From positions 1 through 64,000 of the forward strand of contig JACRLR010000052.1 in the NCBI GenBank assembly GCA_016219645.1: a DNA stretch of 64,000 nucleotides, written 5' to 3'. A program made the translations under genes and the position numbers. How positions within the stretch are numbered: position 1 is the stretch's first letter; every line of letters begins with the position of its first letter. Origin of the DNA: Nitrospirota bacterium (lineage in GTDB: Bacteria > Nitrospirota > Nitrospiria > Nitrospirales > Nitrospiraceae). A model generated the notes under the pieces. That model ran no database searches. It saw nothing but the letters and a program-made list of their open reading frames with translations, and was not told where the DNA came from. Of this stretch, positions 1 to 64,000 are shown piece by piece.

Positions 1-51
1 ATCCGATGTGAAATGTTGCCACTGCTCGGTCCACGGTGCTAGCGTCGTCAT
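1..51 (-). CDS. 5' end of an unidentified gene, cut by the window edge
   Basis: Only the first 17 codons are present (starting MTTLAPW). The ATG at 51-49 on the minus strand is preceded by a strong AAGGAGG ribosome-binding site nine bases upstream, which is the main reason to believe it. It is divergently oriented from the gene beginning at 207. Nothing can be said about function from so short a piece. Confidence 0.55.
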   Translation of the reverse strand, partial: MTTLAPWTEQWQHFTSD

Positions 52-206
52 GGGTGTAAGCCTCCTTGAGTGGAATGGGTTCGCCTCATCAGCGCCCAGC
101 TTACACCCTTCGTCTTTTACACAATGAAGGTTACATCACCCGATCGTCGTGTCTTGACAGGAGGGGGCGACGCCGATACGATGCCGCGACCAGGTGGAGA
201 GAAACT

Positions 207-1001
207 GTGCTCCTGCGTCTTCTTGTTCCTACCACTTTTTCACTGCTGCTGATTTTCCTAGCAACCACCGGCATCTGGCCTCAGCCTGCCACGGTCTATG
301 CAGGACCCTATTTCGATGATGGATATCTTGGGCTCACACAAACAGAGCTCCATCAAAAGCTCGGTATCCCGCAAGCCGTGCGCGATCGGAAATCGGCGCT
401 GCGCATTTTCACCTACTACGCCATTACCGATTGGAAAAACTATTTCCAGAAGCTTGTCTCGCCGGAAAATGGCGAGGATGTCTATACCTTTACCCGCAAC
501 GGAATCGATGTCCGATACTCTTTCACGTACGTCGCCGACCCCAACGATGAACGCGAGGATCGAACGTTATTCGTTCAACTCGTCGATATTGAATTCTCCC
601 CTGCGGTCTCCCTCGCCCAGGTCCCTGCGCTTGTCCCAGAATTTCGCCCGTCCGAGGATCCTGCGTCCCCCTCTTTCCGGTCGAATATCTGGCTCTTGCT
701 GTTTAAGGGCGCAGCGTCATCACAGGCTCGTTTTATTGTGAAAGAGGCAAACAAGGACAAGCTGGAATGGACCCTGGCCTACCAACTATTCTCGTTACAA
801 GGCCTGCCGGACCCACTCACGACCAAAGCGCTGGTCGATCGAGTAGAAATCAGCACGCAAAGTATCGACCTCGTGAAGCAACGGCAGCGACATACCCATG
901 ACCCTATTCTGAATCCCTACTCACAGGAATTCTCCCAGCACAAGCTCACGCCTCAGCAGCCCAAGGCGAAGAAGATACCTATTCCCGAGTACGCTGAGTA
1001 G
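207..1001 (+). CDS. Exported protein of unknown function, 264 aa
   Basis: The frame is open from a TTG at 66, but the GTG at 207 is the better start: a GGTGGAGAG ribosome-binding site lies just upstream and translation from there begins directly with a signal peptide (hydrophobic stretch residues 2-20, ending near PATVYAG). The mature part starts with a segment resembling the beginning of SmpA/OmlA-type domains (LGLTQTELHQKLGIP, then a residue run about a 'reading' of Tyr/Asp-rich strands), where a small helix precedes a beta-strand rich body. The protein probably sits in the periplasm or envelope. The C-terminus is polar and proline/lysine rich. No enzyme motif was seen. A second protein with the same GMSKEQV-type opening lies at 1759-2217. 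Confidence 0.7.
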   Translation: MLLRLLVPTTFSLLLIFLATTGIWPQPATVYAGPYFDDGYLGLTQTELHQKLGIPQAVRDRKSALRIFTYYAITDWKNYFQKLVSPENGEDVYTFTRNGIDVRYSFTYVADPNDEREDRTLFVQLVDIEFSPAVSLAQVPALVPEFRPSEDPASPSFRSNIWLLLFKGAASSQARFIVKEANKDKLEWTLAYQLFSLQGLPDPLTTKALVDRVEISTQSIDLVKQRQRHTHDPILNPYSQEFSQHKLTPQQPKAKKIPIPEYAE

Positions 1002-1038
1002 TCACGGAAGTTTCCGAAGGGAGGGAGGCTACGGGGAT

Positions 1039-1617
1039 TTACTGCGCCTGCTTCAAACGTTCTTCCTGCTTGCCTTGAATCGCAGCGGCTTTGGTTTTCA
1101 TCACGTTCGCCGGCCCATCATCGGAGATGTACAGCAAGACGGGCGTCCCGATCGCGAGCATGAGCAAACACCACGTGGCCAGAAGACGGACCATCTGGCC
1201 TTTACTCAGCTTCATCGCAGCAAGCAGGACGACCGCCGCAAGACCGGCGTAGGTCAAAATCTGCGACTGTGTGCGAGAGAGCCCGGAGATATTGGGCGCA
1301 CCGCCGATCGCCATGTCTCTCAGCTGCCTTCCCCAATTCGTGATGCGATCATGTATGGCACCAGCCGTTGAAGTCCTCTGGGGAGCAGTCGGTGTCAGAT
1401 CGGTTGTTTTGACCTTCGCACGATATCGTTCAGGAATCGTGTTCAAATCGTCTGTGATGACCGGCGTTCCCTGTTCATCGATATAGGAATACATCGTGGT
1501 CGCCAATGTTTCCATTGGAAAAGCCAGTGGCATGACAAAGCCACTCCCCATGGCCAAGAGCCACATCACAAGAATCCATCGCCGTTGACAATGTCCCTGC
1601 TTCAATCCAGAAATCAT
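1039..1617 (-). CDS. Membrane protein with N-terminal DUF4124-like domain, 192 aa
   Basis: After a signal peptide or anchor (about residues 14-40) comes a short region typical of DUF4124, YSYIDEQGTPVITDDLNTIP, residues about 43-62; in that family it is an envelope module of unknown role. Two further hydrophobic helices follow at about 118-137 and 143-164, and the tail is Lys/Gln rich. The protein is therefore probably anchored in the inner membrane with a periplasmic domain. It converges on the exported protein ending at 1001. Nothing indicates an enzymatic activity. Confidence 0.7.
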   Translation of the reverse strand: MISGLKQGHCQRRWILVMWLLAMGSGFVMPLAFPMETLATTMYSYIDEQGTPVITDDLNTIPERYRAKVKTTDLTPTAPQRTSTAGAIHDRITNWGRQLRDMAIGGAPNISGLSRTQSQILTYAGLAAVVLLAAMKLSKGQMVRLLATWCLLMLAIGTPVLLYISDDGPANVMKTKAAAIQGKQEERLKQAQ

Positions 1618-1758
1618 ATGACTTCACTGCTCCTTCTCATTCGACAGTGCTGATACGTACCCAGTATAGCGCATTTGATTTATCTCGCTGATTAATAAGG
1701 AGAAACCGGATGTGTTGCTTGACTCCTCTCAATTCACGTTGCTACGATAGACGACGTC

Positions 1759-2217
1759 ATGCCTCACTCCACCGTGGTTACCCATGAATCGATGAGCGCC
1801 GCTCCAACTGATGTGGCAGAACCGGTTCCCTTCATCCGTCGCCGTCCTGTCAGGCTCATCATCTATACCGGACTCGGGCTGTTTGCGCTCATCATGGTAG
1901 TCTGGCCGCTCATCACACAACTCGGAGACCCGAATTTTCAGAAACATATTGCGGAACATCGCGTGATGGTCGGCATGTCAAAGGAGCAGGTCCTCGAGGC
2001 GTGGGGAGGACCACAAACGATCAATACGACCTTCACCAAAGAAGGCCTACGTCGTGAAGAGTGGATTTTTGAGGATTGGGAAAGTGCCGCAGTGGTGAAA
2101 CACCGCTATCTGTACTTTGAAGAGGGCAACCTCATCGGCGGATGGTTCCAGGGATCAGACGAACGGCTCCCCGCCCAGTCTCCATCAAACCCGCATACCC
2201 CAAAACCGCGGAGCTAG
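1759..2217 (+). CDS. Membrane-anchored SmpA/OmlA-like (BamE fold) protein, 152 aa
   Basis: A single transmembrane helix at about residues 33-54 is followed by an extracytoplasmic domain starting VGMSKEQVLEAWGGP. This is the signature opening of SmpA/OmlA (BamE-type) folds, which help outer-membrane assembly or act as small envelope modules. The following strands (EEWIF, HRYLYFEEGNLI) fit that fold. Unlike true BamE it carries no lipobox and is anchored by a helix. It is divergent from the gene at 1039-1617, and the 141-base gap between them probably holds both promoters. Confidence 0.7.
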   Translation: MPHSTVVTHESMSAAPTDVAEPVPFIRRRPVRLIIYTGLGLFALIMVVWPLITQLGDPNFQKHIAEHRVMVGMSKEQVLEAWGGPQTINTTFTKEGLRREEWIFEDWESAAVVKHRYLYFEEGNLIGGWFQGSDERLPAQSPSNPHTPKPRS

Positions 2218-2230
2218 GGCGCGATGACAG

Positions 2231-2461
2231 CTACAATGAGACATCACGCACCTCCAGCCGTAATCGGCTCAGCAACATGTTTGCGTTGACCTGATCGCGC
2301 TCGTCCACCATCACACTCGAGTTGAGAATGGGGAGTCCAGGATAGAGGCTACTCATATGCTCGTTCTGAACCACGTAGGGAATACCGCTCCCCTCCAATA
2401 AGCTGGTGATCATCGCCAGCTCCCCCATGCTCTGTGGCTCAGTGAGACGAATCATCGGCAT
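2231..2461 (-). CDS. DUF2007-type small protein, 76 aa
   Basis: The protein matches the DUF2007 pattern (called a putative signal-transducing domain): an opening IRLTEP strand, a helix AMITSLLEGSGIPYVV, and a later VMVDERD segment followed by a helix. The open frame starts at 2503, but the ATG at 2461 is preferred because GGAGGG sits six bases upstream while the longer start has no clear ribosome-binding site. It is convergent with the BamE-like gene, separated by only 13 bases. The family's function is not established. Confidence 0.65.
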   Translation of the reverse strand: MPMIRLTEPQSMGELAMITSLLEGSGIPYVVQNEHMSSLYPGLPILNSSVMVDERDQVNANMLLSRLRLEVRDVSL

Positions 2462-2553
2462 GTCGTACCCTCCAGGATCAAACCGACCACCAGTACGTGC
2501 CATTTCTCATTTCGTTGCTTTTTCTCCGCATCCCTTTTAGACTCATCCATCAG

Positions 2554-2838
2554 TTATGGCGTTTCTGTAATTTGTACACGGCGCTCTTTACCGGGACCGC
2601 CTGAAACGGTCAATACGCGTTTCCATTCTCGGACCTGATACACCGCCCAAGCAGGAGACTGGCCTTTGAAATAGGCGTCGGGGTCTTCCCCGGTGGCATT
2701 GAGAAAGATCGGCTCAGTGAAGCCTTCTTCCAACACATAGTCGAGGAGACAATCCGTCACAAAGCCAGACCCTCGCAGGGATACTTCGGCTAGCATCGAC
2801 AAAATGTCTTCTGGATTTTGAACCGTCACAGGATTCAT
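2554..2838 (-). CDS. Hypothetical protein, 94 aa
   Basis: The long minus-strand frame reaching up to 3420 is an antisense artefact over most of its length, but its last 94 codons look like a real gene. An ATG at 2838 follows GGAG by seven bases, and the product is an ordinary soluble protein (helix EDILSMLAEVSL, later AWAVYQVREWKRVLTVSGG). It is divergent from the di-iron protein at 2896. No family was recognised. Confidence 0.55.
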   Translation of the reverse strand: MNPVTVQNPEDILSMLAEVSLRGSGFVTDCLLDYVLEEGFTEPIFLNATGEDPDAYFKGQSPAWAVYQVREWKRVLTVSGGPGKERRVQITETP

Positions 2839-2895
2839 TGACAGATCTCCACGCCCTTGAATTGTAACGAGCCTCGTACCAGGAAGGCAACAGAC

Positions 2896-3651
2896 ATGAT
2901 GCGCCGCATGACGAAAAGCCGATTCCAAGAAGAACTCTTGCGCATCATGGACCGCAAGCACCACTGGGCTTGGCCGGCATTCGCTGACGGGACGGTCACT
3001 GTCGATCAACTTGCACGACACTTTCAACAAGAATACGGCGTGTACGTACGTGACTTCCCCGTTTTCCTCGCTCACATTTACGGACAGAATCCCCCTGCGC
3101 CTGTTCGCCGCATGCTCGCCGAAAACATCTACGAAGAAGACACGGGCGGTCTCTCGTTGGGAAAGTCGCACCCGGAATTGTTCCTGACCATGATGGCAGG
3201 ACTTGGTTTGCCTGCTCGTGACTTCGAGAACGTGCGCCTCCTCCCAGCCGGCCGACGTTACCGCGCCTGGGTGGACCGCGCCTCGAAGAACGGCGACTGG
3301 GTCATCGGAGCAGCGGCCCTCACCGTCTTCGTGGAAGGCAGCGTGAAGGACCGCGCTGAAATCGCCGACCCCTCCAAGCCCAAGACCGGAGAGGAAATCG
3401 AAGCCATCGTCCAACGTCATTCACTGGTGAAGTACCACGGCCTGTCCCCCGATTCCATGGATCTGATTCGCGCACATCAGATGGTCGAATCCGGCCATCG
3501 CCACGACGCCTACACCATGGTGGTGAATTACGCCACAACACAAACCCAACAACAGGCAGTACTCCGTTGCCTCAAGAAGTGCCTGACCCTCTGGCAGGCC
3601 TATCGCGACGCAGTTGCCAAAGCCTGTGGTTTAAAAAAATCTTCAAGGTGA
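2896..3651 (+). CDS. Haem-oxygenase-fold di-iron protein (PqqC/TenA/CADD-like), 251 aa
   Basis: The start is ATG 2896, with AGGAAGG nine bases upstream; the frame is open from 2857. The protein is all-helical and carries the ligand pattern of haem-oxygenase-like di-iron oxidases: Glu80/Glu81 and His92 on one helix, Glu147 in FVEGS, and an HxxxExxH motif (His194, Glu198, His201). The known family includes PqqC, TenA, UndA and CADD, the last a self-sacrificing enzyme of p-aminobenzoate synthesis in Chlamydia and Nitrosomonas. The Tyr that directly precedes the central Glu in CADD seems to be Val146 here, so the p-aminobenzoate role is only a possibility. Its stop overlaps the start of the SUMF1-domain gene (GTGA), implying co-translation. 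Confidence 0.75.
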   Translation: MMRRMTKSRFQEELLRIMDRKHHWAWPAFADGTVTVDQLARHFQQEYGVYVRDFPVFLAHIYGQNPPAPVRRMLAENIYEEDTGGLSLGKSHPELFLTMMAGLGLPARDFENVRLLPAGRRYRAWVDRASKNGDWVIGAAALTVFVEGSVKDRAEIADPSKPKTGEEIEAIVQRHSLVKYHGLSPDSMDLIRAHQMVESGHRHDAYTMVVNYATTQTQQQAVLRCLKKCLTLWQAYRDAVAKACGLKKSSR

Positions 3652-4544
3652 ATCAGCTCGGTACCGCTGCACCACTCTCACTTTTCTTGTCCCTCTTTCT
3701 AGCCATCAGCGATCAGCCATCAGCTCTCAGCTCACCTCTGCCGGACGACATGGCGCTGGTTCCTGCAGGAGAATTCCTGATGGGGAGCCCGGCCGGCAGC
3801 GACGGCCTTCCCGACGAACAGCCACAACGTCTCGTCTACACCGGAGCCTTTCGGATCGACCGCTACGAAGCCACGAACGATGCCTATGCGCGATTTGTCC
3901 AGGCGACCGGGCATCGCGCGCCGGCGAACGCGAACCCTGCCTCCACATTGTGGGAGAACAATGTACCGATCTCCGGCATCGGCTCCCATCCGGTCGTCAA
4001 TGTCAGTTGGGAAGATGCCGTGGCCTACTGCGCCTGGCTGGGCAAACGTCTGCCGACCGAGGCGGAATGGGAAAAGGCTGCCCGCGGTATCGATGGCCGC
4101 TACCCCTGGGGAAACGAATGGGACTTCACGAAGGCCAACAGCGCCAGCTATTGGGCGGGAAGAACCATTGACTTCCAAAGCGGAGCCGACTGGGATGGTT
4201 TCTGGATTAAGGGTGGAGGCGCGAAGATTTCAAGAGAGAAGGGCATAAAGGGAGAAGTGCTCACGATGCCGGTTGGAAGCTTTCCCGAATCGGTGAGCCC
4301 CTATGGCCTCCACGACATGGCAGGCAACGTCGCGGAATGGGTACAGGATTGGTATAATCCGAACTACTACAAAGAAGCTCCCCTCTCAGACCCTCAAGGA
4401 CCTCTACGCGGCGCGATCAAGGCGATGCGCGGCGGCTCCTGGCTCAAGCCTGCCATCAGTCTCCGCACGAGCGACCGCGACTGGGGCACGATGGATAGTC
4501 GTCCAAGCGGGACTGGCTTTCGCTGTGCCAAAGACGCGTATTAG
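3648..4544 (+). CDS. Exported SUMF1/formylglycine-generating-enzyme-like protein, 298 aa
   Basis: The GTG at 3648 overlaps the stop of the preceding gene as GTGA and leads straight into a signal peptide (LSLFLSLFLAIS); the frame is open from 3567. The mature protein is one SUMF1 (FGE-sulfatase) domain: MALVPAGEFLMGS, VNVSWEDAVAYCAWLGKRLPTEAEWEKAARG, DMAGNVAEWVQDWY, MRGGSW and a final GFRCAKD, all in the expected order. Family members include formylglycine-generating enzymes, EgtB-type oxygenases and many non-catalytic binding modules. The catalytic cysteine pair of true FGE is not obvious, so a structural or ligand-binding role is as likely. A second protein with this domain lies at 43836-45050. 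Confidence 0.85.
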   Translation: MNQLGTAAPLSLFLSLFLAISDQPSALSSPLPDDMALVPAGEFLMGSPAGSDGLPDEQPQRLVYTGAFRIDRYEATNDAYARFVQATGHRAPANANPASTLWENNVPISGIGSHPVVNVSWEDAVAYCAWLGKRLPTEAEWEKAARGIDGRYPWGNEWDFTKANSASYWAGRTIDFQSGADWDGFWIKGGGAKISREKGIKGEVLTMPVGSFPESVSPYGLHDMAGNVAEWVQDWYNPNYYKEAPLSDPQGPLRGAIKAMRGGSWLKPAISLRTSDRDWGTMDSRPSGTGFRCAKDAY

Positions 4545-4579
4545 CACAGGGCACTCGATAGCCTGCAGCTGATGCGAAG

Positions 4580-4684
4580 CCAGTCTGTCTGGTCTGTCTG
4601 GTCTGTCTGGTTCGTTTGGTTTCTTTCGTTCTTCGAGCCGAACCAACTAAACAAACGAGATAGACCGGACAGACAAGACAGACC
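4580..4684. repeat. Family D nonamer-repeat hairpin, copy 1
   Basis: The left arm is built of 9-bp units (GGTCTGTCT, then GGTTCGTTT). The right arm carries the complementary units (AACCAACTA, AGACAGACC) after a short centre near 4633. It lies between two convergent genes, so it could act as a bidirectional terminator here. Confidence 0.8.
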
Positions 4685-4693
4685 GGCAACCTG

Positions 4694-6100
4694 CTATCGC
4701 TCTCTCAGACTTTCCTGTACCGACTTCAGCAACGGACTCAGCAGATATTCAATGACGCGCCGTTTACCGGTTTTGATTTCCACTGTCACCGCCATCCCTG
4801 GGGAGAGAGGCACCTGCTTGCCCTCCACCTGGATTGTCGCCCGGTCCATGCTCACTCGCGTTGGATAGACCAAGCCGACTTTTTCGATCGGGGCCGCATC
4901 GTCTGAAATGCTCAGGACCTTGCCTGGTATGGTCCCATAGAGGGTGAAGGTAAACGTTTCCACTTTCACCTCCACCACCTGCCCTGCCTTCACGAATCCG
5001 ACATCTTTATTGTCGACCTGCGCTTCGACTTCGACCGGATGATCCTGCGGGACCACGATGAGCAGCGCCTGCGCCGGCGTGACGACGCCGCCCACTGTAT
5101 GGACAGCCACTTGCTGCACGACCCCATCAATCGGGGCTGCCAGCCGCTGAAAGTCCGCCTTCTGTCCAGCCTTCGTCACCTCCTGCGCCAGCGACGCCAC
5201 CTTGGTCTCCGTCGTCGAGAGCTCCATCTGTTTGGATTGCTGGAACTCGGACACAAGGACCTGATAGTTTTTTTGGGTTTCCGCGAGCGCGGATTGATCT
5301 TGCAGGAGCTTCTTGCGCTGCCCCGCCAATTCCTGCGTTTTGTCGATCCGCTGCTCCTCAGCTTGCAAAAAATCCATCCTCGACGCCGCCTGCTGGTCGA
5401 GGAGTTTTTTGTAGGTCTCTACCCGCTCAGTCTCTATAGGAACCGTCGCTTCCAACCGGCGAATATTCTCACGCGTCTGCGCAATCCCCGCCTTGCGCTG
5501 GTCAATCAGGTGTTGTGCCGAGGCAGCCCGGGCCTGGTATTCGGCCAGCTGATCTCTCAAGACCTGTCGTTGCAAGTTCACGTACTCAGGATTTCCATCG
5601 GTAGGAGATTCGAAGCCGGAGCTACCGGCAATGAGCGCACGGAGCCGCGCCGCGTCAACCTTCGCCGCCCGATATTCGTTGGCAACCCGATCGCGATCGG
5701 CCCGGTTCAACGTTGGATCCAGCTCGATCAGCACGTCTCCGCGCTTAACCGATTGTCCATTCTGCACATGAATCGCCGCGATCACCCCCGCCTCATAGGG
5801 CTGAATGACCTTTGAATAGCCGCTCGGAATGATCTTGCCCTGCGCCGTGGCGACAATATCGATCCGCCCGAATGTCGCCCACAACACTCCAGCGGTGAAG
5901 ACCGCCAGGATGGTCCAGAGGATTGCACGCCCGATGGGCGAGGGCGGCGCCTGCTGAATTTCCAGCACAGCAGGCAGGAACTCCGGGGCGGACGAGGGGG
6001 TCAGGCACCCTGCACCCAAGGTGCCTGACCCCCTTTCCGCCTCGGCCTGCCACGCTGCCTTCCATACCATCCAATGCCGCGCGAATGTGCCGAATGCCAT
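4694..6100 (-). CDS. HlyD-family type I secretion membrane-fusion (adaptor) protein, 468 aa
   Basis: This is the periplasmic adaptor that bridges the inner-membrane ABC exporter to an outer-membrane TolC-type channel. One transmembrane helix lies at about residues 58-77. It is followed by a barrel-sandwich strand (GKIIPSGYSKVIQPYEAGVI; GQSVKRGDVLIELDP), a long coiled-coil hairpin (about 130-330), the second half of the sandwich (RLAAPIDGVVQQVAVHTVGG) and a beta-barrel ending in a MAVTVEIKTGKR motif, as in HlyD. It is third in the order RTX protein, exporter, adaptor. Residues 23-35 are encoded by a family A palindrome, so the cytoplasmic tail has absorbed a mobile repeat. The TolC partner is not in this window. 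Confidence 0.93.
   Translation of the reverse strand: MAFGTFARHWMVWKAAWQAEAERGSGTLGAGCLTPSSAPEFLPAVLEIQQAPPSPIGRAILWTILAVFTAGVLWATFGRIDIVATAQGKIIPSGYSKVIQPYEAGVIAAIHVQNGQSVKRGDVLIELDPTLNRADRDRVANEYRAAKVDAARLRALIAGSSGFESPTDGNPEYVNLQRQVLRDQLAEYQARAASAQHLIDQRKAGIAQTRENIRRLEATVPIETERVETYKKLLDQQAASRMDFLQAEEQRIDKTQELAGQRKKLLQDQSALAETQKNYQVLVSEFQQSKQMELSTTETKVASLAQEVTKAGQKADFQRLAAPIDGVVQQVAVHTVGGVVTPAQALLIVVPQDHPVEVEAQVDNKDVGFVKAGQVVEVKVETFTFTLYGTIPGKVLSISDDAAPIEKVGLVYPTRVSMDRATIQVEGKQVPLSPGMAVTVEIKTGKRRVIEYLLSPLLKSVQESLRER
5996..6033. repeat. Family A REP-like palindrome inside the hlyD-type gene
   Basis: A perfect 14-bp inverted repeat (GGGGGTCAGGCACC, ten-base loop, complement) lies within the coding sequence and is read in frame as part of the cytoplasmic tail. 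The same core recurs at 8372, 22578 and 22833. Palindromes of this kind are usually mobilised by REP-associated tyrosine transposases (RAYT); none is encoded in the window. Confidence 0.85.
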
Positions 6101-6123
6101 ACCCCTTCCTCTGCCTCTCTACT

Positions 6124-6171
6124 CCTAACCCTTCACCCCTCACTCCTTACGCTTCACGTTTCACGCTTCAC
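6124..6171. repeat. Family B intercistronic repeat, copy 1 (exporter/adaptor)
   Basis: On the minus strand this reads as units of GTGAAGCGTGAAACGTGA followed by GTAAGGAGTGAGGGG. It spans the end of the exporter gene and the gap before the adaptor. The exporter's last residues (VKRET) and its TGA stop are made from the repeat itself. Confidence 0.7.
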
Positions 6172-8352
6172 TGCCGCATAGCCATCCTGATGGGACTGCA
6201 AGCGCGCATAAAACCCCTTCACGCGCAGCAACTCTTCGTGAGAACCCTGCTCGACAATTTCGCCCTTTTCCACCACGTAAATCCGATGCGCCGGCCGAAC
6301 TGTGGTGAGTCGGTGGGCGATGATAAATACGGTCCGCCCCCTGCTGATCTGTGCCATGTTTTGCTGGATGATCGCCTCGGATTCATAGTCCAGCGCGCTT
6401 GTCGCTTCATCGAAGATCAGAATACGCGGATTTGCGACCAACGCTCGGGCAATCGCGATCCGCTGCCGTTGCCCGCCGGACAGCGAGCAGCCATGCTCGC
6501 CCACCAGGGTATCATAGCCTTCAGGTAACTCGAGGATGAATTCGTGCGCGCCAGCCAGCTTGGCCGCCTGGATCACCTGCTCCATCGCCAGACCTGGATC
6601 GGTCAGCGCAATGTTGTCGCGCACGGAGCTGTTGAAGAGAAAGTTTTCCTGAAGCACCACGCCCACCTGCCGGCGAAGCCAGGCCGGGTCCACCTGCGCA
6701 AGGTCCACCCCGTCCACCAGAATACGTCCCCGCTCCGGCACATAGAGCCGTTGAATCAACTTAGCGATGGTACTTTTGCCGGAGCCTGACCGACCGACAA
6801 GCCCGATCACCTGGCCTGGCGACACAGCGAACGATACTTTGCGGAGCGCTTCCGAACTACTGGGCCGATAACGAAAAGTCACGTCCTCGAACACAATCTG
6901 TCCGTTGACTTGGGGAAGCATGGTCCTGGTTGGACTGTAGGTAGGCTCCGGCTGCGTATTGAGGATATCCCCCAACCGCTGCACAGAGATGCCGACTTGT
7001 TGAAACTCCTGCCAGAGATTCACGAGGCGCAGCAACGGACCCGTCACTTGAGCCGAAAGCATCGTAAAGGCAATCAGTTGCCCGATCGTCAGATCCCCAT
7101 TGATCACTCGATAGGCCCCCAGCCAGAGTACGGAAACGGTAGTGACCTTCTGAATGAATGTCGCGGTCTGGCCGGCCACGTTCATCAGATTGGCGGCGCG
7201 AAAGCTTGCCTTCACATACCCCGCCAGCTGTTCCTCCCATTTCCGTAACAAGGGCGGCTCCACCGCCAGAGCTTTTACCGTCTGAATTCCACTGACCGCC
7301 TCCACCAAAAACGACTGGTTCTCCGCGCCACGATTGAACTTTTCATTCAGCCTGGCTCGGATCGCCGGTGTGATAACCACAGATAACAGAGCGTAGAGCG
7401 GCAACGAGCCCATCACGACCAGCGTGAGGATGGGGCTGTAGAACCACATGACGGCGAGAAAGACGACGGTAAAGAACAGGTCGAGCACCACCGTCACGGA
7501 ATGGCTCGTCAAGAATTGGCGGATATGCTCCAGTTCACGAACCCGAGCCACCGTGTCGCCCACCCGGCGCGCCTCGAAGTAGGCCAACGGGAGCGCCAGG
7601 ACATGGCGGAACAACTGCGCACCGAGCCCGACATCGATCCGGTTCGTCGTATGAGAGAAGAGATAGGTCCGCAGCCCACCCAAGACCGCATCGAAGAGCG
7701 CCAGGGCGATCATGCCGACCGCCAACACATAGAGCGTGGTGAACCCCTTATGGACCAGCACCTTGTCGATGACGACTTGGGTGAACAGCGGTGTCAGGAG
7801 CGCAAAGAGCTGCAAGAAGAACGACGCGACCAGCACCTCGCCCAAAAACTTTCGGTACTTGACGAGTGCTGGGATAAACCAGGTGAAGTCGAACTTGAGG
7901 TCTTGCAAACGTAGATTCGCCCTCTTGGTAAAGAGCAGCAACTCTCCCGTCCAAGCCGATTCGAACTGTTCGCGAGAGAGCACGAGCGGGCGAGCTTCCA
8001 CCGGATCCTGGACCAGCGCCTTGTCACCTTCGATTTTCGCCAAGACGACATAGCGCCCATCAGTGCGCTTGGCGATCGCCGGAAAGGGCGTCCCAGGCAG
8101 CTTGGCCCACCGGCTCTTCAGCACACCGGCTTTGAGACCGATGTGTTTGGCAGCGCGGAGAAGTTCGGTGTCTGAGATCAGCTGGTTGGATTGCGCAAAC
8201 TGATGGCGCAGCTGCGAGCCGTCCGCCGGCAGGTCGTAGAACCGGGCCAGGATCAACAGGCAGATCAGGCCCGTATCCGTAACTCCCGCGGCAGCAGATG
8301 GCGGTGCTGAATCAGAAGGAGAAGGAGGAAGCCTCGCTATGTCGGCCTGCAT
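6154..8352 (-). CDS. HlyB-family type I secretion ABC transporter/permease, 732 aa
   Basis: This is the inner-membrane exporter that recognises and drives the RTX protein out of the cell. The N-terminal 150 residues form a peptidase C39-like domain. Its catalytic Cys is replaced (TDTG where peptidases have DCG) and the His position reads Tyr (RYVVL), so it binds but does not cleave its substrate, as in HlyB. A six-helix membrane domain spans about 160-440. The ATPase domain is complete: Walker A GRSGSGKST (520-528), signature LSGGQ (624-628), Walker B ILIFDE (644-649) and the switch His680. It lies directly downstream of its presumed substrate gene and 53 bases before the adaptor gene. The C-terminal tail derives from a family B repeat. 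Confidence 0.95.
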   Translation of the reverse strand: MQADIARLPPSPSDSAPPSAAAGVTDTGLICLLILARFYDLPADGSQLRHQFAQSNQLISDTELLRAAKHIGLKAGVLKSRWAKLPGTPFPAIAKRTDGRYVVLAKIEGDKALVQDPVEARPLVLSREQFESAWTGELLLFTKRANLRLQDLKFDFTWFIPALVKYRKFLGEVLVASFFLQLFALLTPLFTQVVIDKVLVHKGFTTLYVLAVGMIALALFDAVLGGLRTYLFSHTTNRIDVGLGAQLFRHVLALPLAYFEARRVGDTVARVRELEHIRQFLTSHSVTVVLDLFFTVVFLAVMWFYSPILTLVVMGSLPLYALLSVVITPAIRARLNEKFNRGAENQSFLVEAVSGIQTVKALAVEPPLLRKWEEQLAGYVKASFRAANLMNVAGQTATFIQKVTTVSVLWLGAYRVINGDLTIGQLIAFTMLSAQVTGPLLRLVNLWQEFQQVGISVQRLGDILNTQPEPTYSPTRTMLPQVNGQIVFEDVTFRYRPSSSEALRKVSFAVSPGQVIGLVGRSGSGKSTIAKLIQRLYVPERGRILVDGVDLAQVDPAWLRRQVGVVLQENFLFNSSVRDNIALTDPGLAMEQVIQAAKLAGAHEFILELPEGYDTLVGEHGCSLSGGQRQRIAIARALVANPRILIFDEATSALDYESEAIIQQNMAQISRGRTVFIIAHRLTTVRPAHRIYVVEKGEIVEQGSHEELLRVKGFYARLQSHQDGYAAVKRET

Positions 8353-8371
8353 CGCATTATCTCAGTGCACG

Positions 8372-8436
8372 TGGGGTCAGGCACCATTTGCGCGAAGCGC
8401 CCTGCGGGTCGTTCCGACAAATGGTGCCTGACCCCA
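8372..8436. repeat. Family A REP-like palindrome, copy 2
   Basis: The arms TGGGGTCAGGCACCATTTG and its exact complement (8418-8436) form a 19-bp perfect stem around a 27-base centre that itself contains CGCGAAGCGC. It sits in the gap between the RTX gene and the exporter, about 20 bases upstream of the exporter start. It could tune exporter expression relative to the much larger substrate. Confidence 0.85.
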
Positions 8437-8595
8437 TCCTCCCCTCCCGCATACTCGATAGCAGCAAATTCGCGATTGACTCGCAGGCTCTCCTTGCGGA
8501 CCTTCTTTGAGGTTTCAGCGAGCCGCGTCGCCCTCTTCATGTGTCGTGTGACCTTCGTTTGCTTCACGCCCTTCCTCTCACGCCTGACGTTTCGC

Positions 8596-8640
8596 ATCTT
8601 CCGTTTCACACCTAACCCCTCACCCCTGACGCCTTACGAT
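8596..8640. repeat. Family B intercistronic repeat, copy 2 (RTX gene/exporter)
   Basis: On the minus strand, starting about ten bases after the RTX stop codon, the sequence reads GTAAGGCGTCAGGGGTGAGG and continues with GTTAGGTGTGAAACGG. The remaining part of the gap (8437-8595) contains only a weak basic reading frame, described under rejected observations. Confidence 0.65.
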
Positions 8641-8648
8641 CTTCCAAA

Positions 8649-11600
8649 TTACTGCCAGCTCCCTGCCAGTACCGTCTGCACATCTTGCGGCTGTTGATCG
8701 ATGGCTTGATCCCACGTGAGGCCCGATTGCGCAGAGAAGGCCGCCATCGCCTGAATCAACTGATCGACCTGCGTACTGAGCAAGGTCTGCCCATTGCCGG
8801 CTTGAATGGTCTCGGTCCGATTCGTCGTGCCGACGTACCAGTTCTGCACCGTTACAACATCTGTCGAGTCGTGGATCGCCAGTCGCAGATTGTTCGCCTG
8901 CCGGCTGATGACCAGATCCAGCGGATTGATGCCGGTATCATAGAGCAGCTTGTCGGCTGTCCCACTGTTGTCCTGGACCAGATCCTGTCCGTCGCCTCGG
9001 CCAAACAGGAACGTATCGTTCCCGCTGCCGCCGTTGACTGTATCGTTGCCCAACCCGCCACGGAGCTGATCGTCTCCTCCGGCGCCGCTCAGCACATTGT
9101 TGGCGCTGTTGCCGGTGATCGTATTGTTCAGACTGTTGCCGGTGCCGTTGACGGCGCCGAGACCGGCCAACGTCAGATGCTCCACGTTCGCACCCAAGGA
9201 ATGAGTGAGCAGGCTTTGGACCGTATCGATACCTCCATTGGCCACTTCGACCACTGCGTCGCCGGCTCCAATAATATAGGTGTCATTGCCGGCTCCCCCG
9301 GTCAGGGTATTACCGCCCAAGTTGAGGAGGCCGTTCAGCACATTATCCAATACGTTACCCGTGGCACTTGCGCTACTCAACCCCAGGAGGGTCAGATTCT
9401 CCACGTTAGCGCCGAGGCTGTGCGTGACGGTACTGATCACCGCGTCTGTGCCTTCCCCAGCCCCTTCCACCACCGTGTCGCTGCTCCCAACGACATAGGT
9501 ATCATTGCCGGCTCCGCCCGTCAGGACATTCGCCGCGCTGTTACCGGTGAGCACATTATCCTGATCATTTCCGGTGCCGTTAATGGCAGCTGACCCCGTC
9601 AACACAAGATTCTCGACATTCGGACTGAGGGTGTAGCTGACCGAACTGGTGACCGAATCGAGCGTCCCCTCGCCGGTTTGTTCGATCACCGTATCGCCGG
9701 GATTGTCCACCAGATACAGATCGTCCCCCGCCCCACCACTCATCTGATCGGCCCCGGCCTTGCCGTCGAGCAGGTTGGCCCCGCTGTTACCCGTCAGCAC
9801 ATTGGATAACGCATTGCCGATGCCCGCGCTCGGCCCGGTCCCCGTCAGAGTCAGGTTCTCGAGATTGGCGCCCAGCGTATAGAGCAGCAGATTAGTCTGC
9901 ACCGTATCTGTGCCTTCGTTGGCCAATTCGGTCACGCCATCGCCGGTCGCATCGACAACGTAGGTATCGTCGCCGCTGCCACCGGTCATCGTATCGGTCC
10001 CGGTGCCGCCGTCGAGCAGGTCGTTTCTGGCTCCACCGGTCAGGGTATCGCTGCCGGCCAGTCCGAACAGTTGATCGTTGCCGACCCCGCCCGCAAGCAC
10101 ATCGTTGCCAGCAGTCCCGGTCAGGACCTGATCCTGACTGCTCACCGTCAGGGCAAAGACATCCGACGCGCTGAGCGCGCCGGTGTCGGTCGCGGTGACA
10201 CGCACGTCGATGGTGCCGGCGTCACCGGTGCCCGGCGTCCCGCTGAACGTGCGCGTCGTGGCGTCAAAACTCAGCCAGGATGGAAGTGCGCTCCCATCGG
10301 CCAGTACGGCGTTGTACGTCAGTACGTCACCGGCATCGACGTCCGCAAACGTCTCAGCCGCCATGACGAACTGAAACGCCGTCCCGGAGGTCGCCTGCTG
10401 ATCGGCAACCGGAACCGCGACCGTCGGCGCCTCGTTCACATTGGTCACGGTCAGGGTGAACTGATCTGACACGGCAAGATTGCCGGTATCCGTGGCCGTC
10501 ACACGCACATCGAGATTGCCCACCTGCGCATCGTCCGGGGTCCCGCTGAACGTGCGCGTGGCGGCATCGAACGTCAGCCATGCCGGCAGCGCGGTGCCGT
10601 TCGCCAAGGTTGCACTATAAGTCAGCACATCGCCCGCATCTTGATCGGCGAAGGCATTGGCCGGGACGACAATACTGAACGGCGCGACTTCTGGGACCGT
10701 TTGATCCGCGAGCGCGTTCGCCACCGTCGGGGCATGATTGACTGGACCGCCCAGCAGTGCCGCCAAACTCGCCGTACTCCCATCGGCAAAGGCTAGGGTC
10801 TCGACGACCAGCGAGCCGTTCGCCCCGGTCGGATCGAAGTTCGTGAGCACGAGCTGGTCAGTTCCGCTACTGCCGACCTGAATGGTCAGGGTACGGGCAG
10901 CTTGGTCCTGGGTGAAGGTCAGATCACTTTGGGCAATGCCTACCCCGAACTGAATCCGGTTGCCTTCGCTGATCACCGCGACATCCTCGATCGTATCGAT
11001 GCCGTCGCCGATCTTGAAGAGATAGGTGTCGTGACCAGCGCCACCACGCAGCACATCGTCGCCGGATCGAATCACTTGAGAGTCCCTGTTGATTCCGCTG
11101 CCACCCCAGAGCGTGTCGTCCCCATTCATTCCACTCAGCACATTGTCTTCACTGTTGCCAATGAGCACATTGTTCAACTCATTCCCCGTTCCGACAACAG
11201 GCCCAGGCAGATAAAACACCGGGTTTTCTTGAAGAGTGAGGTTCTCCACATGCTCTCCTAACACATAGTTCACTGTGCTCTGCACCGTATCTGTGCCTTC
11301 CCCAGCAAACTCCGCCACGGTTTGTTGTTGGCTATGGAGTATGTAGGTGTCGTTGCCACTGCCTCCGATGAAGAGATCGTCGGCTCGCCGCGGGACATTC
11401 TCACGGAATTCCGAGCCACCACCTAAGAACAGCCACTGTCCTTCAACGCCGCCCACGGCGAAGACGACGTTTCCTCCATCCGCCATGAGCACATCATCGC
11501 CCGCCCCGCCGATCAAGATGTCGCTGCCGGTCCGAAAGACGAAAAACTCTTCCGCGGATCGAAAGACTCCACCCACCAACACATCGTTCCCGTCACCTCC

Positions 11601-14600
11601 ATCGAGAATGTTATTTCTGGTATTCCCAACGATGAGATTGTCCAACTCATTGCCGGTTCCATGCACAGGACTTGGGATCACAGAGCTGGCGCTCTGAGCG
11701 AGAATCAAATTTTCGACGTGGGCGCCCAACGAATAATCCACCAAGCTTTCGACGGTATCGATCCCCTCCCCAGCCGCTTCGACGACCGACTCACTCGCAG
11801 AATCCACAAGATAGGTATCGTCGCCTGCAAGCCCTCTGAAAATGTCGCCGGGGAAACCGCTTATCACATCATTCAGGATCGTACCCGTGGCAAAACTCAA
11901 GTTGGACGGCGACCATGCAAGATTCCACTGAGTCCCGTCTGTGAATCGGACGACAGCCTGAGTCGTTTCGAGCCCCACCGATGGGTAATTCGTCGAAAGG
12001 GACAACGTCAACTTGTCTCCGGTACTGAACACATAAAGGTCGATCAATTGATAATCCGGATAGTGGCGGCTGATCACGACATCGGCAGGAGAGAGATCTG
12101 CGGCAATTTGAATGACGTCGATATCACTGCCATTATTGTCAAGGGTGACAAAATCGGTGCCTGATCCACGGCCAAATAACACCGTGTCCTGGCCGGCGCC
12201 GAGCAACAGCGAGTCGTTTCCTGCCCCACCGTCGAACACATTGGTCCCTTGAAAATCTCGCAATACGTCATTTCCAGATCCACCGGTCAACTGATCGTTT
12301 CCGATCACAGGCGGGACAAACGGCGATTGGGAAATGGCGTCGCCGTAGATGACATCATCTCCGAGCCCGCCCGCTAACGTATCGTTGCCCGCGTTACCCA
12401 CCAACGTGTCATTTCCCACCCCACCGATAAGGTTGTCATTGCCTGTGCTTCCGTTGGTCGTGCCTCCCGCGACTACTGCCCGCGCGCGCAATTCGGCCGC
12501 ATCCCACAGCGTGCCATCGACGAAGCGAACTTGTTTGAAGCCCCATTCCGACGGACCATAAAAGTTGGCCAAGGCCAGCTCGTCTGTCGTCCCAGCAATG
12601 TTCAACACCAAATCTTCCCCACGGTGGAACACGGCGAGATCGCTTGGTGTCAAACCGGTCTTAATCTGCACGGTGTCCACTGCGCCCGTTTGAGTCGTGT
12701 CGGCCACGACATCCTGACCGGAGCCTAGACCAAATACGAAGGTGTCAGCCCCTTCTTCGCCATTGAGAATGTCGTTCCCTACTCCACCATCCAACACATT
12801 TGCCGCCGCGTTCCCGAGTAGGGTGTTGTTCATGCCATTGCCGGTTCCATCAATGGTTCCAGTCCCAACCAGCGTGAGACTTTCCACGTTGGCTGATAAG
12901 ACATGACTCGTCGAAGACTGGACCGTATCGATGCCTTCGTTGGCCCGCTCAACCACGATGTCACCGACGTCGTCTACGACGTATGTGTCATCGCCGGCCC
13001 CACCAATCAATGTATCGGCGCCCAGACCACCATCTAGAGCATTATTCGCTCGCCCGCCGGCGAGCGTATTATCCAGATCGTTCCCATATCCGCTCACAAA
13101 TATCCCTGGCGACCCATAAGGAATGAGCGAGAAGGTCTCAAAGTCGGGCACTCGAGGATCGAGCACTGTGAGATTTTCAATATGACCCGGCAACCGATAG
13201 TCGTGCGCAGCGATCACGGTATCGATCCCCCCGGTGGCCGTTTCAACGAGCATGTCGTCGTCGCCATTCGGCCCGATCAGATAGGTGTCGTTGCCATCGC
13301 CGCCGGCCAAGATGCTGACTGATCCCTCCGCTTGCAGGACATTGTCCAAGGCATTTCCTGTTCCGGTCAGCGCGGCACTGCCGGTCAGCGTCAGGTTTTC
13401 AAGATTGGCGCCCAGCGTCGCGTTGCTGCCGGTCTGAATCGTGTCAGTACCCTCTCCGGCCAACTCTACAATCGCATCTCCCGCGCCGACCACATAGGTG
13501 TCGTTGCCTGCTCCGCCGGTCAGCACGTTGACGGCGCTGTTCCCTGTCAGAACGTTATCGAGGGAGTTGCCCGTGCCATTGATAAGCCCGCCGCCAGTCA
13601 AAGTGAGATGCTCCACATTCGCTGACAGCTGATAGCTGACTGCTGACTGCACAAGATCCGTACCTTCGTTGACAAGTTCGGTTACAACGTCGCCCGCGTC
13701 ATCGACCACATAGGTGTCGTTCCCTGGGCCGCCCGCGAGTTGATCGGCTCCGGTTCCACCATCAAGCACATCGTTGCCTGCCAAACCACTGAGCTGATCG
13801 TTCCCCGCCAGCCCCAACAACTGGTCAGCAGCGCCTGTTCCGACCAGCACGTCATTCCCGCCGGTTCCATTGATCGTGGGTCTCGTGAGATTCTCAATGA
13901 AGGCGTGGTCCCAGACCGTGCCATCGGCGAAGATCACCTGTTCGATTTGCAACGGACTGGCCAAGAAATAGAACGACACGGTGAGCCGATCCGTCCCACC
14001 ATTCAGGCTCAAGACGAGGTCGTTGTTATTCCGTGTGACCACCACATCCGAGGGGGCCACACCGGCCGCCATGCTGATCCTGTCCAAGCTTCCCTGAAAC
14101 TCGACAATCGTATCCTGACCGGACCCTGGACCGAACAGATAGGAGTCGTTGCCCTGACCGCCACTCAGCTGGTCATTCCCGGTTCCACCATCGAGGGTAT
14201 CGTCGCCTAACCCACTCTGCAACACATCGGCGCCATCACCGGAAATAATCCGATCGACCACGTTCGTTCCCTCTATCTGGTCGTCGCCGGCGGTGCCGGT
14301 AAGGTCAAACCCTCGCGCGAGCAGTTGCTCGTAGGTCAGCACGCTGCCGTCATCGAAACGAAACGTCTCGACGGTGCGAAGATCCAACACAACGTCGCGA
14401 TCGAACGTATCGAGCTGCACGGCGTCGCCGTTTACGCCGACACGGATCAACAAGTCACTGATCTCAGCGTCTGACTGATCGGAAGCCAGATCGAGACGAA
14501 GATCGGACGACACAATGCCTGGGCCGAAGATGATGTCATTGTCAGCTCCTGGCGCAACGGCATCTACAATCGTATCGACACCGTCTCCGATGTTGAAGAC

Positions 14601-17600
14601 ATAGGAATCGTTCCCCTCGCCGCCCTCCATGCGGTCGTTGCCGAGTCCGCCGCGGAACCGGTCGATCACATTGGTGCCGAAGAGCACATCGTCGAAGTCG
14701 GTGCCGTCGATATCGAACCCGCGCGCGACCAGGTCGGCATACGTCAAGCTCGTACCATCTTCAAACTGAAAGAGATCGACCGCATGGAATCCCAGTGCAT
14801 CACTGCCATTGGCACCGATTGTCACACCTTCGAATGCCGTGTCGGGGCGCACGAGCACCTGACCAAAGTTGGTCGTCAATGTCACGGACGACGAGGTGAT
14901 GCCAGGACCGAACAGCACGCGATTGGGTTCCCCCACATCAATTGAATCACTGATACTGTCGAGCCCGTCACCGAAATTGAAGCGATAGGTATCATCCCCC
15001 GTGCCACCCAACAGCTGATCGTCACCGGCTCCACCGACCAGCACGTCATCCCCCGTCTCCCCTTCAAGACTGTCGTTCCCAGCCTCGCCGTTCAACACAT
15101 CGTTGCCGTCACCCCCGCGCATGAAGTCATCACCAGTCCCACCCAAAAGCTGATCAATCCCGCCTTCCCCAAACAAGACGTCATGGCCGCTCCCGCCATT
15201 AAGCACATTGTCGATCGCTCCACCTGACAGAACGTCGTTGCCATCGAGACCATAGATCTCTCGGTAGATCTCGCCTCCGTTCAAACTATCGTTACCGGCT
15301 GTCCCCACCAGATCGTATCCCCGCGCGACGAGGTCCGCTTGAGTCAGCGTGGTCCCATCGGCAAACTCAAATGTCTCGATCCCGACCGGCACCGTGGGAT
15401 GCGCCGGATCGAACCCTTGAATAATAATCGCATCCCCGGTGAACCCTACGCGCAAGACAAGCGAGCCGATGCCGACGCTGATATCGTCAGCAAGAATCCC
15501 CGCGCCAAACACCAACTTGTTAGCTTCTCCCGCCGTATCGACGATCGTTTCGACCCCATCGCCCAGGTTGAACACATAGGTATCGCTACCGGCCCCGCCA
15601 TCCAAACTATCCACACCGGCGCCGCCGGTCAGTACGTCATCTCCCGCGCCGCCCTGCAGATTATCGTTGCTATCGCCGCCAAAGAGAAAATCCGCGTCCG
15701 CCCCCCCAATCAGCACATCGTTCCCGTCCTCGCCCGCCAGGAGATCGGCGCCCACGCCCCCCTCGAGCTGATCGTTCCCCTCCCCGCCGAACAAGGTGTC
15801 GTCGCCCGCGTCCCCGACCAGCAAGTCAGCACCGGCCTCGCCATCCAAATTGTCGGAGCCCGCATCGCCGAACAACCGGTCGTCCTCCGTTCCGCCAATC
15901 AACACATCGTTGCCATCCCCACCCTGGAGTTCATCCGCGCCTTGTCCCCCGTCTAACACATCTTCTCCAGCCTCGCCGAAGAGGAGATCCGCCTCGGTCC
16001 CGCCAAAGAGATGATCATTCCCGCCACTCCCTTGCAGTTCATCCATGCCGGCCCCGCCATCGAGAATATCGTCTACTCCGGGATCAGTTGAGAAATCACC
16101 CACCAGGAGATCGTCTCCTCCTCCACCAAGCAGGGTGTCCGCACCAGCCCCTCCGTAAAGTTCATCGTGATCAGCACCCCCATCAAGCCAGTCGTCACCC
16201 GGTTCGGACCCGTAGCCAAACCCGTCTCCCCACAGTCGATCATTGCCCAGTCCACCGATCAAAATATCGTCATAGCCCCCGCCGTGCAGCACATCGTTCC
16301 CGTCCCCGCCATCCAGATAATCTTGCCCATCCACGAGCGGATCCCACTCGGGAGGGGTACTAGGATTTTCTGGCAGCGAAATCTCATTGTCCCCGTTCAA
16401 GAGATCATCGCCAGTCCCGCCCAGCACAATGTCATTCCCAGCCCCCCCGGTCAGGCCGTCATTGCCGGCCCCTCCGTCAAGGTAATCATTGCCCGTTTGG
16501 CGATCCAGCCGGCCAGACACCACGACCCCTTCGCCAGAAATAGTATCATCGCCCGCACCGCCGAGCAGCACATCATTCCCCTGACCCCCAGCAATGAAAT
16601 CGGCCCCCAATCCTCCATCGACATAGTCGTTGTCACTCCCGCTCTGGAGCGGATTAAACGGATTATTCGCAATGATGGCATCGTTGCCTGTTCCACCAAA
16701 AATCTGGTCGTTGCCGGTTCCACCTTGCAGTTCATCGTCGCCGTCCCCGCCATCGAGCAGATCGTCGCCCAACCAGCCCCGAAGCACATCCAGATCGCCT
16801 TCTCCATAGAGGCGGTCTCGTCCGGCGCCCCCATCAACCGTGTCATTTCCCAGTCCCCCAAAGACCTGATGGTTGTAGAACTCGGGATAGGTAATGAAGC
16901 TGATTTGATCAAACCCACCCCGTCCGTAGGCGATGTGGTTGGCCCCCACCTCGAATAGAGGCGTATTGTTGCTGTCGTCGCCCTCCCACGTGATCGTCGG
17001 CTGGCCATTGGTAAAGTCGATCGTGGGCAGGGCTGGTTGCGTCGTGTCGGGGGCGGTCGTGAGCCGGATCCCCACATCTCCGGCGGCAAAGTCAAACGCT
17101 TCGATCGTCACCGTGCCATTGATACTCAGATCGGCCCCTTGCTTCACATAGGTGATGGCACCATCGGCGCTATGCCACGTATCCTGTGGGTCAGTGGTTG
17201 TGCGGAGCCCGCCACTAAGCAGCCTGGCATTGAACGTCACGGCGCCGATTCCATCCGAGTCCATGATTGTCTCGTTGCCGTCGCCCGTGTTCCAGACATA
17301 GGTGTCGAACCCTGCGCCCCCTTCGAGGCGATCATCGCCCGTGCCGCCAACCAGAATGTCGGTGCCACCGTTGCCGATCAGATGATCCGTGCCGCCCCGG
17401 CCCTCTAACCGATTCACGCCGCTGTTGCCGGTGAGGTCGTTATTGAGATCGTTTCCGATGCCCTTAATGTTGTTGGTCCCCGTGAGTGTCAGGTGTTCGA
17501 GATTGTCCCCCGGTGAGAATGTGAAGGTCACGGAGCTTTGGACCGTATCGATGCCATTGTTCAAACCTTCGATGACCTGATCGCCGACATTGTCCACATT

Positions 17601-19103
17601 ATACGTGTCATCGCCCGATCCCCCGATCATGGTGTCGGCGCCTGCGCCACCATCCAGTGTGTCAGCCCCAGCATTGCCCACCAGCAGATCGGCCCGAGTG
17701 CCGCCGGTGAGGGTATCGGCGCCAGCACCGCCCAGCATGAACGCGCTTCGGTTATCGATGACGGTGGCATTCATGCCACTCGTTCCCGCCTGCACATACC
17801 AGTCGCGCATTGACGGCAGCAGCAATTCCATCAGCTGGCTCTCAGTGCCAGAAAACGCATCTGTGTTGAGGTAGTCCTGAAAATACAGGCTGTAACCCTT
17901 GGCGCCAGTAATTGGATTACCTGCACCGACGACCGCCTCCGTGTCGAAGTGAATGCCGTTGCTGCCGAGCCCCGCAGTAGTCAAATCAGTGAAGAGTTCG
18001 GTGGGCGTGGCACCGGCGGCGAGGTGCTCGTCGTAATACTTCTGCATGTCGAAGGCGATCAAGGTGTTGCTGACGTTGTTCAGATTATTACCGAAGAAGC
18101 TAGTGCCCTCGCTCATAGTCAGCCCGCCGTCCTGCGCGAGTTTCCACAGGTCAGAGGTGAAGCGGGTCACCATCGCATCGGCAGCAAATAAGCCTTGCAC
18201 ACCTACTTGATGACGGACGAGATGGTCGAGGAAATTCCTCTGATTCGTGTCTGTGTCATTTGCAAACAAGTTTTTATCAAACAGCATCTTCAGCAAGTCA
18301 GTGAATTCGCCCGTCACCTCGTTCAGCCTCTCGCCTATCACAGCAGTCTCATTGCTTTGCAGGAACGCGGTGAGCAGGGACTGCGCATGCAGGTCGTCGC
18401 CCGAAACGCCAGACGCGCTGTTGTTGATATCGAAAAGAGTGGTGCCGATGCGGTCGGGGATGTTATAGGGTACACCGGACAGAAGTTCACCTTGCACATT
18501 GATGTTGGTCACCAAGTTGGAATTGGGAATGTCGCCATTGGCTTCACGCAGTTGTAAAAAATTGGTCAGGCCGGAGAGTTCAACTTCGGTGTGGCCATTG
18601 GCCAGAAGGTCCACTTTGAGATTGGCTGCGATATCCGGAGTGAGCACATTCAGTTTTGCTGACCTGGCAAACGGGGCTTGATCGAACGTCACCGCCTGTT
18701 GACCGAAGAACACGCCCATCAGAGCGGCCAGCCCCCCGCCTAAACTGTGCCCAGTGAAGGTGATGCTCGTCGCATTGGGATTGTCGGCCTTCACCTGTAG
18801 ATAGTATTCGGCCGCTTGCAAGAGTTGAGCTGATCCAACGCCTGTTGCGAGTCCAATGTCAGCGAAAATATCTCCCGCGATGTCTTTCGCGTAGGTGCCG
18901 GCATAGGAGATGACAATGTCGGTACCTTTTCGGAAGGCAACGGCTTCAAAGCCAGCTGCACCTGTAATCTGAGGAAAGGCTGGATTGTTTGGAACATGTG
19001 CGAGCTCAGCCCATCCCTGCGGAGTTGGAAATTGGTTTGTCAGTCCACGGGTGATTTGATACGCCCGTCCTGCCATCAATGCATATTCAACTGTGGTGGC
19101 CAT
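8649..19103 (-). CDS. Giant type I-secreted RTX protein with N-terminal lipase domain, 3484 aa
   Basis: AAGGAG lies just upstream of the ATG. Residues 1 to about 450 form a class 3 lipase/alpha-beta hydrolase: ISYAGTYAKD is the oxyanion loop region and GHSLGGG (118-124) carries the nucleophile Ser120. From about 455 onward the chain is calcium-binding RTX nonapeptides (GGxGxDxLx), interspersed with two longer modules. One is a ~70-residue unit (DTYVVDxxGD ... VENLTLTG ... GTGN.LDNVLTGN), about 11 copies. The other is a haemolysin-type calcium-binding-related unit (YVFNxGDGxDTI ... FADGT), about 9 copies. Two cadherin-like/He_PIG domains sit at about 2785-2990. The last ~75 residues, RTX-free and ending in GSWQ, are the expected uncleaved secretion signal. 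The exporter and adaptor genes follow. A calcium-folded, extracellular or surface lipase/adhesin is the likely product. Confidence 0.93.
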   Translation of the reverse strand: MATTVEYALMAGRAYQITRGLTNQFPTPQGWAELAHVPNNPAFPQITGAAGFEAVAFRKGTDIVISYAGTYAKDIAGDIFADIGLATGVGSAQLLQAAEYYLQVKADNPNATSITFTGHSLGGGLAALMGVFFGQQAVTFDQAPFARSAKLNVLTPDIAANLKVDLLANGHTEVELSGLTNFLQLREANGDIPNSNLVTNINVQGELLSGVPYNIPDRIGTTLFDINNSASGVSGDDLHAQSLLTAFLQSNETAVIGERLNEVTGEFTDLLKMLFDKNLFANDTDTNQRNFLDHLVRHQVGVQGLFAADAMVTRFTSDLWKLAQDGGLTMSEGTSFFGNNLNNVSNTLIAFDMQKYYDEHLAAGATPTELFTDLTTAGLGSNGIHFDTEAVVGAGNPITGAKGYSLYFQDYLNTDAFSGTESQLMELLLPSMRDWYVQAGTSGMNATVIDNRSAFMLGGAGADTLTGGTRADLLVGNAGADTLDGGAGADTMIGGSGDDTYNVDNVGDQVIEGLNNGIDTVQSSVTFTFSPGDNLEHLTLTGTNNIKGIGNDLNNDLTGNSGVNRLEGRGGTDHLIGNGGTDILVGGTGDDRLEGGAGFDTYVWNTGDGNETIMDSDGIGAVTFNARLLSGGLRTTTDPQDTWHSADGAITYVKQGADLSINGTVTIEAFDFAAGDVGIRLTTAPDTTQPALPTIDFTNGQPTITWEGDDSNNTPLFEVGANHIAYGRGGFDQISFITYPEFYNHQVFGGLGNDTVDGGAGRDRLYGEGDLDVLRGWLGDDLLDGGDGDDELQGGTGNDQIFGGTGNDAIIANNPFNPLQSGSDNDYVDGGLGADFIAGGQGNDVLLGGAGDDTISGEGVVVSGRLDRQTGNDYLDGGAGNDGLTGGAGNDIVLGGTGDDLLNGDNEISLPENPSTPPEWDPLVDGQDYLDGGDGNDVLHGGGYDDILIGGLGNDRLWGDGFGYGSEPGDDWLDGGADHDELYGGAGADTLLGGGGDDLLVGDFSTDPGVDDILDGGAGMDELQGSGGNDHLFGGTEADLLFGEAGEDVLDGGQGADELQGGDGNDVLIGGTEDDRLFGDAGSDNLDGEAGADLLVGDAGDDTLFGGEGNDQLEGGVGADLLAGEDGNDVLIGGADADFLFGGDSNDNLQGGAGDDVLTGGAGVDSLDGGAGSDTYVFNLGDGVETIVDTAGEANKLVFGAGILADDISVGIGSLVLRVGFTGDAIIIQGFDPAHPTVPVGIETFEFADGTTLTQADLVARGYDLVGTAGNDSLNGGEIYREIYGLDGNDVLSGGAIDNVLNGGSGHDVLFGEGGIDQLLGGTGDDFMRGGDGNDVLNGEAGNDSLEGETGDDVLVGGAGDDQLLGGTGDDTYRFNFGDGLDSISDSIDVGEPNRVLFGPGITSSSVTLTTNFGQVLVRPDTAFEGVTIGANGSDALGFHAVDLFQFEDGTSLTYADLVARGFDIDGTDFDDVLFGTNVIDRFRGGLGNDRMEGGEGNDSYVFNIGDGVDTIVDAVAPGADNDIIFGPGIVSSDLRLDLASDQSDAEISDLLIRVGVNGDAVQLDTFDRDVVLDLRTVETFRFDDGSVLTYEQLLARGFDLTGTAGDDQIEGTNVVDRIISGDGADVLQSGLGDDTLDGGTGNDQLSGGQGNDSYLFGPGSGQDTIVEFQGSLDRISMAAGVAPSDVVVTRNNNDLVLSLNGGTDRLTVSFYFLASPLQIEQVIFADGTVWDHAFIENLTRPTINGTGGNDVLVGTGAADQLLGLAGNDQLSGLAGNDVLDGGTGADQLAGGPGNDTYVVDDAGDVVTELVNEGTDLVQSAVSYQLSANVEHLTLTGGGLINGTGNSLDNVLTGNSAVNVLTGGAGNDTYVVGAGDAIVELAGEGTDTIQTGSNATLGANLENLTLTGSAALTGTGNALDNVLQAEGSVSILAGGDGNDTYLIGPNGDDDMLVETATGGIDTVIAAHDYRLPGHIENLTVLDPRVPDFETFSLIPYGSPGIFVSGYGNDLDNTLAGGRANNALDGGLGADTLIGGAGDDTYVVDDVGDIVVERANEGIDTVQSSTSHVLSANVESLTLVGTGTIDGTGNGMNNTLLGNAAANVLDGGVGNDILNGEEGADTFVFGLGSGQDVVADTTQTGAVDTVQIKTGLTPSDLAVFHRGEDLVLNIAGTTDELALANFYGPSEWGFKQVRFVDGTLWDAAELRARAVVAGGTTNGSTGNDNLIGGVGNDTLVGNAGNDTLAGGLGDDVIYGDAISQSPFVPPVIGNDQLTGGSGNDVLRDFQGTNVFDGGAGNDSLLLGAGQDTVLFGRGSGTDFVTLDNNGSDIDVIQIAADLSPADVVISRHYPDYQLIDLYVFSTGDKLTLSLSTNYPSVGLETTQAVVRFTDGTQWNLAWSPSNLSFATGTILNDVISGFPGDIFRGLAGDDTYLVDSASESVVEAAGEGIDTVESLVDYSLGAHVENLILAQSASSVIPSPVHGTGNELDNLIVGNTRNNILDGGDGNDVLVGGVFRSAEEFFVFRTGSDILIGGAGDDVLMADGGNVVFAVGGVEGQWLFLGGGSEFRENVPRRADDLFIGGSGNDTYILHSQQQTVAEFAGEGTDTVQSTVNYVLGEHVENLTLQENPVFYLPGPVVGTGNELNNVLIGNSEDNVLSGMNGDDTLWGGSGINRDSQVIRSGDDVLRGGAGHDTYLFKIGDGIDTIEDVAVISEGNRIQFGVGIAQSDLTFTQDQAARTLTIQVGSSGTDQLVLTNFDPTGANGSLVVETLAFADGSTASLAALLGGPVNHAPTVANALADQTVPEVAPFSIVVPANAFADQDAGDVLTYSATLANGTALPAWLTFDAATRTFSGTPDDAQVGNLDVRVTATDTGNLAVSDQFTLTVTNVNEAPTVAVPVADQQATSGTAFQFVMAAETFADVDAGDVLTYNAVLADGSALPSWLSFDATTRTFSGTPGTGDAGTIDVRVTATDTGALSASDVFALTVSSQDQVLTGTAGNDVLAGGVGNDQLFGLAGSDTLTGGARNDLLDGGTGTDTMTGGSGDDTYVVDATGDGVTELANEGTDTVQTNLLLYTLGANLENLTLTGTGPSAGIGNALSNVLTGNSGANLLDGKAGADQMSGGAGDDLYLVDNPGDTVIEQTGEGTLDSVTSSVSYTLSPNVENLVLTGSAAINGTGNDQDNVLTGNSAANVLTGGAGNDTYVVGSSDTVVEGAGEGTDAVISTVTHSLGANVENLTLLGLSSASATGNVLDNVLNGLLNLGGNTLTGGAGNDTYIIGAGDAVVEVANGGIDTVQSLLTHSLGANVEHLTLAGLGAVNGTGNSLNNTITGNSANNVLSGAGGDDQLRGGLGNDTVNGGSGNDTFLFGRGDGQDLVQDNSGTADKLLYDTGINPLDLVISRQANNLRLAIHDSTDVVTVQNWYVGTTNRTETIQAGNGQTLLSTQVDQLIQAMAAFSAQSGLTWDQAIDQQPQDVQTVLAGSWQ

Positions 19104-19142
19104 GGTTTTTCTCCTTGAGAAAAGGAAATCTACGGACAGAGG

Positions 19143-19904
19143 TTATTTCCCTTTACCATATGTGTTCTTGAGCCATTCCTGCGCTAGAGGCCACCAGTTA
19201 TAGTAGAGAAGCTTCCCGTCTACTTCGGGCGCGATGAGTTTTCCAGTCGCTGTTGTTGGAATTGGACAGCCCGTAGCCCCTAAGCCCTGCTTCACCATCT
19301 CCCGCAGGATGGTTTTGTATTCGGGTTGTTCCAACTCACCGTTCAGTTTCTTGACAAGTTCCGCGGTGACGATGGACTGCGTCGTGAGGATTTTTTCCTT
19401 GCCTTTGGAGTTGACGACTAAATTGATGTCCTTGAACTCTGTCGGGAGTTCTTCCAACGTGATGCGTTTCCATGCCTTGCTCTCGTATTGGAAGAACACG
19501 TACGGCGGATTCGGTCGCCCCCATTTGATGTACGACGGGCATAAATTTGGCGCGGTCACGATGTACGGGGTACCGTTGAGAATATGCAATGCCAGCAGTT
19601 CGAAGTTGGCACGCCCGATGTCTTCGCCATATTCGCTCTTAAACTCAATGGTCGTGCTGGTATTGGGCAGGGTAAACGTAATGGTTTGTTCTTTTATCGG
19701 CGATGATTGTCCGATCTCATGCCGCCCCCCATAACTTTGTGAACGCTCGACAACCATCTTGCTGCCATCGTGCAACAGCACCTCTTCTTTCCAGCTTGGA
19801 TCACCAAAACCGAATAAACCTGCGTCCGCGTTCATGGTCACCCCCAAGGTCAGGACCAGGCAACTGGTCATGCATAACCGCAACCACATATGTCGATTAT
19901 TCAT
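19143..19904 (-). CDS. Exported protein of unknown function, 253 aa
   Basis: The frame opens at 19952, but ATG 19904 has GGGAG six bases upstream and gives a clean signal peptide (LCMTSCLVLTLGVTMNADAG). The mature protein is a mixed alpha/beta chain with several Trp and Tyr residues (SYIKWGRPNPPYVFFQYESKAW) and ends in a Lys-rich tail. It lies 39 bases upstream of the RTX gene on the same strand, so it may be co-transcribed with the secretion operon. It was not recognised as a known secretion component. Confidence 0.7.
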   Translation of the reverse strand: MNNRHMWLRLCMTSCLVLTLGVTMNADAGLFGFGDPSWKEEVLLHDGSKMVVERSQSYGGRHEIGQSSPIKEQTITFTLPNTSTTIEFKSEYGEDIGRANFELLALHILNGTPYIVTAPNLCPSYIKWGRPNPPYVFFQYESKAWKRITLEELPTEFKDINLVVNSKGKEKILTTQSIVTAELVKKLNGELEQPEYKTILREMVKQGLGATGCPIPTTATGKLIAPEVDGKLLYYNWWPLAQEWLKNTYGKGK

Positions 19905-19948
19905 GCCGCGCTCCCTTTTATTCCCCGTTCTTTCTTCGTACCCCCTGC

Positions 19949-20278
19949 TCATGCTGAGGCTCTCGGCTTCGGCTGCCGCGCGTCACGCAGGCCGACCAAT
20001 ACTTGCTGAATCTGCTGATGCAATCGCGCGAGCACATCCACACTCATGGCCACGCGGGTGACGAGCGCACCGTCCAATCCTTTGGGCGTCGCTTGGCCAT
20101 CCTTCGCGGTCTTGGCGATGGCCGCAAGGGCGGTGGGCTCGATGAAGCCGAAATCGACATAGGCAATCCCCTGCGCCACCCCGACGTTCGTGTAGTTCGT
20201 TGCACGCGGATGGGCCGACGACTCGCTGGGTTTCAAACGCACATTCAACGAAATGGTCTGGTCTGTTGCATCACTCAT
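19949..20278 (-). CDS. DUF3467-like small protein, 109 aa
   Basis: The ATG at 20278, with AAGGAG nine bases upstream, gives MSDATDQTISL; the frame continues open to 20416 without better start signals. The pattern ATNYTN, then a short strand AYVDFGF, then VTRVAMSVDVLARLHQQIQQVL fits DUF3467. That family covers small proteins of unknown function with a YAN...DFG...P and R...SP.xAK layout. It precedes the exported protein and the RTX gene on the same strand, separated by 44 bases. Low similarity leaves the family call tentative. Confidence 0.6.
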   Translation of the reverse strand: MSDATDQTISLNVRLKPSESSAHPRATNYTNVGVAQGIAYVDFGFIEPTALAAIAKTAKDGQATPKGLDGALVTRVAMSVDVLARLHQQIQQVLVGLRDARQPKPRASA

Positions 20279-20519
20279 GCTGGTCGGCTCCTTGTGTGAC
20301 AGGCGAGGGGGCTGGTGTGTTTTCGATACGAGCGCGTGCGAGGAGGAAATACATGAATTTCCCGTTTTTCTGATAGGAAGGAAAGCGAATATATCGAGAC
20401 GTTTGGCCCCTGTCAATAATTATTTCATGAGATTCTTCGCACTCTCGGTTGCATTACGTAGTACATGGAGCCGCTGTAGGACAAGCTCCCCTTCTGAAGT
20501 CGAAACAGTGTCAGTGCGC

Positions 20520-21554
20520 TCACGGCTCCAGCAACGGCACCAGCGCGCTGTGGCCTTGCTGGCGCGCAAAATCCACCGGTCGGTGTCCTGTTGTGGCCTT
20601 GACCGATTTGTCCGCTCCGTGGTTAAGCAGTAACGCCACGATCTCTCGATGTCCATGCAATGCAGCGACATGCATGGCGGTCATACGGTTATTCGTCGTC
20701 GCCTGCGTCACATCCGCACCGTGGTCCAACAACAGCGTGACAATATCCCGGTGCCCATTTTCGGCCGCGATGAAAAGCGGGGTCACGCCATCCATCCTCG
20801 TCTGCTTTATGTTGGCGCCGTTGGCCAACAACAGTCCTACGGTTCCCCGATGCCCGTTCTGAGCCGCGATGAAAAGCGGGGTCGTGCCGTCGTTCTTCCT
20901 CGCCTGCTCCACGTCTGCGCCATTGGCCAGCAACAGCTCCACGGTTTCTCGATGCCCATTCTGGGTCGCGATGAAAAGCGGGGTCACGCCGTCCGTTTTC
21001 GTCTGCTCCACGCCCCCGCCGTGAGCCAGCAGCAGCGCCACAATGTTCCGATGCCCCTGTTGCGCCGCCATGTGGAGCGGGGTCGCACCGTCCGTCGTCG
21101 CCTGTGTGACCTCTGCACCATGGTCCAGCAATAGCGATACGATCTTCCGATGCCCCTGCTCGGCTGCGACGATGAGCGGGGTCGTCCCCTTCGTCGTCGC
21201 CTGTGTGACCTCCGCACCGTGGTCCAGCAACAGCGACGCGATCTCCCGATGCCCCTGCTCGGCTGCGACGTAGAGTGGGCTTTCACCATCTATCGTCGCC
21301 TGCGTCACCTCCGCACCATGGTCCAACAACAGCGCTACAATCTCCCGATGCCCCTTTTTGGCTGCGACCAGGAGCGGGGTGAAGCCGACTGGATTAGCCG
21401 CATTGACGTCAGCCTCTTTCTTGATTTGTGTGTTCACCTCACCAAGGTCCCCTGTGAACGCTGCCTTAAGCAGCACTTCGTCCACCGGCCGCATGGCCAG
21501 AAGTATCGGCATCAGTCCGAGCACCGCTATCAGCACGATCCACCGTCGTGTCAT
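20520..21554 (-). CDS. Exported ankyrin-repeat protein, 344 aa
   Basis: GGGAG lies just upstream of the ATG. A signal peptide (residues 1-21, IVLIAVLGLMPILLA) is followed by an N-terminal cap and nine 33-34 residue ankyrin repeats with the standard G.TPL..AA..GH..IV.LLL.HGA pattern. The repeats are unusually alike, with VTQATTDG-type linkers recurring almost unchanged, which suggests recent internal duplication of a 99-bp unit. A periplasmic protein-protein interaction scaffold is likely; the partner is unknown. The gap 20279-20519 downstream contains nothing recognisable. Confidence 0.9.
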   Translation of the reverse strand: MTRRWIVLIAVLGLMPILLAMRPVDEVLLKAAFTGDLGEVNTQIKKEADVNAANPVGFTPLLVAAKKGHREIVALLLDHGAEVTQATIDGESPLYVAAEQGHREIASLLLDHGAEVTQATTKGTTPLIVAAEQGHRKIVSLLLDHGAEVTQATTDGATPLHMAAQQGHRNIVALLLAHGGGVEQTKTDGVTPLFIATQNGHRETVELLLANGADVEQARKNDGTTPLFIAAQNGHRGTVGLLLANGANIKQTRMDGVTPLFIAAENGHRDIVTLLLDHGADVTQATTNNRMTAMHVAALHGHREIVALLLNHGADKSVKATTGHRPVDFARQQGHSALVPLLEP

Positions 21555-21970
21555 CTTGCTCTCCCGGGCTTACGGGAACAGGTCCAGCACGCTTCAGAAG
21601 AGCCAGACCTGTACCCTCTTGTCAGATTTTCCCCCATGCTGAACCAGGCTGGGTGGCACTGCTTGTCCGTAACACCTTGACGGCCCGCACGAGATCAAGG
21701 CAGCCTAACTAGACATCCTCCGGCAACTGAACAATGTCTGGCACAGGTATCTATCCTTCACCCTGCCTGCCTGTACGTACAAGTACATACGCAACTCTCA
21801 TGCCGAACGGGCGCAGATTATCAGGAGCCTAAAAATCATGCTGTTAGACGAGTACGCACTTGGGGTTTTCAATTGGCGCGTGCTGGAGGTCAGATACACA
21901 ATGAGGAAAACCATACAGGTGGCTAGGGTGTTGTCCTCTTCACCTGATGACTTGAGCTCCTCTGAGCGAG
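21555..21970. other. Gene-free interval
   Basis: About 415 bases between the ankyrin gene and the OB-like protein gene. I see no credible reading frame, tRNA or repeat family member here. It presumably contains the ankyrin gene promoter (minus strand). Confidence 0.5.
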
Positions 21971-22426
21971 TTATTTTCCCCGGACGATCTTGGTGGCCAT
22001 GGCTTTAAACAGCAATTCTTTTCCTTCCGTGTCCTTGACGTTGTCCGATGCCACATCGATGGTCGCGTGAACGACCACCCGCTCACCTTCACCGAGCAAC
22101 GCAGGAGGATCATTCGCCTGACAACGGACCAGGTAGAGGACGTCAAGCGATCCCGTGTCATCCTCCAGAATGAACCCTTGCCCACAGATCGCTCGCCCGA
22201 AGCTGTCCAGTCCGTTATAGGTCGTCACGGTTTTCGTCTTGCCTTGGAGAATTACGGCACGGCGGTTGTTCGCCATCGGATTCACGGTAATCGATCCAAT
22301 GGGAATGACCTCATCGACTGGTGCGGCGAACAGCAGTGCCGCCCAAAACCACCCACAACCGAAAAATCCCCAGACCATTCGTCCAATCCATCGATACGCT
22401 GCGCTCGGCGTGGTACGAACTCCCAT
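21971..22426 (-). CDS. Exported small protein with possible OB-type beta fold, 151 aa
   Basis: ATG 22426 is chosen because AAAGGAG lies six bases upstream. A basic N-terminus and one hydrophobic segment (GFFGCGWFWAALLFAAP) form a signal peptide. The rest is beta-rich: AVILQGKTKTV, GQGFILEDDTGSLDVLYLV, GEGERVVVHATIDV. The G.FILEDDTG stretch resembles OB-fold proteins (as in YgiW/NirD-like stress proteins), but this is a weak resemblance. A periplasmic binding role is plausible; no enzyme motif was seen. Confidence 0.6.
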   Translation of the reverse strand: MGVRTTPSAAYRWIGRMVWGFFGCGWFWAALLFAAPVDEVIPIGSITVNPMANNRRAVILQGKTKTVTTYNGLDSFGRAICGQGFILEDDTGSLDVLYLVRCQANDPPALLGEGERVVVHATIDVASDNVKDTEGKELLFKAMATKIVRGK

Positions 22427-22577
22427 GTCAGGCTCCTTTGAATGAGTCATCGTCAGGATGTGGATTTGATTGCGCCCTTGCACAGTTCCCATCCGACACT
22501 CTTCTCACCCTTAGACTTTCGCTTTTGGCTGCCGCACACCGCGCATACTGATCAGCACTTGTTGAATCGGAAACCGT

Positions 22578-22645
22578 ATGGGGTCAGACACCGCCGCGAC
22601 GGTACCGGAAGGGTGTCTGACCCCACGACAAATGGTGCCTGACCC
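22578..22645. repeat. Family A REP-like element, copy 3 (composite)
   Basis: The stem TGGGGTCAGACACC / GGTGTCTGACCCCA (22578-22624) is joined to a second half-copy ATGGTGCCTGACCCC. The centre GCGACGGTACCGGAAGG is shared almost exactly with copy 4, about 255 bases downstream. Confidence 0.8.
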
Positions 22646-22832
22646 CGTTCCAATCCTGAGCATCGATTTGGCACTCACCTTCGATTGTTCGGGTCCCGAA
22701 TATACAAAGCGCTCGGCTGACTGTCAATCGATTTTGGGCTGGTAGAGGAAAATTAATTTATCGGGACAGGAGGGAAGACTGAGATGCTTCCGCGCGACGT
22801 GGAATACCAGCAATATGAGGGAGAGTCCAGAC

Positions 22833-22896
22833 GGGGTCAGACACCACCGCGACGGTACCGGAAGGGTGTCTGACCCCACGACAGATGGTGCCTGAT
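22833..22896. repeat. Family A REP-like element, copy 4 (composite)
   Basis: It has the same organisation as copy 3, with a few base changes and a decayed final arm (CCTGATGC). The sequence between the two copies (22646-22832) contains no gene. It ends about 50 bases before the small gene at 22948. Confidence 0.8.
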
Positions 22897-22947
22897 GCTG
22901 TTCCTGTGGCGGTTCTCCTCCCACCCAGGCTGTGCTACACTGGTCCC

Positions 22948-23286
22948 ATGTCAGAACCGATTTCCGAACACTCGACAGCGCCACTCAAACTACTCCCGGC
23001 GTATCTGGGCACAGATTCGATTAGCGAGGCCCTCCGCACTGTGCAAGGGCAACGTGTGCTCTGGCTGGAAATCCTCATAAACGATCAGCTCGATCTTGCG
23101 CCTTGGCGATCCGATCCGGCAATGCAGCAGGCCTATCAGACGGCTTGCCGGTGGTATACGCAGTATCGTCGCGTTCTCAGTTCGCTCTTCGAGCGGGCGC
23201 CATTGCCGGTCAACTCAGGCCCGATCGACTTTAGGGACTATCGTCTGTTCGCCGAGGCGGTCTACTTTGCCTACGCTCACCGCTAA
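22948..23286 (+). CDS. Small helical protein paired with a nucleotidyltransferase-like gene, 112 aa
   Basis: The product is a mainly helical, soluble protein (ISEALRTVQGQRVLWLEILIND; MQQAYQTACRWYTQYRRVLSSLF). No Shine-Dalgarno is evident. A TGTGCTACACT sequence resembling an extended -10 box ends about seven bases upstream of the ATG, so the mRNA may be nearly leaderless. Its end overlaps the proposed start of the next gene by about 20 bases. Together with that nucleotidyltransferase-like gene it has the size and arrangement of a toxin-antitoxin pair, but no antitoxin family was recognised. Confidence 0.6.
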   Translation: MSEPISEHSTAPLKLLPAYLGTDSISEALRTVQGQRVLWLEILINDQLDLAPWRSDPAMQQAYQTACRWYTQYRRVLSSLFERAPLPVNSGPIDFRDYRLFAEAVYFAYAHR

Positions 23287-23797
23287 ACACCTCCTCGAAC
23301 TCCTGACTCAATTTGTGGATGAGACCGGCACCTCCGTTGACCTCCTTCTGGTCGGCGCCTTGACGCTGCACGCATACGGAGTTTCTGATCGTGCGACTCG
23401 TGATGTCGATGCGGAGATGGACGGCCCGATCGCGCCGCTGTTGGATTATCTGACGGCGCATCAGGTCCCGGCCGACTTGACGCAGAATTTCTCAGGATGG
23501 TCGGTGGTCGCGATGCCACCGGGCTATCGTGACCGCGCCACGGACCTCATCAATCAGGCAAACCTGCGGGTACGCGTTCTGGCGCCGATTGATTTTGTGA
23601 TTGCAAAGCTGCGACGTGGAACCGACCTCGATCTGGACGATGCCTTGCTGGTGGCCCGGCACTATCGCCTGTCCGCCGACGCGATTCAATCCTCCGCTCG
23701 AGCTGCCCTTGCCGCCTCCCCGCAAGACACGGCACTGTTTCTGTTCCAGAAGACGGTCGATCTCTTCTGCAAGACCCTCTCAGCCCCAGCCCCATAA
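23267..23797 (+). CDS. Nucleotidyltransferase-superfamily protein (DUF6036/AbiEii-like), 176 aa
   Basis: The core reads LLLVGALTLHAYGVSDRATRDVDAEM, the layout of MNT/AbiEii-type nucleotidyltransferases (hydrophobic strand, VGG-like turn, YG, RAT.D.D). The second glycine is Ala here, but the Asp-x-Asp metal pair (RDVDAE) is kept. A later segment (APIDFVIAKLRRGTDLDLDDALLVAR) matches the helical part that follows in DUF6036 proteins. The chosen start is the TTG at 23267, inside the end of the preceding gene; the frame is open from 23096, so the true start may differ. Relatives act as toxins that modify tRNA or proteins, or have unknown roles. Confidence 0.65.
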   Translation: MPTLTAKHLLELLTQFVDETGTSVDLLLVGALTLHAYGVSDRATRDVDAEMDGPIAPLLDYLTAHQVPADLTQNFSGWSVVAMPPGYRDRATDLINQANLRVRVLAPIDFVIAKLRRGTDLDLDDALLVARHYRLSADAIQSSARAALAASPQDTALFLFQKTVDLFCKTLSAPAP

Positions 23798-23873
23798 TTA
23801 CAGGCATAATACCCCCCGCCAGATCGTCCAGAGGTGTTCGCCTGGGAAACCGGAGTCTTTGTTCACACAGAAG

Positions 23874-25037
23874 CTACGCTTCGGCGGGATCGGGATCGAT
23901 CTTCGTGGAGGATTTCTTTTTGCCGGCTGAGGTCGTTCGTTTCACTGAACCGGCAATCTTCGGAGTTTTCGTCGAGACATCTGCGTTCTGCGCGCGATGC
24001 AATAGCGCATGGTCCATGAGCACTAGCGCCATCATGGCTTCGGCGATCGGCGTGGCTCGAATACCGACGCAGGGATCGTGGCGGCCATTGGTCTCGACTG
24101 TCACGGCGTTGCCCTGCTTATCAATTGAACGGCGGGCCACACGGATACTTGAGGTCGGCTTAATTCCGATTGTGACGACGATATCCTGGCCGGTTGAAAT
24201 GCCACCGAGAATACCACCGGCATGATTGGTCACAAAGCCTTCCGGCGTCAGCTCGTCGCCATGTTCGGAGCCACGTTGTGTGACGGAACTGAACCCGGAA
24301 CCGATCTCGACGGCCTTCACGGCATTGACGCTCATCATCGCGCCGGCTAGATCACCATCCAGCTTCGCATAGACCGGCGCCCCCCACCCGACCGGTACAG
24401 ACTCGGCCACCGTGGTGATCCTTGCGCCGACCGAATCGCCGGACTTACGCAACTCATCCATGAAGGATTCGAGCTTCGGTACGATGTCGGCACCAGCGGA
24501 GAAGAAGGGATTCCCTCCGATAGCCTCCCAACTTTGGAACGGCACTTCAATGGGGCCGAGCCGGCTCAGATACCCGCGAATCACGACACCATACTGCTCC
24601 CTGAGCCATTTTCTCGCAATCGCTGCGGCCGCGACTCGCACCGCCGTTTCACGCGCAGAGGCTCTTCCCCCGCCTCGATGGTCTCGAATTCCGTACTTCT
24701 GCCAATAGGTATAGTCTGCGTGACCGGGACGGAAGGTATCGATCAAATTACCGTAATCCCTGCTGCGGGCATCTTCGTTTCGAATGAGCAGCGCAATGGG
24801 AGTGCCGGTGGTCTTGCCCTCAAAGACACCGGAGAGGATTTCGACTGTATCTGATTCCTGCCGCTGCGTGACGTGACGCGACGTGCCCGGCTTGCGCCGA
24901 TCGAGATCTTGCTGGATGTCACCGGCAGAGAGGGCCAGACCGGGAGGACAGCCATCCACGACACAGCCGATTGCAGGACCGTGGCTTTCGCCGAACGACG
25001 TCACCGTAAAGATTCGACCGAACGTATTGCCTGCCAT
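23874..25037 (-). CDS. aroC: Chorismate synthase
   Basis: This enzyme makes chorismate from 5-enolpyruvylshikimate 3-phosphate, the last step of the shikimate pathway, with reduced FMN as cofactor. Signature segments are all present: [20 protein letters not shown] at the N-terminus, [34 protein letters not shown]-like, and [16 protein letters not shown]. The core enzyme ends near ALLHRAQ; the ~30 residues after it ([19 protein letters not shown]) are a basic, low-complexity tail not needed for catalysis. It is last in the guaB-guaA-rluB-aspS-aroC order and is separated from aspS by a family C element. Confidence 0.97.
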
Positions 25038-25056
25038 GAAGCGGAGTCTCCCTATC

Positions 25057-25258
25057 GCAGGATGTTCAAAAAGACCAACCTTCTCACCCGCCCAACCCTG
25101 GTGCGCCGAGACGCGCCCTTTCCCAAGCGCGGCCGCAGCGAATGAAGAAGGCTTAGGTCGCGGTTAAGGTTACGTGTCGAACAGGTTCTTATTTGCTCAA
25201 CCTTAGCCTCAGCCTCAATCTCCCAATAACGCTGGCGGACTTTTTCAACATCATGCTA
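25057..25258. mobile_element. Family C MITE-like element, copy 1
   Basis: It begins GCAGGATGTTCAAAAAGACC and ends with GGACTTTTTCAACATCATGCTA, so the ends are imperfect inverted repeats. An internal hairpin pairs an AGGTCGCGGTTAAGG-type arm (25155-25175) with a CTCAACCTTAGCCTCAGCC-type arm (25197-25220). The terminal CTA is the complement of the aspS stop codon. No coding capacity was seen. Confidence 0.85.
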
Positions 25259-27019
25259 CTCGACGAGATCGAGCTTGATCCGCAACTCCTTCAACTGATC
25301 GGCACTGGCGGCAGAGGGCGCGTCGGTCAACGGGCACTGTGCCCGTTGCGTTTTGGGGAACGCGATCACGTCGCGGATCGAGCCCGCCTCTCCCAATAAC
25401 ATGATCAGCCGGTCGAGGCCGAACGCGATTCCGCCGTGCGGAGGCGCCCCGTAGTCGAGCGCATCGAGCAAGAACCCGAACTTCGCCTGGGCCTGCTCCT
25501 TGTTGATCCCGAGCAGGTCGAGGATGCGCAGCTGGATATCGCTCCGATGGTTCCGGATACTCCCGCCGCCGATTTCACTTCCGTTCAACACCATGTCATA
25601 GGCCTTCGCCCGGACTTTGAGCGGGTCCGATTCCAGGAACGCCACATCCTCGTCCATCGGCGCGGCAAAGGGATTGTGCATGAAAATGTATCGCTTCTCC
25701 TCCGGCGAATAGTCGAGCAGGGGGAATTCGATAACCCACAGAGGTTTCCAGGCCTTGGTATCGATCAGCTTCAGTTCTTCACCCAGCGACAATCTGATGC
25801 GGCCCAGGACATCGTGGACAATGGCGGCCTTGTCGGCGCCGAAGAGGACTAAATCGCCTGGCTTGGCCTCGGGAAGGGCCGCCGCGAAGGCCTTCGCATC
25901 CAGAAATTTTGCGATCACGGACTCCAGCTGCCCTTCCGCCGTAATCTTAAGCCAGGCGAGCCCCTTGGCGCCAAAACTCTTGGCCATCTCACCGAGCGCA
26001 TCGATCTTGCTTCGCGGCGTGGCCGCTCCGCCCTTCACGATCAGCGCCTTTACGATCCCGCCCTTGGTCGCCGCTTCCTTGAACACCTTGAACTCGCTGG
26101 TCGCCGCAAAGGCGGTCACGTCATATAACGGCATATCGAAACGCAGATCCGGCTTATCCGATCCGTAGCGGCCCACCGCCTCGGCATAGGTCATACGCGG
26201 AAAGGGGGTCGGCAAGTGGACGCCCCCCGCCTCACGAAACACTGTGACGATCATCTGCTCCATCAAAGTCATCACTTGCTCGCGGTCGGCAAAGGACAGC
26301 TCCGCATCGATCTGTGTAAATTCAGGCTGCCGGTCATTGCGCAGATCCTCATCGCGGAAGCAGCGGGCGATCTGATAATAGCGATCAACCCCACTGACCA
26401 TGAGGACCTGCTTGAATAGTTGGGGCGACTGAGGCAGCGCATAAAATTGACCGGGGTTCACCCGGCTCGGCACCAGATAGTCCCGCGCGCCTTCGGGTGT
26501 GCTCTTGGTCAGAATCGGCGTTTCCACTTCAAGGAAACGTTCTGCGTTCAGAAATCCACGAACGGCTTGCATGATGTCATGCCGGAGGCTCAAGAGCCGC
26601 TGCATTTTCGGGCGGCGAAGATCCAGATAGCGGTACTTCAACCGGATCGATTCCGTCACTTCTGCATCATCTTCGATGACGAAGGGCGGGGTCTTCGACT
26701 CATTCAGAATCTCGACGGCATCCACGAAGACTTCAACCTCACCGGTCGGCAGGTTGGAATTTTTCGACTCGTCAGGGCGGGCCATGACCTGGCCCGTCAC
26801 CGACACGACCGACTCGCTTCGCAACTCGTGGGCGCCCTGATGGACCGCGGCATTCCGCTCGGCATTGAAGACCACCTGCGTGATCCCGGTTCGATCCCGC
26901 AGATCGATGAACATGACCATGCCATGGTCACGCCGCCGCTGGACCCAGCCGTTCAGGACGACAGTCTGCCCGACAGACGCTTTCGTGAGTTCCCCGCACC
27001 GATGCGTTCTAACCTTCAT
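25256..27019 (-). CDS. aspS: Aspartyl-tRNA synthetase (probably non-discriminating type), 587 aa
   Basis: This class II synthetase has the bacterial layout: an N-terminal anticodon-binding OB domain, a catalytic core (motif 2 region [18 protein letters not shown]), a bacterial GAD insertion domain, and motif 3 ([13 protein letters not shown]). The start is ATG 27019, which overlaps the rluB stop as ATGA, so the two are translationally coupled; the frame is open to 27049. In the OB domain the sequence is RRRDHG: the His at this place is the marker of non-discriminating enzymes, which also charge tRNA-Asn and need a GatCAB amidotransferase. Discriminating E. coli AspRS has RDLG. The TAG stop coincides with the end of a family C element. 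Confidence 0.96.
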
Positions 27020-27837
27020 ACCACCTTCGCTTTCTTGGATCGTGCCCATCCTACCCGGCTCACCCGCCTCTTCGGTCTTGGCGCCTGTTTCTCTGTATCC
27101 TCTGCCAAGGCCAGCTTCTGTTCCGCAAGCTCGCGCAGAGCATTCGCTTCACGATCCGTGAGATACCTGAACTCACCCGGCCCCAGATCGCCCAACGACA
27201 GAGGGCCCATCTTGATTCTCGTCAACTTCAACACCGGATGGCCGACCGATTCCAACATCCGCTTTACTTGGTGCTGCCGTCCCTCACGGATCGTAATCTC
27301 CAGCCAGGAGTTGAGCTTGGCCTTCTTGACCTTCTTGACGATGGCCGGACCGGTCATGCCGTCGTCCAATTGCACCCCTTGCTCCAATTGCCGGATCTGT
27401 TCATCAGTCAAGACCTGCTTGATCTTGATGAGATAGGTCTTCGGCACATGGTAGCGCGGATGGAGTAACGTCTGGGCCAAGTCGCCATGATTGGTCAGGA
27501 GCATCAACCCCTCGCTGTCGAAATCTAATCGACCGACGGGAAACACCCGCACCGAAATCCCACGGAGGTAGTCCTTCACGGTCGGCCTACCTCCCGGATC
27601 AACCAATGTCGACATCACATTCTTCGGTTTATTCAAGAGCAGATAGACGAAGGGCTGGGCGGAGCTCAGGTGCTTCCCGTCCACCTTGATGTGAACGCGA
27701 TCAGGATCGACCTTGGTGCCGAGTTCCGTCACCACCTTGCCGTTGACCGTCACGCGCCCGGCGGCAATCCACTCCTCGGCTTTACGCCGCGAAGCCAATC
27801 CCGTCCCGGCAATGACTTTTTGTAGTCTCACTTCCAT
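27016..27837 (-). CDS. rluB: 23S rRNA pseudouridine synthase of the RsuA/RluB family, 273 aa
   Basis: An N-terminal S4 RNA-binding domain ([21 protein letters not shown]) is followed by the catalytic domain with the [15 protein letters not shown] motif, whose first Asp is the nucleophile. [15 protein letters not shown] is the family's first conserved segment. The C-terminus has a basic tail of about 30 residues. RluB modifies U2605 of 23S rRNA in E. coli; the exact target here (RluB versus RluE/RluF-like) is inferred from length and the S4 domain. It overlaps aspS by four bases and follows guaA across a family B repeat. Confidence 0.9.
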
Positions 27838-27840
27838 AGT

Positions 27841-27942
27841 TCGTTAGGCGTGAGGCGTCAGGTGTCAGGTGTCAGGCGACCGGAGGGCCAGTAATTCCCT
27901 CTCTATCACGCCTAACCCCTCACCCCTTACGCCTCACGTCTC
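27841..27942. repeat. Family B intercistronic repeat, copy 3 (guaA/rluB)
   Basis: This fills the whole gap between the guaA stop and the rluB start. On the + strand it has GTTAGGCGTGAGGCGTCAGG at one end and ACGCCTAACCCCTCACCCC at the other. These can pair, so the intercistronic RNA would fold into a hairpin. Confidence 0.8.
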
Positions 27943-29502
27943 CTATTCCCATTCGATCGTGGCCGGCGGCTTCGAGCTGATATCGTATACCACCCGGTTC
28001 ACGCCTTTCACTTCGTTGATGATCCGGTTTGAGATCCTGCCCAGGACGTCGTTCGGGATCTTGGCCCAATCAGCCGTCATCCCATCCAGGCTCGTTACGG
28101 CGCGCAGCGCCACGACATGTTCGTAGGTCCGTTGATCGCCCATGACGCCGACGGTCCTGATCGGCAACAGCACGGCCAGTGATTGCCAGATCTCCCGGTA
28201 CAAACCGGCCGCGCGGATCTCCTGGTCGAGAATGGTCTCGGCTGCTCGCAGAATCGCCAGTCGCTCCCTGGTCACAGCCCCCAGTACGCGAATGGCCAGG
28301 CCGGGCCCCGGGAAAGGCTGCCGCCAGACTATTTCGTCCGGCAGTCCCAGCTCCTTCCCCAACACCCGCACTTCATCCTTGAACAGTTCCCTCAAGGGCT
28401 CGATCAATTTCAGCTTCATCCGCGTCGGCAACCCTCCGACATTGTGGTGGGTCTTGATCGTGGCCGACGGTCCCTTGAAACTCACGCTCTCGATCACGTC
28501 GGGATAGAGGGTGCCTTGGACCAAAAATTTTGCGCCGCCTGATTTCTTTTTCGCCTCGGCCTCGAATTGTTCGATGAACTGTTTCCCGATAATTTTCCGC
28601 TTCCGCTCCGGGTTGGTCACTCCCTTGAGCTTGGCAAGAAATGAATCGGACGCGTCGAGAAGCCGCAAATTCAGATGCAGCTGTTGAGCAAAGGTCTGTT
28701 TGACCTGTTCCTTCTCTCCGCTCCGAAGCAGTCCGTTGTCGACGAAGATACAGGTCAGCTGATCGCCGATGGCCCGATGGGTCAAGGCCGCCGCCACCGA
28801 TGAATCCACGCCCCCGCTCAGTGCACAGATCACCCGCTCCTTGCCCACCTGTTCGCGAATCTGCTGCACCGCGCTATCCACGTAGGACTGCATCGTCCAG
28901 GTCGGTTTGCAATTACAGATGTGGTACACGAAATTGCGGAGCAGCGTCGCTCCTTCCGGCGTATGAGCGACCTCCGGGTGAAACTGGAGGCAATAGATCC
29001 GGCGTTTGTGATCGTCACGCTTCATCGCGGCGATCGGAGAATTGGCCGTATGTGCGATCGAGCGGAAGCCCGGCGGCATCCGTTCGATACGGTCCCCGTG
29101 CGACATCCAGACAACCGTCGATCCATCTGTGCCGATGTCCTTGAAAAGGTCGCTCTGGTCATCGATCGTGAGATCGGCTCGGCCGTATTCTCGATGCTTG
29201 GATTTGGCAACCTCACCACCGGACAGATGTGTCACCAGCTGCATGCCATAGCAGATGCCGAGAATGGGAATCTGTTGATCGAAGAGTTCCTTAGGGATGG
29301 TCGGCGACTTCTTCTCGTATACGCTGGAGGGGCCACCGGAGAGTACGATGCCTTTCGGGCGATAGGCGAGGATCGTCGCCAAGGAGGCGGTGCAGGGCAG
29401 AATCTGCGAGTAGACGTGGGCTTCGCGAATGCGGCGCGCAATCAGCTGTGTGTATTGGGACCCGAAGTCGAGAACCAGGATTCTATCGTGCCAGAGTTCC
29501 AT
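27943..29502 (-). CDS. guaA: GMP synthase (glutamine-hydrolysing), 519 aa
   Basis: Converts XMP to GMP using glutamine and ATP. The N-terminal class I glutamine amidotransferase has GICYGMQLV with the catalytic Cys and [10 protein letters not shown] with the His-Glu pair. The synthetase domain has the PP-loop [12 protein letters not shown], followed by the C-terminal dimerisation domain ending KPPATIEWE, the usual end of GuaA. It is downstream of guaB, the enzyme that makes XMP, so two consecutive steps of guanine nucleotide synthesis are co-transcribed. A family B repeat lies on each side of the gene. Confidence 0.98.
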
Positions 29503-29596
29503 CAGAATTCGTTAGGCGTAAGGGGTGAGGGGTAAGGGGTATTGGGTCACGGAACGATCAGACTGCGTTGCTGGTCGCCTAACGTTTCACGGCGTC
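29503..29596. repeat. Family B intercistronic repeat, copy 4 (guaB/guaA)
   Basis: Occupies the whole guaB-guaA gap. GTTAGGCGTAAGGGGTGAGG lies next to the guaA start, and a shorter GCCTAACGTTTCACGGCG arm follows the guaB stop. The guaA ribosome-binding region is therefore inside the repeat. Confidence 0.8.
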
Positions 29597-31072
<1,476 letters not shown>

Positions 31073-31084
31073 TCACGAGCAGAC

Positions 31085-31150
31085 GGTTCATTTGGTTAGT
31101 TTGGTTCATTTGGTTAGTTTGGTTCAACGAAACAAACCAGATAAACAACA
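31085..31150. repeat. Family D nonamer-repeat hairpin, copy 2
   Basis: Four 9-bp units alternate between GGTTCATTT and GGTTAGTTT, followed by a short complementary arm GAAACAAACCAGATAAAC. It lies just upstream of guaB and downstream of the NHL-repeat gene (both minus strand), where it could end one transcript or shape the guaB leader. Confidence 0.75.
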
Positions 31151-31187
31151 GAAGCCAGCCGCTTCTCCCGCAACGGCCTCCGGCCGC

Positions 31188-34157
31188 TTACGTCTTCGAT
31201 GTGCCTTGCGGTTGCTCGATTTCTGCCACGGTCTCGGCGTCTTCCTGAAGCCGTTCGCTTCCCTCGTCGGCCGGCATGAACTGTTCAACTCTGGTGTTCC
31301 CGCTGTCAACGGCAAACACACTGCCTCTAGCATCCACCGCAATGCCATAGGGGAAGTTGAACTGCCCCTTTCCGTTTCCAAACCCACCCCACTGGGTGAT
31401 GAAATTGCCTTCTTTGTCGAACTTCTCGATGCGGTGGTTGCCTGTATCCGTGACATACACATCGCCTGCCCCATCAACCGCAACACCCCATGGAGACCTC
31501 AACTGACCTGCCTCCTGTGCGAGAGCGCTGCTGGCATGGCCCGGTTCGGCACTGCCACCCCATTTGACCAGCAACTGAGGAAGCACATTGGTGCTGGTGT
31601 CGAACTTCTGAATCCGGTGATTCCCCATGTCGACGACATACACAAATCCATCAGTCTGGTCCACAGCCACGCCACGCGGGAAGTAGAACTGGCCATCTCC
31701 GCTCCCGAAGCTACCCCAAGACATGATGAACTCCCCGTTCATGTCGAATTTCTGCACGCGGAAGTTCGCACTGTCGACGACATACATATACCCACGCACC
31801 CGATCGACCGCGATACCCCAGGGTGAGTTGAACTGTCCTTCGCCGTTCCCGCGCGACCCGAACTTCATGAGATAGCCCCCGAGCTTCCCGTCGAATTTCT
31901 GGACGCGGTGGTTGTTCGTGTCGACGACCCAGACGTCGCCTTTGCCGTCGCACGCAATCCCGGTGGGGTTATGGAAATTCGCATTGGCCGAACCGAAATT
32001 TCCCCAGAGGATAATAAAGTTTCCCGCATTGTCGAACTTTTGTATCCGGTTGTTGCCGTTATCGACCACGAACAGCGAGCCCTGTTGATCGATGCTCAGC
32101 CCGTAGATTGGAGCCATGAACTCTCCGCCATGCAACAACGAGGCTCCCCGGCCCGTGCAGCCCCATTGAGCCACACAGAGATAGCCGGATGTGTTGATCA
32201 AAATAGTAGCCGCTGCAGGGGTAGAGACGTTTCCGCCCACATCCTTAAACCACACGTAGATCGACTTCTGCCCGTCTCCAGGGGAGAGAATGAAGGGAAC
32301 CGTCGCGCCGAATTTGGTAGTTGGCGTGACGTCGACCCATCCCGGTGTCCCCGCCACCGGAGTCATGGGGGCCTCGGAAATAAAGTAGGCCCCCACTCCT
32401 GTATCGACGTCGTTCGCTGAAATCGTCACGATCACTTCCGGCGTATTTGCCATGAATGCGCCATGGTTGATCACGGCATAGGGGTTCTGGGGCGCCGTAA
32501 TATCGATGAGTACCGGTGTGGCTGTCACTTCACTCGACAGCCCGCTTTCTGCGCCGGTCTCGAACACCGCGGTCACCGCATAGTAGTAGGGAGTATCGTT
32601 CGAGAGACCGGTGTGCACATAGGGATTCGGCGCGCCTTCAATCTTCGTCGCTGACTGGGTTGTGAGATTCGGAACGGTATTGAAATAGACGTTATAGGAC
32701 TGGGCGCCGGGAACCTCCATCCAACTGAGGAAGGTTTCCGTATCGCCGGCTTTGACCGCCACGCTGCCGGGAGGCGGAGTCTCACTCGGCGCCTGGCTGG
32801 CCGCAGTCTCTTCTTTGCCGCGATTGAGCTCTTCATCCGTCGGCACATACTTCAGGATGCGGCTATTGCCGCTGTCGACCACATATACGGCGCCTTCTTT
32901 GTCGACCGCAATGCCATAGGGATAATTCAGCTGCCCCTCGGTCTTTCCACGGTTCCCCCAGGCACAGAGGAACGTCCCGTTGCCGTCGAATTTTTGAATG
33001 CGATGGTTTCCCGTATCAACGACATAGACGTTGCCGAGCGCATCGCAGGCAAGTCCCCAGGGAGACTTGAATTGGCCGGGACCGGACCCTTCCCGACCCC
33101 ACTTAGCCAGAAAACTTCCGCGGGCATCGAATTTCTGAATGCGATTATTGCTTTCATCAGCCACGAATATATTGCCGACAAAATCGACCGCTACACCACG
33201 GGGAAAGAAGAAGGCGCCATCGAAGCTCCCGTCGCGGCCCCACTTGAGTAACGCTGTTCCATCCGAGGTGAATTTCTGGATACGTGCGTTGCTCGTGTCG
33301 GACACATACAGATTACCTTCCGTATCCGTAGCCAGCCCCCAAGGCACATCGAATTTGCCCAGATCAGCCCCGCGCCAGGCAAACCCGAACTTGCCCCAGG
33401 CCTGCATCGGGTTACCACTGAGATCGAATTTCTGAATGCGGTTATTACCGCTGTCTGCCACGTACAATACATCTCTCGGTCCGACTGCCAATCCGCGAGG
33501 ATAGTAGAAGCTGCCTTCCTGTGAAGAGGGGTCTCCGCCCCATCGCGCGAGAAACTTCCCCGACTTGTCGAACTTCTGAATCGAATGGTTATCAGTATCG
33601 GCGACGTAAATATTGTTATCCTTGTCAAGCGTGATCCCCGTGGGCGAGTTGAACTCGCCGTCGTCCACACCCCCTCGACCGATGCTCAGAGCCAACAGAT
33701 AAGGCGAGGGAATCGCCATAACCTCCTGAGACTCGAGACTCTCCCCCTTCTGCGTCACCACAGTGACGACGTAGTGGTAACAGGTCCCGTTGGCCAGATC
33801 GTCATGGACGAACGGGCTCTGAGCACCTTCCAGACAGTTGCCTTTTTCTTTGTTCACTCCAATGACGGATTTAAAGTCGTCGTCAGAGGCTATTGGACGT
33901 GTGAGCTCGGAGGGCTTGATCATCACGCCCTTGGTCGTTTGGAAGTAGAGGTTGTAATACATGGCTTCCGGAACGGGATCCCAGGTGATGGTGATCCTAC
34001 CGTTCCCCGATTTCGCGGCCACATGAGCCGGCGGTGGGGGAAGTTCTTCCTCTGCCGCAATTGAATCGCCGGCACCCCATTCTCCCTGGGTTCCGTCGAT
34101 GGTGAGATGCAATCGATCGACTCGAAACATCTCGTCGAACAGCCATGCTTTGATCAT
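31188..34157 (-). CDS. NHL-repeat protein with two six-bladed propellers and fibronectin III domains, 989 aa
   Basis: The ATG at 34157 is preferred over the frame start at 34217. Domains in order: FN3-like (about 42-160; ITITWDPVPEAMYYNLYF); six NHL repeats (166-437), each with the pattern G.F..P.G.AVD..GN.YV.D..N.RIQKFD; FN3-like (461-546); an Ig-like module (553-656); and six more NHL repeats (676-959). Twelve NHL units in two sets of six fit two complete six-bladed beta-propellers. No signal peptide is visible, so it may be cytoplasmic or exported by an unusual route. NHL propellers bind proteins, RNA or glycans; the ligand is unknown. It precedes guaB on the same strand. Confidence 0.9.
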   Translation of the reverse strand: MIKAWLFDEMFRVDRLHLTIDGTQGEWGAGDSIAAEEELPPPPAHVAAKSGNGRITITWDPVPEAMYYNLYFQTTKGVMIKPSELTRPIASDDDFKSVIGVNKEKGNCLEGAQSPFVHDDLANGTCYHYVVTVVTQKGESLESQEVMAIPSPYLLALSIGRGGVDDGEFNSPTGITLDKDNNIYVADTDNHSIQKFDKSGKFLARWGGDPSSQEGSFYYPRGLAVGPRDVLYVADSGNNRIQKFDLSGNPMQAWGKFGFAWRGADLGKFDVPWGLATDTEGNLYVSDTSNARIQKFTSDGTALLKWGRDGSFDGAFFFPRGVAVDFVGNIFVADESNNRIQKFDARGSFLAKWGREGSGPGQFKSPWGLACDALGNVYVVDTGNHRIQKFDGNGTFLCAWGNRGKTEGQLNYPYGIAVDKEGAVYVVDSGNSRILKYVPTDEELNRGKEETAASQAPSETPPPGSVAVKAGDTETFLSWMEVPGAQSYNVYFNTVPNLTTQSATKIEGAPNPYVHTGLSNDTPYYYAVTAVFETGAESGLSSEVTATPVLIDITAPQNPYAVINHGAFMANTPEVIVTISANDVDTGVGAYFISEAPMTPVAGTPGWVDVTPTTKFGATVPFILSPGDGQKSIYVWFKDVGGNVSTPAAATILINTSGYLCVAQWGCTGRGASLLHGGEFMAPIYGLSIDQQGSLFVVDNGNNRIQKFDNAGNFIILWGNFGSANANFHNPTGIACDGKGDVWVVDTNNHRVQKFDGKLGGYLMKFGSRGNGEGQFNSPWGIAVDRVRGYMYVVDSANFRVQKFDMNGEFIMSWGSFGSGDGQFYFPRGVAVDQTDGFVYVVDMGNHRIQKFDTSTNVLPQLLVKWGGSAEPGHASSALAQEAGQLRSPWGVAVDGAGDVYVTDTGNHRIEKFDKEGNFITQWGGFGNGKGQFNFPYGIAVDARGSVFAVDSGNTRVEQFMPADEGSERLQEDAETVAEIEQPQGTSKT

Positions 34158-34274
34158 AGGGTGGTGCCTTGTGTAACTAGACCGGGTGATACGGAAGAAC
34201 TTCGCCTGTTTCAACAACTTAGATTGGGAAATGGAAGTCTAGCAAAGGGGCTTGAGGGGAGTCAACGGGGGACG

Positions 34275-34485
34275 GGGATGGAGCCTGATGATCTTCTGTG
34301 CTCGCGGAACGCGCGGTCGCAGAATGATGGGAAGGGCAGCCTAATCGCCCTCCTGCTCGCGGAACGCGCACGATAGGAATGTGCTCGTTCGACGCGCGCA
34401 ATCGAGGGTCGACTAGGCTACCCTTAATAATGACCTGGGGAATTGGACTACCGCGCGCAGTGGAAGATCAATCAGCCCCCATCCC
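34275..34485. repeat. Family E long palindromic repeat, copy 1
   Basis: The outer arms GGGATGGAGCCTGATGATC (34275 on) and GAAGATCAATCAGCCCCC (34463 on) are near-complementary over 23 bp. Inside are GTGCTCGCGGAACGCGC units repeated twice. It sits in the 34158-34671 gap between divergent genes; the rest of that gap holds no gene. Confidence 0.75.
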
Positions 34486-34671
34486 TGAAGGGGCCACGAG
34501 CAAGCTTGGAAGGATCAATTAGATTTATGGTGGTCGCTCGATGCGCGCAGTGAAGAGCAGCGAGGGGCCCCGTTTCTGGGAGAGTATAGGAGGAAGAGAA
34601 CGCAGTGAGCCAGGCCGGGCGATTTTACGCTATTCTTTGCGCTCCTTGCCTCTCTGAACTACAGTCGTCTC

Positions 34672-35478
34672 ATGCGACTGCAATCTTCGTCATCGACATG
34701 CAAGGCAGCGATTACTTGTCCCAAGTGTGGATTTGAACAAGAGGAAGGACCGGAATGCCGACGTTGCGGAATCATCTTCTCTAAGTTCAAACCGCTGGTT
34801 CCGGCAGTCGAGGAGCCGACGATCGCCGATACTGAGACCACGACGCAGCCAGCCCCGTCCGGATCGCTCGCTCAGGTATTCCGCTTGCTTTCCTGGATCT
34901 CCCTGCCCCTCACAATCGGAATCTTACTGTTGATCCTTCGCCAGGCACCGCCACTGCCGATCCAAACCGATCCGCAGGCAGCCGATCGCGTCGCAGAAAA
35001 AATGGCTCAGCTGCAAACGGCTGTGCAATCGAATCAACCTCATGCCCTTTCGCTCAACGAAGCAGAGTTGAATCAGTGGATGCGCGAGAATCTTGCCATT
35101 GCCTCCACCCATCAAGCACAGCAGGCCGATATCCCGGTGCCAGCTGGACACGAGCCGACCGTCCAAGAAGTTCAATCGGCATTGAAAGACGTCCGTATGA
35201 ACCTAATGGGCAATCAACTTCGGGCCTATGCCCTCTTTGCCCTCTATGGAAAAGAGATTTCACTGCAACTCGAAGGTACGATCACCACCGAAGGGGGCTA
35301 CATCAGGCTACGACCCACTGCCGGCAAACTCGGCTCATTACCCATTCCCTCCTCGACCCTCGACAGCGTCGTCCATCAACTGTTCGACTCACCGACCAAT
35401 CGAGACAAATTCCAGCTTCCGCCCCAGATTGAATCCGTCCGGGTTGAAAACAACAGCCTCGTCATCACCACACGTTAG
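34672..35478 (+). CDS. Membrane protein with N-terminal zinc ribbon, 268 aa
   Basis: Four cysteines in CPKCGFEQ and ECRRCGII (about residues 16-33) form a zinc-ribbon module at the cytoplasmic N-terminus. One transmembrane helix follows at about 73-90 (ISLPLTIGILLLILR), then an extracytoplasmic domain of about 170 residues that is helical at first (AEKMAQLQTAVQ; SLNEAELNQWMREN) and beta-rich later (LYGKEISLQLEGTITTEGGYIRLRPT). The last part resembles lipid-binding or LysM-free envelope domains, but no family was recognised. It is flanked by family E repeats. Confidence 0.7.
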   Translation: MRLQSSSSTCKAAITCPKCGFEQEEGPECRRCGIIFSKFKPLVPAVEEPTIADTETTTQPAPSGSLAQVFRLLSWISLPLTIGILLLILRQAPPLPIQTDPQAADRVAEKMAQLQTAVQSNQPHALSLNEAELNQWMRENLAIASTHQAQQADIPVPAGHEPTVQEVQSALKDVRMNLMGNQLRAYALFALYGKEISLQLEGTITTEGGYIRLRPTAGKLGSLPIPSSTLDSVVHQLFDSPTNRDKFQLPPQIESVRVENNSLVITTR

Positions 35479-35744
35479 ACATGGGGTTACAGAATCAGCT
35501 TGGGGTGACCAGGTATCTCTCTTGATCACTTCTTTCACCCCTCAATCCCAGGAGCACAGGAGGAGCCAATGCCTGACTTTGCCCTACTCTGCCTCGTTGG
35601 AGGTTGAAGTCGAGGCAAAGCTGATTTGGCTAATCGCGTAAGATCGTTCTCGTCGAGGTGTGAGAGCGAAATGAAGTCAGTGTGAGGCGACTTTTTTTAG
35701 GAGTGAAGGGTAGCCTGTTGATCCTCGATTTCCCCAGAAGGAGT

Positions 35745-35825
35745 GGGCAGATCGTTCTTCACTGCGCGCATCGAGCGACCACCGTTTTATCGTGGGGGCT
35801 CTGCGAGCAAGAAGAACGGTCTGCC
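35745..35825. repeat. Family E palindromic repeat, copy 2 (short)
   Basis: The arms GGGCAGATCGTTCTTC and GAAGAACGGTCTGCC flank the family's ACTGCGCGCATCGAGCGACC and CTGCGAGCAA internal motifs. It lies in the gap between the zinc-ribbon gene and the end of scpB (convergent), where it might act as a terminator. Confidence 0.65.
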
Positions 35826-35843
35826 TGCTCCTTCGCTTCCTGA

Positions 35844-36626
35844 TCAGGCCTGTTCGACCGGCTCTTGGAGCATGCTCTCGCTGCTCTCGGCATCGAAGGC
35901 TAGCTCTATCGTACCGTCTGCCAGATCATTAGACTCTTCCTCGATTGGCAAGAGGGCCTGCTCAGATTCGCCGAGTTCTTTGAATTCACGTAGCGGTGGG
36001 AGCTGACTCAAATCCTGTAATCCGAAATGCTCAAGGAAAAACTTCGTGGTTCCGTACATGATCGGCCGACCCGGGACCTCCTTGCGACCGACGATCCGAA
36101 CCAGTTTCCGTTCAAGCAACGTTCTCAGGACACCGGACGTTTCGACGCCACGAATCTCTTCGATCTCAGACCGCACGAGCGGCTGCTTGTAGGCAATAAT
36201 GGCGAGGGATTCGAGTGCGGAGCGAGAGAGTTTTTGTGCCACCTTGGCTTTATCCATCCGTTTCAGCCACGGTCCATACTCCTGCTTCGTCACCAGCCGA
36301 TACCCGCCTGCGATCTGTACAAGCTGAATGCCTCGCCCATCCTGATCTAAATCGTGCGCGAGCATCGTCAGTGTCTGAACCACTTCAGCTTTTGAGATCT
36401 TTCCCAAGATAGACGTCAGCCGAGCGACCGGGACCGGTTCGGACGACACGAACAAGACCGCTTCGAGAATGGCCTTGAGTTCCCGCTGGTCGATGGCCTC
36501 CGCTTGGCTGTCCACTACCTCGGCACCGGCATCCTTGGACGCATCCTCCAACACCCCGTCACCCTCAACAGCAGACGGTGATCCTACCGAGGTGCTGTCT
36601 GTGTCTTGCTCCATAGTTGAGCTCAT
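35844..36626 (-). CDS. scpB: Segregation and condensation protein B, 260 aa
   Basis: ScpB is the winged-helix dimer that works with ScpA and the SMC ATPase to compact and segregate chromosomes. Diagnostic segments are present: LKAILEAVLFVSSEPVPVAR, GGYRLVTKQEYGPWL, SALESLAIIAYKQPLVRSEI, and GRPIMYGTTKFFLEHFGL. The ATG at 36626 overlaps the scpA stop as ATGA, with GGAGGGGAGC just upstream. An acidic N-terminal extension of about 45 residues and an acidic C-terminal tail of about 40 residues flank the conserved core. SMC is not in the window. Confidence 0.95.
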   Translation of the reverse strand: MSSTMEQDTDSTSVGSPSAVEGDGVLEDASKDAGAEVVDSQAEAIDQRELKAILEAVLFVSSEPVPVARLTSILGKISKAEVVQTLTMLAHDLDQDGRGIQLVQIAGGYRLVTKQEYGPWLKRMDKAKVAQKLSRSALESLAIIAYKQPLVRSEIEEIRGVETSGVLRTLLERKLVRIVGRKEVPGRPIMYGTTKFFLEHFGLQDLSQLPPLREFKELGESEQALLPIEEESNDLADGTIELAFDAESSESMLQEPVEQA

Positions 36627-37459
36627 GCTCCCCTCCATTCAGCATCATCCCATTCTGCCGGGTCCGGTACGAGTGAGAACGCGCGCGACACGAGAATTGG
36701 CCCGAAATGTTCTGCCTGGAATACTCGAGCCGTTCGAAGCCTCATCAGTTCCAGCAAGGCCAAGAATGTGACAATGATGACAAGACGATGGCAGGAGCGT
36801 TCGAAGAGCTCGACAAAACTGACCGACTCCCGCCCTTCCAACATTTCCAAAATCGCGTTCATCCGCTCCCGAACCGTCAAATTATCCGGCACAATCTCCA
36901 GGAGTTGCTTCCCGGGATTGCGATCGAGGATTCCCTGCAGGGCATCCACTAAATCGAACAGACCGACCTCCTCCAGCAGACTCTCATCAGATTCCAGTTG
37001 GGACGCCTGGCTCGGCTCACGGCTGTAGATCTCACGCCAGAGCCGCTCGTGCTCATCCAACTGACGGGCTGCCTCTTTGAACTTCTTGTATTCAAGCAGT
37101 CGCCGCACTAACTCTTCACGTGGATCAGGCCCATCCTCTTCATCGGGAACCGTCTCATCGGCTGGCAGCAGCATCTTCGACTTGATTTGTAGCAAGGTGG
37201 CCGCCATCACAAGAAACTCTCCCGCAACAGTCAGATTCAGCTCTTCCATCGCTTCAATATAGGTGAGGTATTGCTGCGCGATCAGATGGATGGGAATATC
37301 GTAAATATTGATCTCGCTCTTCTTAATGAGATGGAGCAAGAGATCAAGAGGCCCTTCAAAGTTTTCGATGCGAACCTGATAGGGCAGCTCTATTTGTTCC
37401 GCAGCGTCTGAGTGGTGATCCACAGATGAGCTTATACCAGACTTGGTAAGGCGGAGCAA
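36623..37459 (-). CDS. scpA: Segregation and condensation protein A (kleisin), 278 aa
   Basis: The kleisin that bridges the SMC heads. The N-terminal hallmark FEGPLDLLLHLIKKSEINIYDIP is intact, as is the following AQQYLTYIEAM and the MAATLLQIKSKMLLP helix. The C-terminal winged helix is the segment around VTFLALLELMRLRTARVFQ. Start: TTG at 37459 or GTG at 37423; neither has a convincing ribosome-binding site, so the N-terminal dozen residues are uncertain. It is directly coupled to scpB, the usual arrangement. Confidence 0.95.
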   Translation of the reverse strand: MLRLTKSGISSSVDHHSDAAEQIELPYQVRIENFEGPLDLLLHLIKKSEINIYDIPIHLIAQQYLTYIEAMEELNLTVAGEFLVMAATLLQIKSKMLLPADETVPDEEDGPDPREELVRRLLEYKKFKEAARQLDEHERLWREIYSREPSQASQLESDESLLEEVGLFDLVDALQGILDRNPGKQLLEIVPDNLTVRERMNAILEMLEGRESVSFVELFERSCHRLVIIVTFLALLELMRLRTARVFQAEHFGPILVSRAFSLVPDPAEWDDAEWRGA

Positions 37460-37500
37460 GCATGCATCTATTAGTAGTGGTGACCAGGGATTCGCTGCCC

Positions 37501-38559
37501 TTATCGTGACCTTATCACATAGACAGCTAATAGGGCGATGGCGGCCAGAAGCGTGAAGCCGACCGCGTAGGGGACCATCCGATTTTCGCTCTCTTGCGCC
37601 GCCTGTACGGTTGCTGGTTTGGCTGCTCCTGTAAACTGTGGTTTCTGGTTGAAATGGGCTTTCGAAAAGTCGTCCCGTCCCTTGAATGACGCATCAGAAA
37701 AATCCGCCGTCGATTGGAATCTGGCGCCGGGAAAGTACGTGTCTCCGTCGAAAAGGGTAAAGGTAAAAAACGCTTCGCGTTCGAAGGTCACCTCGGAGAA
37801 ATCCGCCCTCCCTTGAAACCGGCTTCCGGAAAACCCGGTTCCCAGGGTGAAATAGCTGTGTGACAGATCGGCATCCTTCTCGAAAGTCACTTCCAAAAAT
37901 TCCGCCAGCCCGTTGAACCTCGATTGCCGGAAGGTGACCGGCCCTTGAAAGACCGATCGATGAAATCTCGTATGCGGACCGAACATCGTGCCCTCAGCGT
38001 ACAAGCCGCGCAGAAACCGCCCTTGCACAAAATAGGACTCCCGCAAGAACTGTGCGCCTGACAGAGTCACTGGCTGAAGGAATACAGATCGTGAGAGATC
38101 TACCACCTGCTCAAACCTGGTCCCGTTAAACGACACAGGACCCTGTATCACCAGCAACCCTGTTGTTGATCCGTACCTGATCGTTCCTCGTACCACCGAA
38201 TTGACAATCTTCATGGAGCCGGAAATCAGACGTACCTCGAAACCTTGCAGGTCCTTCGCCCCCTCAAGCTCAGGCGGCAGCCTGCCTACAGGCAACGTAT
38301 CCAAAGATAGATTGCCGCGAATGACGACCCCTGCAAGATCAATCCCCTTCCCTTCTCTGAACGCCTGCAGTACCTGTGTGGCATCCACCGCTCGCGCTTC
38401 TCGCTCTTGTTCCGTGCAATCGACGCTCAGATGCCGCACCAACCCCACCCCCGGCCCTGGATCAGATGTCTCCACCTGACAGGTCGATCCGCCGGCGCCG
38501 GACGGCAGCCAAAGAATAAGCCCTCCGATCATGATCCATACACAGACTCTCTTCATCAT
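37501..38559 (-). CDS. Exported pentapeptide-repeat protein with C-terminal membrane anchor, 352 aa
   Basis: ATG 38559 begins a signal peptide (VCVWIMIGGLILWLP); the frame is open from 38610. From about residue 130 there is a run of degenerate pentapeptide repeats of the A(D/N)F-type in ten-residue pairs (FSGSRFQGRADFSEVTFER, then FPGARFQSTADFSDASFKGR). These should build a right-handed quadrilateral beta-helix. A final transmembrane helix (AVGFTLLAAIALLAVYVI) anchors it, with the fold facing the periplasm. Phe rather than Leu dominates the central position. The function of such exported pentapeptide proteins is unknown. Confidence 0.8.
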   Translation of the reverse strand: MMKRVCVWIMIGGLILWLPSGAGGSTCQVETSDPGPGVGLVRHLSVDCTEQEREARAVDATQVLQAFREGKGIDLAGVVIRGNLSLDTLPVGRLPPELEGAKDLQGFEVRLISGSMKIVNSVVRGTIRYGSTTGLLVIQGPVSFNGTRFEQVVDLSRSVFLQPVTLSGAQFLRESYFVQGRFLRGLYAEGTMFGPHTRFHRSVFQGPVTFRQSRFNGLAEFLEVTFEKDADLSHSYFTLGTGFSGSRFQGRADFSEVTFEREAFFTFTLFDGDTYFPGARFQSTADFSDASFKGRDDFSKAHFNQKPQFTGAAKPATVQAAQESENRMVPYAVGFTLLAAIALLAVYVIRSR

Positions 38560-38667
38560 GTAGGCCCTTATACGGAATACCCTGGCCCAACGCAAGGCAA
38601 GGACCGGCAATTGACTGTACTACCGACCAGGATTTGCTAACCTTTTTAAACGCACGTATCAGCAAAT

Positions 38668-38799
38668 TGGTTCATCGGTTTGGTTGGTTTATTTAGTTTA
38701 TTTGGTTGGTCTGATTCATTTGACTTGTTTCGTTCCTCTGATCGGAACCAACCGGACGAACAAACCAAACCAAATTAACCAAATAAACCAGATCAACCA
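38668..38799. repeat. Family D nonamer-repeat hairpin, copy 3
   Basis: At about 130 bp this is the longest copy. The left arm has GGTTGGTTT and ATTTAGTTT type 9-mers; the right arm has AACAAACCAAACCAAATTAACC. It lies between the divergent pentapeptide and Lon-like genes and ends only nine bases before the ribosome-binding site of the latter. Confidence 0.8.
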
Positions 38800-38819
38800 T
38801 CCTGCTCGGAGGTTTCGTG

Positions 38820-39464
38820 ATGCCACGTCACTTTGCCGCAACCTACATATTAATTGCGGCCCTCCTCTGTGGAATTCCAGCCTCGGTTTCAGCGGACAAC
38901 GTCATCGAACTCCCGGTCCTGGCAGCCATTCGCCAAAACAATCTTGGCGTGTTTGAAATCCTTATGATCTGGTGGGACAAGAAAGCGGAACCGAATCCCG
39001 TTCAATTGCAATGGCTCTTCGGCGGCGTACGACTGGGAAATACTCATTTAGGAGCCATGGCCCAAGCCTTTGCCTACGCCGTCGAACGGACCCCCTCAAT
39101 CCAGCACAGCGGGACCGTATCAGTGCAAGGGGTGGCCTATCAGCCGGCAGGCAGCGACGGGCCAAGCGCCGGCGCAGCCATGGCCGTGGGCTTCATCGCT
39201 ATGTTCAAAGGAGAGCACATTCAGCGGGGCATCGCGTTGACCGGAACTTTTGAACCGGGTGGGCACATCGGCCCCGTGGGCGGCATCCCAGATAAGATTC
39301 GCGCCGCCGCGCGGGAAGGGTATCGAACCATATTAGTTCCACGCGGACAGATTCACGACCCGCGATGGAACTTGAACGAACTGAGCTTTCAACTCAATGT
39401 GACGGTAAAGGAAGTCGACACAATCGATGAGGCGTATCAACTGATGACGGGCCAAAAGATATAA
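38820..39464 (+). CDS. Exported stand-alone Lon-type (S16) serine protease domain, 214 aa
   Basis: GGAGG lies seven bases before the ATG. A signal peptide (ILIAALLCGIPASVSA) is followed by only the proteolytic domain of Lon: DGPSAGAAMAVGFIA with nucleophile Ser116 and VGGIPDKIRAAAREG with general-base Lys159. This is the classic Ser-Lys dyad with the expected spacing of about 43. There is no AAA+ ATPase and no substrate-binding N-domain, so it cannot unfold proteins with ATP and would act in the periplasm on unstructured or specific targets. Known ATP-independent relatives are cytoplasmic or membrane-bound, making the exported form notable. Confidence 0.85.
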   Translation: MPRHFAATYILIAALLCGIPASVSADNVIELPVLAAIRQNNLGVFEILMIWWDKKAEPNPVQLQWLFGGVRLGNTHLGAMAQAFAYAVERTPSIQHSGTVSVQGVAYQPAGSDGPSAGAAMAVGFIAMFKGEHIQRGIALTGTFEPGGHIGPVGGIPDKIRAAAREGYRTILVPRGQIHDPRWNLNELSFQLNVTVKEVDTIDEAYQLMTGQKI

Positions 39465-39478
39465 CAAAAATGTTCATC

Positions 39479-39548
39479 CGGTTTGTTTGGTTTATTTCGT
39501 TTATTCGTTTAGGGTTGTTCAACCAAACAAACTAAACAAACCAAATAA
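39479..39548. repeat. Family D nonamer-repeat hairpin, copy 4
   Basis: The left arm uses GGTTTGTTT, GGTTTATTT units and the right arm AAACAAACT, AAACAAACC. It starts 14 bases after the stop of the Lon-like gene and is followed by a convergent gene end, a position compatible with a bidirectional terminator. Confidence 0.8.
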
Positions 39549-39586
39549 CGGTCTTCATACGCTGGACGGCCTTTTTGAGCATACTG

Positions 39587-40042
39587 CTATTTCAACTCTC
39601 CTGTGGCTCCACTTAAAATCCCGTCGTACTCCGCCTGCGTCAACCGATGCATGCCCAATCTCAAGCGTCGGGCGAGTTCGGCCTGATCGGCTATTTGGAG
39701 CACATTGAGCAACAATGCCTGACTGGCTGCAGACGAGTAGGCTATGCGACGCACCCCCTTGATTCGCACGAATCCAAATCTGGCCTCCGTTCTGAGATCG
39801 TCTCTGAGGAATGCATCCAGCGCCGGAAAGTCCAGCGCAGGCGGCACCATCTGAAACTCGGCATAGATTCCGACCTTCAGCACATACACAAGACCTCGGG
39901 ATTCAGCATCAAGATATGTCTGAAGATTTGTCCGTATCAGCTCAGTGCAGAGTCCCCAAAGGCCATGCCCGAGTTGCAGCTCTGCGCTTTCCTCCGAGGT
40001 GCGTTCGCGCAAAGCCCCGGCCACAAACAAAAAATGACTCAT
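39587..40042 (-). CDS. Hypothetical protein, 151 aa
   Basis: A soluble, mixed alpha/beta protein that opens with a hydrophobic strand (HFLFVAGALRER), followed by helices (GLCTELIRTNLQTYLDAE) and a strand pair (GLVYVLKVGIYAEFQMV). The C-terminal helices are LLLNVLQIADQAELARRLRLG and RLTQAEYDGIL. No family was recognised. The ATG lacks a clear ribosome-binding site. It converges on the Lon-like protease gene. Confidence 0.55.
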   Translation of the reverse strand: MSHFLFVAGALRERTSEESAELQLGHGLWGLCTELIRTNLQTYLDAESRGLVYVLKVGIYAEFQMVPPALDFPALDAFLRDDLRTEARFGFVRIKGVRRIAYSSAASQALLLNVLQIADQAELARRLRLGMHRLTQAEYDGILSGATGELK

Positions 40043-40166
40043 TGGAATTCATCACAGAGAACACATCAGGAGGGCGGCTTACATGGGAAAGGCGCCATTC
40101 GACCGAGACAGCCTACGACCGAACGACTCGACCAAGCTCTAATAGAGGCGGCATCCCCTGCAAGCG

Positions 40167-40643
40167 TCAGTGGGTATGATAGTCGTCTGCGTCGTCTAGC
40201 AGTCCTTCGGGTTTTTCGGGGAAACCCTCGTCTTCATCGTCCCCGTCCAGCGTCAATTCTTCTTCCACGTCTTCATCGGCCTCAACGGCAATATCTACAT
40301 CCTCATCGCCCAGTTCCTCGTCGAGATCGGCATCTTTCAACATCGACGCCCCCATCAACTGCTGCGACACTGACCTCTTCGATTCCTCTTCCCCGACAGG
40401 CTTCACGGATTTCTTGTCTGAGGCTGAAACAACCGGTTTCTTCTGGGCTGCCTTGGACACCGCTGCCACGCGTTTCTTAGCAGTCTTCTTGGGGGCAGAT
40501 TTCTTGATCCTCGGTTTCTTCGCGATCTTTTTGGCCGATTTCTTGGCAGCCGGTTTCTTGCCAGCCTTCTTCACTTTGGACTTTGGTTTGGCCTTCGCCT
40601 TCGCCGCATTTTTCTTTCCCGGTCGCTTTTTGTTCTTGGCCAT
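40167..40643 (-). CDS. Histone H1-like lysine/alanine-rich protein with acidic tail, 158 aa
   Basis: AGGAGA lies a few bases before the ATG. The first ~85 residues are extremely Lys/Ala rich with KKxAKK and PAKK-type repeats, like the DNA-binding tails of bacterial H1-like proteins. After a short neutral stretch (SQQLMGASMLKDA) the last ~50 residues are almost entirely Asp/Glu. Such a split charge distribution suggests a disordered, DNA-binding or charge-regulating protein. It could also be a ribosome- or polyphosphate-associated protein; no globular fold is visible. Confidence 0.75.
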   Translation of the reverse strand: MAKNKKRPGKKNAAKAKAKPKSKVKKAGKKPAAKKSAKKIAKKPRIKKSAPKKTAKKRVAAVSKAAQKKPVVSASDKKSVKPVGEEESKRSVSQQLMGASMLKDADLDEELGDEDVDIAVEADEDVEEELTLDGDDEDEGFPEKPEGLLDDADDYHTH

Positions 40644-40879
40644 CGAATTTCTCCTCTCTCATCTGTTAGATGTCAGACACATCCTCCATCTAGCATGAAC
40701 CTAAGGGTTTTGCAACTTACACTTCTGCTCCATCCGGTCACTTCCGGCAGGTGGGAGAATCCTATAATTGGGTGACGCCGTCAAGGGCAAAACCAACGAG
40801 TGCAGCCAGAGTGCCTCTACATTCCTCAGAGACCAAAATGGTAGAATAGCCACCTGTACGATCAACCAGCAGGAGGACT

Positions 40880-41251
40880 ATGAGCCTTCGGATTCTCATC
40901 ACCATCTTCTCGCTTGGACTATTCACAGCCTGGCCAACCACCGCCATGCCCCCCTATACCGCCATCATCATCGATAGCGGGTCACCCTATTTCGTCCCGA
41001 AGTCCGCCACCGTCGCCAGCGGGGCTCCAATCAGATGGGACAATCCCACCGCGACCGAACACACCATCACTCATGTAGACTGTCTGAAAGAACCAACCGC
41101 TTGCGCCTTCGATTCCGGACTCGTCCTGCCGAACGGTAGTTTTACGGTGCCAGGACTCGCTCCAGGTCGCTACCCCTATCTCTGCCGAATCCATCCCATC
41201 ATGCATGGGATCATTATCGTCACCGACCAGATTGTTCCTTCGCAGCTTTAG
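40880..41251 (+). CDS. Periplasmic cupredoxin (plastocyanin/azurin-like), 123 aa
   Basis: AGGAGG precedes the ATG. A signal peptide (ILITIFSLGLFTAWP) leads to one cupredoxin domain. The blue-copper ligands are all present: His61 in EHTITH, then Cys102, His105 and Met108 in LCRIHPIMHG. It is therefore a probable type 1 copper electron carrier or copper-binding protein in the periplasm. Two more cysteines (68 and 75) could form a disulfide. It is followed by a family D hairpin and then the methyltransferase gene, in the same direction. The electron-transfer partner is not in the window. Confidence 0.88.
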   Translation: MSLRILITIFSLGLFTAWPTTAMPPYTAIIIDSGSPYFVPKSATVASGAPIRWDNPTATEHTITHVDCLKEPTACAFDSGLVLPNGSFTVPGLAPGRYPYLCRIHPIMHGIIIVTDQIVPSQL

Positions 41252-41255
41252 CCCA

Positions 41256-41332
41256 TGGTCTGTCTGGTCTGTCCGGTCTCTCTGGCCTATTCTGTCTATC
41301 CCGTCAGACACCAGACAGACCAGAAAGACCGG
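41256..41332. repeat. Family D nonamer-repeat hairpin, copy 5
   Basis: Units GGTCTGTCT, GGTCTGTCC, GGTCTCTCT, then the complementary AGACAGACC, AGAAAGACC. It begins a few bases after the cupredoxin stop codon and precedes a same-strand gene. Confidence 0.8.
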
Positions 41333-41434
41333 GCGACAACGAGACCGACCAAAGTCCCGCTTCACATCCCTTGAGGCCTTGCGAGAATCTGACCACCCGT
41401 GTAGGCTTCGGCGCTTCAACAGATCACGTCGATC

Positions 41435-42925
41435 ATGAAACCAGCTGTCGCCACTCACGAACCCCTCAGCCTTACTGGAGAAACACTCAATCGCCTGGCC
41501 TGGCACATCCCCGATCTCGTCGCATACCAGCACAACGCAGACGAATGGTGGTTTGCACCCCTCGATGACAACCTGCCGATCATCCGACTGAATCGCACCG
41601 GCCTGGAAATGTTACAGGCGATGAATGGCCATACAACAGTGGGCACGCTGGCGGAAAAGTATGGGCAGCTGGTCTGCGGACCCGACGGGCAGCCGGGACG
41701 GTGGCATTTGGAACGTTGGGCCCTGCCTACTTATTCCTTATGCTACTACGGCACAGAACCCCCTGGCGGGCACCGCCACAAGGCCAAGTGGGATCTGCTC
41801 CTCCAACAAATCCGGGAGGGCTGGTCGGGGCAGGAAGGGTTTGAGGGAGAGGAGCATCTTGAAGACTTTCATCAACATGCACTGACCGACAGTGGTACAG
41901 ACGACGGCCACTTCGATCTGATCGAAACCACCGTTTCCCACCTCTTTCGAGAGCCGAATGACGCACTCAACGGCTTGACCTACGGCCGGCTACTCATGCG
42001 GCAATTGCGCAAGCTCGGCTGGTTCACCCCCAAACCCCATGTCATCGTAGAAGTCGGCGGCGGCCTCGGATACCTGGCCCGTGAGGCAGGCAAGGAACTC
42101 TTGCCCTTTGAGAAGCAGACCATTCGGTACATCTCCCTCGACATCACCGAGCCTTTCCTCGCGCTGCAAGTCACTCGTGCCAAGGCAGGAGGTTGGGGCG
42201 GCATCGGTACCCGTGCCAATGGCGAATGGCTGCCCTTCAAAGATCATTCGGTCGATCTTGTGATCGACAACGAGAACATGGCCGACATGACTCCGGTGAG
42301 GTTGTCCAGAAAGGAACTGCTCGAAGGAACCGGCGACAGCCCGCAGCATCAGGAAGCGTTGGATTGGATCAGACGGGTGCGGGTGCCGTTGGGCAGGGAC
42401 CTGCCTGAAGATGTGATTTTCAACCTCGGTCCTTTTCGATTCGTGGCGGAACTGTGGCGGGTATTAAAGCCGGGCGGCAGGGCATTTCTTACCGAGTTCG
42501 GAATTGAAGAGGGCTGGCCGGCGCCGGTTAAACTGCCAGGCCACACGGAATACGAAGTCCAGTACAGCCACTTGCGCCTCGCCACTCGCTGGCTGGGGTT
42601 TCAAGAGCGTTACCTCTCGCTGCCACAATTCCTCGCCATCAAACCAGACAGTAAAGTGCTCTGCACCGGCGCAGCCTATACCATTCAGCGATTCTGCCGG
42701 GCCATGAACAAACCCTTCATCGTGCGAGCTTACACCGAAAAGGAACTGCAGCAGACACTCGGCGACATGCTCCAAAAACTCCATGGCTGCCATTACCACG
42801 ACGTAGCAGATCCTGCCTGGTTCGGGCTCATCGACTTCAAAGTTTTGTTATTGGAAAAGCCCGGCGGGGTTCAGAAAGCCAACTTCACCGAACAAAAAGG
42901 CTATCGATGGTATTCACAGCGGTAG
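41435..42925 (+). CDS. PqqD-like domain fused to a class I methyltransferase, 496 aa
   Basis: Residues about 20-85 contain a PqqD/RRE-like winged-helix pattern (IPDLVAYQHNADEWWFAPL, then LNRTGLEMLQAMNG). In known proteins this fold binds the leader peptide of a ribosomally made peptide. A loop-rich region follows, then a SAM-dependent methyltransferase with motif I VEVGGGLGYLA (about 205-215), an acidic motif II (YISLDIT) and a late LKPGGRAFLTEFG strand. The C-terminal ~150 residues are family-specific. The ATG is the only sensible start. No precursor peptide gene or other modifying enzyme is obvious nearby, so a peptide substrate is a hypothesis. Confidence 0.7.
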   Translation: MKPAVATHEPLSLTGETLNRLAWHIPDLVAYQHNADEWWFAPLDDNLPIIRLNRTGLEMLQAMNGHTTVGTLAEKYGQLVCGPDGQPGRWHLERWALPTYSLCYYGTEPPGGHRHKAKWDLLLQQIREGWSGQEGFEGEEHLEDFHQHALTDSGTDDGHFDLIETTVSHLFREPNDALNGLTYGRLLMRQLRKLGWFTPKPHVIVEVGGGLGYLAREAGKELLPFEKQTIRYISLDITEPFLALQVTRAKAGGWGGIGTRANGEWLPFKDHSVDLVIDNENMADMTPVRLSRKELLEGTGDSPQHQEALDWIRRVRVPLGRDLPEDVIFNLGPFRFVAELWRVLKPGGRAFLTEFGIEEGWPAPVKLPGHTEYEVQYSHLRLATRWLGFQERYLSLPQFLAIKPDSKVLCTGAAYTIQRFCRAMNKPFIVRAYTEKELQQTLGDMLQKLHGCHYHDVADPAWFGLIDFKVLLLEKPGGVQKANFTEQKGYRWYSQR

Positions 42926-43140
42926 GACTGCTACGCAACCGTCATCGTGATATTTTAGTTCCGATCGTCTCACATCGGACACAACGCAATTACTACGATA
43001 CATCCCTTCCCGTCTCTTGACCGCTGCAAAATCATCAATACCTCGAAAGGTATGATTTATGCCTATTGTGCTGTCTGCGTATCTCCCCCTAGTGATCCCT
43101 GGAAGCGCCAGGTGTCCCGTCCGGTCAGGAGGTGTGAGCC

Positions 43141-43539
43141 ATGAACACTCATTTCAAGATTCTGGGAATTATTGCTCTTACGGTTGCGCTCGCATGGAGT
43201 CAGTCAGATACAACGCTCGCTGCTCCTACTCTCATAGGCACCAATAGCGGCACCCTCTCTCTACAAGAACGTGCCGGACCTATGGTTGCTACGAAGCCTG
43301 TCACACCTTCTGCCGGTTCATTATTCCGCGATGTGCCGTCACTCAGTGAGCGCTACTCTGTCAGGGAGATGAGATTTCTTCCGTATATCGGGGCAGGCTT
43401 TGGCGCCGGCTACACCTCTGAACTCGACCGTACACTTGCACCGAATGTACCACCTCAACACAACCTGAATCTCGGCGGTCAATTAGGGCAAAGTATGGTC
43501 CCGAATGAATTTCAACTGGGCATTCGAATCCCCTTCTAG
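43141..43539 (+). CDS. Small exported protein, possible outer-membrane strand, 132 aa
   Basis: AGGAGG lies eight bases before the ATG. A signal peptide (ILGIIALTVALAWSQSDTTLA) is followed by a short mature protein rich in Gly, Ser and Thr. It ends with strand-like segments (FLPYIGAGFGAGYTSEL; FQLGIRIPF) and a terminal Phe, as in outer-membrane beta-barrel ends, but it is too short for a barrel on its own. The stop codon TAG is the start of the family C element at 43536. The 42926-43140 gap upstream contains no other credible gene. Confidence 0.65.
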   Translation: MNTHFKILGIIALTVALAWSQSDTTLAAPTLIGTNSGTLSLQERAGPMVATKPVTPSAGSLFRDVPSLSERYSVREMRFLPYIGAGFGAGYTSELDRTLAPNVPPQHNLNLGGQLGQSMVPNEFQLGIRIPF

Positions 43540-43819
43540 CAGACTGCAGAAAAACTCGGTTTACACACAATATGCTGTTGGAATCTTCCATGTTGGCGCC
43601 GATGGCAACAACGCCGCAGGATGCTCAAAATGGCCAGACTTCTCACCCGCCCAACCCTGACGCGCCGAGACGCGTCTTGGCCCAGGCAAGGCCGCAGCGT
43701 CTGAAGAAGGCTGAGGTTGAGGTCAAGGTTGAGCAAAGATTCTGAGGTCCCTCATCTCAACCTTAGCCTCAGCCTTAACCTTCCAATAACGCTGGCGGAC
43801 TTTTTCAGCATCCTGCTAG
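43536..43819. mobile_element. Family C MITE-like element, copy 2 (long form)
   Basis: It begins CTAGCAGACTGCAGAAAAAC and ends with the complement of CTAGCAGGATGCTGAAAAAG, giving inverted-repeat ends with CTAG at each tip. An internal GCAGGATGCTCAAAATGGCC (near 43615) marks a second, nested end that corresponds to the start of the short copies. The internal AGGTTGAGGTCAAGG / AACCTTAGCCTCAGCC hairpin is present. The left CTAG contains the stop codon of the exported protein gene. Confidence 0.9.
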
Positions 43820-43835
43820 GGACCAGAGCCTGGAG

Positions 43836-45050
43836 TTACGGAGTCTTGGCGCAGCGGAACCCTGTGCCGAGGCCTCCGAACGACGGCAAACGGCTTTCCC
43901 GATCCGCACTACGCAGGTCTTTCGGACTGCTGCCCCAGGAGCCGCCACGGACCACTTTGTAGTCGCCTTTTGGCGGTCCTGTCGGGTTCCTCGCTGGACC
44001 GGTCTTGTAATAGTCCTTGCTATACCAGTCGCTGACCCACTCCCAGACATTCCCGGCCATGTCGTACACACCATAGGGACTCTTGCCAGCTTCATAAATC
44101 CCCACCGGCGTTAACACCACGTGGTTGTTCCATACTTCTTTCTTCATATTCGCGTGAAAATTCGTCGGGAGTTGATTCCCCCAGGGATAGGTCCGGCCAT
44201 CCGTCCCTCGCGCCGCCTTCTCCCACTCGGCCTCTGTCGGTAGGCGCTTGCCTGCCCATCTGCAATAGGCATCTGCATCCGCCCAATCCACATTGACGAC
44301 CGGACGCCTTTGGTTCACGGGTTTGTTCATGATATGCCAGTCAGCCGGTGCTTCACGGGCTGTCGCATCCAAGAACACCCCATATTTCCCTACTGACATC
44401 TGGTCCTTATCCATCCAAAAGGGATCCAGATAGACCTTGCGCACCGGCTGTTCGTCCGGGTCTCCCCCCAAACTCCCCATCGTAAACTCTCCCGCTGGCA
44501 CCAGCACCATTGACGAATCCTGAACCTTGCTTGATGCAGTCTTCTCATAACTCCGTTTGTGGCTCTGTGGGATTCTCTGTTGCAGTTGAGAGTAGACCAG
44601 CTGTTGCTCGTCATCGAGGCCCAGCTTGTAGGCAATGTCCAGGGTATCCTCGGCCTGACTGACCTGCTTTGGTGAAGGGTTTGGCTCGTTGATGGCCTGC
44701 TTCGCATCGTCCAGCAAGCGCCAGACTTTGGATTTTTGCCCCCGTTGTTTGGCCAGGCTGGCCACTGAGGATTTCGCATCGAGCTCCAGCGATGTCCGGT
44801 AATGCTCTTCTGCGCAGGCCCAGGCTTTCAAGCCTCGACAGGCATCGCCAAGATAGAAGTGCACCATGGCATTCCCGGGGGTTTTTTGCAGATCGGCTTC
44901 AAAGGCTGTGCGCGCCTCCTGGTACTTCTGTTGATTCAGAAACTCCATACCAGTGGAGGGTTTCTTGGCACCCTTATCAACCGGCACCCCGGCCATCGCC
45001 GTGTTCGCATCAAGGCCGAGCAAGATGACGAGCAGGAGGGCTTTTCTCAT
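43836..45050 (-). CDS. Exported TPR plus SUMF1-domain protein, 404 aa
   Basis: A signal peptide (LLLVILLGLDANTAMAG) is followed by two or three TPR-like helical repeats (about 30-100; QKYQEARTAFEADLQKTPGNAMVHFYLGDA). A linker comes next, then a full SUMF1 domain from about 180: MVLVPAGEFTMGSLGG, VNVDWADADAYCRWAGKRLP, DMAGNVWEWVSDWYSKDYY, VVRGGSW and GFRCAKTP at the very end. The TPRs probably bind a partner and the SUMF1 module a ligand, as in many exported members. Formylglycine-generating activity is not supported by visible catalytic cysteines. It is related to the protein at 3648-4544. Confidence 0.85.
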   Translation of the reverse strand: MRKALLLVILLGLDANTAMAGVPVDKGAKKPSTGMEFLNQQKYQEARTAFEADLQKTPGNAMVHFYLGDACRGLKAWACAEEHYRTSLELDAKSSVASLAKQRGQKSKVWRLLDDAKQAINEPNPSPKQVSQAEDTLDIAYKLGLDDEQQLVYSQLQQRIPQSHKRSYEKTASSKVQDSSMVLVPAGEFTMGSLGGDPDEQPVRKVYLDPFWMDKDQMSVGKYGVFLDATAREAPADWHIMNKPVNQRRPVVNVDWADADAYCRWAGKRLPTEAEWEKAARGTDGRTYPWGNQLPTNFHANMKKEVWNNHVVLTPVGIYEAGKSPYGVYDMAGNVWEWVSDWYSKDYYKTGPARNPTGPPKGDYKVVRGGSWGSSPKDLRSADRESRLPSFGGLGTGFRCAKTP

Positions 45051-45514
45051 ATCCGACTCCCTTATTGAAAAATACCGGCGATTGCACCGGCTCTGCTTAA
45101 TCTGACGCGAGGAATATATGCCTCACGCATTAGAAACACAACTTTGCTGGATCATGGGGCATCCCGCTAGGGTACCTTTGCAAAAATTGACAGGATATTT
45201 CCTAACCATACACCGGTAAGGTCGCCTTTCTCTCTCTCTGAATATCCGCAATCCCCATACCAGCCACGTTTTGGAAGGGCACATGTCACACAGTTCACGG
45301 CAACTCTCATGACAAGCCCTGGATTCTCCCACAGTCACAAGTCATTGCGCATTTGTATGATGAAACGATCCCATGGCGCGTAGAGAGTGCGACCCTGGTC
45401 CCATCATGTGGTGAATCAACGCCGCAGGATCAAATATGATTCAGCCTGAATCATTTCATACTCGCATTCTTGAAGTCTCGTTCTTCGTCGATCCCTTGCT
45501 CCCGGAGCAGAGAC
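45051..45514. other. Gene-free interval upstream of the TPR/SUMF1 gene
   Basis: About 460 bases hold no credible reading frame or RNA gene; it presumably contains the promoter of the minus-strand gene ending at 45050. The family E element starts at 45515. Confidence 0.5.
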
Positions 45515-45829
45515 GGGATGAAGCCTGATGATCTTCTGTGCTCGCGCAACGCGCGGCCTCCGAAGGGTCGGAAGGGGAGTGGCCAGGTGCCCTTTTTGCT
45601 CGCAGAACGCGCACGATAAAGCGGTGCTCGTCCGATGCGCGCAGTAAAGGGCAGCCTTGGCCACTCCCCTAAATGGAGGTTGGGCAAATTGGTAGGCCCT
45701 CGCCAGGGCTAGTGGCACGTCTCGGGAAATCGATAGCGAAGCAATCGGAGGGTAGGGCGGGTGAACAATATCTGCCAGTGGGCGGGTGAGAAAGCCGCGC
45801 GCAGTGAAAGATCATTTAGCCCTCATCCC
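45515..45829. repeat. Family E long palindromic repeat, copy 3
   Basis: The outer arms GGGATGAAGCCTGATGATC and GAAAGATCATTTAGCCCTC are about 300 bases apart. The inside contains two GTGCTCGC-AACGCGC motifs and the palindromic TGGCCA-flanked segment AAGGGGAGTGGCCAGG / CCTTGGCCACTCCCCT. This is the longest copy. Confidence 0.7.
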
Positions 45830-45954
45830 TGAAGATCACGAGCAAGCTTGGAGGGATTAGCTTCGCCTCATTCGACAGCCGCACGTAGGCCAACAGGGTG
45901 CCATTCCCTGAGAGGAGTTGAAGTGCCGGAAGGGCCTTCCTCAGAAGGCTCTCG

Positions 45955-46743
45955 TTACTTTTCCTTTTCATCGAGCAGGCGGTCAATCACCTGGCTAAAG
46001 ACCGAGGCCGGTAGGGCGCCCTTCATGGCAGTCGCCGAAATCATACCATCCTTCCTGGACTTGCCGATGAAGAAGCCGGGCGTGCCGGTCACACCAGCCG
46101 CAGAGCCGGCTGTCACGTCCGTCCCGACTGATGTTGCATACTTGCCACCATCGAGGCAGGCATTGAACGCATCGAGTTCCAGCTGCATCGTCCGCGCAAA
46201 ATCCCGCAGGTTATCGGGCTTTAACGCGCCCTGGTTCGTGAACATGACATCATGCATCTCCCAGAATTTCCCCTGATCTCCCGCACAGTGCGCAGCTTCC
46301 GCTGCCTTGCGGGCGTAGGGGTGGATCGAATCAATTGGAAAATCCCGGAAGAAATACCGCACCTTGCCCGTATCGATATAACTCGCCTTCAGCGCCGCAA
46401 AGGTGCCAATGAAATGTTTGCGGCAGAAGGGGCACTGGTAGTCGGAGAACTCCACGATGGTGACCGGCGCATCCTCCCTCCCGAGCGCCGGACCGTAGCC
46501 CACGCTCATCATCACAGGCCCTCGGTCTATCTGGACAGGCGGGGCAGGGCGCTGGGTGAGCTGCTTCTGAATCTCCTCTAGTTGTTTCTTGATCGCTTCC
46601 ATGTCCGCCTTGAGCACATCGACGTCCTGCCGCACGGCGCCGAGGTCGCTCGTTCCGGTTTCAGCCCACCCGGCGGGGCCCGGCAAGGCGCAGGCCAAGG
46701 CAAGAAAGAGAATCACGGAGATGAATCGCCGATGCTGTATCAT
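45955..46743 (-). CDS. Periplasmic DsbA-family thiol oxidoreductase with N-terminal coiled coil, 262 aa
   Basis: A signal peptide (ISVILFLALACALPG) is followed by a short coiled coil (about 37-65, VRQDVDVLKADMEAIKKQL) and a thioredoxin-fold DsbA domain. The redox motif is CPFC at 104-107 (DYQCPFCRKHF) and the cis-proline loop is GTPGFF. The coiled coil probably makes it a dimer or trimer, as in some DsbA/DsbG/ScsC-like enzymes, so it may be an isomerase rather than a simple oxidase. It forms or repairs disulfides in exported proteins. No DsbB was seen nearby. Confidence 0.9.
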   Translation of the reverse strand: MIQHRRFISVILFLALACALPGPAGWAETGTSDLGAVRQDVDVLKADMEAIKKQLEEIQKQLTQRPAPPVQIDRGPVMMSVGYGPALGREDAPVTIVEFSDYQCPFCRKHFIGTFAALKASYIDTGKVRYFFRDFPIDSIHPYARKAAEAAHCAGDQGKFWEMHDVMFTNQGALKPDNLRDFARTMQLELDAFNACLDGGKYATSVGTDVTAGSAAGVTGTPGFFIGKSRKDGMISATAMKGALPASVFSQVIDRLLDEKEK

Positions 46744-46800
46744 GTTGCCTTGTACGGGTGAAAGATGTGAAGAATATCTGTCGCCATCATCTTCTGGTCA

Positions 46801-47748
46801 TCATCGTGACCGTTTCGCCAGCTCGATCAGCACTCCTTCTCGCAATCCTAGATCGCTCACAAGGACCGCCGACATCCCCAACGTCTCCATCACAGTATGA
46901 ATGACGATCGCGCCGGCGGCAATCACGTCTTCTCGGCATTTTTCTAGGCCTGGCAGGCCGGCACGGTCGGCTTTTGTTCGGCTCAATAGCGTCTGTTCGA
47001 GTTCTTGAATCGTGCTGAGTTGCAACTGATATTTCTGGATTCTGGCCGGCTCATAGGAAGGGAGTTTTTGGGCCATGGCTGCCAGGCTGGTGATAGTGCC
47101 CGCTGTGCCGACGAAGGTTGCAGTCTGAAAGTTACCCATGACGGCGACTGCTGATTTGGTTTCTCTCGCGACCCACTCACGCGCCTGGCAGATTTCTTCA
47201 CCGGTCGGAGGATCGTGGTGCAGAACCCGTTCGGAAAGACGCACGACCCCGATGTCTATGGATCGCACGACCGGACTCAGGCCAGATCGACTCAGGATGA
47301 ATTCGGTGCTGCCGCCGCCGATATCGAGCGCCAGCAGGTCAGTCACGCCGGCAGGAAGACCAGAACGAATACCAAGCAACGTTCGACGTGCTTCTTCGTC
47401 ACCTGTGAGAACCTCGACCTCGAAGCCCGCTTCGCGCTTTACCCGATCGAGAAATTCATCACGGTTTGTTGCGTCCCGCGCCGCACTCGTCGCGACAACC
47501 GCCACAGCATCGACAGAAGAAGCCTCGATGATCTCGCGCCATTCCCTGAGGCACTGCAGCACCCGTTCCATCGCGGCAGCGTTCAACTGCCTGGTCTGAT
47601 CAACAGCCTCGCCCAGGCGAAGGATTCGCCGATCAGATCGTACTTCCTTGAGCCGTCCGTCAGGCAATAGATCGGCAATCAGCAACCGGCAGGTGAGGGT
47701 GCCGATATCAATCCCGGCGAGACGCATCCTTCGCGACGGGCCGGTCAT
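46801..47748 (-). CDS. Ppx/GppA-family phosphatase (exopolyphosphatase/pppGppase), 315 aa
   Basis: An ASKHA-fold enzyme with phosphate-1 motif GIDIGTLTCRLLIAD and phosphate-2 motif ALDIGGGSTEFIL. It is about 315 residues, the short, single-domain form, like many Ppx/GppA proteins that hydrolyse polyphosphate or pppGpp. The ATG at 47748 overlaps the stop of the upstream coiled-coil gene as ATGA, with AGGAGCGAGGC before it, so the two are co-translated. Which substrate it prefers cannot be told from sequence; it could tie phosphate stores or the stringent response to cell state. Confidence 0.9.
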   Translation of the reverse strand: MTGPSRRMRLAGIDIGTLTCRLLIADLLPDGRLKEVRSDRRILRLGEAVDQTRQLNAAAMERVLQCLREWREIIEASSVDAVAVVATSAARDATNRDEFLDRVKREAGFEVEVLTGDEEARRTLLGIRSGLPAGVTDLLALDIGGGSTEFILSRSGLSPVVRSIDIGVVRLSERVLHHDPPTGEEICQAREWVARETKSAVAVMGNFQTATFVGTAGTITSLAAMAQKLPSYEPARIQKYQLQLSTIQELEQTLLSRTKADRAGLPGLEKCREDVIAAGAIVIHTVMETLGMSAVLVSDLGLREGVLIELAKRSR

Positions 47749-48068
47749 GCCTCGCTCCTGATTTCCGCCACCTCCGACTCAAGCCTGTCGCGCGTCTCCT
47801 TGAGCTCCTGAATCTCCTTAACGAGTCGACCGACTTCCGCGTCGTACAGGACCCGCTCAGCCGATTCGCCTCCCTCGCCCAGGCTGATCGCTCGTTCGCC
47901 GACATCCCGATAGAGCTCCTGCAATTTCTCGTCGAGTTTGCGGATTTCGAGCCGGATCCGCAGCAGTTCAGTTTCCTGCAATGCACGGATCGCTGCCTGC
48001 GCCGTCCCATGACGCAACGTCGCAAACCCCGCCTTCAAATCATGCGTCAATCTTTGTAGAAGACCCAT
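47745..48068 (-). CDS. Small coiled-coil protein coupled to Ppx/GppA, 107 aa
   Basis: The protein is almost entirely helical: ATLRHGTAQAAIRALQETELLRIRLEIRKL and LVKEIQELKETRDRLESEV form heptad-rich stretches. It therefore likely dimerises as a coiled coil. It overlaps the Ppx/GppA gene by four bases (ATGA), so it is probably a partner or regulator of that phosphatase. No family was recognised. Confidence 0.7.
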   Translation of the reverse strand: MGLLQRLTHDLKAGFATLRHGTAQAAIRALQETELLRIRLEIRKLDEKLQELYRDVGERAISLGEGGESAERVLYDAEVGRLVKEIQELKETRDRLESEVAEIRSEA

Positions 48069-48157
48069 GCCCGTTGCTCATCTTTCTTCACAATCCAGTT
48101 ATGACAGGGTACAGGAAAACAGTTTTCAACCACCACGAAGTCGTCGAACGGAATCAT
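48047..48157 (-). CDS. Possible very small protein, 36 aa
   Basis: An ATG at 48157 opens a 36-codon frame (MIPFDDFVVVENCFPVPCHN, then WIVKKDEQRAWVFYKD) whose end overlaps the start of the coiled-coil gene by 22 bases. The sequence composition looks protein-like and it sits between the family C element and the Ppx operon. There is no ribosome-binding site, so it is only a candidate. Confidence 0.3.
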   Translation of the reverse strand: MIPFDDFVVVENCFPVPCHNWIVKKDEQRAWVFYKD

Positions 48158-48179
48158 GTTGGACAATAAAGAAATCTCC

Positions 48180-48386
48180 GCAGGATGCTCAAAAAGACCA
48201 ACCTTCTCACCCGCCCAACCCCGGCGCGCCAAGACGCGCCGTTACCGTTGGCAAGGCCGCAGCGGATGAAGAAGGCTGAGGTCGAGGTTAAGGTTAAGCG
48301 TCGAACAGGTTCTTGTTTGCTCAACCTTAGCCTCAGCCTTAACCTTCCCCAAAACCGCTGGCGGGCCTTTTTCAGCATTCTGCTAG
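48180..48386. mobile_element. Family C MITE-like element, copy 3
   Basis: Begins GCAGGATGCTCAAAAAGACC and ends GGCCTTTTTCAGCATTCTGCTAG. The internal hairpin arms AGGTCGAGGTTAAGGTTAAG and CTCAACCTTAGCCTCAGCC are well conserved. The terminal CTAG contains the complement of the recG stop codon. Confidence 0.9.
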
Positions 48387-50989
48387 CTGATCGACCCCAA
48401 TTCCAACTTTGTTTCCCACCGCCGCAACATTGCCTCCCGCACAGCACGGTGAGCCGGTGCTTTCAGCTGCGGGTCCTGCGTTAAGAGTGCAAAGGCCTCT
48501 TGCCGCGCCTGTTGAAGCAGATCAGCATCCCGCACCAGATTCGCAACTCGAAACTCCGGGATGCCCCATTGCCGGAATCCAAAAAACTCTCCCGGGCCGC
48601 GAATACGGAGGTCTTCTTCGGCAATCACAAACCCGTCGGTCGATCGCACCAGGGCCTCCAGCCGCTCCCGGGCGGGGGATAAGGGGGTAGGGGGATGGGA
48701 GGATAGGGGTAAAGGGATAGGGGGGTAGGGGGATAGAGGGGTATTACCCCCTTGCCCCCTTACCCCCTTACCCCCTGATACCCATGAGGCCATCAGAAGA
48801 CAATAGGACTGCTGCTCGCTTCGCCCAACCCGCCCGCGCAATTGGTGCAACTGCGCCAACCCGAACCGCTCAGCATGTTCGATCATCATCACCGTGGCAT
48901 TGGACACATCAACCCCGACTTCCACCACAGTCGTCGAGACCAGGACCTGGATCTCTCCCCTCTTATACGATGCCATGACCCTTTCTTTCTCTTCCGACGG
49001 CATACGACCGTGGACGAGCCCGACGCGAAACTCGGCCAATTCATCCGCTTGCAACTGCTCCGCCCCTTGCATGGCCGCCTGCAGATCGGTCTTCTCCGAT
49101 TCTTCGACGAGCGGATACACGACATAAGCCTGCCTTCCGCGCCGCAATTCATCTCTCAGAATCTGATAGGCCCGCCCTCGTTGGCTATCACGTAAGAGAA
49201 AGGTCCGCACCGGCTTTCGCCCCGGCGGCATCTGATCAATGACCGAGACATCCAGATCCCCGTACACCGTCATGGCCAGCGTGCGTGGGATCGGTGTCGC
49301 GGTCAGCACCAGCACATCAGGCCGATACCCCTTCTCTACGAGCGTCTTCCGTTGGAGTACACCGAACCGATGCTGTTCATCCACTACCGCCAGCCCGAGC
49401 TTCGCAAAGGTCACGCCCTGCTGAATGATCGCATGGGTTCCGATGACAATCTGTGCAGTCCCGGAGGCCACTTGCTCGCGCACGGCTTTGCGCGCTGCGA
49501 CACGGCCACCTCCGCTCACGAGCACCACGGAAAGCCCGAGCGGTTCCAACAGCCCCTTCATCGTTCGATAGTGCTGCTCGGCGAGAATTTCCGTCGGCGC
49601 CATCAGTGCCGCCTGGTAGCCAGACCCGCAAGCCAGCACCATCGCTTGCACCGCCACGATGGTTTTACCGGAGCCGACATCACCCTGCACCAGGCGGTTC
49701 ATCGGCCTCCGCGAGGTCATGTCAGACAGAATCTCGCGAATCACTCGCTCTTGCGCAGCAGTCAATTGAAAGGGCAGCGCCCGATCCAATTTGCCGAGGA
49801 GCGGCGTCTTCGGATTGAACGACACCTGCTTCACCTCTTCCTTCATCACCCGTTGCCGCGATGCCAGTGCGAGTTGCAGCACAAACAGCTCTTCGAACGC
49901 CAAGCGACGATGCGCAGGGGTGATACCACGATCGAGTTGTCCCCCATCAGTCCCAGGCTGAGGGAAATGCACGTCCTGAATGGCTTGTTGAATGGGCAGC
50001 AATCGATAGCGGGCGCGAAGCGGAACCGGCAACAGCTCTTGCGCTTCCGCGGCATGCGCGTCAAGCAAGCTTTTCATGAGTGCACGCATCTGCCGGGACG
50101 TCCACCCCTTGGTTTCGTGATACACCGGAACGATACGCCCCACGTGCAACGGCGCTTCAGTTGCGGCGCCTATCACTTCATATTGCGCAACCTCCATCCT
50201 CATGGCCACCCACCCCTGTGCGCCTGCCATCACCCGTCCAGTCAGCATGATGCTGGTTCCAACCGTGAAGAGTGGCTCGAGAAACGGCTGATTGAAGAAT
50301 ACAGCCTGGAGGCGCCCGGTTGAGTCTTCCACCACAATATCGAGGATCGTGAGGCGGCGCCTGCGGGCGTTCTTCGCCTCGCTTCGGATGATCGTGCCGC
50401 AGATCGATGCCTGCTCACCGGGCACGAGCTGCCCGATCGGGGTCATGACCGAACGATCCTCATAGCGCCACGGTACCGTCCACAGAGCATCTTCAACCGT
50501 CTCGATCCCGAACCGTTGAAGCAACAATGTGCGTTTCGGGCCGACTCCCTTCACGAAACGAATGGGCTGCTCCCACCATGACCGCGATGGAGCGGGATCT
50601 ATGACAGGCTCGCGGACCGCGACAGGCTCCGGCCTATTCCACACTTGAGCAGGATCGTGAGCCGCCTTACGCAAGACCCCAAGAATAACTTTGGCTTCCC
50701 GCAGCCGACGCTGCTCATCCTCTGCCGGCAGCCGTTCCTGATCGTGAAGAAACAGCCCCCGCAATTCGAGCAACGCCGCTTCAATTGCGCGTGGATAGAC
50801 GTGATCGGACAGGGCCTGCATGACCTGTGAAGAGACGAAACGATTCAAGTTCTTGACGGTGGGTAGATGGGCGAAGGCATCGCGCGTCGCAAAATCGATC
50901 GGGCGAGCGACACGGTCCAGCCATCGCTGAAACTGTTCCGGGGGGTTGGGCTCGGAAGAGCGCCGTATCACAGCGCTGGATCGTATCAT
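48383..50989 (-). CDS. recG: ATP-dependent DNA helicase RecG, 868 aa
   Basis: RecG remodels stalled replication forks and branched recombination intermediates. Helicase landmarks are clear: Walker A GDVGSGKT (436-443), DEQH box (537-540), TATPIPRTLA (563-572) and the QLRGRVGR motif near 716-723. The wedge/OB domain is about 185-275. The first ~140 residues (helical, PEQFQRWLDRVARPIDF) are longer than in E. coli RecG and end at the helix-hairpin-helix FVKGVGPKRTLLLQRFG. Residues ~735-771 are an in-frame proline/serine-rich insertion (NTPLSPYPPIPLPLSS), encoded by a G-rich hairpin tract, between QSYCLLMAS and ARERLEALV where other RecG proteins are short. The stop lies in a family C end. Confidence 0.96.
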   Translation of the reverse strand: MIRSSAVIRRSSEPNPPEQFQRWLDRVARPIDFATRDAFAHLPTVKNLNRFVSSQVMQALSDHVYPRAIEAALLELRGLFLHDQERLPAEDEQRRLREAKVILGVLRKAAHDPAQVWNRPEPVAVREPVIDPAPSRSWWEQPIRFVKGVGPKRTLLLQRFGIETVEDALWTVPWRYEDRSVMTPIGQLVPGEQASICGTIIRSEAKNARRRRLTILDIVVEDSTGRLQAVFFNQPFLEPLFTVGTSIMLTGRVMAGAQGWVAMRMEVAQYEVIGAATEAPLHVGRIVPVYHETKGWTSRQMRALMKSLLDAHAAEAQELLPVPLRARYRLLPIQQAIQDVHFPQPGTDGGQLDRGITPAHRRLAFEELFVLQLALASRQRVMKEEVKQVSFNPKTPLLGKLDRALPFQLTAAQERVIREILSDMTSRRPMNRLVQGDVGSGKTIVAVQAMVLACGSGYQAALMAPTEILAEQHYRTMKGLLEPLGLSVVLVSGGGRVAARKAVREQVASGTAQIVIGTHAIIQQGVTFAKLGLAVVDEQHRFGVLQRKTLVEKGYRPDVLVLTATPIPRTLAMTVYGDLDVSVIDQMPPGRKPVRTFLLRDSQRGRAYQILRDELRRGRQAYVVYPLVEESEKTDLQAAMQGAEQLQADELAEFRVGLVHGRMPSEEKERVMASYKRGEIQVLVSTTVVEVGVDVSNATVMMIEHAERFGLAQLHQLRGRVGRSEQQSYCLLMASWVSGGKGVRGQGGNTPLSPYPPIPLPLSSHPPTPLSPARERLEALVRSTDGFVIAEEDLRIRGPGEFFGFRQWGIPEFRVANLVRDADLLQQARQEAFALLTQDPQLKAPAHRAVREAMLRRWETKLELGSIS
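48668..48785. repeat. G-rich hairpin tract inside recG
   Basis: On the + strand, runs of four to six G separated by AT, TA or ATAA (e.g. GGGGGTAGGGGGATGGG) continue to about 48742; a C-rich complementary part (CCCCCTTGCCCCCTTACCCC) runs from about 48747. It could form a G-quadruplex on one strand or a hairpin. It is translated as the RecG insertion. Confidence 0.85.
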
Positions 50990-51017
50990 AGCTTCTCTTC
51001 CTCCTCAACGAGCAGAA

Positions 51018-51110
51018 CTGGTTCATCTGGTTTGTTTAGTTAATTTGGTTGTTTGGTTCGTCTGGTTAATTTCATTCAACCAAACAAACCAAATAACCAG
51101 ATCAACCAGT
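51018..51110. repeat. Family D nonamer-repeat hairpin, copy 6
   Basis: The left arm has GGTTCATCT, GGTTTGTTT, AGTTAATTT units; the right arm has AACCAAACAAACC and AATAACCAGATCAACC. It lies between divergent recG and TPR/peptidase genes, about 75 bases from the latter's start. Confidence 0.8.
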
Positions 51111-51185
51111 CTTGCCGATTAGCTGACAATCCTATGCCGAGCCTACTCAGAGTGATAGATTGAATCTTATCTGAATAGGGCTCGT

Positions 51186-52616
51186 ATGTACCGTCGCAAC
51201 ATCTTTCACATTTTGTATCCTGTCGCCTGTCTGATCGGACTGTTCATCCTCTATCAAGCCTGGTTCAAACCGACCTATCTACCCACGCCGGCACCGAGTC
51301 CGCTCAATGACATCGTGGAAACCTCACGGGAGGCGCCTCTGGAACCACGCCGTGATGGCCGAGCTGAGCTGGAACAGAAACAGGCTCGCCTGATCGATCC
51401 CAGTGTGGTTCCTAAAACGACACATCACGAACTATTGGAGACGATCCGCGACGAGATTGAAAGAGGTAACGTCAAATCCGCGGAAGCCACACTCACCAAT
51501 CTCCCGGCCACTGCATTAACCGAGACCAAGACCCGCCTCTACACTGCCGTGCTATGGAACAATCTTGGCATTCAGCTGGAAAAGGCGGGCGGCACCGCAG
51601 CCTCGATGTATGCCTTCAAGAAGGCATCGTCGTTGGATGCCACTAACCCGACCATTCACCTCAACCTTGCCCATGCCTACTGGGAATTGCGTGATCCAGG
51701 CATGACGCAGGACTTCCTGGAACAGCTGGTTGCCATGGCCCCCAACGAGCCCTTCCCTCATCTGGCACTGGCCGAACTTTTTCAGGAACGGGATGAGCTC
51801 GGCGAAGCAGCTCGTCATCTCGAGCAAGCCAGTGCGCGCGCGGGCAAAGACCCTGCTGTCCAATCCTATCTGCGAACCGTCACGGCCAAAGTCCGTGGAG
51901 CCGAAAAGAGCGAAGAGCGCCTCACCAGCCGAAACAGCGCGCACTTTACCGTGAAATTCAACGGGGAAGCCGATCAAACCACTTGGGCCGCTGTGTTAGA
52001 GATTCTTGAAGAGGCCTACCGGGAGATTGGGCAAAAGTTCGGGCATTTCCCGTCAAAAACCATCGTCGTCGTCCTACACGCCAAGTCCTCATTCCAAAGC
52101 GCAACCGGCAGCCCCATATGGGCCGATGGGCTCTTCGATCCTACGCTTGGCCGCATCCAAGTTCCAACCCAGGACGCATTGGCAGACCGTGCCTGGCTCA
52201 GGCGCGTGCTGCGACACGAATTCGTACATGCCCTCCTGCACGACCAACTCGGCCCCGCCGGTAGCGCCATTCCAACCTGGCTCAATGAAGGTTTGGCCAT
52301 GGAATTGTCCGGGGATCACTGGTCGGATCTCGACCAGACTATGACGCAGAACTTTACACCAATCCCTCTGCCTGCCTTAGAGGGAGCTTGGGGAGGATTG
52401 TCCAGTGACGCCGCGACCGTGGCCTATCTGGAGGCGAACTCGGCCGTGCACTATCTCATCGACCGATTCGGCATGCATCGGGTACAAGAACTCCTCACAC
52501 GGCTCAAGGCGAAGCAGGCGCTTTCTACCGCCATGCAATCGCAGCTCTCGCTGTCGTACGAGCAGTTCCAGTCCATGTGGGTAGATCAACTGCGGGAGCA
52601 GGGGAAGAAAAGCTGA
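51186..52616 (+). CDS. Membrane-anchored TPR protein with gluzincin metallopeptidase domain, 476 aa
   Basis: An N-terminal transmembrane anchor (about 7-25) is followed by a linker and TPR-like helices (about 85-240). The C-terminal peptidase-MA-type domain has the zinc motif HEFVH (344-348) and the third ligand region WLNEGLAMELSG with Glu368, as in gluzincins. The active site should face the periplasm, with the TPRs recruiting a protein substrate. It resembles other TPR-gluzincin proteins found in diverse bacteria, whose substrates are unknown. Two strand-rich segments (HFTVKFNGEAD; TIVVVLHAKSSFQSATG) precede the active site, typical of the family. Confidence 0.85.
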   Translation: MYRRNIFHILYPVACLIGLFILYQAWFKPTYLPTPAPSPLNDIVETSREAPLEPRRDGRAELEQKQARLIDPSVVPKTTHHELLETIRDEIERGNVKSAEATLTNLPATALTETKTRLYTAVLWNNLGIQLEKAGGTAASMYAFKKASSLDATNPTIHLNLAHAYWELRDPGMTQDFLEQLVAMAPNEPFPHLALAELFQERDELGEAARHLEQASARAGKDPAVQSYLRTVTAKVRGAEKSEERLTSRNSAHFTVKFNGEADQTTWAAVLEILEEAYREIGQKFGHFPSKTIVVVLHAKSSFQSATGSPIWADGLFDPTLGRIQVPTQDALADRAWLRRVLRHEFVHALLHDQLGPAGSAIPTWLNEGLAMELSGDHWSDLDQTMTQNFTPIPLPALEGAWGGLSSDAATVAYLEANSAVHYLIDRFGMHRVQELLTRLKAKQALSTAMQSQLSLSYEQFQSMWVDQLREQGKKS

Positions 52617-52620
52617 CTCT

Positions 52621-53535
52621 CTAAATCTTTTCGTATTCGAATCCGCCGGGACCCTCGCTATGCCAGACCGGCAGATTCTCAGCTGCAGCGTCGTGACTAC
52701 CTGCCAGATCTATCTCCTCTACAGTCGGCTCGATCGTGTCTTCCCACAAGATCTTCTGACCCCGATCATCCATCATCCGAATCCGAAATTCGATCAACTG
52801 CGAGAGCACACCCCCCTCTGTCTGATCGACAACGGCCCTACTGATCCGCTCTGGACGGGCCACGGCGCCGGCCCCGGGTGAAAAATGATCGGCCCACACA
52901 AGCTGTCCGGTTAACAAATCGATGGTGCTGAGGAAAAACTGAGGTTGACCATCGATTGCGCTTCTGGCGCGGACTTTGGTCACCGTAGCCTGTGGCGCGC
53001 CAAGATGGGCCACGACTCGACGGGTAGAACCAGAGTCTTGGTTGGGGGCATTGAGGTTCAGCAGACCTTCCCAGAGAAACCGACCAGTGGCAGCGTCATA
53101 GACCCGGAGCGTGAATTCTGAAAGTCCGTCAGCTCCTGCGCCAACTCCTCCTGCAAAAATCCGCTCACGCGGCTGGCTATCAGCTGACGCGGCATCCTCT
53201 CGCACATTCAATTCATACGTTTCATTGGAGAGGATCTCGCCGTTCTCGGCATCGTAGGTTTTAACAGTAATGATCGATGTCTCGGCATCCTCATACCCGA
53301 CACCAGCTGCCACGACCTTCCTGGGTTTCGCCGGTGCAAGAGACGAGGGGTCTGCAGTCCAAGCTGTCATAGGCAGGCTGGAGCCGACCATGGCACAGGC
53401 GATCAACGCGACTGGGAAAACTTTCCTTTTTCGCCCATCGATCTGTAGCCCCTGCCATACCGGATTCACCCGCACAGACTCGCGCCACTCCCTCAATTCG
53501 TGGATCGTCGCAGAGAGCCACTTGATGATCGTCAT
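52621..53535 (-). CDS. Exported or membrane protein of unknown function, 304 aa
   Basis: ATG 53535 is preferred over the frame start at 53571 because GGGAG lies nine bases upstream. The N-terminal ~40 residues are cytoplasmic and charged (LREWRESVRVNPVWQGLQIDGRKR), then a hydrophobic segment (VFPVALIACAMVGSSLPM) passes to the periplasm. The rest is built of strands around repeated GGVG / YDAATGRFLWEGLLNL-type and LLTGQLVWADHF motifs, resembling PQQ-type propeller blades (a-x-x-G-x-x-x-W) but too few for a propeller. No function was recognised. It converges on the metallopeptidase gene. Confidence 0.65.
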   Translation of the reverse strand: MTIIKWLSATIHELREWRESVRVNPVWQGLQIDGRKRKVFPVALIACAMVGSSLPMTAWTADPSSLAPAKPRKVVAAGVGYEDAETSIITVKTYDAENGEILSNETYELNVREDAASADSQPRERIFAGGVGAGADGLSEFTLRVYDAATGRFLWEGLLNLNAPNQDSGSTRRVVAHLGAPQATVTKVRARSAIDGQPQFFLSTIDLLTGQLVWADHFSPGAGAVARPERISRAVVDQTEGGVLSQLIEFRIRMMDDRGQKILWEDTIEPTVEEIDLAGSHDAAAENLPVWHSEGPGGFEYEKI

Positions 53536-53649
53536 GTGCGCTTCTCCCTTGTCTGTGCTGCAGTTTCTCATTGGCCCCCCTTTAGGGTAAATTCCCCACT
53601 ATGGGGGAAACCCCTACGAAAGAGGGGGCTAAAGGGAGACGAGGGAGGA

Positions 53650-53764
53650 GTTCATCTGGTCTGTCTGGTCTGTCTGGTCTATCTTGTCGGTCTGATTGAT
53701 TTTGGGTTGTGGTTGAACCAGGCTAACCAGATAGACCAGACAGACCGAATAGACGAGATAGACC
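53650..53764. repeat. Family D nonamer-repeat hairpin, copy 7
   Basis: Three consecutive GGTCTGTCT units, then GGTCTATCT-like and diverged units; the right arm has AACCAGATAGACCAGACAG and GAATAGACGAGATAGACC. It lies between divergent genes; the remaining gap to 53928 has no gene. Confidence 0.8.
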
Positions 53765-53928
53765 CTCTCTGGAGTGAGGTTCGTCGCCGAGCAGGAAAGT
53801 GGTTACTTGCGTGCTGCTTCTCGACAAGGGGGAGGCGGATTTTCAGAGGCCCCCGCTAGGGGAACCGTGCCGAAGATGGAATACCCCTGCTGTTGCTGTG
53901 CGGAGCAGATGCCGGTATTATCCTGTCC

Positions 53929-54345
53929 ATGCGACATACCTGGCTGCTCATCGTCCTGCTCGCGGGGCTCTGCTTCATCGGAGCCAATACCACCCAACTC
54001 ATACCGGCGGCGACAGACACGGGCCGAATCGGATGGATGGTCTATCTAGTCGCATGTCCTGCCGCTCTCGCGGGCGTCGTGTGGTTCGGATGGGCCTGGA
54101 CCGCCATGGCCTGTGTTATCTATGGAACGGTGGGATTGGCTCTCGACCTTGCTACAGTCACGAGCATCCTGACTGGACAGGGGGAGACCGGCGCTCTCTT
54201 CCTCTTCAGTGCGATCAGCGGGGTTGTGAACTTTTTCCTGATCCTGCTCGGCGGGAGCGCATTTTTCCGTTCGTCCCTGGGCAACGCGCTTCCAGTATCC
54301 CGTCCTCCCAATCCTCCGTCCCCTTCTTCATCCGCAAGACCTTGA
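53929..54345 (+). CDS. Small integral membrane protein, 138 aa
   Basis: The ATG at 53929 begins immediately with a hydrophobic helix (WLLIVLLAGLCFIG). Three more follow (WMVYLVACPAALAGVVWFGW, MACVIYGTVGLALDLATV, ALFLFSAISGVVNFFLILLGG), so it is a four-helix inner-membrane protein with a short polar Pro/Ser-rich tail. No ribosome-binding site is clear and no family is recognised. Its last ~130 bases overlap the 3' end of the O-methyltransferase gene on the other strand. Confidence 0.6.
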   Translation: MRHTWLLIVLLAGLCFIGANTTQLIPAATDTGRIGWMVYLVACPAALAGVVWFGWAWTAMACVIYGTVGLALDLATVTSILTGQGETGALFLFSAISGVVNFFLILLGGSAFFRSSLGNALPVSRPPNPPSPSSSARP

Positions 54346-55282
54346 CCCGTTCAAATCCGGCATCAGTCAGCCAGGCCTTCGTCGCCGCAGCAGAATAGGT
54401 ATTCCCATTCTCGGTAAACAGCAACATCGAGACCGCGAAGAGGCTGGCTTCTTCGGGAAACAGCCCGTTCCGGTCATGGAGGAAAGCATCTTGAATCAGC
54501 AGCCTGCCTCCGGGATTCAGTGCCGTCAAGACACGACGAAACAGCGCCTCGTTGTCTTTCGGTCCATAGATGTGCAGGACGTTTGAATACCAGATGACAT
54601 CGTAGGTGCCGGGAATGTCTTCCATCATTATATCCAGCGGCACGTAGGAGAGTCGCGCAGCAGCCTTGTGCGTCGCGGCAATCTCCTTCGCCACGTCGAG
54701 GGCTGCGGGACGGTCGCAGACCGTGGCCCGAAGCGTGGGATTCTTGGCCAGGAAGGCCATGGCATAGGTACCGGGGCCGCCGCCAAGGTCGAGGAGGGTT
54801 CGTGCGCCATGCAGGTCGATCTGGGCTGCAACCTTCGGAGCCGTTTCCAGGGTCCGGTGATGCATGGCCCACGTGAACCGGCGACGATAGTCCGGCTCGT
54901 CCGGTTGATCGTGATCGAGCGGCAAACCGCTCTTCACCGATTCGAGCAACCGCCCCCAGTCAGCCCAATGGCTCACGATCAGCTGGAGATAGTCTCCTCG
55001 ATAGGCGGGATGCTGCCCGTTCAACGCGGTGGCGCTCAACCGGCTGTTTCTATAGGTCTCGCCGTTTTTCTTCAGCAGGCCGGCCATGGCGAGATTCCGG
55101 CAGAGGATGGCCAGACCCCGCTCACTGGCTTTTACCTTGCGAGCCAGATCAGGAACCGTCCATGTGCCCGCATCGATGGCCGTGAAGAGATTCAATTCAA
55201 GAGCGGCAATGAGCACCCTCGGCAACCGGTATGCCGTAATCGCATCACGCAAGTCATTGAACGTGGCGATCCGTCGGCTCAT
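54215..55282 (-). CDS. SAM-dependent O-methyltransferase, 355 aa
   Basis: The layout is that of the dimeric small-molecule O-methyltransferases: a helical dimerisation domain (about 10-150; LIAALELNLFTAIDAG) followed by a Rossmann domain with motif I LLDLGGGPGTYAM (163-175), motif III-like YDVIWYSNVLHIY and LNPGGRLLIQDAFL. Substrates in the family are phenols, amines and polyketides; this one's is unknown. The ATG overlaps the previous gene's stop as TGATG (an alternative GTG at 55309 exists). The last ~20 residues are basic and may be a read-out from the convergent gene. It is last in a four-gene coupled operon. Confidence 0.85.
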   Translation of the reverse strand: MSRRIATFNDLRDAITAYRLPRVLIAALELNLFTAIDAGTWTVPDLARKVKASERGLAILCRNLAMAGLLKKNGETYRNSRLSATALNGQHPAYRGDYLQLIVSHWADWGRLLESVKSGLPLDHDQPDEPDYRRRFTWAMHHRTLETAPKVAAQIDLHGARTLLDLGGGPGTYAMAFLAKNPTLRATVCDRPAALDVAKEIAATHKAAARLSYVPLDIMMEDIPGTYDVIWYSNVLHIYGPKDNEALFRRVLTALNPGGRLLIQDAFLHDRNGLFPEEASLFAVSMLLFTENGNTYSAAATKAWLTDAGFERVKVLRMKKGTEDWEDGILEARCPGTNGKMRSRRAGSGKSSQPR

Positions 55283-55716
55283 CACGCAACGCCGATTGTC
55301 CGCACGCACCAGCGCATCAGGTCCTGTACCGCCGTCGGATTGGTCACGTCCACGCTCCGCTCGAAGCGCGCTGCGACATACTCATCGGTAATCTCGGTTT
55401 GTTCGGAGAATCCTGATTTCAGCAGAATCGCCCGATACTTGGACACCGCCGGTTGGATGTAGTACTTGGCCTGCTTCGCGATCTCATCCGTGCCGAGATC
55501 CTCCGGCGTTCCATCGGACAAGAGAGCCATCACATCGTCAATCGCCATGCCGTACTGGCACAGCAGCTGTCCGTCAGGAGTCAATTCCAGCAACCATCCG
55601 TCGGAACCAAGTTCCATCGACAAAGCCCCGCCGGCTTCGGATTCCTGCAGTTGGGGAAAGGCAGGGGTCAACGAGGCCCTGAGGGCATCCCACTCCCTCG
55701 AGGTTTCATCACTCAT
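55282..55716 (-). CDS. Hypothetical protein, 144 aa
   Basis: A soluble, acidic protein with an opening helix (EWDALRASLTPAFPQL), two or three strands (GWLLELTPDGQLLCQYG) and later helices (EIAKQAKYYIQPAVSKYRAIL; TAVQDLMRWCVRTIG). The fold looks like a small alpha/beta protein reminiscent of secretion chaperones or YbjN-like domains, but no family is assigned. It overlaps the TPR gene by four bases upstream and the methyltransferase gene downstream, so all are made together. Confidence 0.65.
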   Translation of the reverse strand: MSDETSREWDALRASLTPAFPQLQESEAGGALSMELGSDGWLLELTPDGQLLCQYGMAIDDVMALLSDGTPEDLGTDEIAKQAKYYIQPAVSKYRAILLKSGFSEQTEITDEYVAARFERSVDVTNPTAVQDLMRWCVRTIGVA

Positions 55717-56537
55717 CTCGGTGCCTTTCGATGAGGCGGCGCCCCGCCCTGCCCCAGGAGGCCGGCACGCAGCGCCGCCAGACGTTTCGTATTCTCTTCA
55801 AGTTTCGGCAACTGATACTTGCGATCCATCTGCACCACCAGTTCGAGAAGATCCGCTGCCTCACGCAACTTGCCGAGCTCTTCGTAACATTGAACCAGCA
55901 CATAACGAGCGCCGCCTGTTCTCAGCTCATCATGCGACCGCTCGGCAATGGACTGGCTGGTTTGGCAACAGGCAATAGCATCGTCATAGCGCCGCTGGAG
56001 CAAAAACGTACGGCCGATCATACGCCAGGCATCGGCCACCCCGCCCTCATTCCCCAACCGCCGCATGAGGACCAGCGATTGTTCATAGTATCCGATCGCC
56101 TGCTCATACTCTTTCGCCTCGCGCGCGACCAGGCCAAGATCCGAAAACAGCACGGCCTTGCCCGCCTCGTCGTGAGTCTTAGACATGAGGTCCAATGCTT
56201 CGAGATAGTAGGCTTTGGCGCGGTCCCATTCACCCGCATCAGCCCTCAGATTTCCCAAATTTCCCAAGGTCGTCCCAATTCCCTTCTCGTCACCAAGAAT
56301 CTTTTGAAGTTCCAACACTTCTTGGTAGTGAGTCTGGGCCGCTTCCCGACGCCCACTGACCGCGCAAATATTTCCGAGATTTCCCAGGGTGGCAGCCAAG
56401 GCCCGTTGGTCCCCGGTCAGCCGATCGCATTCCAACGCTTTCGCATAGCAGGTATAGGCGTCGGTATAGAGCCCGCGGGCGAAATGTTCGTTTCCCTGGC
56501 GATTAAGCTCCTCTGAAAGGCCGTTGCGTAGCGTCAT
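55713..56537 (-). CDS. TPR-repeat protein, 274 aa
   Basis: Six or so TPR motifs cover nearly the entire length (NRQGNEHFARGLYTDAYTCY; RALAATLGNLGNICAVSGRR; GIGTTLGNLGNLRADAGEWD and so on), each with the W/L-G-Y/A-F-A-P positions filled. It has no signal peptide and so is cytoplasmic, presumably a scaffold for its operon partners. The four-base overlaps with both neighbours (ATGA) show strict co-translation. The final ~20 residues are Gly/Pro-rich. Confidence 0.88.
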   Translation of the reverse strand: MTLRNGLSEELNRQGNEHFARGLYTDAYTCYAKALECDRLTGDQRALAATLGNLGNICAVSGRREAAQTHYQEVLELQKILGDEKGIGTTLGNLGNLRADAGEWDRAKAYYLEALDLMSKTHDEAGKAVLFSDLGLVAREAKEYEQAIGYYEQSLVLMRRLGNEGGVADAWRMIGRTFLLQRRYDDAIACCQTSQSIAERSHDELRTGGARYVLVQCYEELGKLREAADLLELVVQMDRKYQLPKLEENTKRLAALRAGLLGQGGAPPHRKAPR

Positions 56538-57136
56538 GATGAAGGCTGGAGCAGCCGGTCGACCGCCTGCTTGGCGCCGGTCAGAATCGAAACGCCGTCT
56601 CCGACCAAGAGACTATCGAAGTTATACTTGAGGAGACGACGCAGCCCTTCCCTGGCTTTCCCCACATCGGCATACTTTTCAGCCGGCAGGAGACTGACGG
56701 AGCCGGCCGGCTTCCCGATCAACGCGTCGCCGACGATCAACACACCCTTCCCCTGCTGAATGAACAACGCCGACTCGCCGGGAGACTTCTGGTCTTTCAG
56801 TTGTATCACCCAGATCCCGCCGGTCAGCAATTCCCCATCCTTGAACGTTTTGGTCGGCTTCAGATCCATCTGCGGCGCGTCAGCCTCCGGTACGTGCAGT
56901 TGGCAGCGAAACTCCTCCTGATACTTCACCGCTTCTCGCGCATGATCACGATTCGTCACAACGATGTAATCGACGGGTCCGTTACGGAGAATCACAGAAC
57001 TCGCCTCCCCCGTCATTGGCGGAGGATCGATGAGAATCTTGTGCTGCCCGACCGTCAAGAAGAGGCCGTTGAAATCGAGCTGCTTCTCTTCAGAGAACCA
57101 AGACCATTGCCAGATGCCTGGGAGCAGGTTTTTCAT
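56534..57136 (-). CDS. Metallo-beta-lactamase-fold protein with reduced metal motif, 200 aa
   Basis: It has the strand order of an MBL domain (NGLFLTVGQHKILIDPPP; VDYIVVTNRDHAREA; ALFIQQGKGVLIVGDALIG; SLLVGDGVSIL). The usual HxHxDH motif is reduced to TNRDH, retaining only the last Asp-His. The later GDAL and GDGVSI keep the Asp and Gly of the fold but lack the canonical His. It may bind one metal or none, so activity is uncertain. It is first in a four-gene coupled operon with TPR, unknown and O-methyltransferase genes. Confidence 0.75.
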   Translation of the reverse strand: MKNLLPGIWQWSWFSEEKQLDFNGLFLTVGQHKILIDPPPMTGEASSVILRNGPVDYIVVTNRDHAREAVKYQEEFRCQLHVPEADAPQMDLKPTKTFKDGELLTGGIWVIQLKDQKSPGESALFIQQGKGVLIVGDALIGKPAGSVSLLPAEKYADVGKAREGLRRLLKYNFDSLLVGDGVSILTGAKQAVDRLLQPSS

Positions 57137-57172
57137 TGCGTATCCTGAACCTCAGCCTTAACCTCAACCTTC

Positions 57173-57412
57173 CTAAAGAGCTGCGACCGCATCTTTGACG
57201 GTCTTTGTGACCTTGGACAGAATGCTCGCCTCATTCGGCAGATCGATGATGTCGTCTTCCGAAACCGTAATGAATTTTCGATTCGGCCCCTTCGTGAGTG
57301 AAATCAGAAACATGCTATTGGAAGGCGTGACAGGGATCACGACCTGCACGGCCGCATCAGCCCCCTTCACCACCTCTAGAAACCTCTGTTTCCCCTCTTC
57401 CATCTCGTCCAT
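57173..57412 (-). CDS. Hypothetical small protein, 79 aa
   Basis: A soluble alpha/beta protein with the strands VQVVIPVTPSNSMFLISLTK and RKFITVSEDDIIDLP and a final helix (SKVTKTVKDAVAAL). An AGGGAAA sequence lies just upstream of the ATG. It is 36 bases upstream of the MBL-fold gene on the same strand and may be part of that operon. No family was recognised. Confidence 0.6.
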   Translation of the reverse strand: MDEMEEGKQRFLEVVKGADAAVQVVIPVTPSNSMFLISLTKGPNRKFITVSEDDIIDLPNEASILSKVTKTVKDAVAAL

Positions 57413-57539
57413 TGTCTTTCCCTCTCATTCGCGGAAGTCGGTTGCTTTCCAAACTGGGCGGAGGAGTCTCTCCAACGCGCGCATCAAACGCCCCGCATCT
57501 TTCTAGATACTCCCTCCAACCTCGCTCGTTCACTTCTCA

Positions 57540-57637
57540 GGGATGGGGGCTGATTGATCTTCCACTGCGCGCGTCCAACGAGGGGAGTCCGCGACCGCGC
57601 GTTGCGCGAGCACAGAAGATCAATCAGCCTCCATCCC
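57540..57637. repeat. Family E palindromic repeat, copy 4 (most regular)
   Basis: The outer arms are almost perfectly complementary over 23 bp: GGGATGGGGGCTGATTGATC (57540) against GAAGATCAATCAGCCTCC (57615). The interior is CACTGCGCGCGTCCAACG and GACCGCGCGTTGCGCGAGC. The gap 57413-57682 contains no gene apart from this. Confidence 0.85.
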
Positions 57638-57682
57638 CTCTTCTGTTCTGCGAGCAGGGAGACGGCCCGACCGCTGCTGCTC

Positions 57683-58213
57683 TTACATTTTATTTCCGCC
57701 AGCCAACAACTTTTCAACTTCCGCCACAATCACCTCTTCGCCGGCCAAATCCATGTTGCCGACACGCTGCCACCGGATCACACCCTGTTGATCGATTACA
57801 TACACGTTGGGGATAAACTTGCCTCCGCCATATAATTTGTCCGTCAACTTGGTCGGATCAAGCAGATAGGGATAGGTCACCCTCACAGGAAAGGCGGACA
57901 AAAACTCACCGACGCTTTTCTTGGAGTCGCCTGAAGAATTCACGCCGAGCACTGCCACGTTTTTTCCCTTCATCATCTCGAAAACTTTTTGGAGCGTGGA
58001 TCCCTGGATCATACAGGGTTCGCAAATATGAAAGAGTCCGAGCACCACGACTTTCCCCTTGTAGCTATCCAGACCGACAGTTTCACCGGTGATGGCCGTC
58101 AAGGCAAACGAGGGCGCCTTCTCGCCGACCTTAAACAGTCCTGCGGCAAGAACCAGTTGGGTAGCAAGAACAGGAACCAGCAGCGTCCCAAGGATGAGGA
58201 CCCAACGTTTCAT
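57683..58213 (-). CDS. Exported TlpA/ResA-like thioredoxin-fold protein, 176 aa
   Basis: ATG 58213 follows AAGGAGG closely; the frame opens at 58279. A signal peptide (WVLILGTLLVPVLATQLVLAAG) precedes an AhpC/TlpA-type domain: KAPSFALTAITGETVGLDSYKGK is the family's opening, and the redox pair is CEPC at 64-67 (HICEPC). The later cis-Pro region is KFIPNVYVIDQQGVIRWQ. It probably reduces disulfides in periplasmic proteins, as TlpA and ResA do in cytochrome c maturation and related assembly. It is separated from the neighbouring PilZ gene by a family C element. Confidence 0.88.
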   Translation of the reverse strand: MKRWVLILGTLLVPVLATQLVLAAGLFKVGEKAPSFALTAITGETVGLDSYKGKVVVLGLFHICEPCMIQGSTLQKVFEMMKGKNVAVLGVNSSGDSKKSVGEFLSAFPVRVTYPYLLDPTKLTDKLYGGGKFIPNVYVIDQQGVIRWQRVGNMDLAGEEVIVAEVEKLLAGGNKM

Positions 58214-58359
58214 CACATCCTCCTTCACGCAAGAGTCAACGTCGAGCTTCAAATGTGACGTGGCACGATCATTCAACATTCACAATTCAGCATGTCACAT
58301 TTCGTGAGTGGCATCCTAGCACGCTGATTTTTCATGGAGCAACTGAGGGAACAGCGGAG

Positions 58360-58600
58360 CTAGCAGGCTGCGGAAAAACTCAGTTTATACATAAGACACT
58401 GCTGCTGCAATTTTCACAGAATGGCGCTGATGTCACAATCGCTCAGGATGCTCAAAAAGACCGTCCAGCAAGGCCGCAGCGGATGAAGAAGGCTTAGGTC
58501 GAGGTTAAGGTTAAGCATTGAACAGGTTCTTGTTTACTCAACCTTAGCCTCAACCTTAACCTTTCAATAACGCTGGCGGACTTTTTCAGCATCCTGCTAG
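58360..58600. mobile_element. Family C MITE-like element, copy 4 (long form)
   Basis: CTAG lies at both tips: it begins CTAGCAGGCTGCGGAAAAAC and ends CTTTTTCAGCATCCTGCTAG. A nested internal end CAGGATGCTCAAAAAGACCG lies near 58445. It shows the same architecture as copy 2 but with a ~40-base shorter interior. The right-hand CTAG carries the complement of the PilZ gene's stop codon. Confidence 0.9.
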
Positions 58601-58932
58601 GGAGAGGATGAATCGTGCGGGTTGAGCATATCTTCAAGTTGCTGCTTAGACCGGCCGTCGAAACCGACAAACTCCAAGCCGAATCTGTCGCCGTGTTTCC
58701 AGCGAACCACCGCGACAGTGACCACAATAGGAGGCCGGGCGCCTGAGGCATGGATACTCAGTGAAAGACGGCTGCCGATAGCAAGGTCAGCCTGACTTTG
58801 TATTTCTGCCCCGGCAATTGTCAAATTCTTCAGCGTCACGCTTCCGGACAGCTGATCGGTCGTGAACGTAGCAGGGTAATCCACCTCGATTCTCGGTCTG
58901 GCCCTCGGCTGCATACGCGGTTTCTCGTCCAT
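58597..58932 (-). CDS. PilZ-domain protein, 111 aa
   Basis: PilZ domains bind the second messenger cyclic di-GMP. The motif RxxxR is Arg10-Arg14 (RARPR) and the second motif (D/NxSxxG) appears as NLTIAGA with Thr for Ser at about 36-42. The domain fills the protein (strands IVVTVAVVRWK, RFGLEFVGF), so it is a single-domain regulator. Binding is plausible but the Thr change may weaken it. No cyclase or phosphodiesterase is adjacent. It is downstream of purF on the same strand and may be co-transcribed. Confidence 0.8.
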   Translation of the reverse strand: MDEKPRMQPRARPRIEVDYPATFTTDQLSGSVTLKNLTIAGAEIQSQADLAIGSRLSLSIHASGARPPIVVTVAVVRWKHGDRFGLEFVGFDGRSKQQLEDMLNPHDSSSP

Positions 58933-58977
58933 TGCACAGTGCGAAGATCTGGTTTGTCTGGGGTCCTGGGTCTTGGG

Positions 58978-60450
58978 TCACCGCGCTGGTTCAAATAGAC
59001 CCAACTGCATTTCTTCTGCGCGGGTCAAGGGAATCGGGTAGCGTTCCGTAAAGCAGGCATTGCAATATTGGCCTGGCGCACCTGGAGAGGCGCCCAGCAT
59101 GCCATCGAGGCTTAAATAGGCCAGGCTATCGGCCGTAATGTACTTTCGAATCTCTTCGGTCGTGTGGCTGGAGGCAATCAATTCCCTCCTGGTAGGCGTA
59201 TCGATTCCGTAGAAGCAGGGGGAGGTGATCGGTGGAGAACTGATGCGCATATGCACTTCTTTAGCCCCGGCATTCCGAAGCATCTTGACGATCTTTCGGC
59301 TCGTCGTACCCCGAACCAGTGAGTCATCGACCACGACAACCCGTTTCCCCTCCAGAACTTCCGGCACAGCATTGAGCTTGACCTTGACACCGAAGTGGCG
59401 AATTGATTGCTCTGGTTCAATGAAGGTACGACCGACATAGTGGTTCCTGATCAGCCCGAGTTCGAACGGAATCCCCGCCCCTTCCGCATAGCCGAGCGAG
59501 GCAGGCACCCCGGAGTCCGGCACCGGAATAACGATGTCAGCCGGCACAGGCGATTCCTTCGCCAACTGTCTGCCCAACGATTTGCGCGTAGCATAGACCG
59601 TATTTGCGCCGAAAATTTTACTGTCCGGGCGAGCAAAGTATACATACTCAAAGACGCATAGGGCCGGACTCACCGGCGTAAAGGGTTTGTGACTCGTCAC
59701 ACCCTTGTCGTTCAGCACAACCAATTCGCCTGGCTCGACCTCGCGAACAATTTCAGCTCCGAGCAGGTCGAATGCGCAGGTTTCTGAGGCCACGAGATAG
59801 GTATCGCCTAGGCGACCGAGACAGAGCGGCCGGAACCCATGGGGGTCGCGCGCTGCAATGATCCCGTCGTCTGTCTGCAGGACGATAGAAAATGCCCCGC
59901 GGACCTGGCTCAACGCATCGATGATCCGAGCCAGCAACGTATTGGCCCTGGAATGCGCGATCAGATGGATGACGACTTCGCTGTCCGAGGTGGATTGGAA
60001 GATGGCGCCGTACGCTTCGAGCTCGTGGCGCAGCACTTGCGCGTTGATGAGGTTGCCGTTATGCGCGAGCGCGAGATTTCCGAATGCGAAATTGACCGAG
60101 AACGGCTGGATGTTCTTGAGGTCGCTCCCGCCCGCCGTGGAGTAGCGATTGTGACCGATCGCCATTGAACCGGTCAATTGCTCGAGCACCTGGGTATTAT
60201 AGATATCCGCAACGAGCCCCTTCCCCTTATGAACGTAAAACTGCTCGCCATCGCCTGAGACGATACCGGACGCTTCCTGTCCTCGATGCTGCAAGGCATA
60301 GAGCCCGAGATAGGTAAGATTTGCCGCTTCCTTGTGGCCATAGATGCCGAAGACCGCACATTCGTCGTGAAACTTGTCGGGAGTAATCAGTGGTAAGGGG
60401 TGAGGGGTAAGGGGTGAGGCGACCGGAAGAACTAGTCGATCCTGACTCAT
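58978..60450 (-). CDS. purF: Amidophosphoribosyltransferase, 490 aa
   Basis: Catalyses the first committed step of purine synthesis (PRPP plus glutamine to phosphoribosylamine). The amidotransferase nucleophile is Cys32 in [15 protein letters not shown], which becomes the N-terminal residue after propeptide removal in B. subtilis-type enzymes; the PRPP-binding motif is [13 protein letters not shown]. The propeptide here (31 residues) contains a proline-rich run, residues 11-23 ([13 protein letters not shown] in part), encoded by a family B repeat. The ATG at 60450 lies in the same repeat, with GAGGGG adjacent. No later start codon exists before the Cys. It follows purL on the same strand. Confidence 0.96.
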
Positions 60451-60497
60451 AACCCCTCGCCCCTAACGCCTAACGCCTTACCCTTCACGCCTGACCT
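60387..60497. repeat. Family B intercistronic repeat, copy 5 (purL/purF)
   Basis: Spans the purL end, the gap and the purF start: on the + strand it has GTAAGGGGTGAGGGGTAAGG near 60396 and TAACCCCTCGCCCCTAACGC near 60450, which can pair. It contributes the last codons and stop of purL and the start and propeptide of purF. Confidence 0.85.
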
Positions 60498-62745
60498 CTC
60501 CCGCTTCATTCAGCCTTCGTTCGATCGAAAAGGCCCACCGGTCGTGAAGAATATCCACCGGAAGATCGATGCGGCACCCCTCGCTCCATTGCCCTTCCTC
60601 CACATCGATGATAAAGCGGTCTCCGCCTACCGTCCCGATCTTCATCGCTGGAATACCGGAATCCCAAGCTCGATTCAATACTTGACCGGCCACCTCGGGC
60701 CTCACTGACAGGACCACCCGCGACTGGCTCTCACCAAACAAGAGCGCATCACGCCTCGATTGATCAAGGGACAATCTTACCATAGCCCCTCGCCTGCTGT
60801 CCGGGGCAGAGATACAACATTCGGCCAGTGCGACAGACAGACCGCCATCTGAACAGTCATGGGCGGACTGCACCAAGCCCTCACGAATGATGTGCAGTAG
60901 GAATTCATGAAGCGCCTTCTCTGCCTCCAAACTCAGGAAGGGGGGCGATCCCTGTTCCCGGTGATGAAGCACTTTCAGGTATTCACTGCCGCCCAGGTCC
61001 TCTTTCGTCTTGCCCAGGAGAAGAATCGCATCGCCGTCCTGCTTGAACCACTGCGTCATCGTCTTATCGGCCGATTCGATCAAACCCACCATGCCCAGCA
61101 TCGGTGTCGGGTAGATCGAGAGACCATTGGTCTCATTATAGAAACTCACGTTGCCGCTGACGATAGGAATCGCGAAATGTTCGCAGGCATCCTTCATCCC
61201 CTCGATCGCCAGCACAAACTGCCACATAATCTCCGTCCGCTCGGGGTTCCCGAAGTTCAAACAGTCCGTGAGCCCGATCGGTTCCGCCCCGGAACAGGCC
61301 AGATTTCTCGCCGCTTCGGCCACCGCAAGGCGCGCCCCTTCATACGGATGCAGCAGGCAATAGCGACTGTTACAGTCCACCGTCATCGCAATGGCCTTGT
61401 TCGTTCCCTTGATCCGCACCACCGCGGCGTCGGAACCTGGCCGGACCATCGTGTTGGTCCGCACCATATGATCATACTGTTCATAGGCCCACCGTTTGCT
61501 CGCAATCGTCGGCGACTCAAGCAAGGACAACAGCGCCGCACTCGCATCCTTCACATCGGGAAGCGCATCGTAATTGAGGTTGGTCAGCATGTCCTGATAA
61601 CCAGGCGGCTGATAGGGACGCTCATAGCGGGGCCCCTCATCGGCCAGTGCTTTCGCCGGGATCTCCGCCACCACGTTGCCCTGATCTCTCACACGGAGAA
61701 TCCCATCGCCAGTCACCCGTCCCACCACCGCCACATCGAGGTCCCACTTCTTGCAGATCCTGACGCACTCGTCTTCCTTCCCAGCCTGCGCGACCATCAG
61801 CATACGTTCTTGCGATTCCGACAACATCAATTCATAGGGCGTCATGCCAGGCTCACGCCGAGGGACATCGGTCAGGTCCAGATCGATTCCATTGCCGGCC
61901 CGCGATGCCATTTCACAAGACGAACTGGTCAACCCTGCCGCCCCCATGTCCTGAATGCCGACGAGCAAATCGCCCGCCATCAATTCAAGACAGGCTTCCA
62001 ACAACAGCTTCTCGGTAAAGGGATCGCCCACCTGCACCGTAGGCCGCTTCTGTTCCGACTGGTCGTCGAAGGAATCGGACGCCATCGTCGCGCCGTGAAT
62101 CCCATCGCGGCCCGTCTTCGATCCGAAATAGATCACCGGATTGCCGACCCCGGCTGCCGTTCCCAGAAAAATCTTGTCTTTGCGCGCGATGCCGAGGCAA
62201 AACACGTTTACGAGCGGATTCTGCGAATAAATATCGTTGAAGACGATTTCGCCTCCGACCGTCGCTACCCCCATACAATTCCCGTATGCACTGATGCCGG
62301 ATACCACACCCTTGAGCAGACGTCGGTTATTCGCGTTGTCGAGCTCGCCGAACCGCAGCGCATTGAGCAAGGCGATCGGACGCGCGCCCATCGTAAAGAT
62401 GTCGCGCAGAATCCCCCCCACCCCCGTCGCCGCCCCCTGATAGGGCTCGATGAACGAGGGATGGTTATGCGACTCCATCTTGAAGACCACACACAGTCCG
62501 TCGCCAATATCCACCGCACCGGCATTCTCCCCTGGCCCCTGCACCACCCGCGGCCCAGTCGTCGGCAATTTCTTCAAGTGCACACGCGAACTCTTATAGG
62601 AGCAGTGCTCCGACCACATGACTGAGAACATGCCCAATTCAGTGATATTCGGCTCCCGCCCCAAAATCTCGACGATCTTCTTATACTCATCGTCCGTCAG
62701 ATTATGCTGCGCGATGAGATCTTTCGTAATCACTTGGGCTTGCAT
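60478..62745 (-). CDS. purL: Phosphoribosylformylglycinamidine synthase subunit PurL, 755 aa
   Basis: The small form of FGAM synthase, which needs the separate PurQ and PurS subunits (not in this window). Landmark segments are intact: [58 protein letters not shown], and [16 protein letters not shown]. The reaction converts FGAR to FGAM in the fourth step of purine synthesis. A purF partner lies downstream. The C-terminus (EVRREG) and stop are contributed by the family B repeat; the gene start resembles a partial copy of itself at 63516-63563. Confidence 0.97.
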
Positions 62746-62763
62746 GAATCATTCACTCCGACG

Positions 62764-63129
62764 CTAGACAGGCGCGGCACTAGTGCGTAAGAGACCGGAC
62801 AGTTCCAATACTCGCTTTGACCAGACACTTGAGGCCTCAGCAACTTGCCCGCGACGAAAGGGATCTGACCAGATTTGAACCCACTGACATTGCCATCGCG
62901 CAAGCTGAACTTGCAATCCAACAAGTTCCGCTGACACTTCGACTTCAGCTTCAGCCGCCGTCCATTCGATAAAGTACTTACTCTCATCGATCAAGCTTTC
63001 CACAGCATCACGGCCGGCATCATGCGCAGCAAACGATTTAATCCGGCTCAAATTCGCCGCCAACCCACCCAAGCGAACAGGAAGGGTGTCGCGAAGATAA
63101 CGTTCTTGAATGGCAGACTTATCTTTCAT
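62764..63129 (-). CDS. Hypothetical protein paired with a DUF5674-type gene, 121 aa
   Basis: A helical, soluble protein (PVRLGGLAANLSRIKSFAAH, then AVESLIDESKYFIEWTAA and LVGLQVQLARWQCQWVQIW), with a final segment VWSKRVLELSGLLRTSA. It overlaps the upstream gene by four bases (ATGA), so they are made together. No family was recognised, but its position and size suggest the partner of a two-gene cassette. It lies 18 bases upstream of purL on the same strand. Confidence 0.6.
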   Translation of the reverse strand: MKDKSAIQERYLRDTLPVRLGGLAANLSRIKSFAAHDAGRDAVESLIDESKYFIEWTAAEAEVEVSAELVGLQVQLARWQCQWVQIWSDPFRRGQVAEASSVWSKRVLELSGLLRTSAAPV

Positions 63130-63461
63130 GCGCGACCTAGTAAAGGCCTAACGATCTCTACCACACGCTCTCTGACACCAGAATCCAGTATCTCCAGCGA
63201 GGGATTGTTCTGGCGTGGCCGAATGTTGATCAAAGACTCAAACGTGATTTGCTGCGCACTAGGAATCCCGTCCGCACCCCACACATCTTCCTGGCGACTC
63301 CCATCTTCAAGCAAGGCCGCTTCACAATCTGCATGCAATGCCCCACCACCAGCAAGAATTCTTCGCTCAAGATCAACAGCCAACTTCACGTATGTTTCAA
63401 GGCCCTGGAGCATTTCTTCCATCTGCTGTTTTGTGGCCCGAGTACGAATGATATGGATCAC
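63126..63461 (-). CDS. DUF5674-like protein, 111 aa
   Basis: The distinctive core ALHADCEAALLEDGSRQEDVWGAD, preceded by VKLAVDLERRILAGGG, fits the DUF5674 family of short proteins of unknown function. The protein starts with GTG at 63461 (no good ribosome-binding site). It is co-translated with the 121-residue partner. Pairs of this sort occur in small mobile cassettes, and the adjacent purL scrap and broken Mrr gene suggest this region was inserted or rearranged. Confidence 0.65.
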   Translation of the reverse strand: MIHIIRTRATKQQMEEMLQGLETYVKLAVDLERRILAGGGALHADCEAALLEDGSRQEDVWGADGIPSAQQITFESLINIRPRQNNPSLEILDSGVRERVVEIVRPLLGRA

Positions 63462-63515
63462 AGCAGCGTCTTCAACGGCCTCTCTCCGTCCCCTCGTCCC
63501 CAGGAAGAAACCAAA

Positions 63516-63563
63516 TCTTACTCCATTTCCGTCAGATTATGCTGCACGATGAGATCATTTTTG
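63516..63563 (-). pseudogene. Duplicated fragment of the purL 5' end
   Basis: About 45 bases match the start of purL (62690-62723): TCCGTCAGATTATGCTGC, then CGATGAGATC. Read on the minus strand it gives DLIVQHNLTEME followed by a stop, against [12 protein letters not shown] in purL. It is a remnant of a duplication or recombination on the far side of the gene pair from the real purL start. Confidence 0.8.
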
Positions 63564-63682
63564 ATAGCTGCGTCTCGCCTAACTGTCTAATTCCGCATTG
63601 GGTACTACTCCCGATGCTCACTCAGCAAATGTGCCCACAGAGTTTCTTGAGTGATTTATTCCAGATCCGCACAGGGTTAGGA

Positions 63683-64000
63683 TCAACCTTCTTCAAAGTA
63701 GTCGGAATCTACCCTGCTTACCACGTAACTGCACACCTCTGTAACGCCAATTCTGTGATCAATCATGAGCTGAGCAAGTTGTTCGCCATCGATTAAAACG
63801 ATTTTCTTTTCTATCCTCCCCACATACTCCTTTGCTTCCTGAGAGAACCTAGAAGTTGTTAGAAGAACGCCTTTCCTGGCTCTATGCCCTTCTAGGCTAC
63901 CTGCAAGCTCTTAAACTGTGGGCCTACCAACCGTTGATTCCCATCTTTTTGCCTGGATATAAACCACATCGAGCCCCAGTTTGTCTTCTTTGATAATCCC
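63683..64000 (-). pseudogene. Mrr-type restriction endonuclease, C-terminal part, with in-frame stop
   Basis: Read from the window edge, the frame gives IIKEDKLGLDVVYIQAKRWE, the catalytic D...QxK core of Mrr-cat restriction enzymes, then VGRPTV followed by TAA at 63913-63911. After it the same frame continues as ELAGSLEGHRARKGVLLTTS and on to SRVDSDYFEEG and a TGA at 63683. Intact relatives read Gln where the stop is, so a single C-to-T change (CAA to TAA) explains it. The start of the gene is outside the window. The ~75 residues after the stop look fully conserved, so the mutation may be recent. Confidence 0.75.

Follow-up and report, generated by a model that had tools for sequence, protein, structure and literature searches.

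A 64,000-nucleotide stretch of contig C52 of a 3.65 Mb Nitrospirota genome (hereafter the window) carries a gene for a stand-alone S16 (Lon-type) protease, here named LonX, whose product is predicted to be exported. Lon is the textbook ATP-dependent protease. LonX is quite probably a soluble periplasmic Ser/Lys endopeptidase, exported through Sec, that consists of the S16 domain alone and works without ATP, perhaps with the product of a divergent pentapeptide-repeat gene as its client. The domain content, fold and catalytic dyad of LonX, their conservation, the expansion of the family within one bacterial order and the local gene order were established by computation.

The lonX gene and its predicted signal peptide

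The lonX gene lies on the forward strand (38820..39464) and encodes 214 amino acids and a stop codon. The reading frame runs from an ATG at 38820 to a stop codon at 39462-39464, where an earlier note on this DNA had placed it. A Shine-Dalgarno-like GGAGG (38808..38812, forward strand) precedes the ATG by 7 nt, an assignment based on the sequence and on ortholog starts, and of the 20 ortholog starts compared, most have GGAG/GGGAG-like bases at a similar position. Immediately upstream of the ATG is an in-frame GTG (38817); either codon may start LonX, since one ortholog (L010) keeps the GTG but has ATA where the ATG would be. A promoter scan found no sigma-70-like site and was uninformative. Pairwise comparison of 20 ortholog genes (Nei-Gojobori, 190 pairs) gave a median dN/dS of 0.110 (0.029-0.174), and judged by these substitution rates lonX is a real gene under purifying selection.

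The first 25 residues (38820..38894, forward strand) form a predicted Sec signal peptide with cleavage after VSA, an assignment based on composition and conservation. In this N-terminus (MPRHFAATYILIAALLCGIPASVSA-D) a basic n-region is followed by a hydrophobic core and a V-S-A end. Its best 10-residue Kyte-Doolittle mean is 3.06; the same measure spans 2.24-3.29 in six other proteins that look exported and 0.33-1.69 in all 13 window proteins taken as cytoplasmic, a class assigned by gene name. Orthologs and most paralog subfamilies keep a hydrophobic N-terminus while its sequence drifts; in orthologs and several paralogs the segment directly precedes the S16 domain, and most orthologs have V-S-A or a similar small-residue end at the border with the domain. 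Across the 190 ortholog pairs mean pN is 0.210 in the signal part and 0.057 in the mature part, with equal pS (0.440 and 0.448), a contrast indicating that the reading frame is not due to chance; at the level of sequence it is what a signal peptide preceding a constrained domain usually shows. From composition and family-wide conservation we infer that LonX is exported through Sec by a signal peptide of about residues 1-25, which supports the signal peptide and export proposed in the earlier note. LonX as a lipoprotein was considered and rejected, as several orthologs have W or S instead of the cysteine of its LLCG motif, and that cysteine is preceded by L.

Not every relative is built in this way. 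The hydrophobic segment is wholly absent from L014, and the longer paralogs L027, L066, L068, L069 and L029 have none right before the domain. Two of these longer S16 relatives, L066 (966-1961) and L027 (1483-2448), have a signal-like hydrophobic stretch at the far N-terminus instead, followed by a weak DUF4124-like match (E 0.09 in L027 and 0.00031 in L066, both under the cut-off).

A complete S16 domain with a conserved Ser/Lys dyad

Lon_C (PF05362) is the sole Pfam family above its cut-off in LonX, matching residues 112-204 (E 8.8e-14, 52 bits against a cut-off of 21.1 bits). The best sequence match in the PDB is the E. coli Lon proteolytic domain (6.6e-10), and a profile built from 50 LonX relatives (A1) matches Lon domains over its positions 70-206 (1z0w, 8.5e-22). 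An AlphaFold2 model computed from the A1 alignment has a mean pLDDT of 86.3 and a pTM of 0.82, with residues 18-25 below 50. The top-ranking structures in a Foldseek search with this model are E. coli Lon proteolytic domains (3wu6, E 1.8e-15), and VIA-align superposes residues 27-214 of the model on E. coli Lon 1rr9 with Z 25.3 and an rmsd of 2.0 A over 175 residues. Mature LonX (38895..39461, forward strand) is thus one complete S16 proteolytic domain, and because the structural match covers residues 27-214, the stretch missed by Pfam is the first half of the S16 fold and no separate domain.

In the profile alignment to E. coli K-12 Lon, S116, K159, T141 and D113 of LonX fall on S679, K722, T704 and D676. 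By this alignment and by conservation, Ser116 (AGC, 39165..39167) is the catalytic nucleophile and Lys159 (AAG, 39294..39296) the general base; position 141 (codon 39240..39242; all three codons are on the forward strand) is Thr or Ser in every one of the 55 rows spanning it. Of 57 distinct short-frame relatives, 55 have both residues of the dyad, the other two being fragments that do not reach the sites, and in a larger set they are kept in 71/71 distinct stand-alone relatives covering both positions, alongside two fragments. The invariant columns of A1 include S116 and K159. Pfam yields no ATPase (AAA) match in LonX, whose domain begins at about residue 27 of 214, and no PDZ match at E<=1; the S16 fold leaves no space for a PDZ domain outside it. 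An S16 core with Ser116 and Lys159 intact and the absence of any ATPase, both read earlier from the sequence, are therefore borne out, the former by Pfam, fold, alignment to S679/K722 and family-wide conservation, the latter by Pfam, the 214-residue frame and the complete S16 fold.

Lon domains that lack an ATPase and Lon domains that are exported are already known, also in combination. The prokaryotic serine proteases surveyed in a 2008 study included 39 single-domain Lon_C proteins and one PDZ-Lon_C protein, B. subtilis NP_389388.1 (PMC2605481), and a Frankia secretome table includes a 'Peptidase S16 lon domain protein' (PMC2266912). YlbL of Bacillus subtilis combines a transmembrane segment, a Lon domain with S234/K279 and a PDZ domain, and is probably extracellular (PMC6051672). 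It resembles LonX, for which export is predicted, in having an S16 domain with a Ser/Lys dyad, no AAA+ ATPase and a probably extracytoplasmic location (PMC6051672), but LonX lacks its transmembrane segment and PDZ domain and consists of a short signal sequence plus the protease domain alone. Streptococcus mutans SepM is likewise an S16 protease and is described as cutting the signal peptide CSP-21, a case of limited proteolysis. SepM is exported. Its PDZ region is absent from LonX, which scores 32.5 bits over 86 residues against NCBIfam NF041438 (SepM), below the cut-off of 200. LonC (MtaLonC; TTC1975 peptidase) also has an S16 domain and degrades unfolded substrates without ATP (PMC3391209), but it has about 720 residues, with a large N-terminal AAA-like region, absent from LonX, fused to the protease domain, and it is not known to be exported; the A1 profile matches it more weakly (4fwd, 5e-10) than LonA/LonB domains. 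With LonA and LonB (E. coli Lon 1rr9; A. fulgidus LonB-type 1z0w) LonX shares the whole proteolytic fold and the dyad; it differs from them in lacking the AAA+ module, the N domain and the membrane segments of LonB, and in its predicted export. What sets LonX apart as a new variant is the bare S16 domain, free of PDZ, and its occurrence in an order of bacteria where several paralogous lines exist. In a literature search that missed most subscription journals, no paper on an exported Lon-type protease of Nitrospira was found, nor any experiment on a member of the LonX family.

Distribution and gene neighbourhood

The A1 profile was run over 295 genomes of the phylum, counting by eye those with a best E<=1e-30. 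Hits at this level occur in 10 of 11 genomes of the genus, 64 of 68 from the rest of the family and 16 of 19 from the rest of the order, that is, in 90 of 98 Nitrospirales genomes. No genome among the 197 outside the order reached E<=1e-30 (best 3.3e-24), a comparison in which divergent outside members could score lower, the profile being derived from Nitrospirales sequences. In 15 hand-chosen genomes of these 197, 66 of the 68 Pfam Lon_C matches lie in frames of at least 454 residues, and the two short ones, one of them at a contig start, score like ordinary Lon fragments. On this sequence evidence LonX belongs to an expanded Nitrospirales group of S16 enzymes with predicted export. A contig scan with the single LonX sequence as query, which reaches close relatives only, named Nitrospira and Nitrospirae metagenome bins; a plasmid collection gave no match at E<=1e-3.

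Subfamilies of the group fall to about 25% identity. In a tree of 40 reduced rows made with a quick method, the window subfamily, with the motif [S/T/N]DGPS[A/G]G, forms one supported group (SH-aLRT 99). Further groups are TEGxSxS with its [T/I/S][D/E]GxSxS relatives, YG[D/E]SLS, and IDGPSAG with a long N-terminal part. The deepest branches of this tree are unsure, and its long branches did not settle how the exported set relates to LonA or LonC. Six Lon_C matches occur in the genome of the window: LonX, a paralog in a 276-residue frame on contig C19, and four in frames of 466-846 residues. The paralog, a second S16 protein with predicted export (L053 3299-6212; G000:C19), is about 35% identical to LonX and in many genomes sits between a DsrE2-like gene and a Kef-type antiporter gene.

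The divergent neighbour of lonX (37501..38610, reverse strand) encodes an exported pentapeptide-repeat protein with a C-terminal hydrophobic segment (Pfam Pentapeptide_3, E 3.1e-28); its likely start is an internal ATG near 38556. The downstream neighbour (39587..40042, reverse strand) has no assigned family and is usually, not always, found beside lonX. Of 39 loci, among which some genomes are represented twice, 35 have the pentapeptide gene next to lonX, and the four loci without it have fewer than 220 bases upstream of lonX. In other genera the two genes adjoin in 12/12 window-type loci among L076-L095. Among 56 genomes hand-picked deliberately with and without LonX (criterion, at least 50% identity), 19 have LonX, and in 19/19 of these the pentapeptide gene is directly divergent. 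It is present in 54 of the 56, so the pentapeptide protein does not need LonX. LonX can also be lost alone, since the pentapeptide gene occurs where LonX does not and one genome (G015) keeps beside it only a LonX fragment with a TAG. As lonX is broken or lost in a few genomes, some of these cases perhaps being assembly errors in metagenome bins, and several lineages are affected, LonX is dispensable. The pair lies inside a wider conserved block, scpB-scpA-pentapeptide-lonX-ORF39587, so the adjacency may be inherited order. The neighbours suggest a candidate partner only, and the pentapeptide-repeat protein as partner or client of LonX is a guess. In Nitrospira RSF6 (L049 ~4196-5585) the 5' ends of both genes are missing, as if a single deletion had taken the shared region; this could also be an assembly fault.

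Other features of the window were noted. Clusters of a 9-nt unit (GGTTTATTT/GGTTTGTTT/GGTTCATTT) forming imperfect inverted repeats occur at 4609-4666, 31085-31147, 38677-38798, 39480-39542 and 51020-51107, two of them flanking lonX, and look like a REP-like hairpin family. The unit is matched 29 times in the window, where 1.2 matches are expected, and hundreds of times in the genome, where a reversed-pattern control is likewise high (854 against 744). A 3484-residue protein rich in GGxGxDxL-type repeats (4694-19103) lies beside presumed ABC and HlyD-like secretion genes and has the look of type I secretion.

Proposed activity and alternative readings

After removal of the signal peptide, the LonX domain would fold as it does in Lon. 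It would probably assemble into a ring, the analogy being with LonC and with Lon proteolytic domains in isolation. Lys159 would activate Ser116, and the enzyme would cut segments that are already unfolded or exposed, using no ATP and threading no substrate. The periplasm has no ATP supply, so an exported LonX would have to work without ATP-driven unfolding; this had been argued before, and it follows from general knowledge and agrees with what is seen in the ATPase-less Lon-type enzymes studied. We infer proteolytic activity, independence of ATP and cleavage of unfolded or exposed segments on these grounds. As to the client, a guess is that it may be the pentapeptide-repeat protein encoded next to lonX or another protein involved in that envelope process. 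The regulatory or quality-control role put forward in the earlier note would likewise be conjectural.

Several other readings were weighed against this one. In RadA and BrxL the Lon-like domain probably serves for binding or assembly, and LonX might by the same token be a non-proteolytic S16 fold that now serves as an exported module of that kind. The structural matches include BrxL chains (Z 20.8-21.2) and the sequence matches include RadA, which shows that the fold is reused outside proteolysis, but Ser and Lys are retained in 71/71 stand-alone rows, in subfamilies down to about 25% identity, and Thr or Ser at 141 in 55/55, which leaves this reading distinctly improbable. That LonX is a decaying Lon fragment or an unimportant ORF is scarcely credible: the gene is broken or lost in a few genomes (in part perhaps through bin assembly errors), but a dN/dS of 0.11 and the complete fold led us to reject a chance ORF or a decayed Lon, and with the presence of LonX across genera at a conserved place the idea is largely refuted by selection.

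Two further readings, both rather unlikely, keep the protease and alter its setting. The N-terminal segment might stay uncleaved, leaving LonX membrane-anchored and facing the periplasm, like a YlbL without PDZ; its hydrophobic core appears long enough to span the membrane, but most orthologs retain V-S-A or a similar small-residue end before the domain. Substrates might also be delivered by a separate envelope partner, with the pentapeptide-repeat protein in the role of adaptor, anchor or scaffold, in effect a split YlbL PDZ-Lon, a doubtful elaboration that refines the periplasmic endopeptidase proposed here and does not exclude it. LonX has no PDZ domain and the exported divergent gene adjoins it in 19/19 genomes, but many genomes that lack LonX retain the pentapeptide gene. 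A broader scenario, speculative and not likely to hold as a whole, is that Nitrospirales possess soluble periplasmic proteases of the Lon fold in several branches, acting as ATP-free rings, in which dedicated envelope partners (the pentapeptide protein for the window subfamily, the Kef-type antiporter locus for the second) replace PDZ recognition.

At 214 residues, LonX should be simple to express and its activity directly testable. A Lon proteolytic domain used alone outside the cytoplasm, even without the PDZ domain of YlbL, would reveal the minimal needs for finding substrates, and the LonX family adds uncharacterised predicted periplasmic proteases to the nitrite-oxidising bacteria, organisms that are genetically difficult.

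What the first reader, a model, noticed from the sequence alone, without database searches (positions are those of the whole stretch)
48668..48787. G-rich hairpin tract inserted in frame in recG
RecG residues about 735-771 come from G-runs (GGGGGTAGGGGGATGGG and similar) followed by a complementary C-rich part. The product is a Pro/Ser-rich loop between two conserved helicase segments. The DNA could form a G-quadruplex or hairpin inside the gene of an enzyme that acts on stalled forks and unusual structures. The insertion is in a surface loop region and the frame is kept.
Basis: partly seen in the sequence, partly recalled or inferred. Interest (0 to 1): 0.75.

Follow-up and report, generated by a model that had tools for sequence, protein, structure and literature searches.

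The report
Repeat hairpin inside a helicase gene
A G-rich repeat hairpin sits in frame inside the DNA-repair gene recG of a Nitrospira bacterium; it is one of hundreds of similar hairpins in that genome, which fill gaps between genes and occasionally protein loops, and whose repeated word is exchanged from species to species at the same spot.

Summary
In detail: window 48674-48783 is a G-arm/C-arm tract of a degenerate ~8-base unit (GGGGGRTA / TTACCCCC). It is read in frame in recG (minus strand, 868 aa) and encodes residues ~736-772, a disordered loop between the motif VI strand and the TRG hairpin. The interpretation changes. This is not a RecG-specific structure sensor but one coding member of a genome-wide family of tandem-repeat hairpins. 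I found 132 in 864 kb of this Nitrospira genome; a 400-kb Markov control gave none. Units are 9, 7, 6 or 8 bases, the G-rich arm comes first, and most lie in intergenic gaps. Two more in-frame cases occur, in CheA and RfbB. At orthologous sites related species carry a hairpin of a different unit, an ordinary sequence, or nothing. Precedents exist for each part: G-rich heptamer pairs in Xanthomonas and Nostoc, class replacement in the Nostoc trnL P6b hairpin, and in-frame Rickettsia palindromic elements. The combination appears undescribed for Nitrospira. What writes new units into old sites is unknown; RAYT and reverse-transcriptase explanations found no support.

The parts
48674..48743 (+). 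G-rich arm of the tract (degenerate GGGGGRTA units) as read on the + strand; it is the 3', C-rich arm of the recG mRNA
48744..48783 (+). C-rich arm (TTACCCCC units); in the recG mRNA it is the 5' G-rich arm GGGGGUAAGGGGGUAAGGGGGCAAGGGGGUAA
48383..50989 (-). recG, ATP-dependent DNA helicase, 868 aa; the tract encodes about residues 736-772
   Evidence: ORF; Pfam RecG_wedge/DEAD/Helicase_C/RecG_dom3_C; NCBIfam PRK10917
51017..51110 (.). 9-mer (YYTGGTYNR) hairpin between recG and the divergent gene; the orthologous site carries other units in relatives
48275..48350 (.). 6-mer (RAGGTT) hairpin just downstream of recG, inside a dispersed repeat; relatives have 7-mer, 8-mer or no hairpin here
4579..4687 (.). 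9-mer hairpin (GTCTGTCTGGTCTGTCTGG)
27846..27941 (.). 7-mer hairpin (AGGCGTGAGGCGTCAGG / CGCCTAACCCCTCACCCC)
38685..38790 (.). 9-mer hairpin (TGGTTTATTTAGTTTATTTGGTT)
41257..41330 (.). 9-mer hairpin (GGTCTGTCTGGTCTGTCC)
43706..43783 (.). 6-mer hairpin (GAAGGCTGAGGTTGAGG)
53642..53770 (.). 9-mer hairpin (CTGGTCTGTCTGGTCTGTCTGG)
60389..60499 (.). 7-mer hairpin (GGTAAGGGGTGAGGGGTAAGGGG)

Best explanation
The recG tract is one coding member of a genome-wide, rapidly evolving family of tandem-repeat hairpins in Nitrospira. Each is a G-rich 5' arm of degenerate 6-9 base units, a short loop, and a C-rich 3' arm of the same unit. The elements accumulate wherever sequence is unconstrained: intergenic gaps, and flexible protein linkers if the frame stays open. 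In RecG the tract occupies a disordered loop ahead of the TRG hairpin, so the enzyme most likely tolerates it rather than uses it. Inferred steps: arms lengthen and shorten by slippage; whole elements are gained, lost or replaced by another unit type; purifying selection removes in-frame stops and frameshifts. At RNA or DNA level the intergenic members probably act, if at all, as stem-loops between co-directional genes. Shown: family, geometry, coding frame, species-to-species replacement. Predicted: loop disorder. Not shown: how new units enter, and any function.
For: 132 periodic hairpins in 864 kb (84 of period 9, 36 of 7, 8 of 6, 2 of 8), 123 with more G than C in the 5' arm; 64 against 0 in the Markov control of 400 kb. 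Among 136 nine-base G-arms, 112 have a C-arm within 130 nt downstream and 2 upstream. Placements: 97 co-directional, 20 convergent, 12 divergent, 3 coding; co-directional hairpins begin a median 12.5 nt after the upstream stop codon. In-frame cases: RecG, CheA (C16:164085-164178) and RfbB (C7:57557-57632). G/C tracts occur at the same RecG site in 10 relatives, with tract presence changing at least 9 times on the loop-free RecG tree. In CheA the same linker carries GGGGTAA, GCGTGAA, GAGGTT or GTTTCAA units in different species. Intergenic sites beside recG and cheA show the same replacement. RfbB orthologs without the element show the ordinary short loop. Stop trinucleotides by frame: RecG 0/12/17, CheA 0/28/57, the would-be in-frame TAA being CAA in RecG and TTA/TCA in CheA. 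AlphaFold gives the tract pLDDT about 30 in an otherwise mostly ordered model.
Against: Absence of in-frame stops is expected of any intact gene, so it shows translation but not a benefit. That neutral slippage could keep one consensus (YYTGGTYNR) at scores of sites is doubtful and points to an active spreading or consensus-keeping process that was not identified. Within the 9-mer class the two arms of a hairpin are no more complementary to each other than to arms of other hairpins (rank 0.51), which argues against fine selection on pairing, although arm subtype is correlated (rho 0.44-0.46). The patchy RecG pattern could include recombination of loop alleles.
Confidence: 0.72

Rival explanations
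1. RecG-specific regulatory element: the G4 or hairpin in the gene or mRNA senses replication stress or tunes RecG translation at a domain boundary.
For: Highest G4Hunter score in the window; strong RNA stem in the coding strand (-64.6 kcal/mol, z -2.2); position between the motif VI strand and the TRG hairpin.
Against: The same class is genome-wide and occurs in CheA and RfbB; the closest relative and most Nitrospira RecG lack it; in CheA the unit changes to types without G-runs.
Confidence: 0.06
2. Dispersed mobile elements: the hairpins are small non-autonomous elements (REP/MITE-like) copied into new sites, the coding ones being in-frame insertions as in Rickettsia palindromic elements.
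For: Common unit families at hundreds of sites and in several genera; clear empty orthologs in RfbB with about 21 nt replaced by about 69 nt; 6-mer hairpins lie inside a larger dispersed repeat with ends like CAGGATGCTGAAAAA.
Against: No shared flanks or constant core seen across unit types; Y1 (RAYT-type) transposase genes not found in several hairpin-rich genomes (G076, G094, G106, G271; some of these bins are incomplete); no target duplication seen at RfbB.
Confidence: 0.2
3. Functional RNA stem-loops between co-transcribed genes (processing, 3'-end protection or partial termination), kept by selection for a stem at the site while the sequence drifts; coding cases are spill-over.
For: Most lie in co-directional gaps, often filling them; orthologous sites keep a hairpin while its unit changes; arm subtype is correlated.
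Against: No T-tract terminator pattern in the recG region; own arms pair no better than foreign arms; only about a fifth to a third of gaps longer than 60 nt are occupied, and many orthologous sites are empty.
Confidence: 0.25

Closest known systems
G-rich heptamer repeats of Xanthomonas (GGGAATC) and Nostoc (GGGGAYT), Rehm et al. 2015, PMC4692102
   Same: Degenerate G-rich heptamers, 183-186 copies in the two Xanthomonas genomes, mostly intergenic; 70-75 cases of convergent inverted pairs; G-strand side just after stops, C-strand side near starts; G4-capable.
   Different: One unit type per genome there; here 6-, 7-, 8- and 9-mers coexist, the pair is nearly obligatory for the 9-mers, the unit is replaced at orthologous sites, and in-frame copies sit in conserved genes.
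P6b stem of the Nostoc trnL group I intron, Class I/II heptamers (Kaasalainen et al. 2015, PMC4476775)
   Same: A hairpin whose two arms are degenerate heptamers, one class repeatedly replacing the other at the same site.
   Different: One RNA site and two classes there; here many sites, many unit types, including protein-coding sites.
Rickettsia palindromic elements (RPE), described in review PMC10969869
   Same: Short palindromes inserted in frame in unrelated genes and translated.
   Different: RPE copies are homologous sequences of defined families (~150 bp); here copies share only a short degenerate unit.
REP/BIME elements with RAYT transposases
   Same: Many short intergenic stem-loops.
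   Different: No constant stem sequence; no tie to Y1 transposase genes.
Fused telomeric repeats (TTAGGG)n(CCCTAA)n (from general knowledge)
   Same: Head-to-head G-arm then C-arm of a short G-rich unit.
   Different: No telomerase or any RVT_1 protein found in this genome.

Membership tests
RecG helicase (host gene) | RecG wedge, SF2 helicase domains, RecG domain 3 | tested here: met
G-rich heptamer repeats (Rehm type) | G-rich degenerate tandem unit with G4-forming sequence | tested here: met
   recG tract G4Hunter 2.2-2.3; G4 folding itself not assayed
G-rich heptamer repeats (Rehm type) | Unit length 7 | tested here: not met
   recG tract has period 8; family-wide 9-mers dominate, 36 of 132 are 7-mers
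G-rich heptamer repeats (Rehm type) | Occurs as convergent inverted pairs near gene ends | tested here: met
   112 of 136 nine-base arms paired downstream; median 12.5 nt after the stop codon
Rickettsia palindromic elements | Palindrome read in frame within a conserved gene | tested here: met
   RecG, CheA, RfbB
Rickettsia palindromic elements | Copies homologous along their length | tested here: not met
   own-genome DNA search gives only 19-61 nt weak matches to the recG tract besides itself
REP elements mobilised by RAYT | Associated Y1 transposase | tested here: not met
   no association apparent over 32 genomes
Intrinsic terminator | GC stem followed by a T-tract | tested here: not met
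   none found in 47700-51400
Known structured RNA (Rfam) | Match above gathering score | tested here: not met
   0 matches in the window
Telomerase-type repeat addition | Reverse transcriptase gene | tested here: not met
   no RVT_1 match in G000

The most novel reading that the evidence does not exclude
Nitrospira has an unknown activity that writes G-rich tandem repeats at chosen or broken sites and rewrites existing hairpins with a new unit. Its products have the head-to-head geometry of fused telomeres: each 3' end of a break receives repeats of one type and the ends are then joined. That would explain the G-arm almost always coming first, arms sharing a subtype but not unit number or order, replacement of a short target stretch, and exchange of units at orthologous sites.
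Probability: 0.1. Interest if true: 0.88.

Novelty: new variant of a known kind. Interest (0 to 1): 0.55.

Why it matters
If the pattern holds, Nitrospira genomes carry several hundred short hairpins whose repeated word can be exchanged as a block at a fixed place, in gaps between genes and in protein linkers alike. That makes the old question of where degenerate 6-9 base repeats in bacteria come from directly testable, because species pairs with the same site and different units are at hand. It also shows a route by which such DNA adds disordered linkers to core enzymes (RecG, CheA, RfbB), and warns that G4-looking tracts in single genes may be members of a genome-wide family. For RecG itself the tract is probably of little consequence.

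Tried and rejected
RecG-specific G4 sensor: rejected as main reading because of the family, the relatives and the other coding cases. RAYT mobilisation: Y1_Tnp not found in several hairpin-rich genomes. Reverse transcriptase (telomerase-like or retron) source: no RVT_1 in this genome. One arm copied from the other, or fine compensatory selection on the stem: own arms are no more complementary than foreign arms, although the subtype is shared. Intrinsic terminator: no hit. Known RNA family: no Rfam hit. A phylum-wide look shows the 9-mer type chiefly in this genus, with scattered presence in neighbouring genera. A literature search for Nitrospira repeats of this kind found nothing relevant; most subscription papers are not held. 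Evidence for recombination of RecG loop alleles from identity profiles was only weak.

Full report
What is there. The window comes from a Nitrospira-related genome: all closest RecG matches are Nitrospira or Nitrospirae bins, and the window is contig C52 of a 3.65-Mb assembly. recG lies on the minus strand at 48383-50989 and encodes 868 aa. Inside it, window 48674-48783 is a G-rich arm of about 70 nt followed by a C-rich arm of about 40 nt, both built of degenerate 8-base units. In the mRNA the order is a 40-nt G-arm, then the C-arm. The codons run TGG GTA TCA GGG GGT AAG GGG GTA AGG GGG CAA GGG GGT AAT ACC CCT CTA .... An 8-base unit with TAA puts a stop in frame every third unit; at that place the tract has CAA.

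RecG across relatives. Between QSYCLLMAS and ARERLEALV, non-Nitrospira RecG has almost no linker (about 58 aa from motif VI to the end of the segment compared), most Nitrospira have 70-77 aa with ordinary sequence (for example GGVLFRSAKPKAAGEPPS), and eleven proteins including the window's have the G/C tract (82-89 aa; 68 in N. moscoviensis, where the C-arm is missing). One of these, L024, is cut off by its contig end inside the tract, so its length is unknown. All complete tract alleles share a G-Q step where the stop would fall. On a RecG tree built without the loop, tract presence changes at least 9 times; the closest relative, L009, lacks it (19 of 38 inner branches are well supported). 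Relative to T. maritima RecG (1GM5) the tract lies between residues 695 and 701, just ahead of the TRG hairpin, whose loop couples motor and wedge (PMC6213257). An AlphaFold model (mean pLDDT 80) gives residues 738-769 pLDDT below 50, with the flanking strand and helix ordered.

The family. Scanning for hairpins with internal periodicity gave 64 in 400 kb against none in a Markov control, and 132 in 864 kb. That suggests about 550 per genome by extrapolation. Periods are 9 (84), 7 (36), 6 (8) and 8 (2). The 5' arm has more G than C in 123 of 132; median span is 87 nt and median loop 25 nt. Placement is mostly intergenic: 97 between co-directional genes, 20 convergent, 12 divergent, 3 coding (gene calls by a simple codon-score ORF caller, so approximate). 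In co-directional gaps the hairpin starts a median of 12.5 nt after the stop codon. In one 16-kb run (C16:150-166 kb) most of the gaps between co-directional genes hold a hairpin, often of different units.

Other coding cases. A CheA-type kinase (C16:163327-165570) has a GGGGTAA hairpin in a linker (EDVRGKGLGVRGEEVPDSREASDTPHALRLTPDGS), and a C-arm alone in an earlier linker. dTDP-glucose 4,6-dehydratase (C7:57340-58452) has a GAGTGGT/GAAGTGG hairpin in a short segment; L197 has it too, L190 keeps only the C-arm, and L192-L195 and L198 have the ordinary short segment.

Unit exchange. In the CheA linker, species of the same genus carry different units at the same in-frame site: GGGGTAA type (L139-L142, L145, L147, L152), GCGTGAA type (L143, L144, L150, L155), GAGGTT type (L146, L151, L153) and GTTTCAA type (L149, part of L155) (unit types assigned by eye). 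The gap upstream of recG shows 9-mers of two subtypes, a 6-mer within a dispersed repeat, other units, or none; the gap downstream shows 6-, 7- and 8-mers or none; gaps beside cheA behave alike. In-frame stop trinucleotides are zero in RecG and CheA tracts although 29 and 85 occur out of frame, as expected of translated genes.

How it may work. In the 9-mer class the two arms share the C/T subtype at two positions (rho 0.44 and 0.46) but not unit number, and a G-arm is no more complementary to its own C-arm than to others. So the arms come from one type but were not copied unit by unit from each other recently. I take slippage plus gain, loss and replacement of whole elements in unconstrained sequence, with frame selection in genes, as the most likely account; the entry step is unknown. 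A stem-loop role between co-transcribed genes and a mobile-element origin are both open. A telomere-fusion-like origin fits the head-to-head geometry, but no reverse transcriptase was found, so it is only the most novel reading not excluded.

Comparison. Rehm et al. (PMC4692102) describe G-rich heptamers in Xanthomonas and Nostoc with inverted pairs and the same placement next to genes. Kaasalainen et al. (PMC4476775) describe repeated replacement of one heptamer class by another in a single intron hairpin of Nostoc. Rickettsia palindromic elements are in-frame coding palindromes (PMC10969869). The Nitrospira family joins these traits and differs in unit diversity and unit exchange at protein-coding sites. 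I found no paper on it in the open library.

Limits. Draft bins, one quarter of one genome scanned, crude gene calls, hairpin thresholds chosen by me, a gene tree that recombination can distort, and no expression data.

Noticed in passing
C16:163327-165570 (L097:3327-5570): CheA-type kinase with an MshE-like c-di-GMP-binding motif (NCBIfam NF053729) and two repeat-encoded linkers, one with only the C-rich arm.
   Followed up: partly
window 43690-43800, 48255-48395, 58500-58600: A dispersed repeat with ends like CAGGATGCTGAAAAAG / CTTTTTCAGCATCCTG carries the 6-mer RAGGTT hairpins; a related repeat occurs without such a hairpin upstream of recG in L017, L025 and L044.
   Followed up: partly
genomes G239, G005, G090, G009: In hairpin-poor genomes several of the few 9-mer arrays lie within a few kilobases of each other, as if brought in with transferred gene blocks.
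   Followed up: no
L024 (contig end): The contig of a related bin ends inside the recG tract, so these tracts may break short-read assemblies.
   Followed up: no
L155, CheA linker: Two unit types (GCGTGAA and GTTTCAA) lie in the same linker, perhaps one hairpin inserted in another: a possible intermediate of unit exchange.
   Followed up: no
C16:201410-201521 (L099): A 9-mer hairpin forms the C-terminal end of a long filamentous-haemagglutinin-like ORF (HQIDQIDKTDQTDQ).
   Followed up: no
window 20747-21380: Tandem repeats of about 99 bp, probably a repeat protein gene (ankyrin-like by unit length).
   Followed up: no
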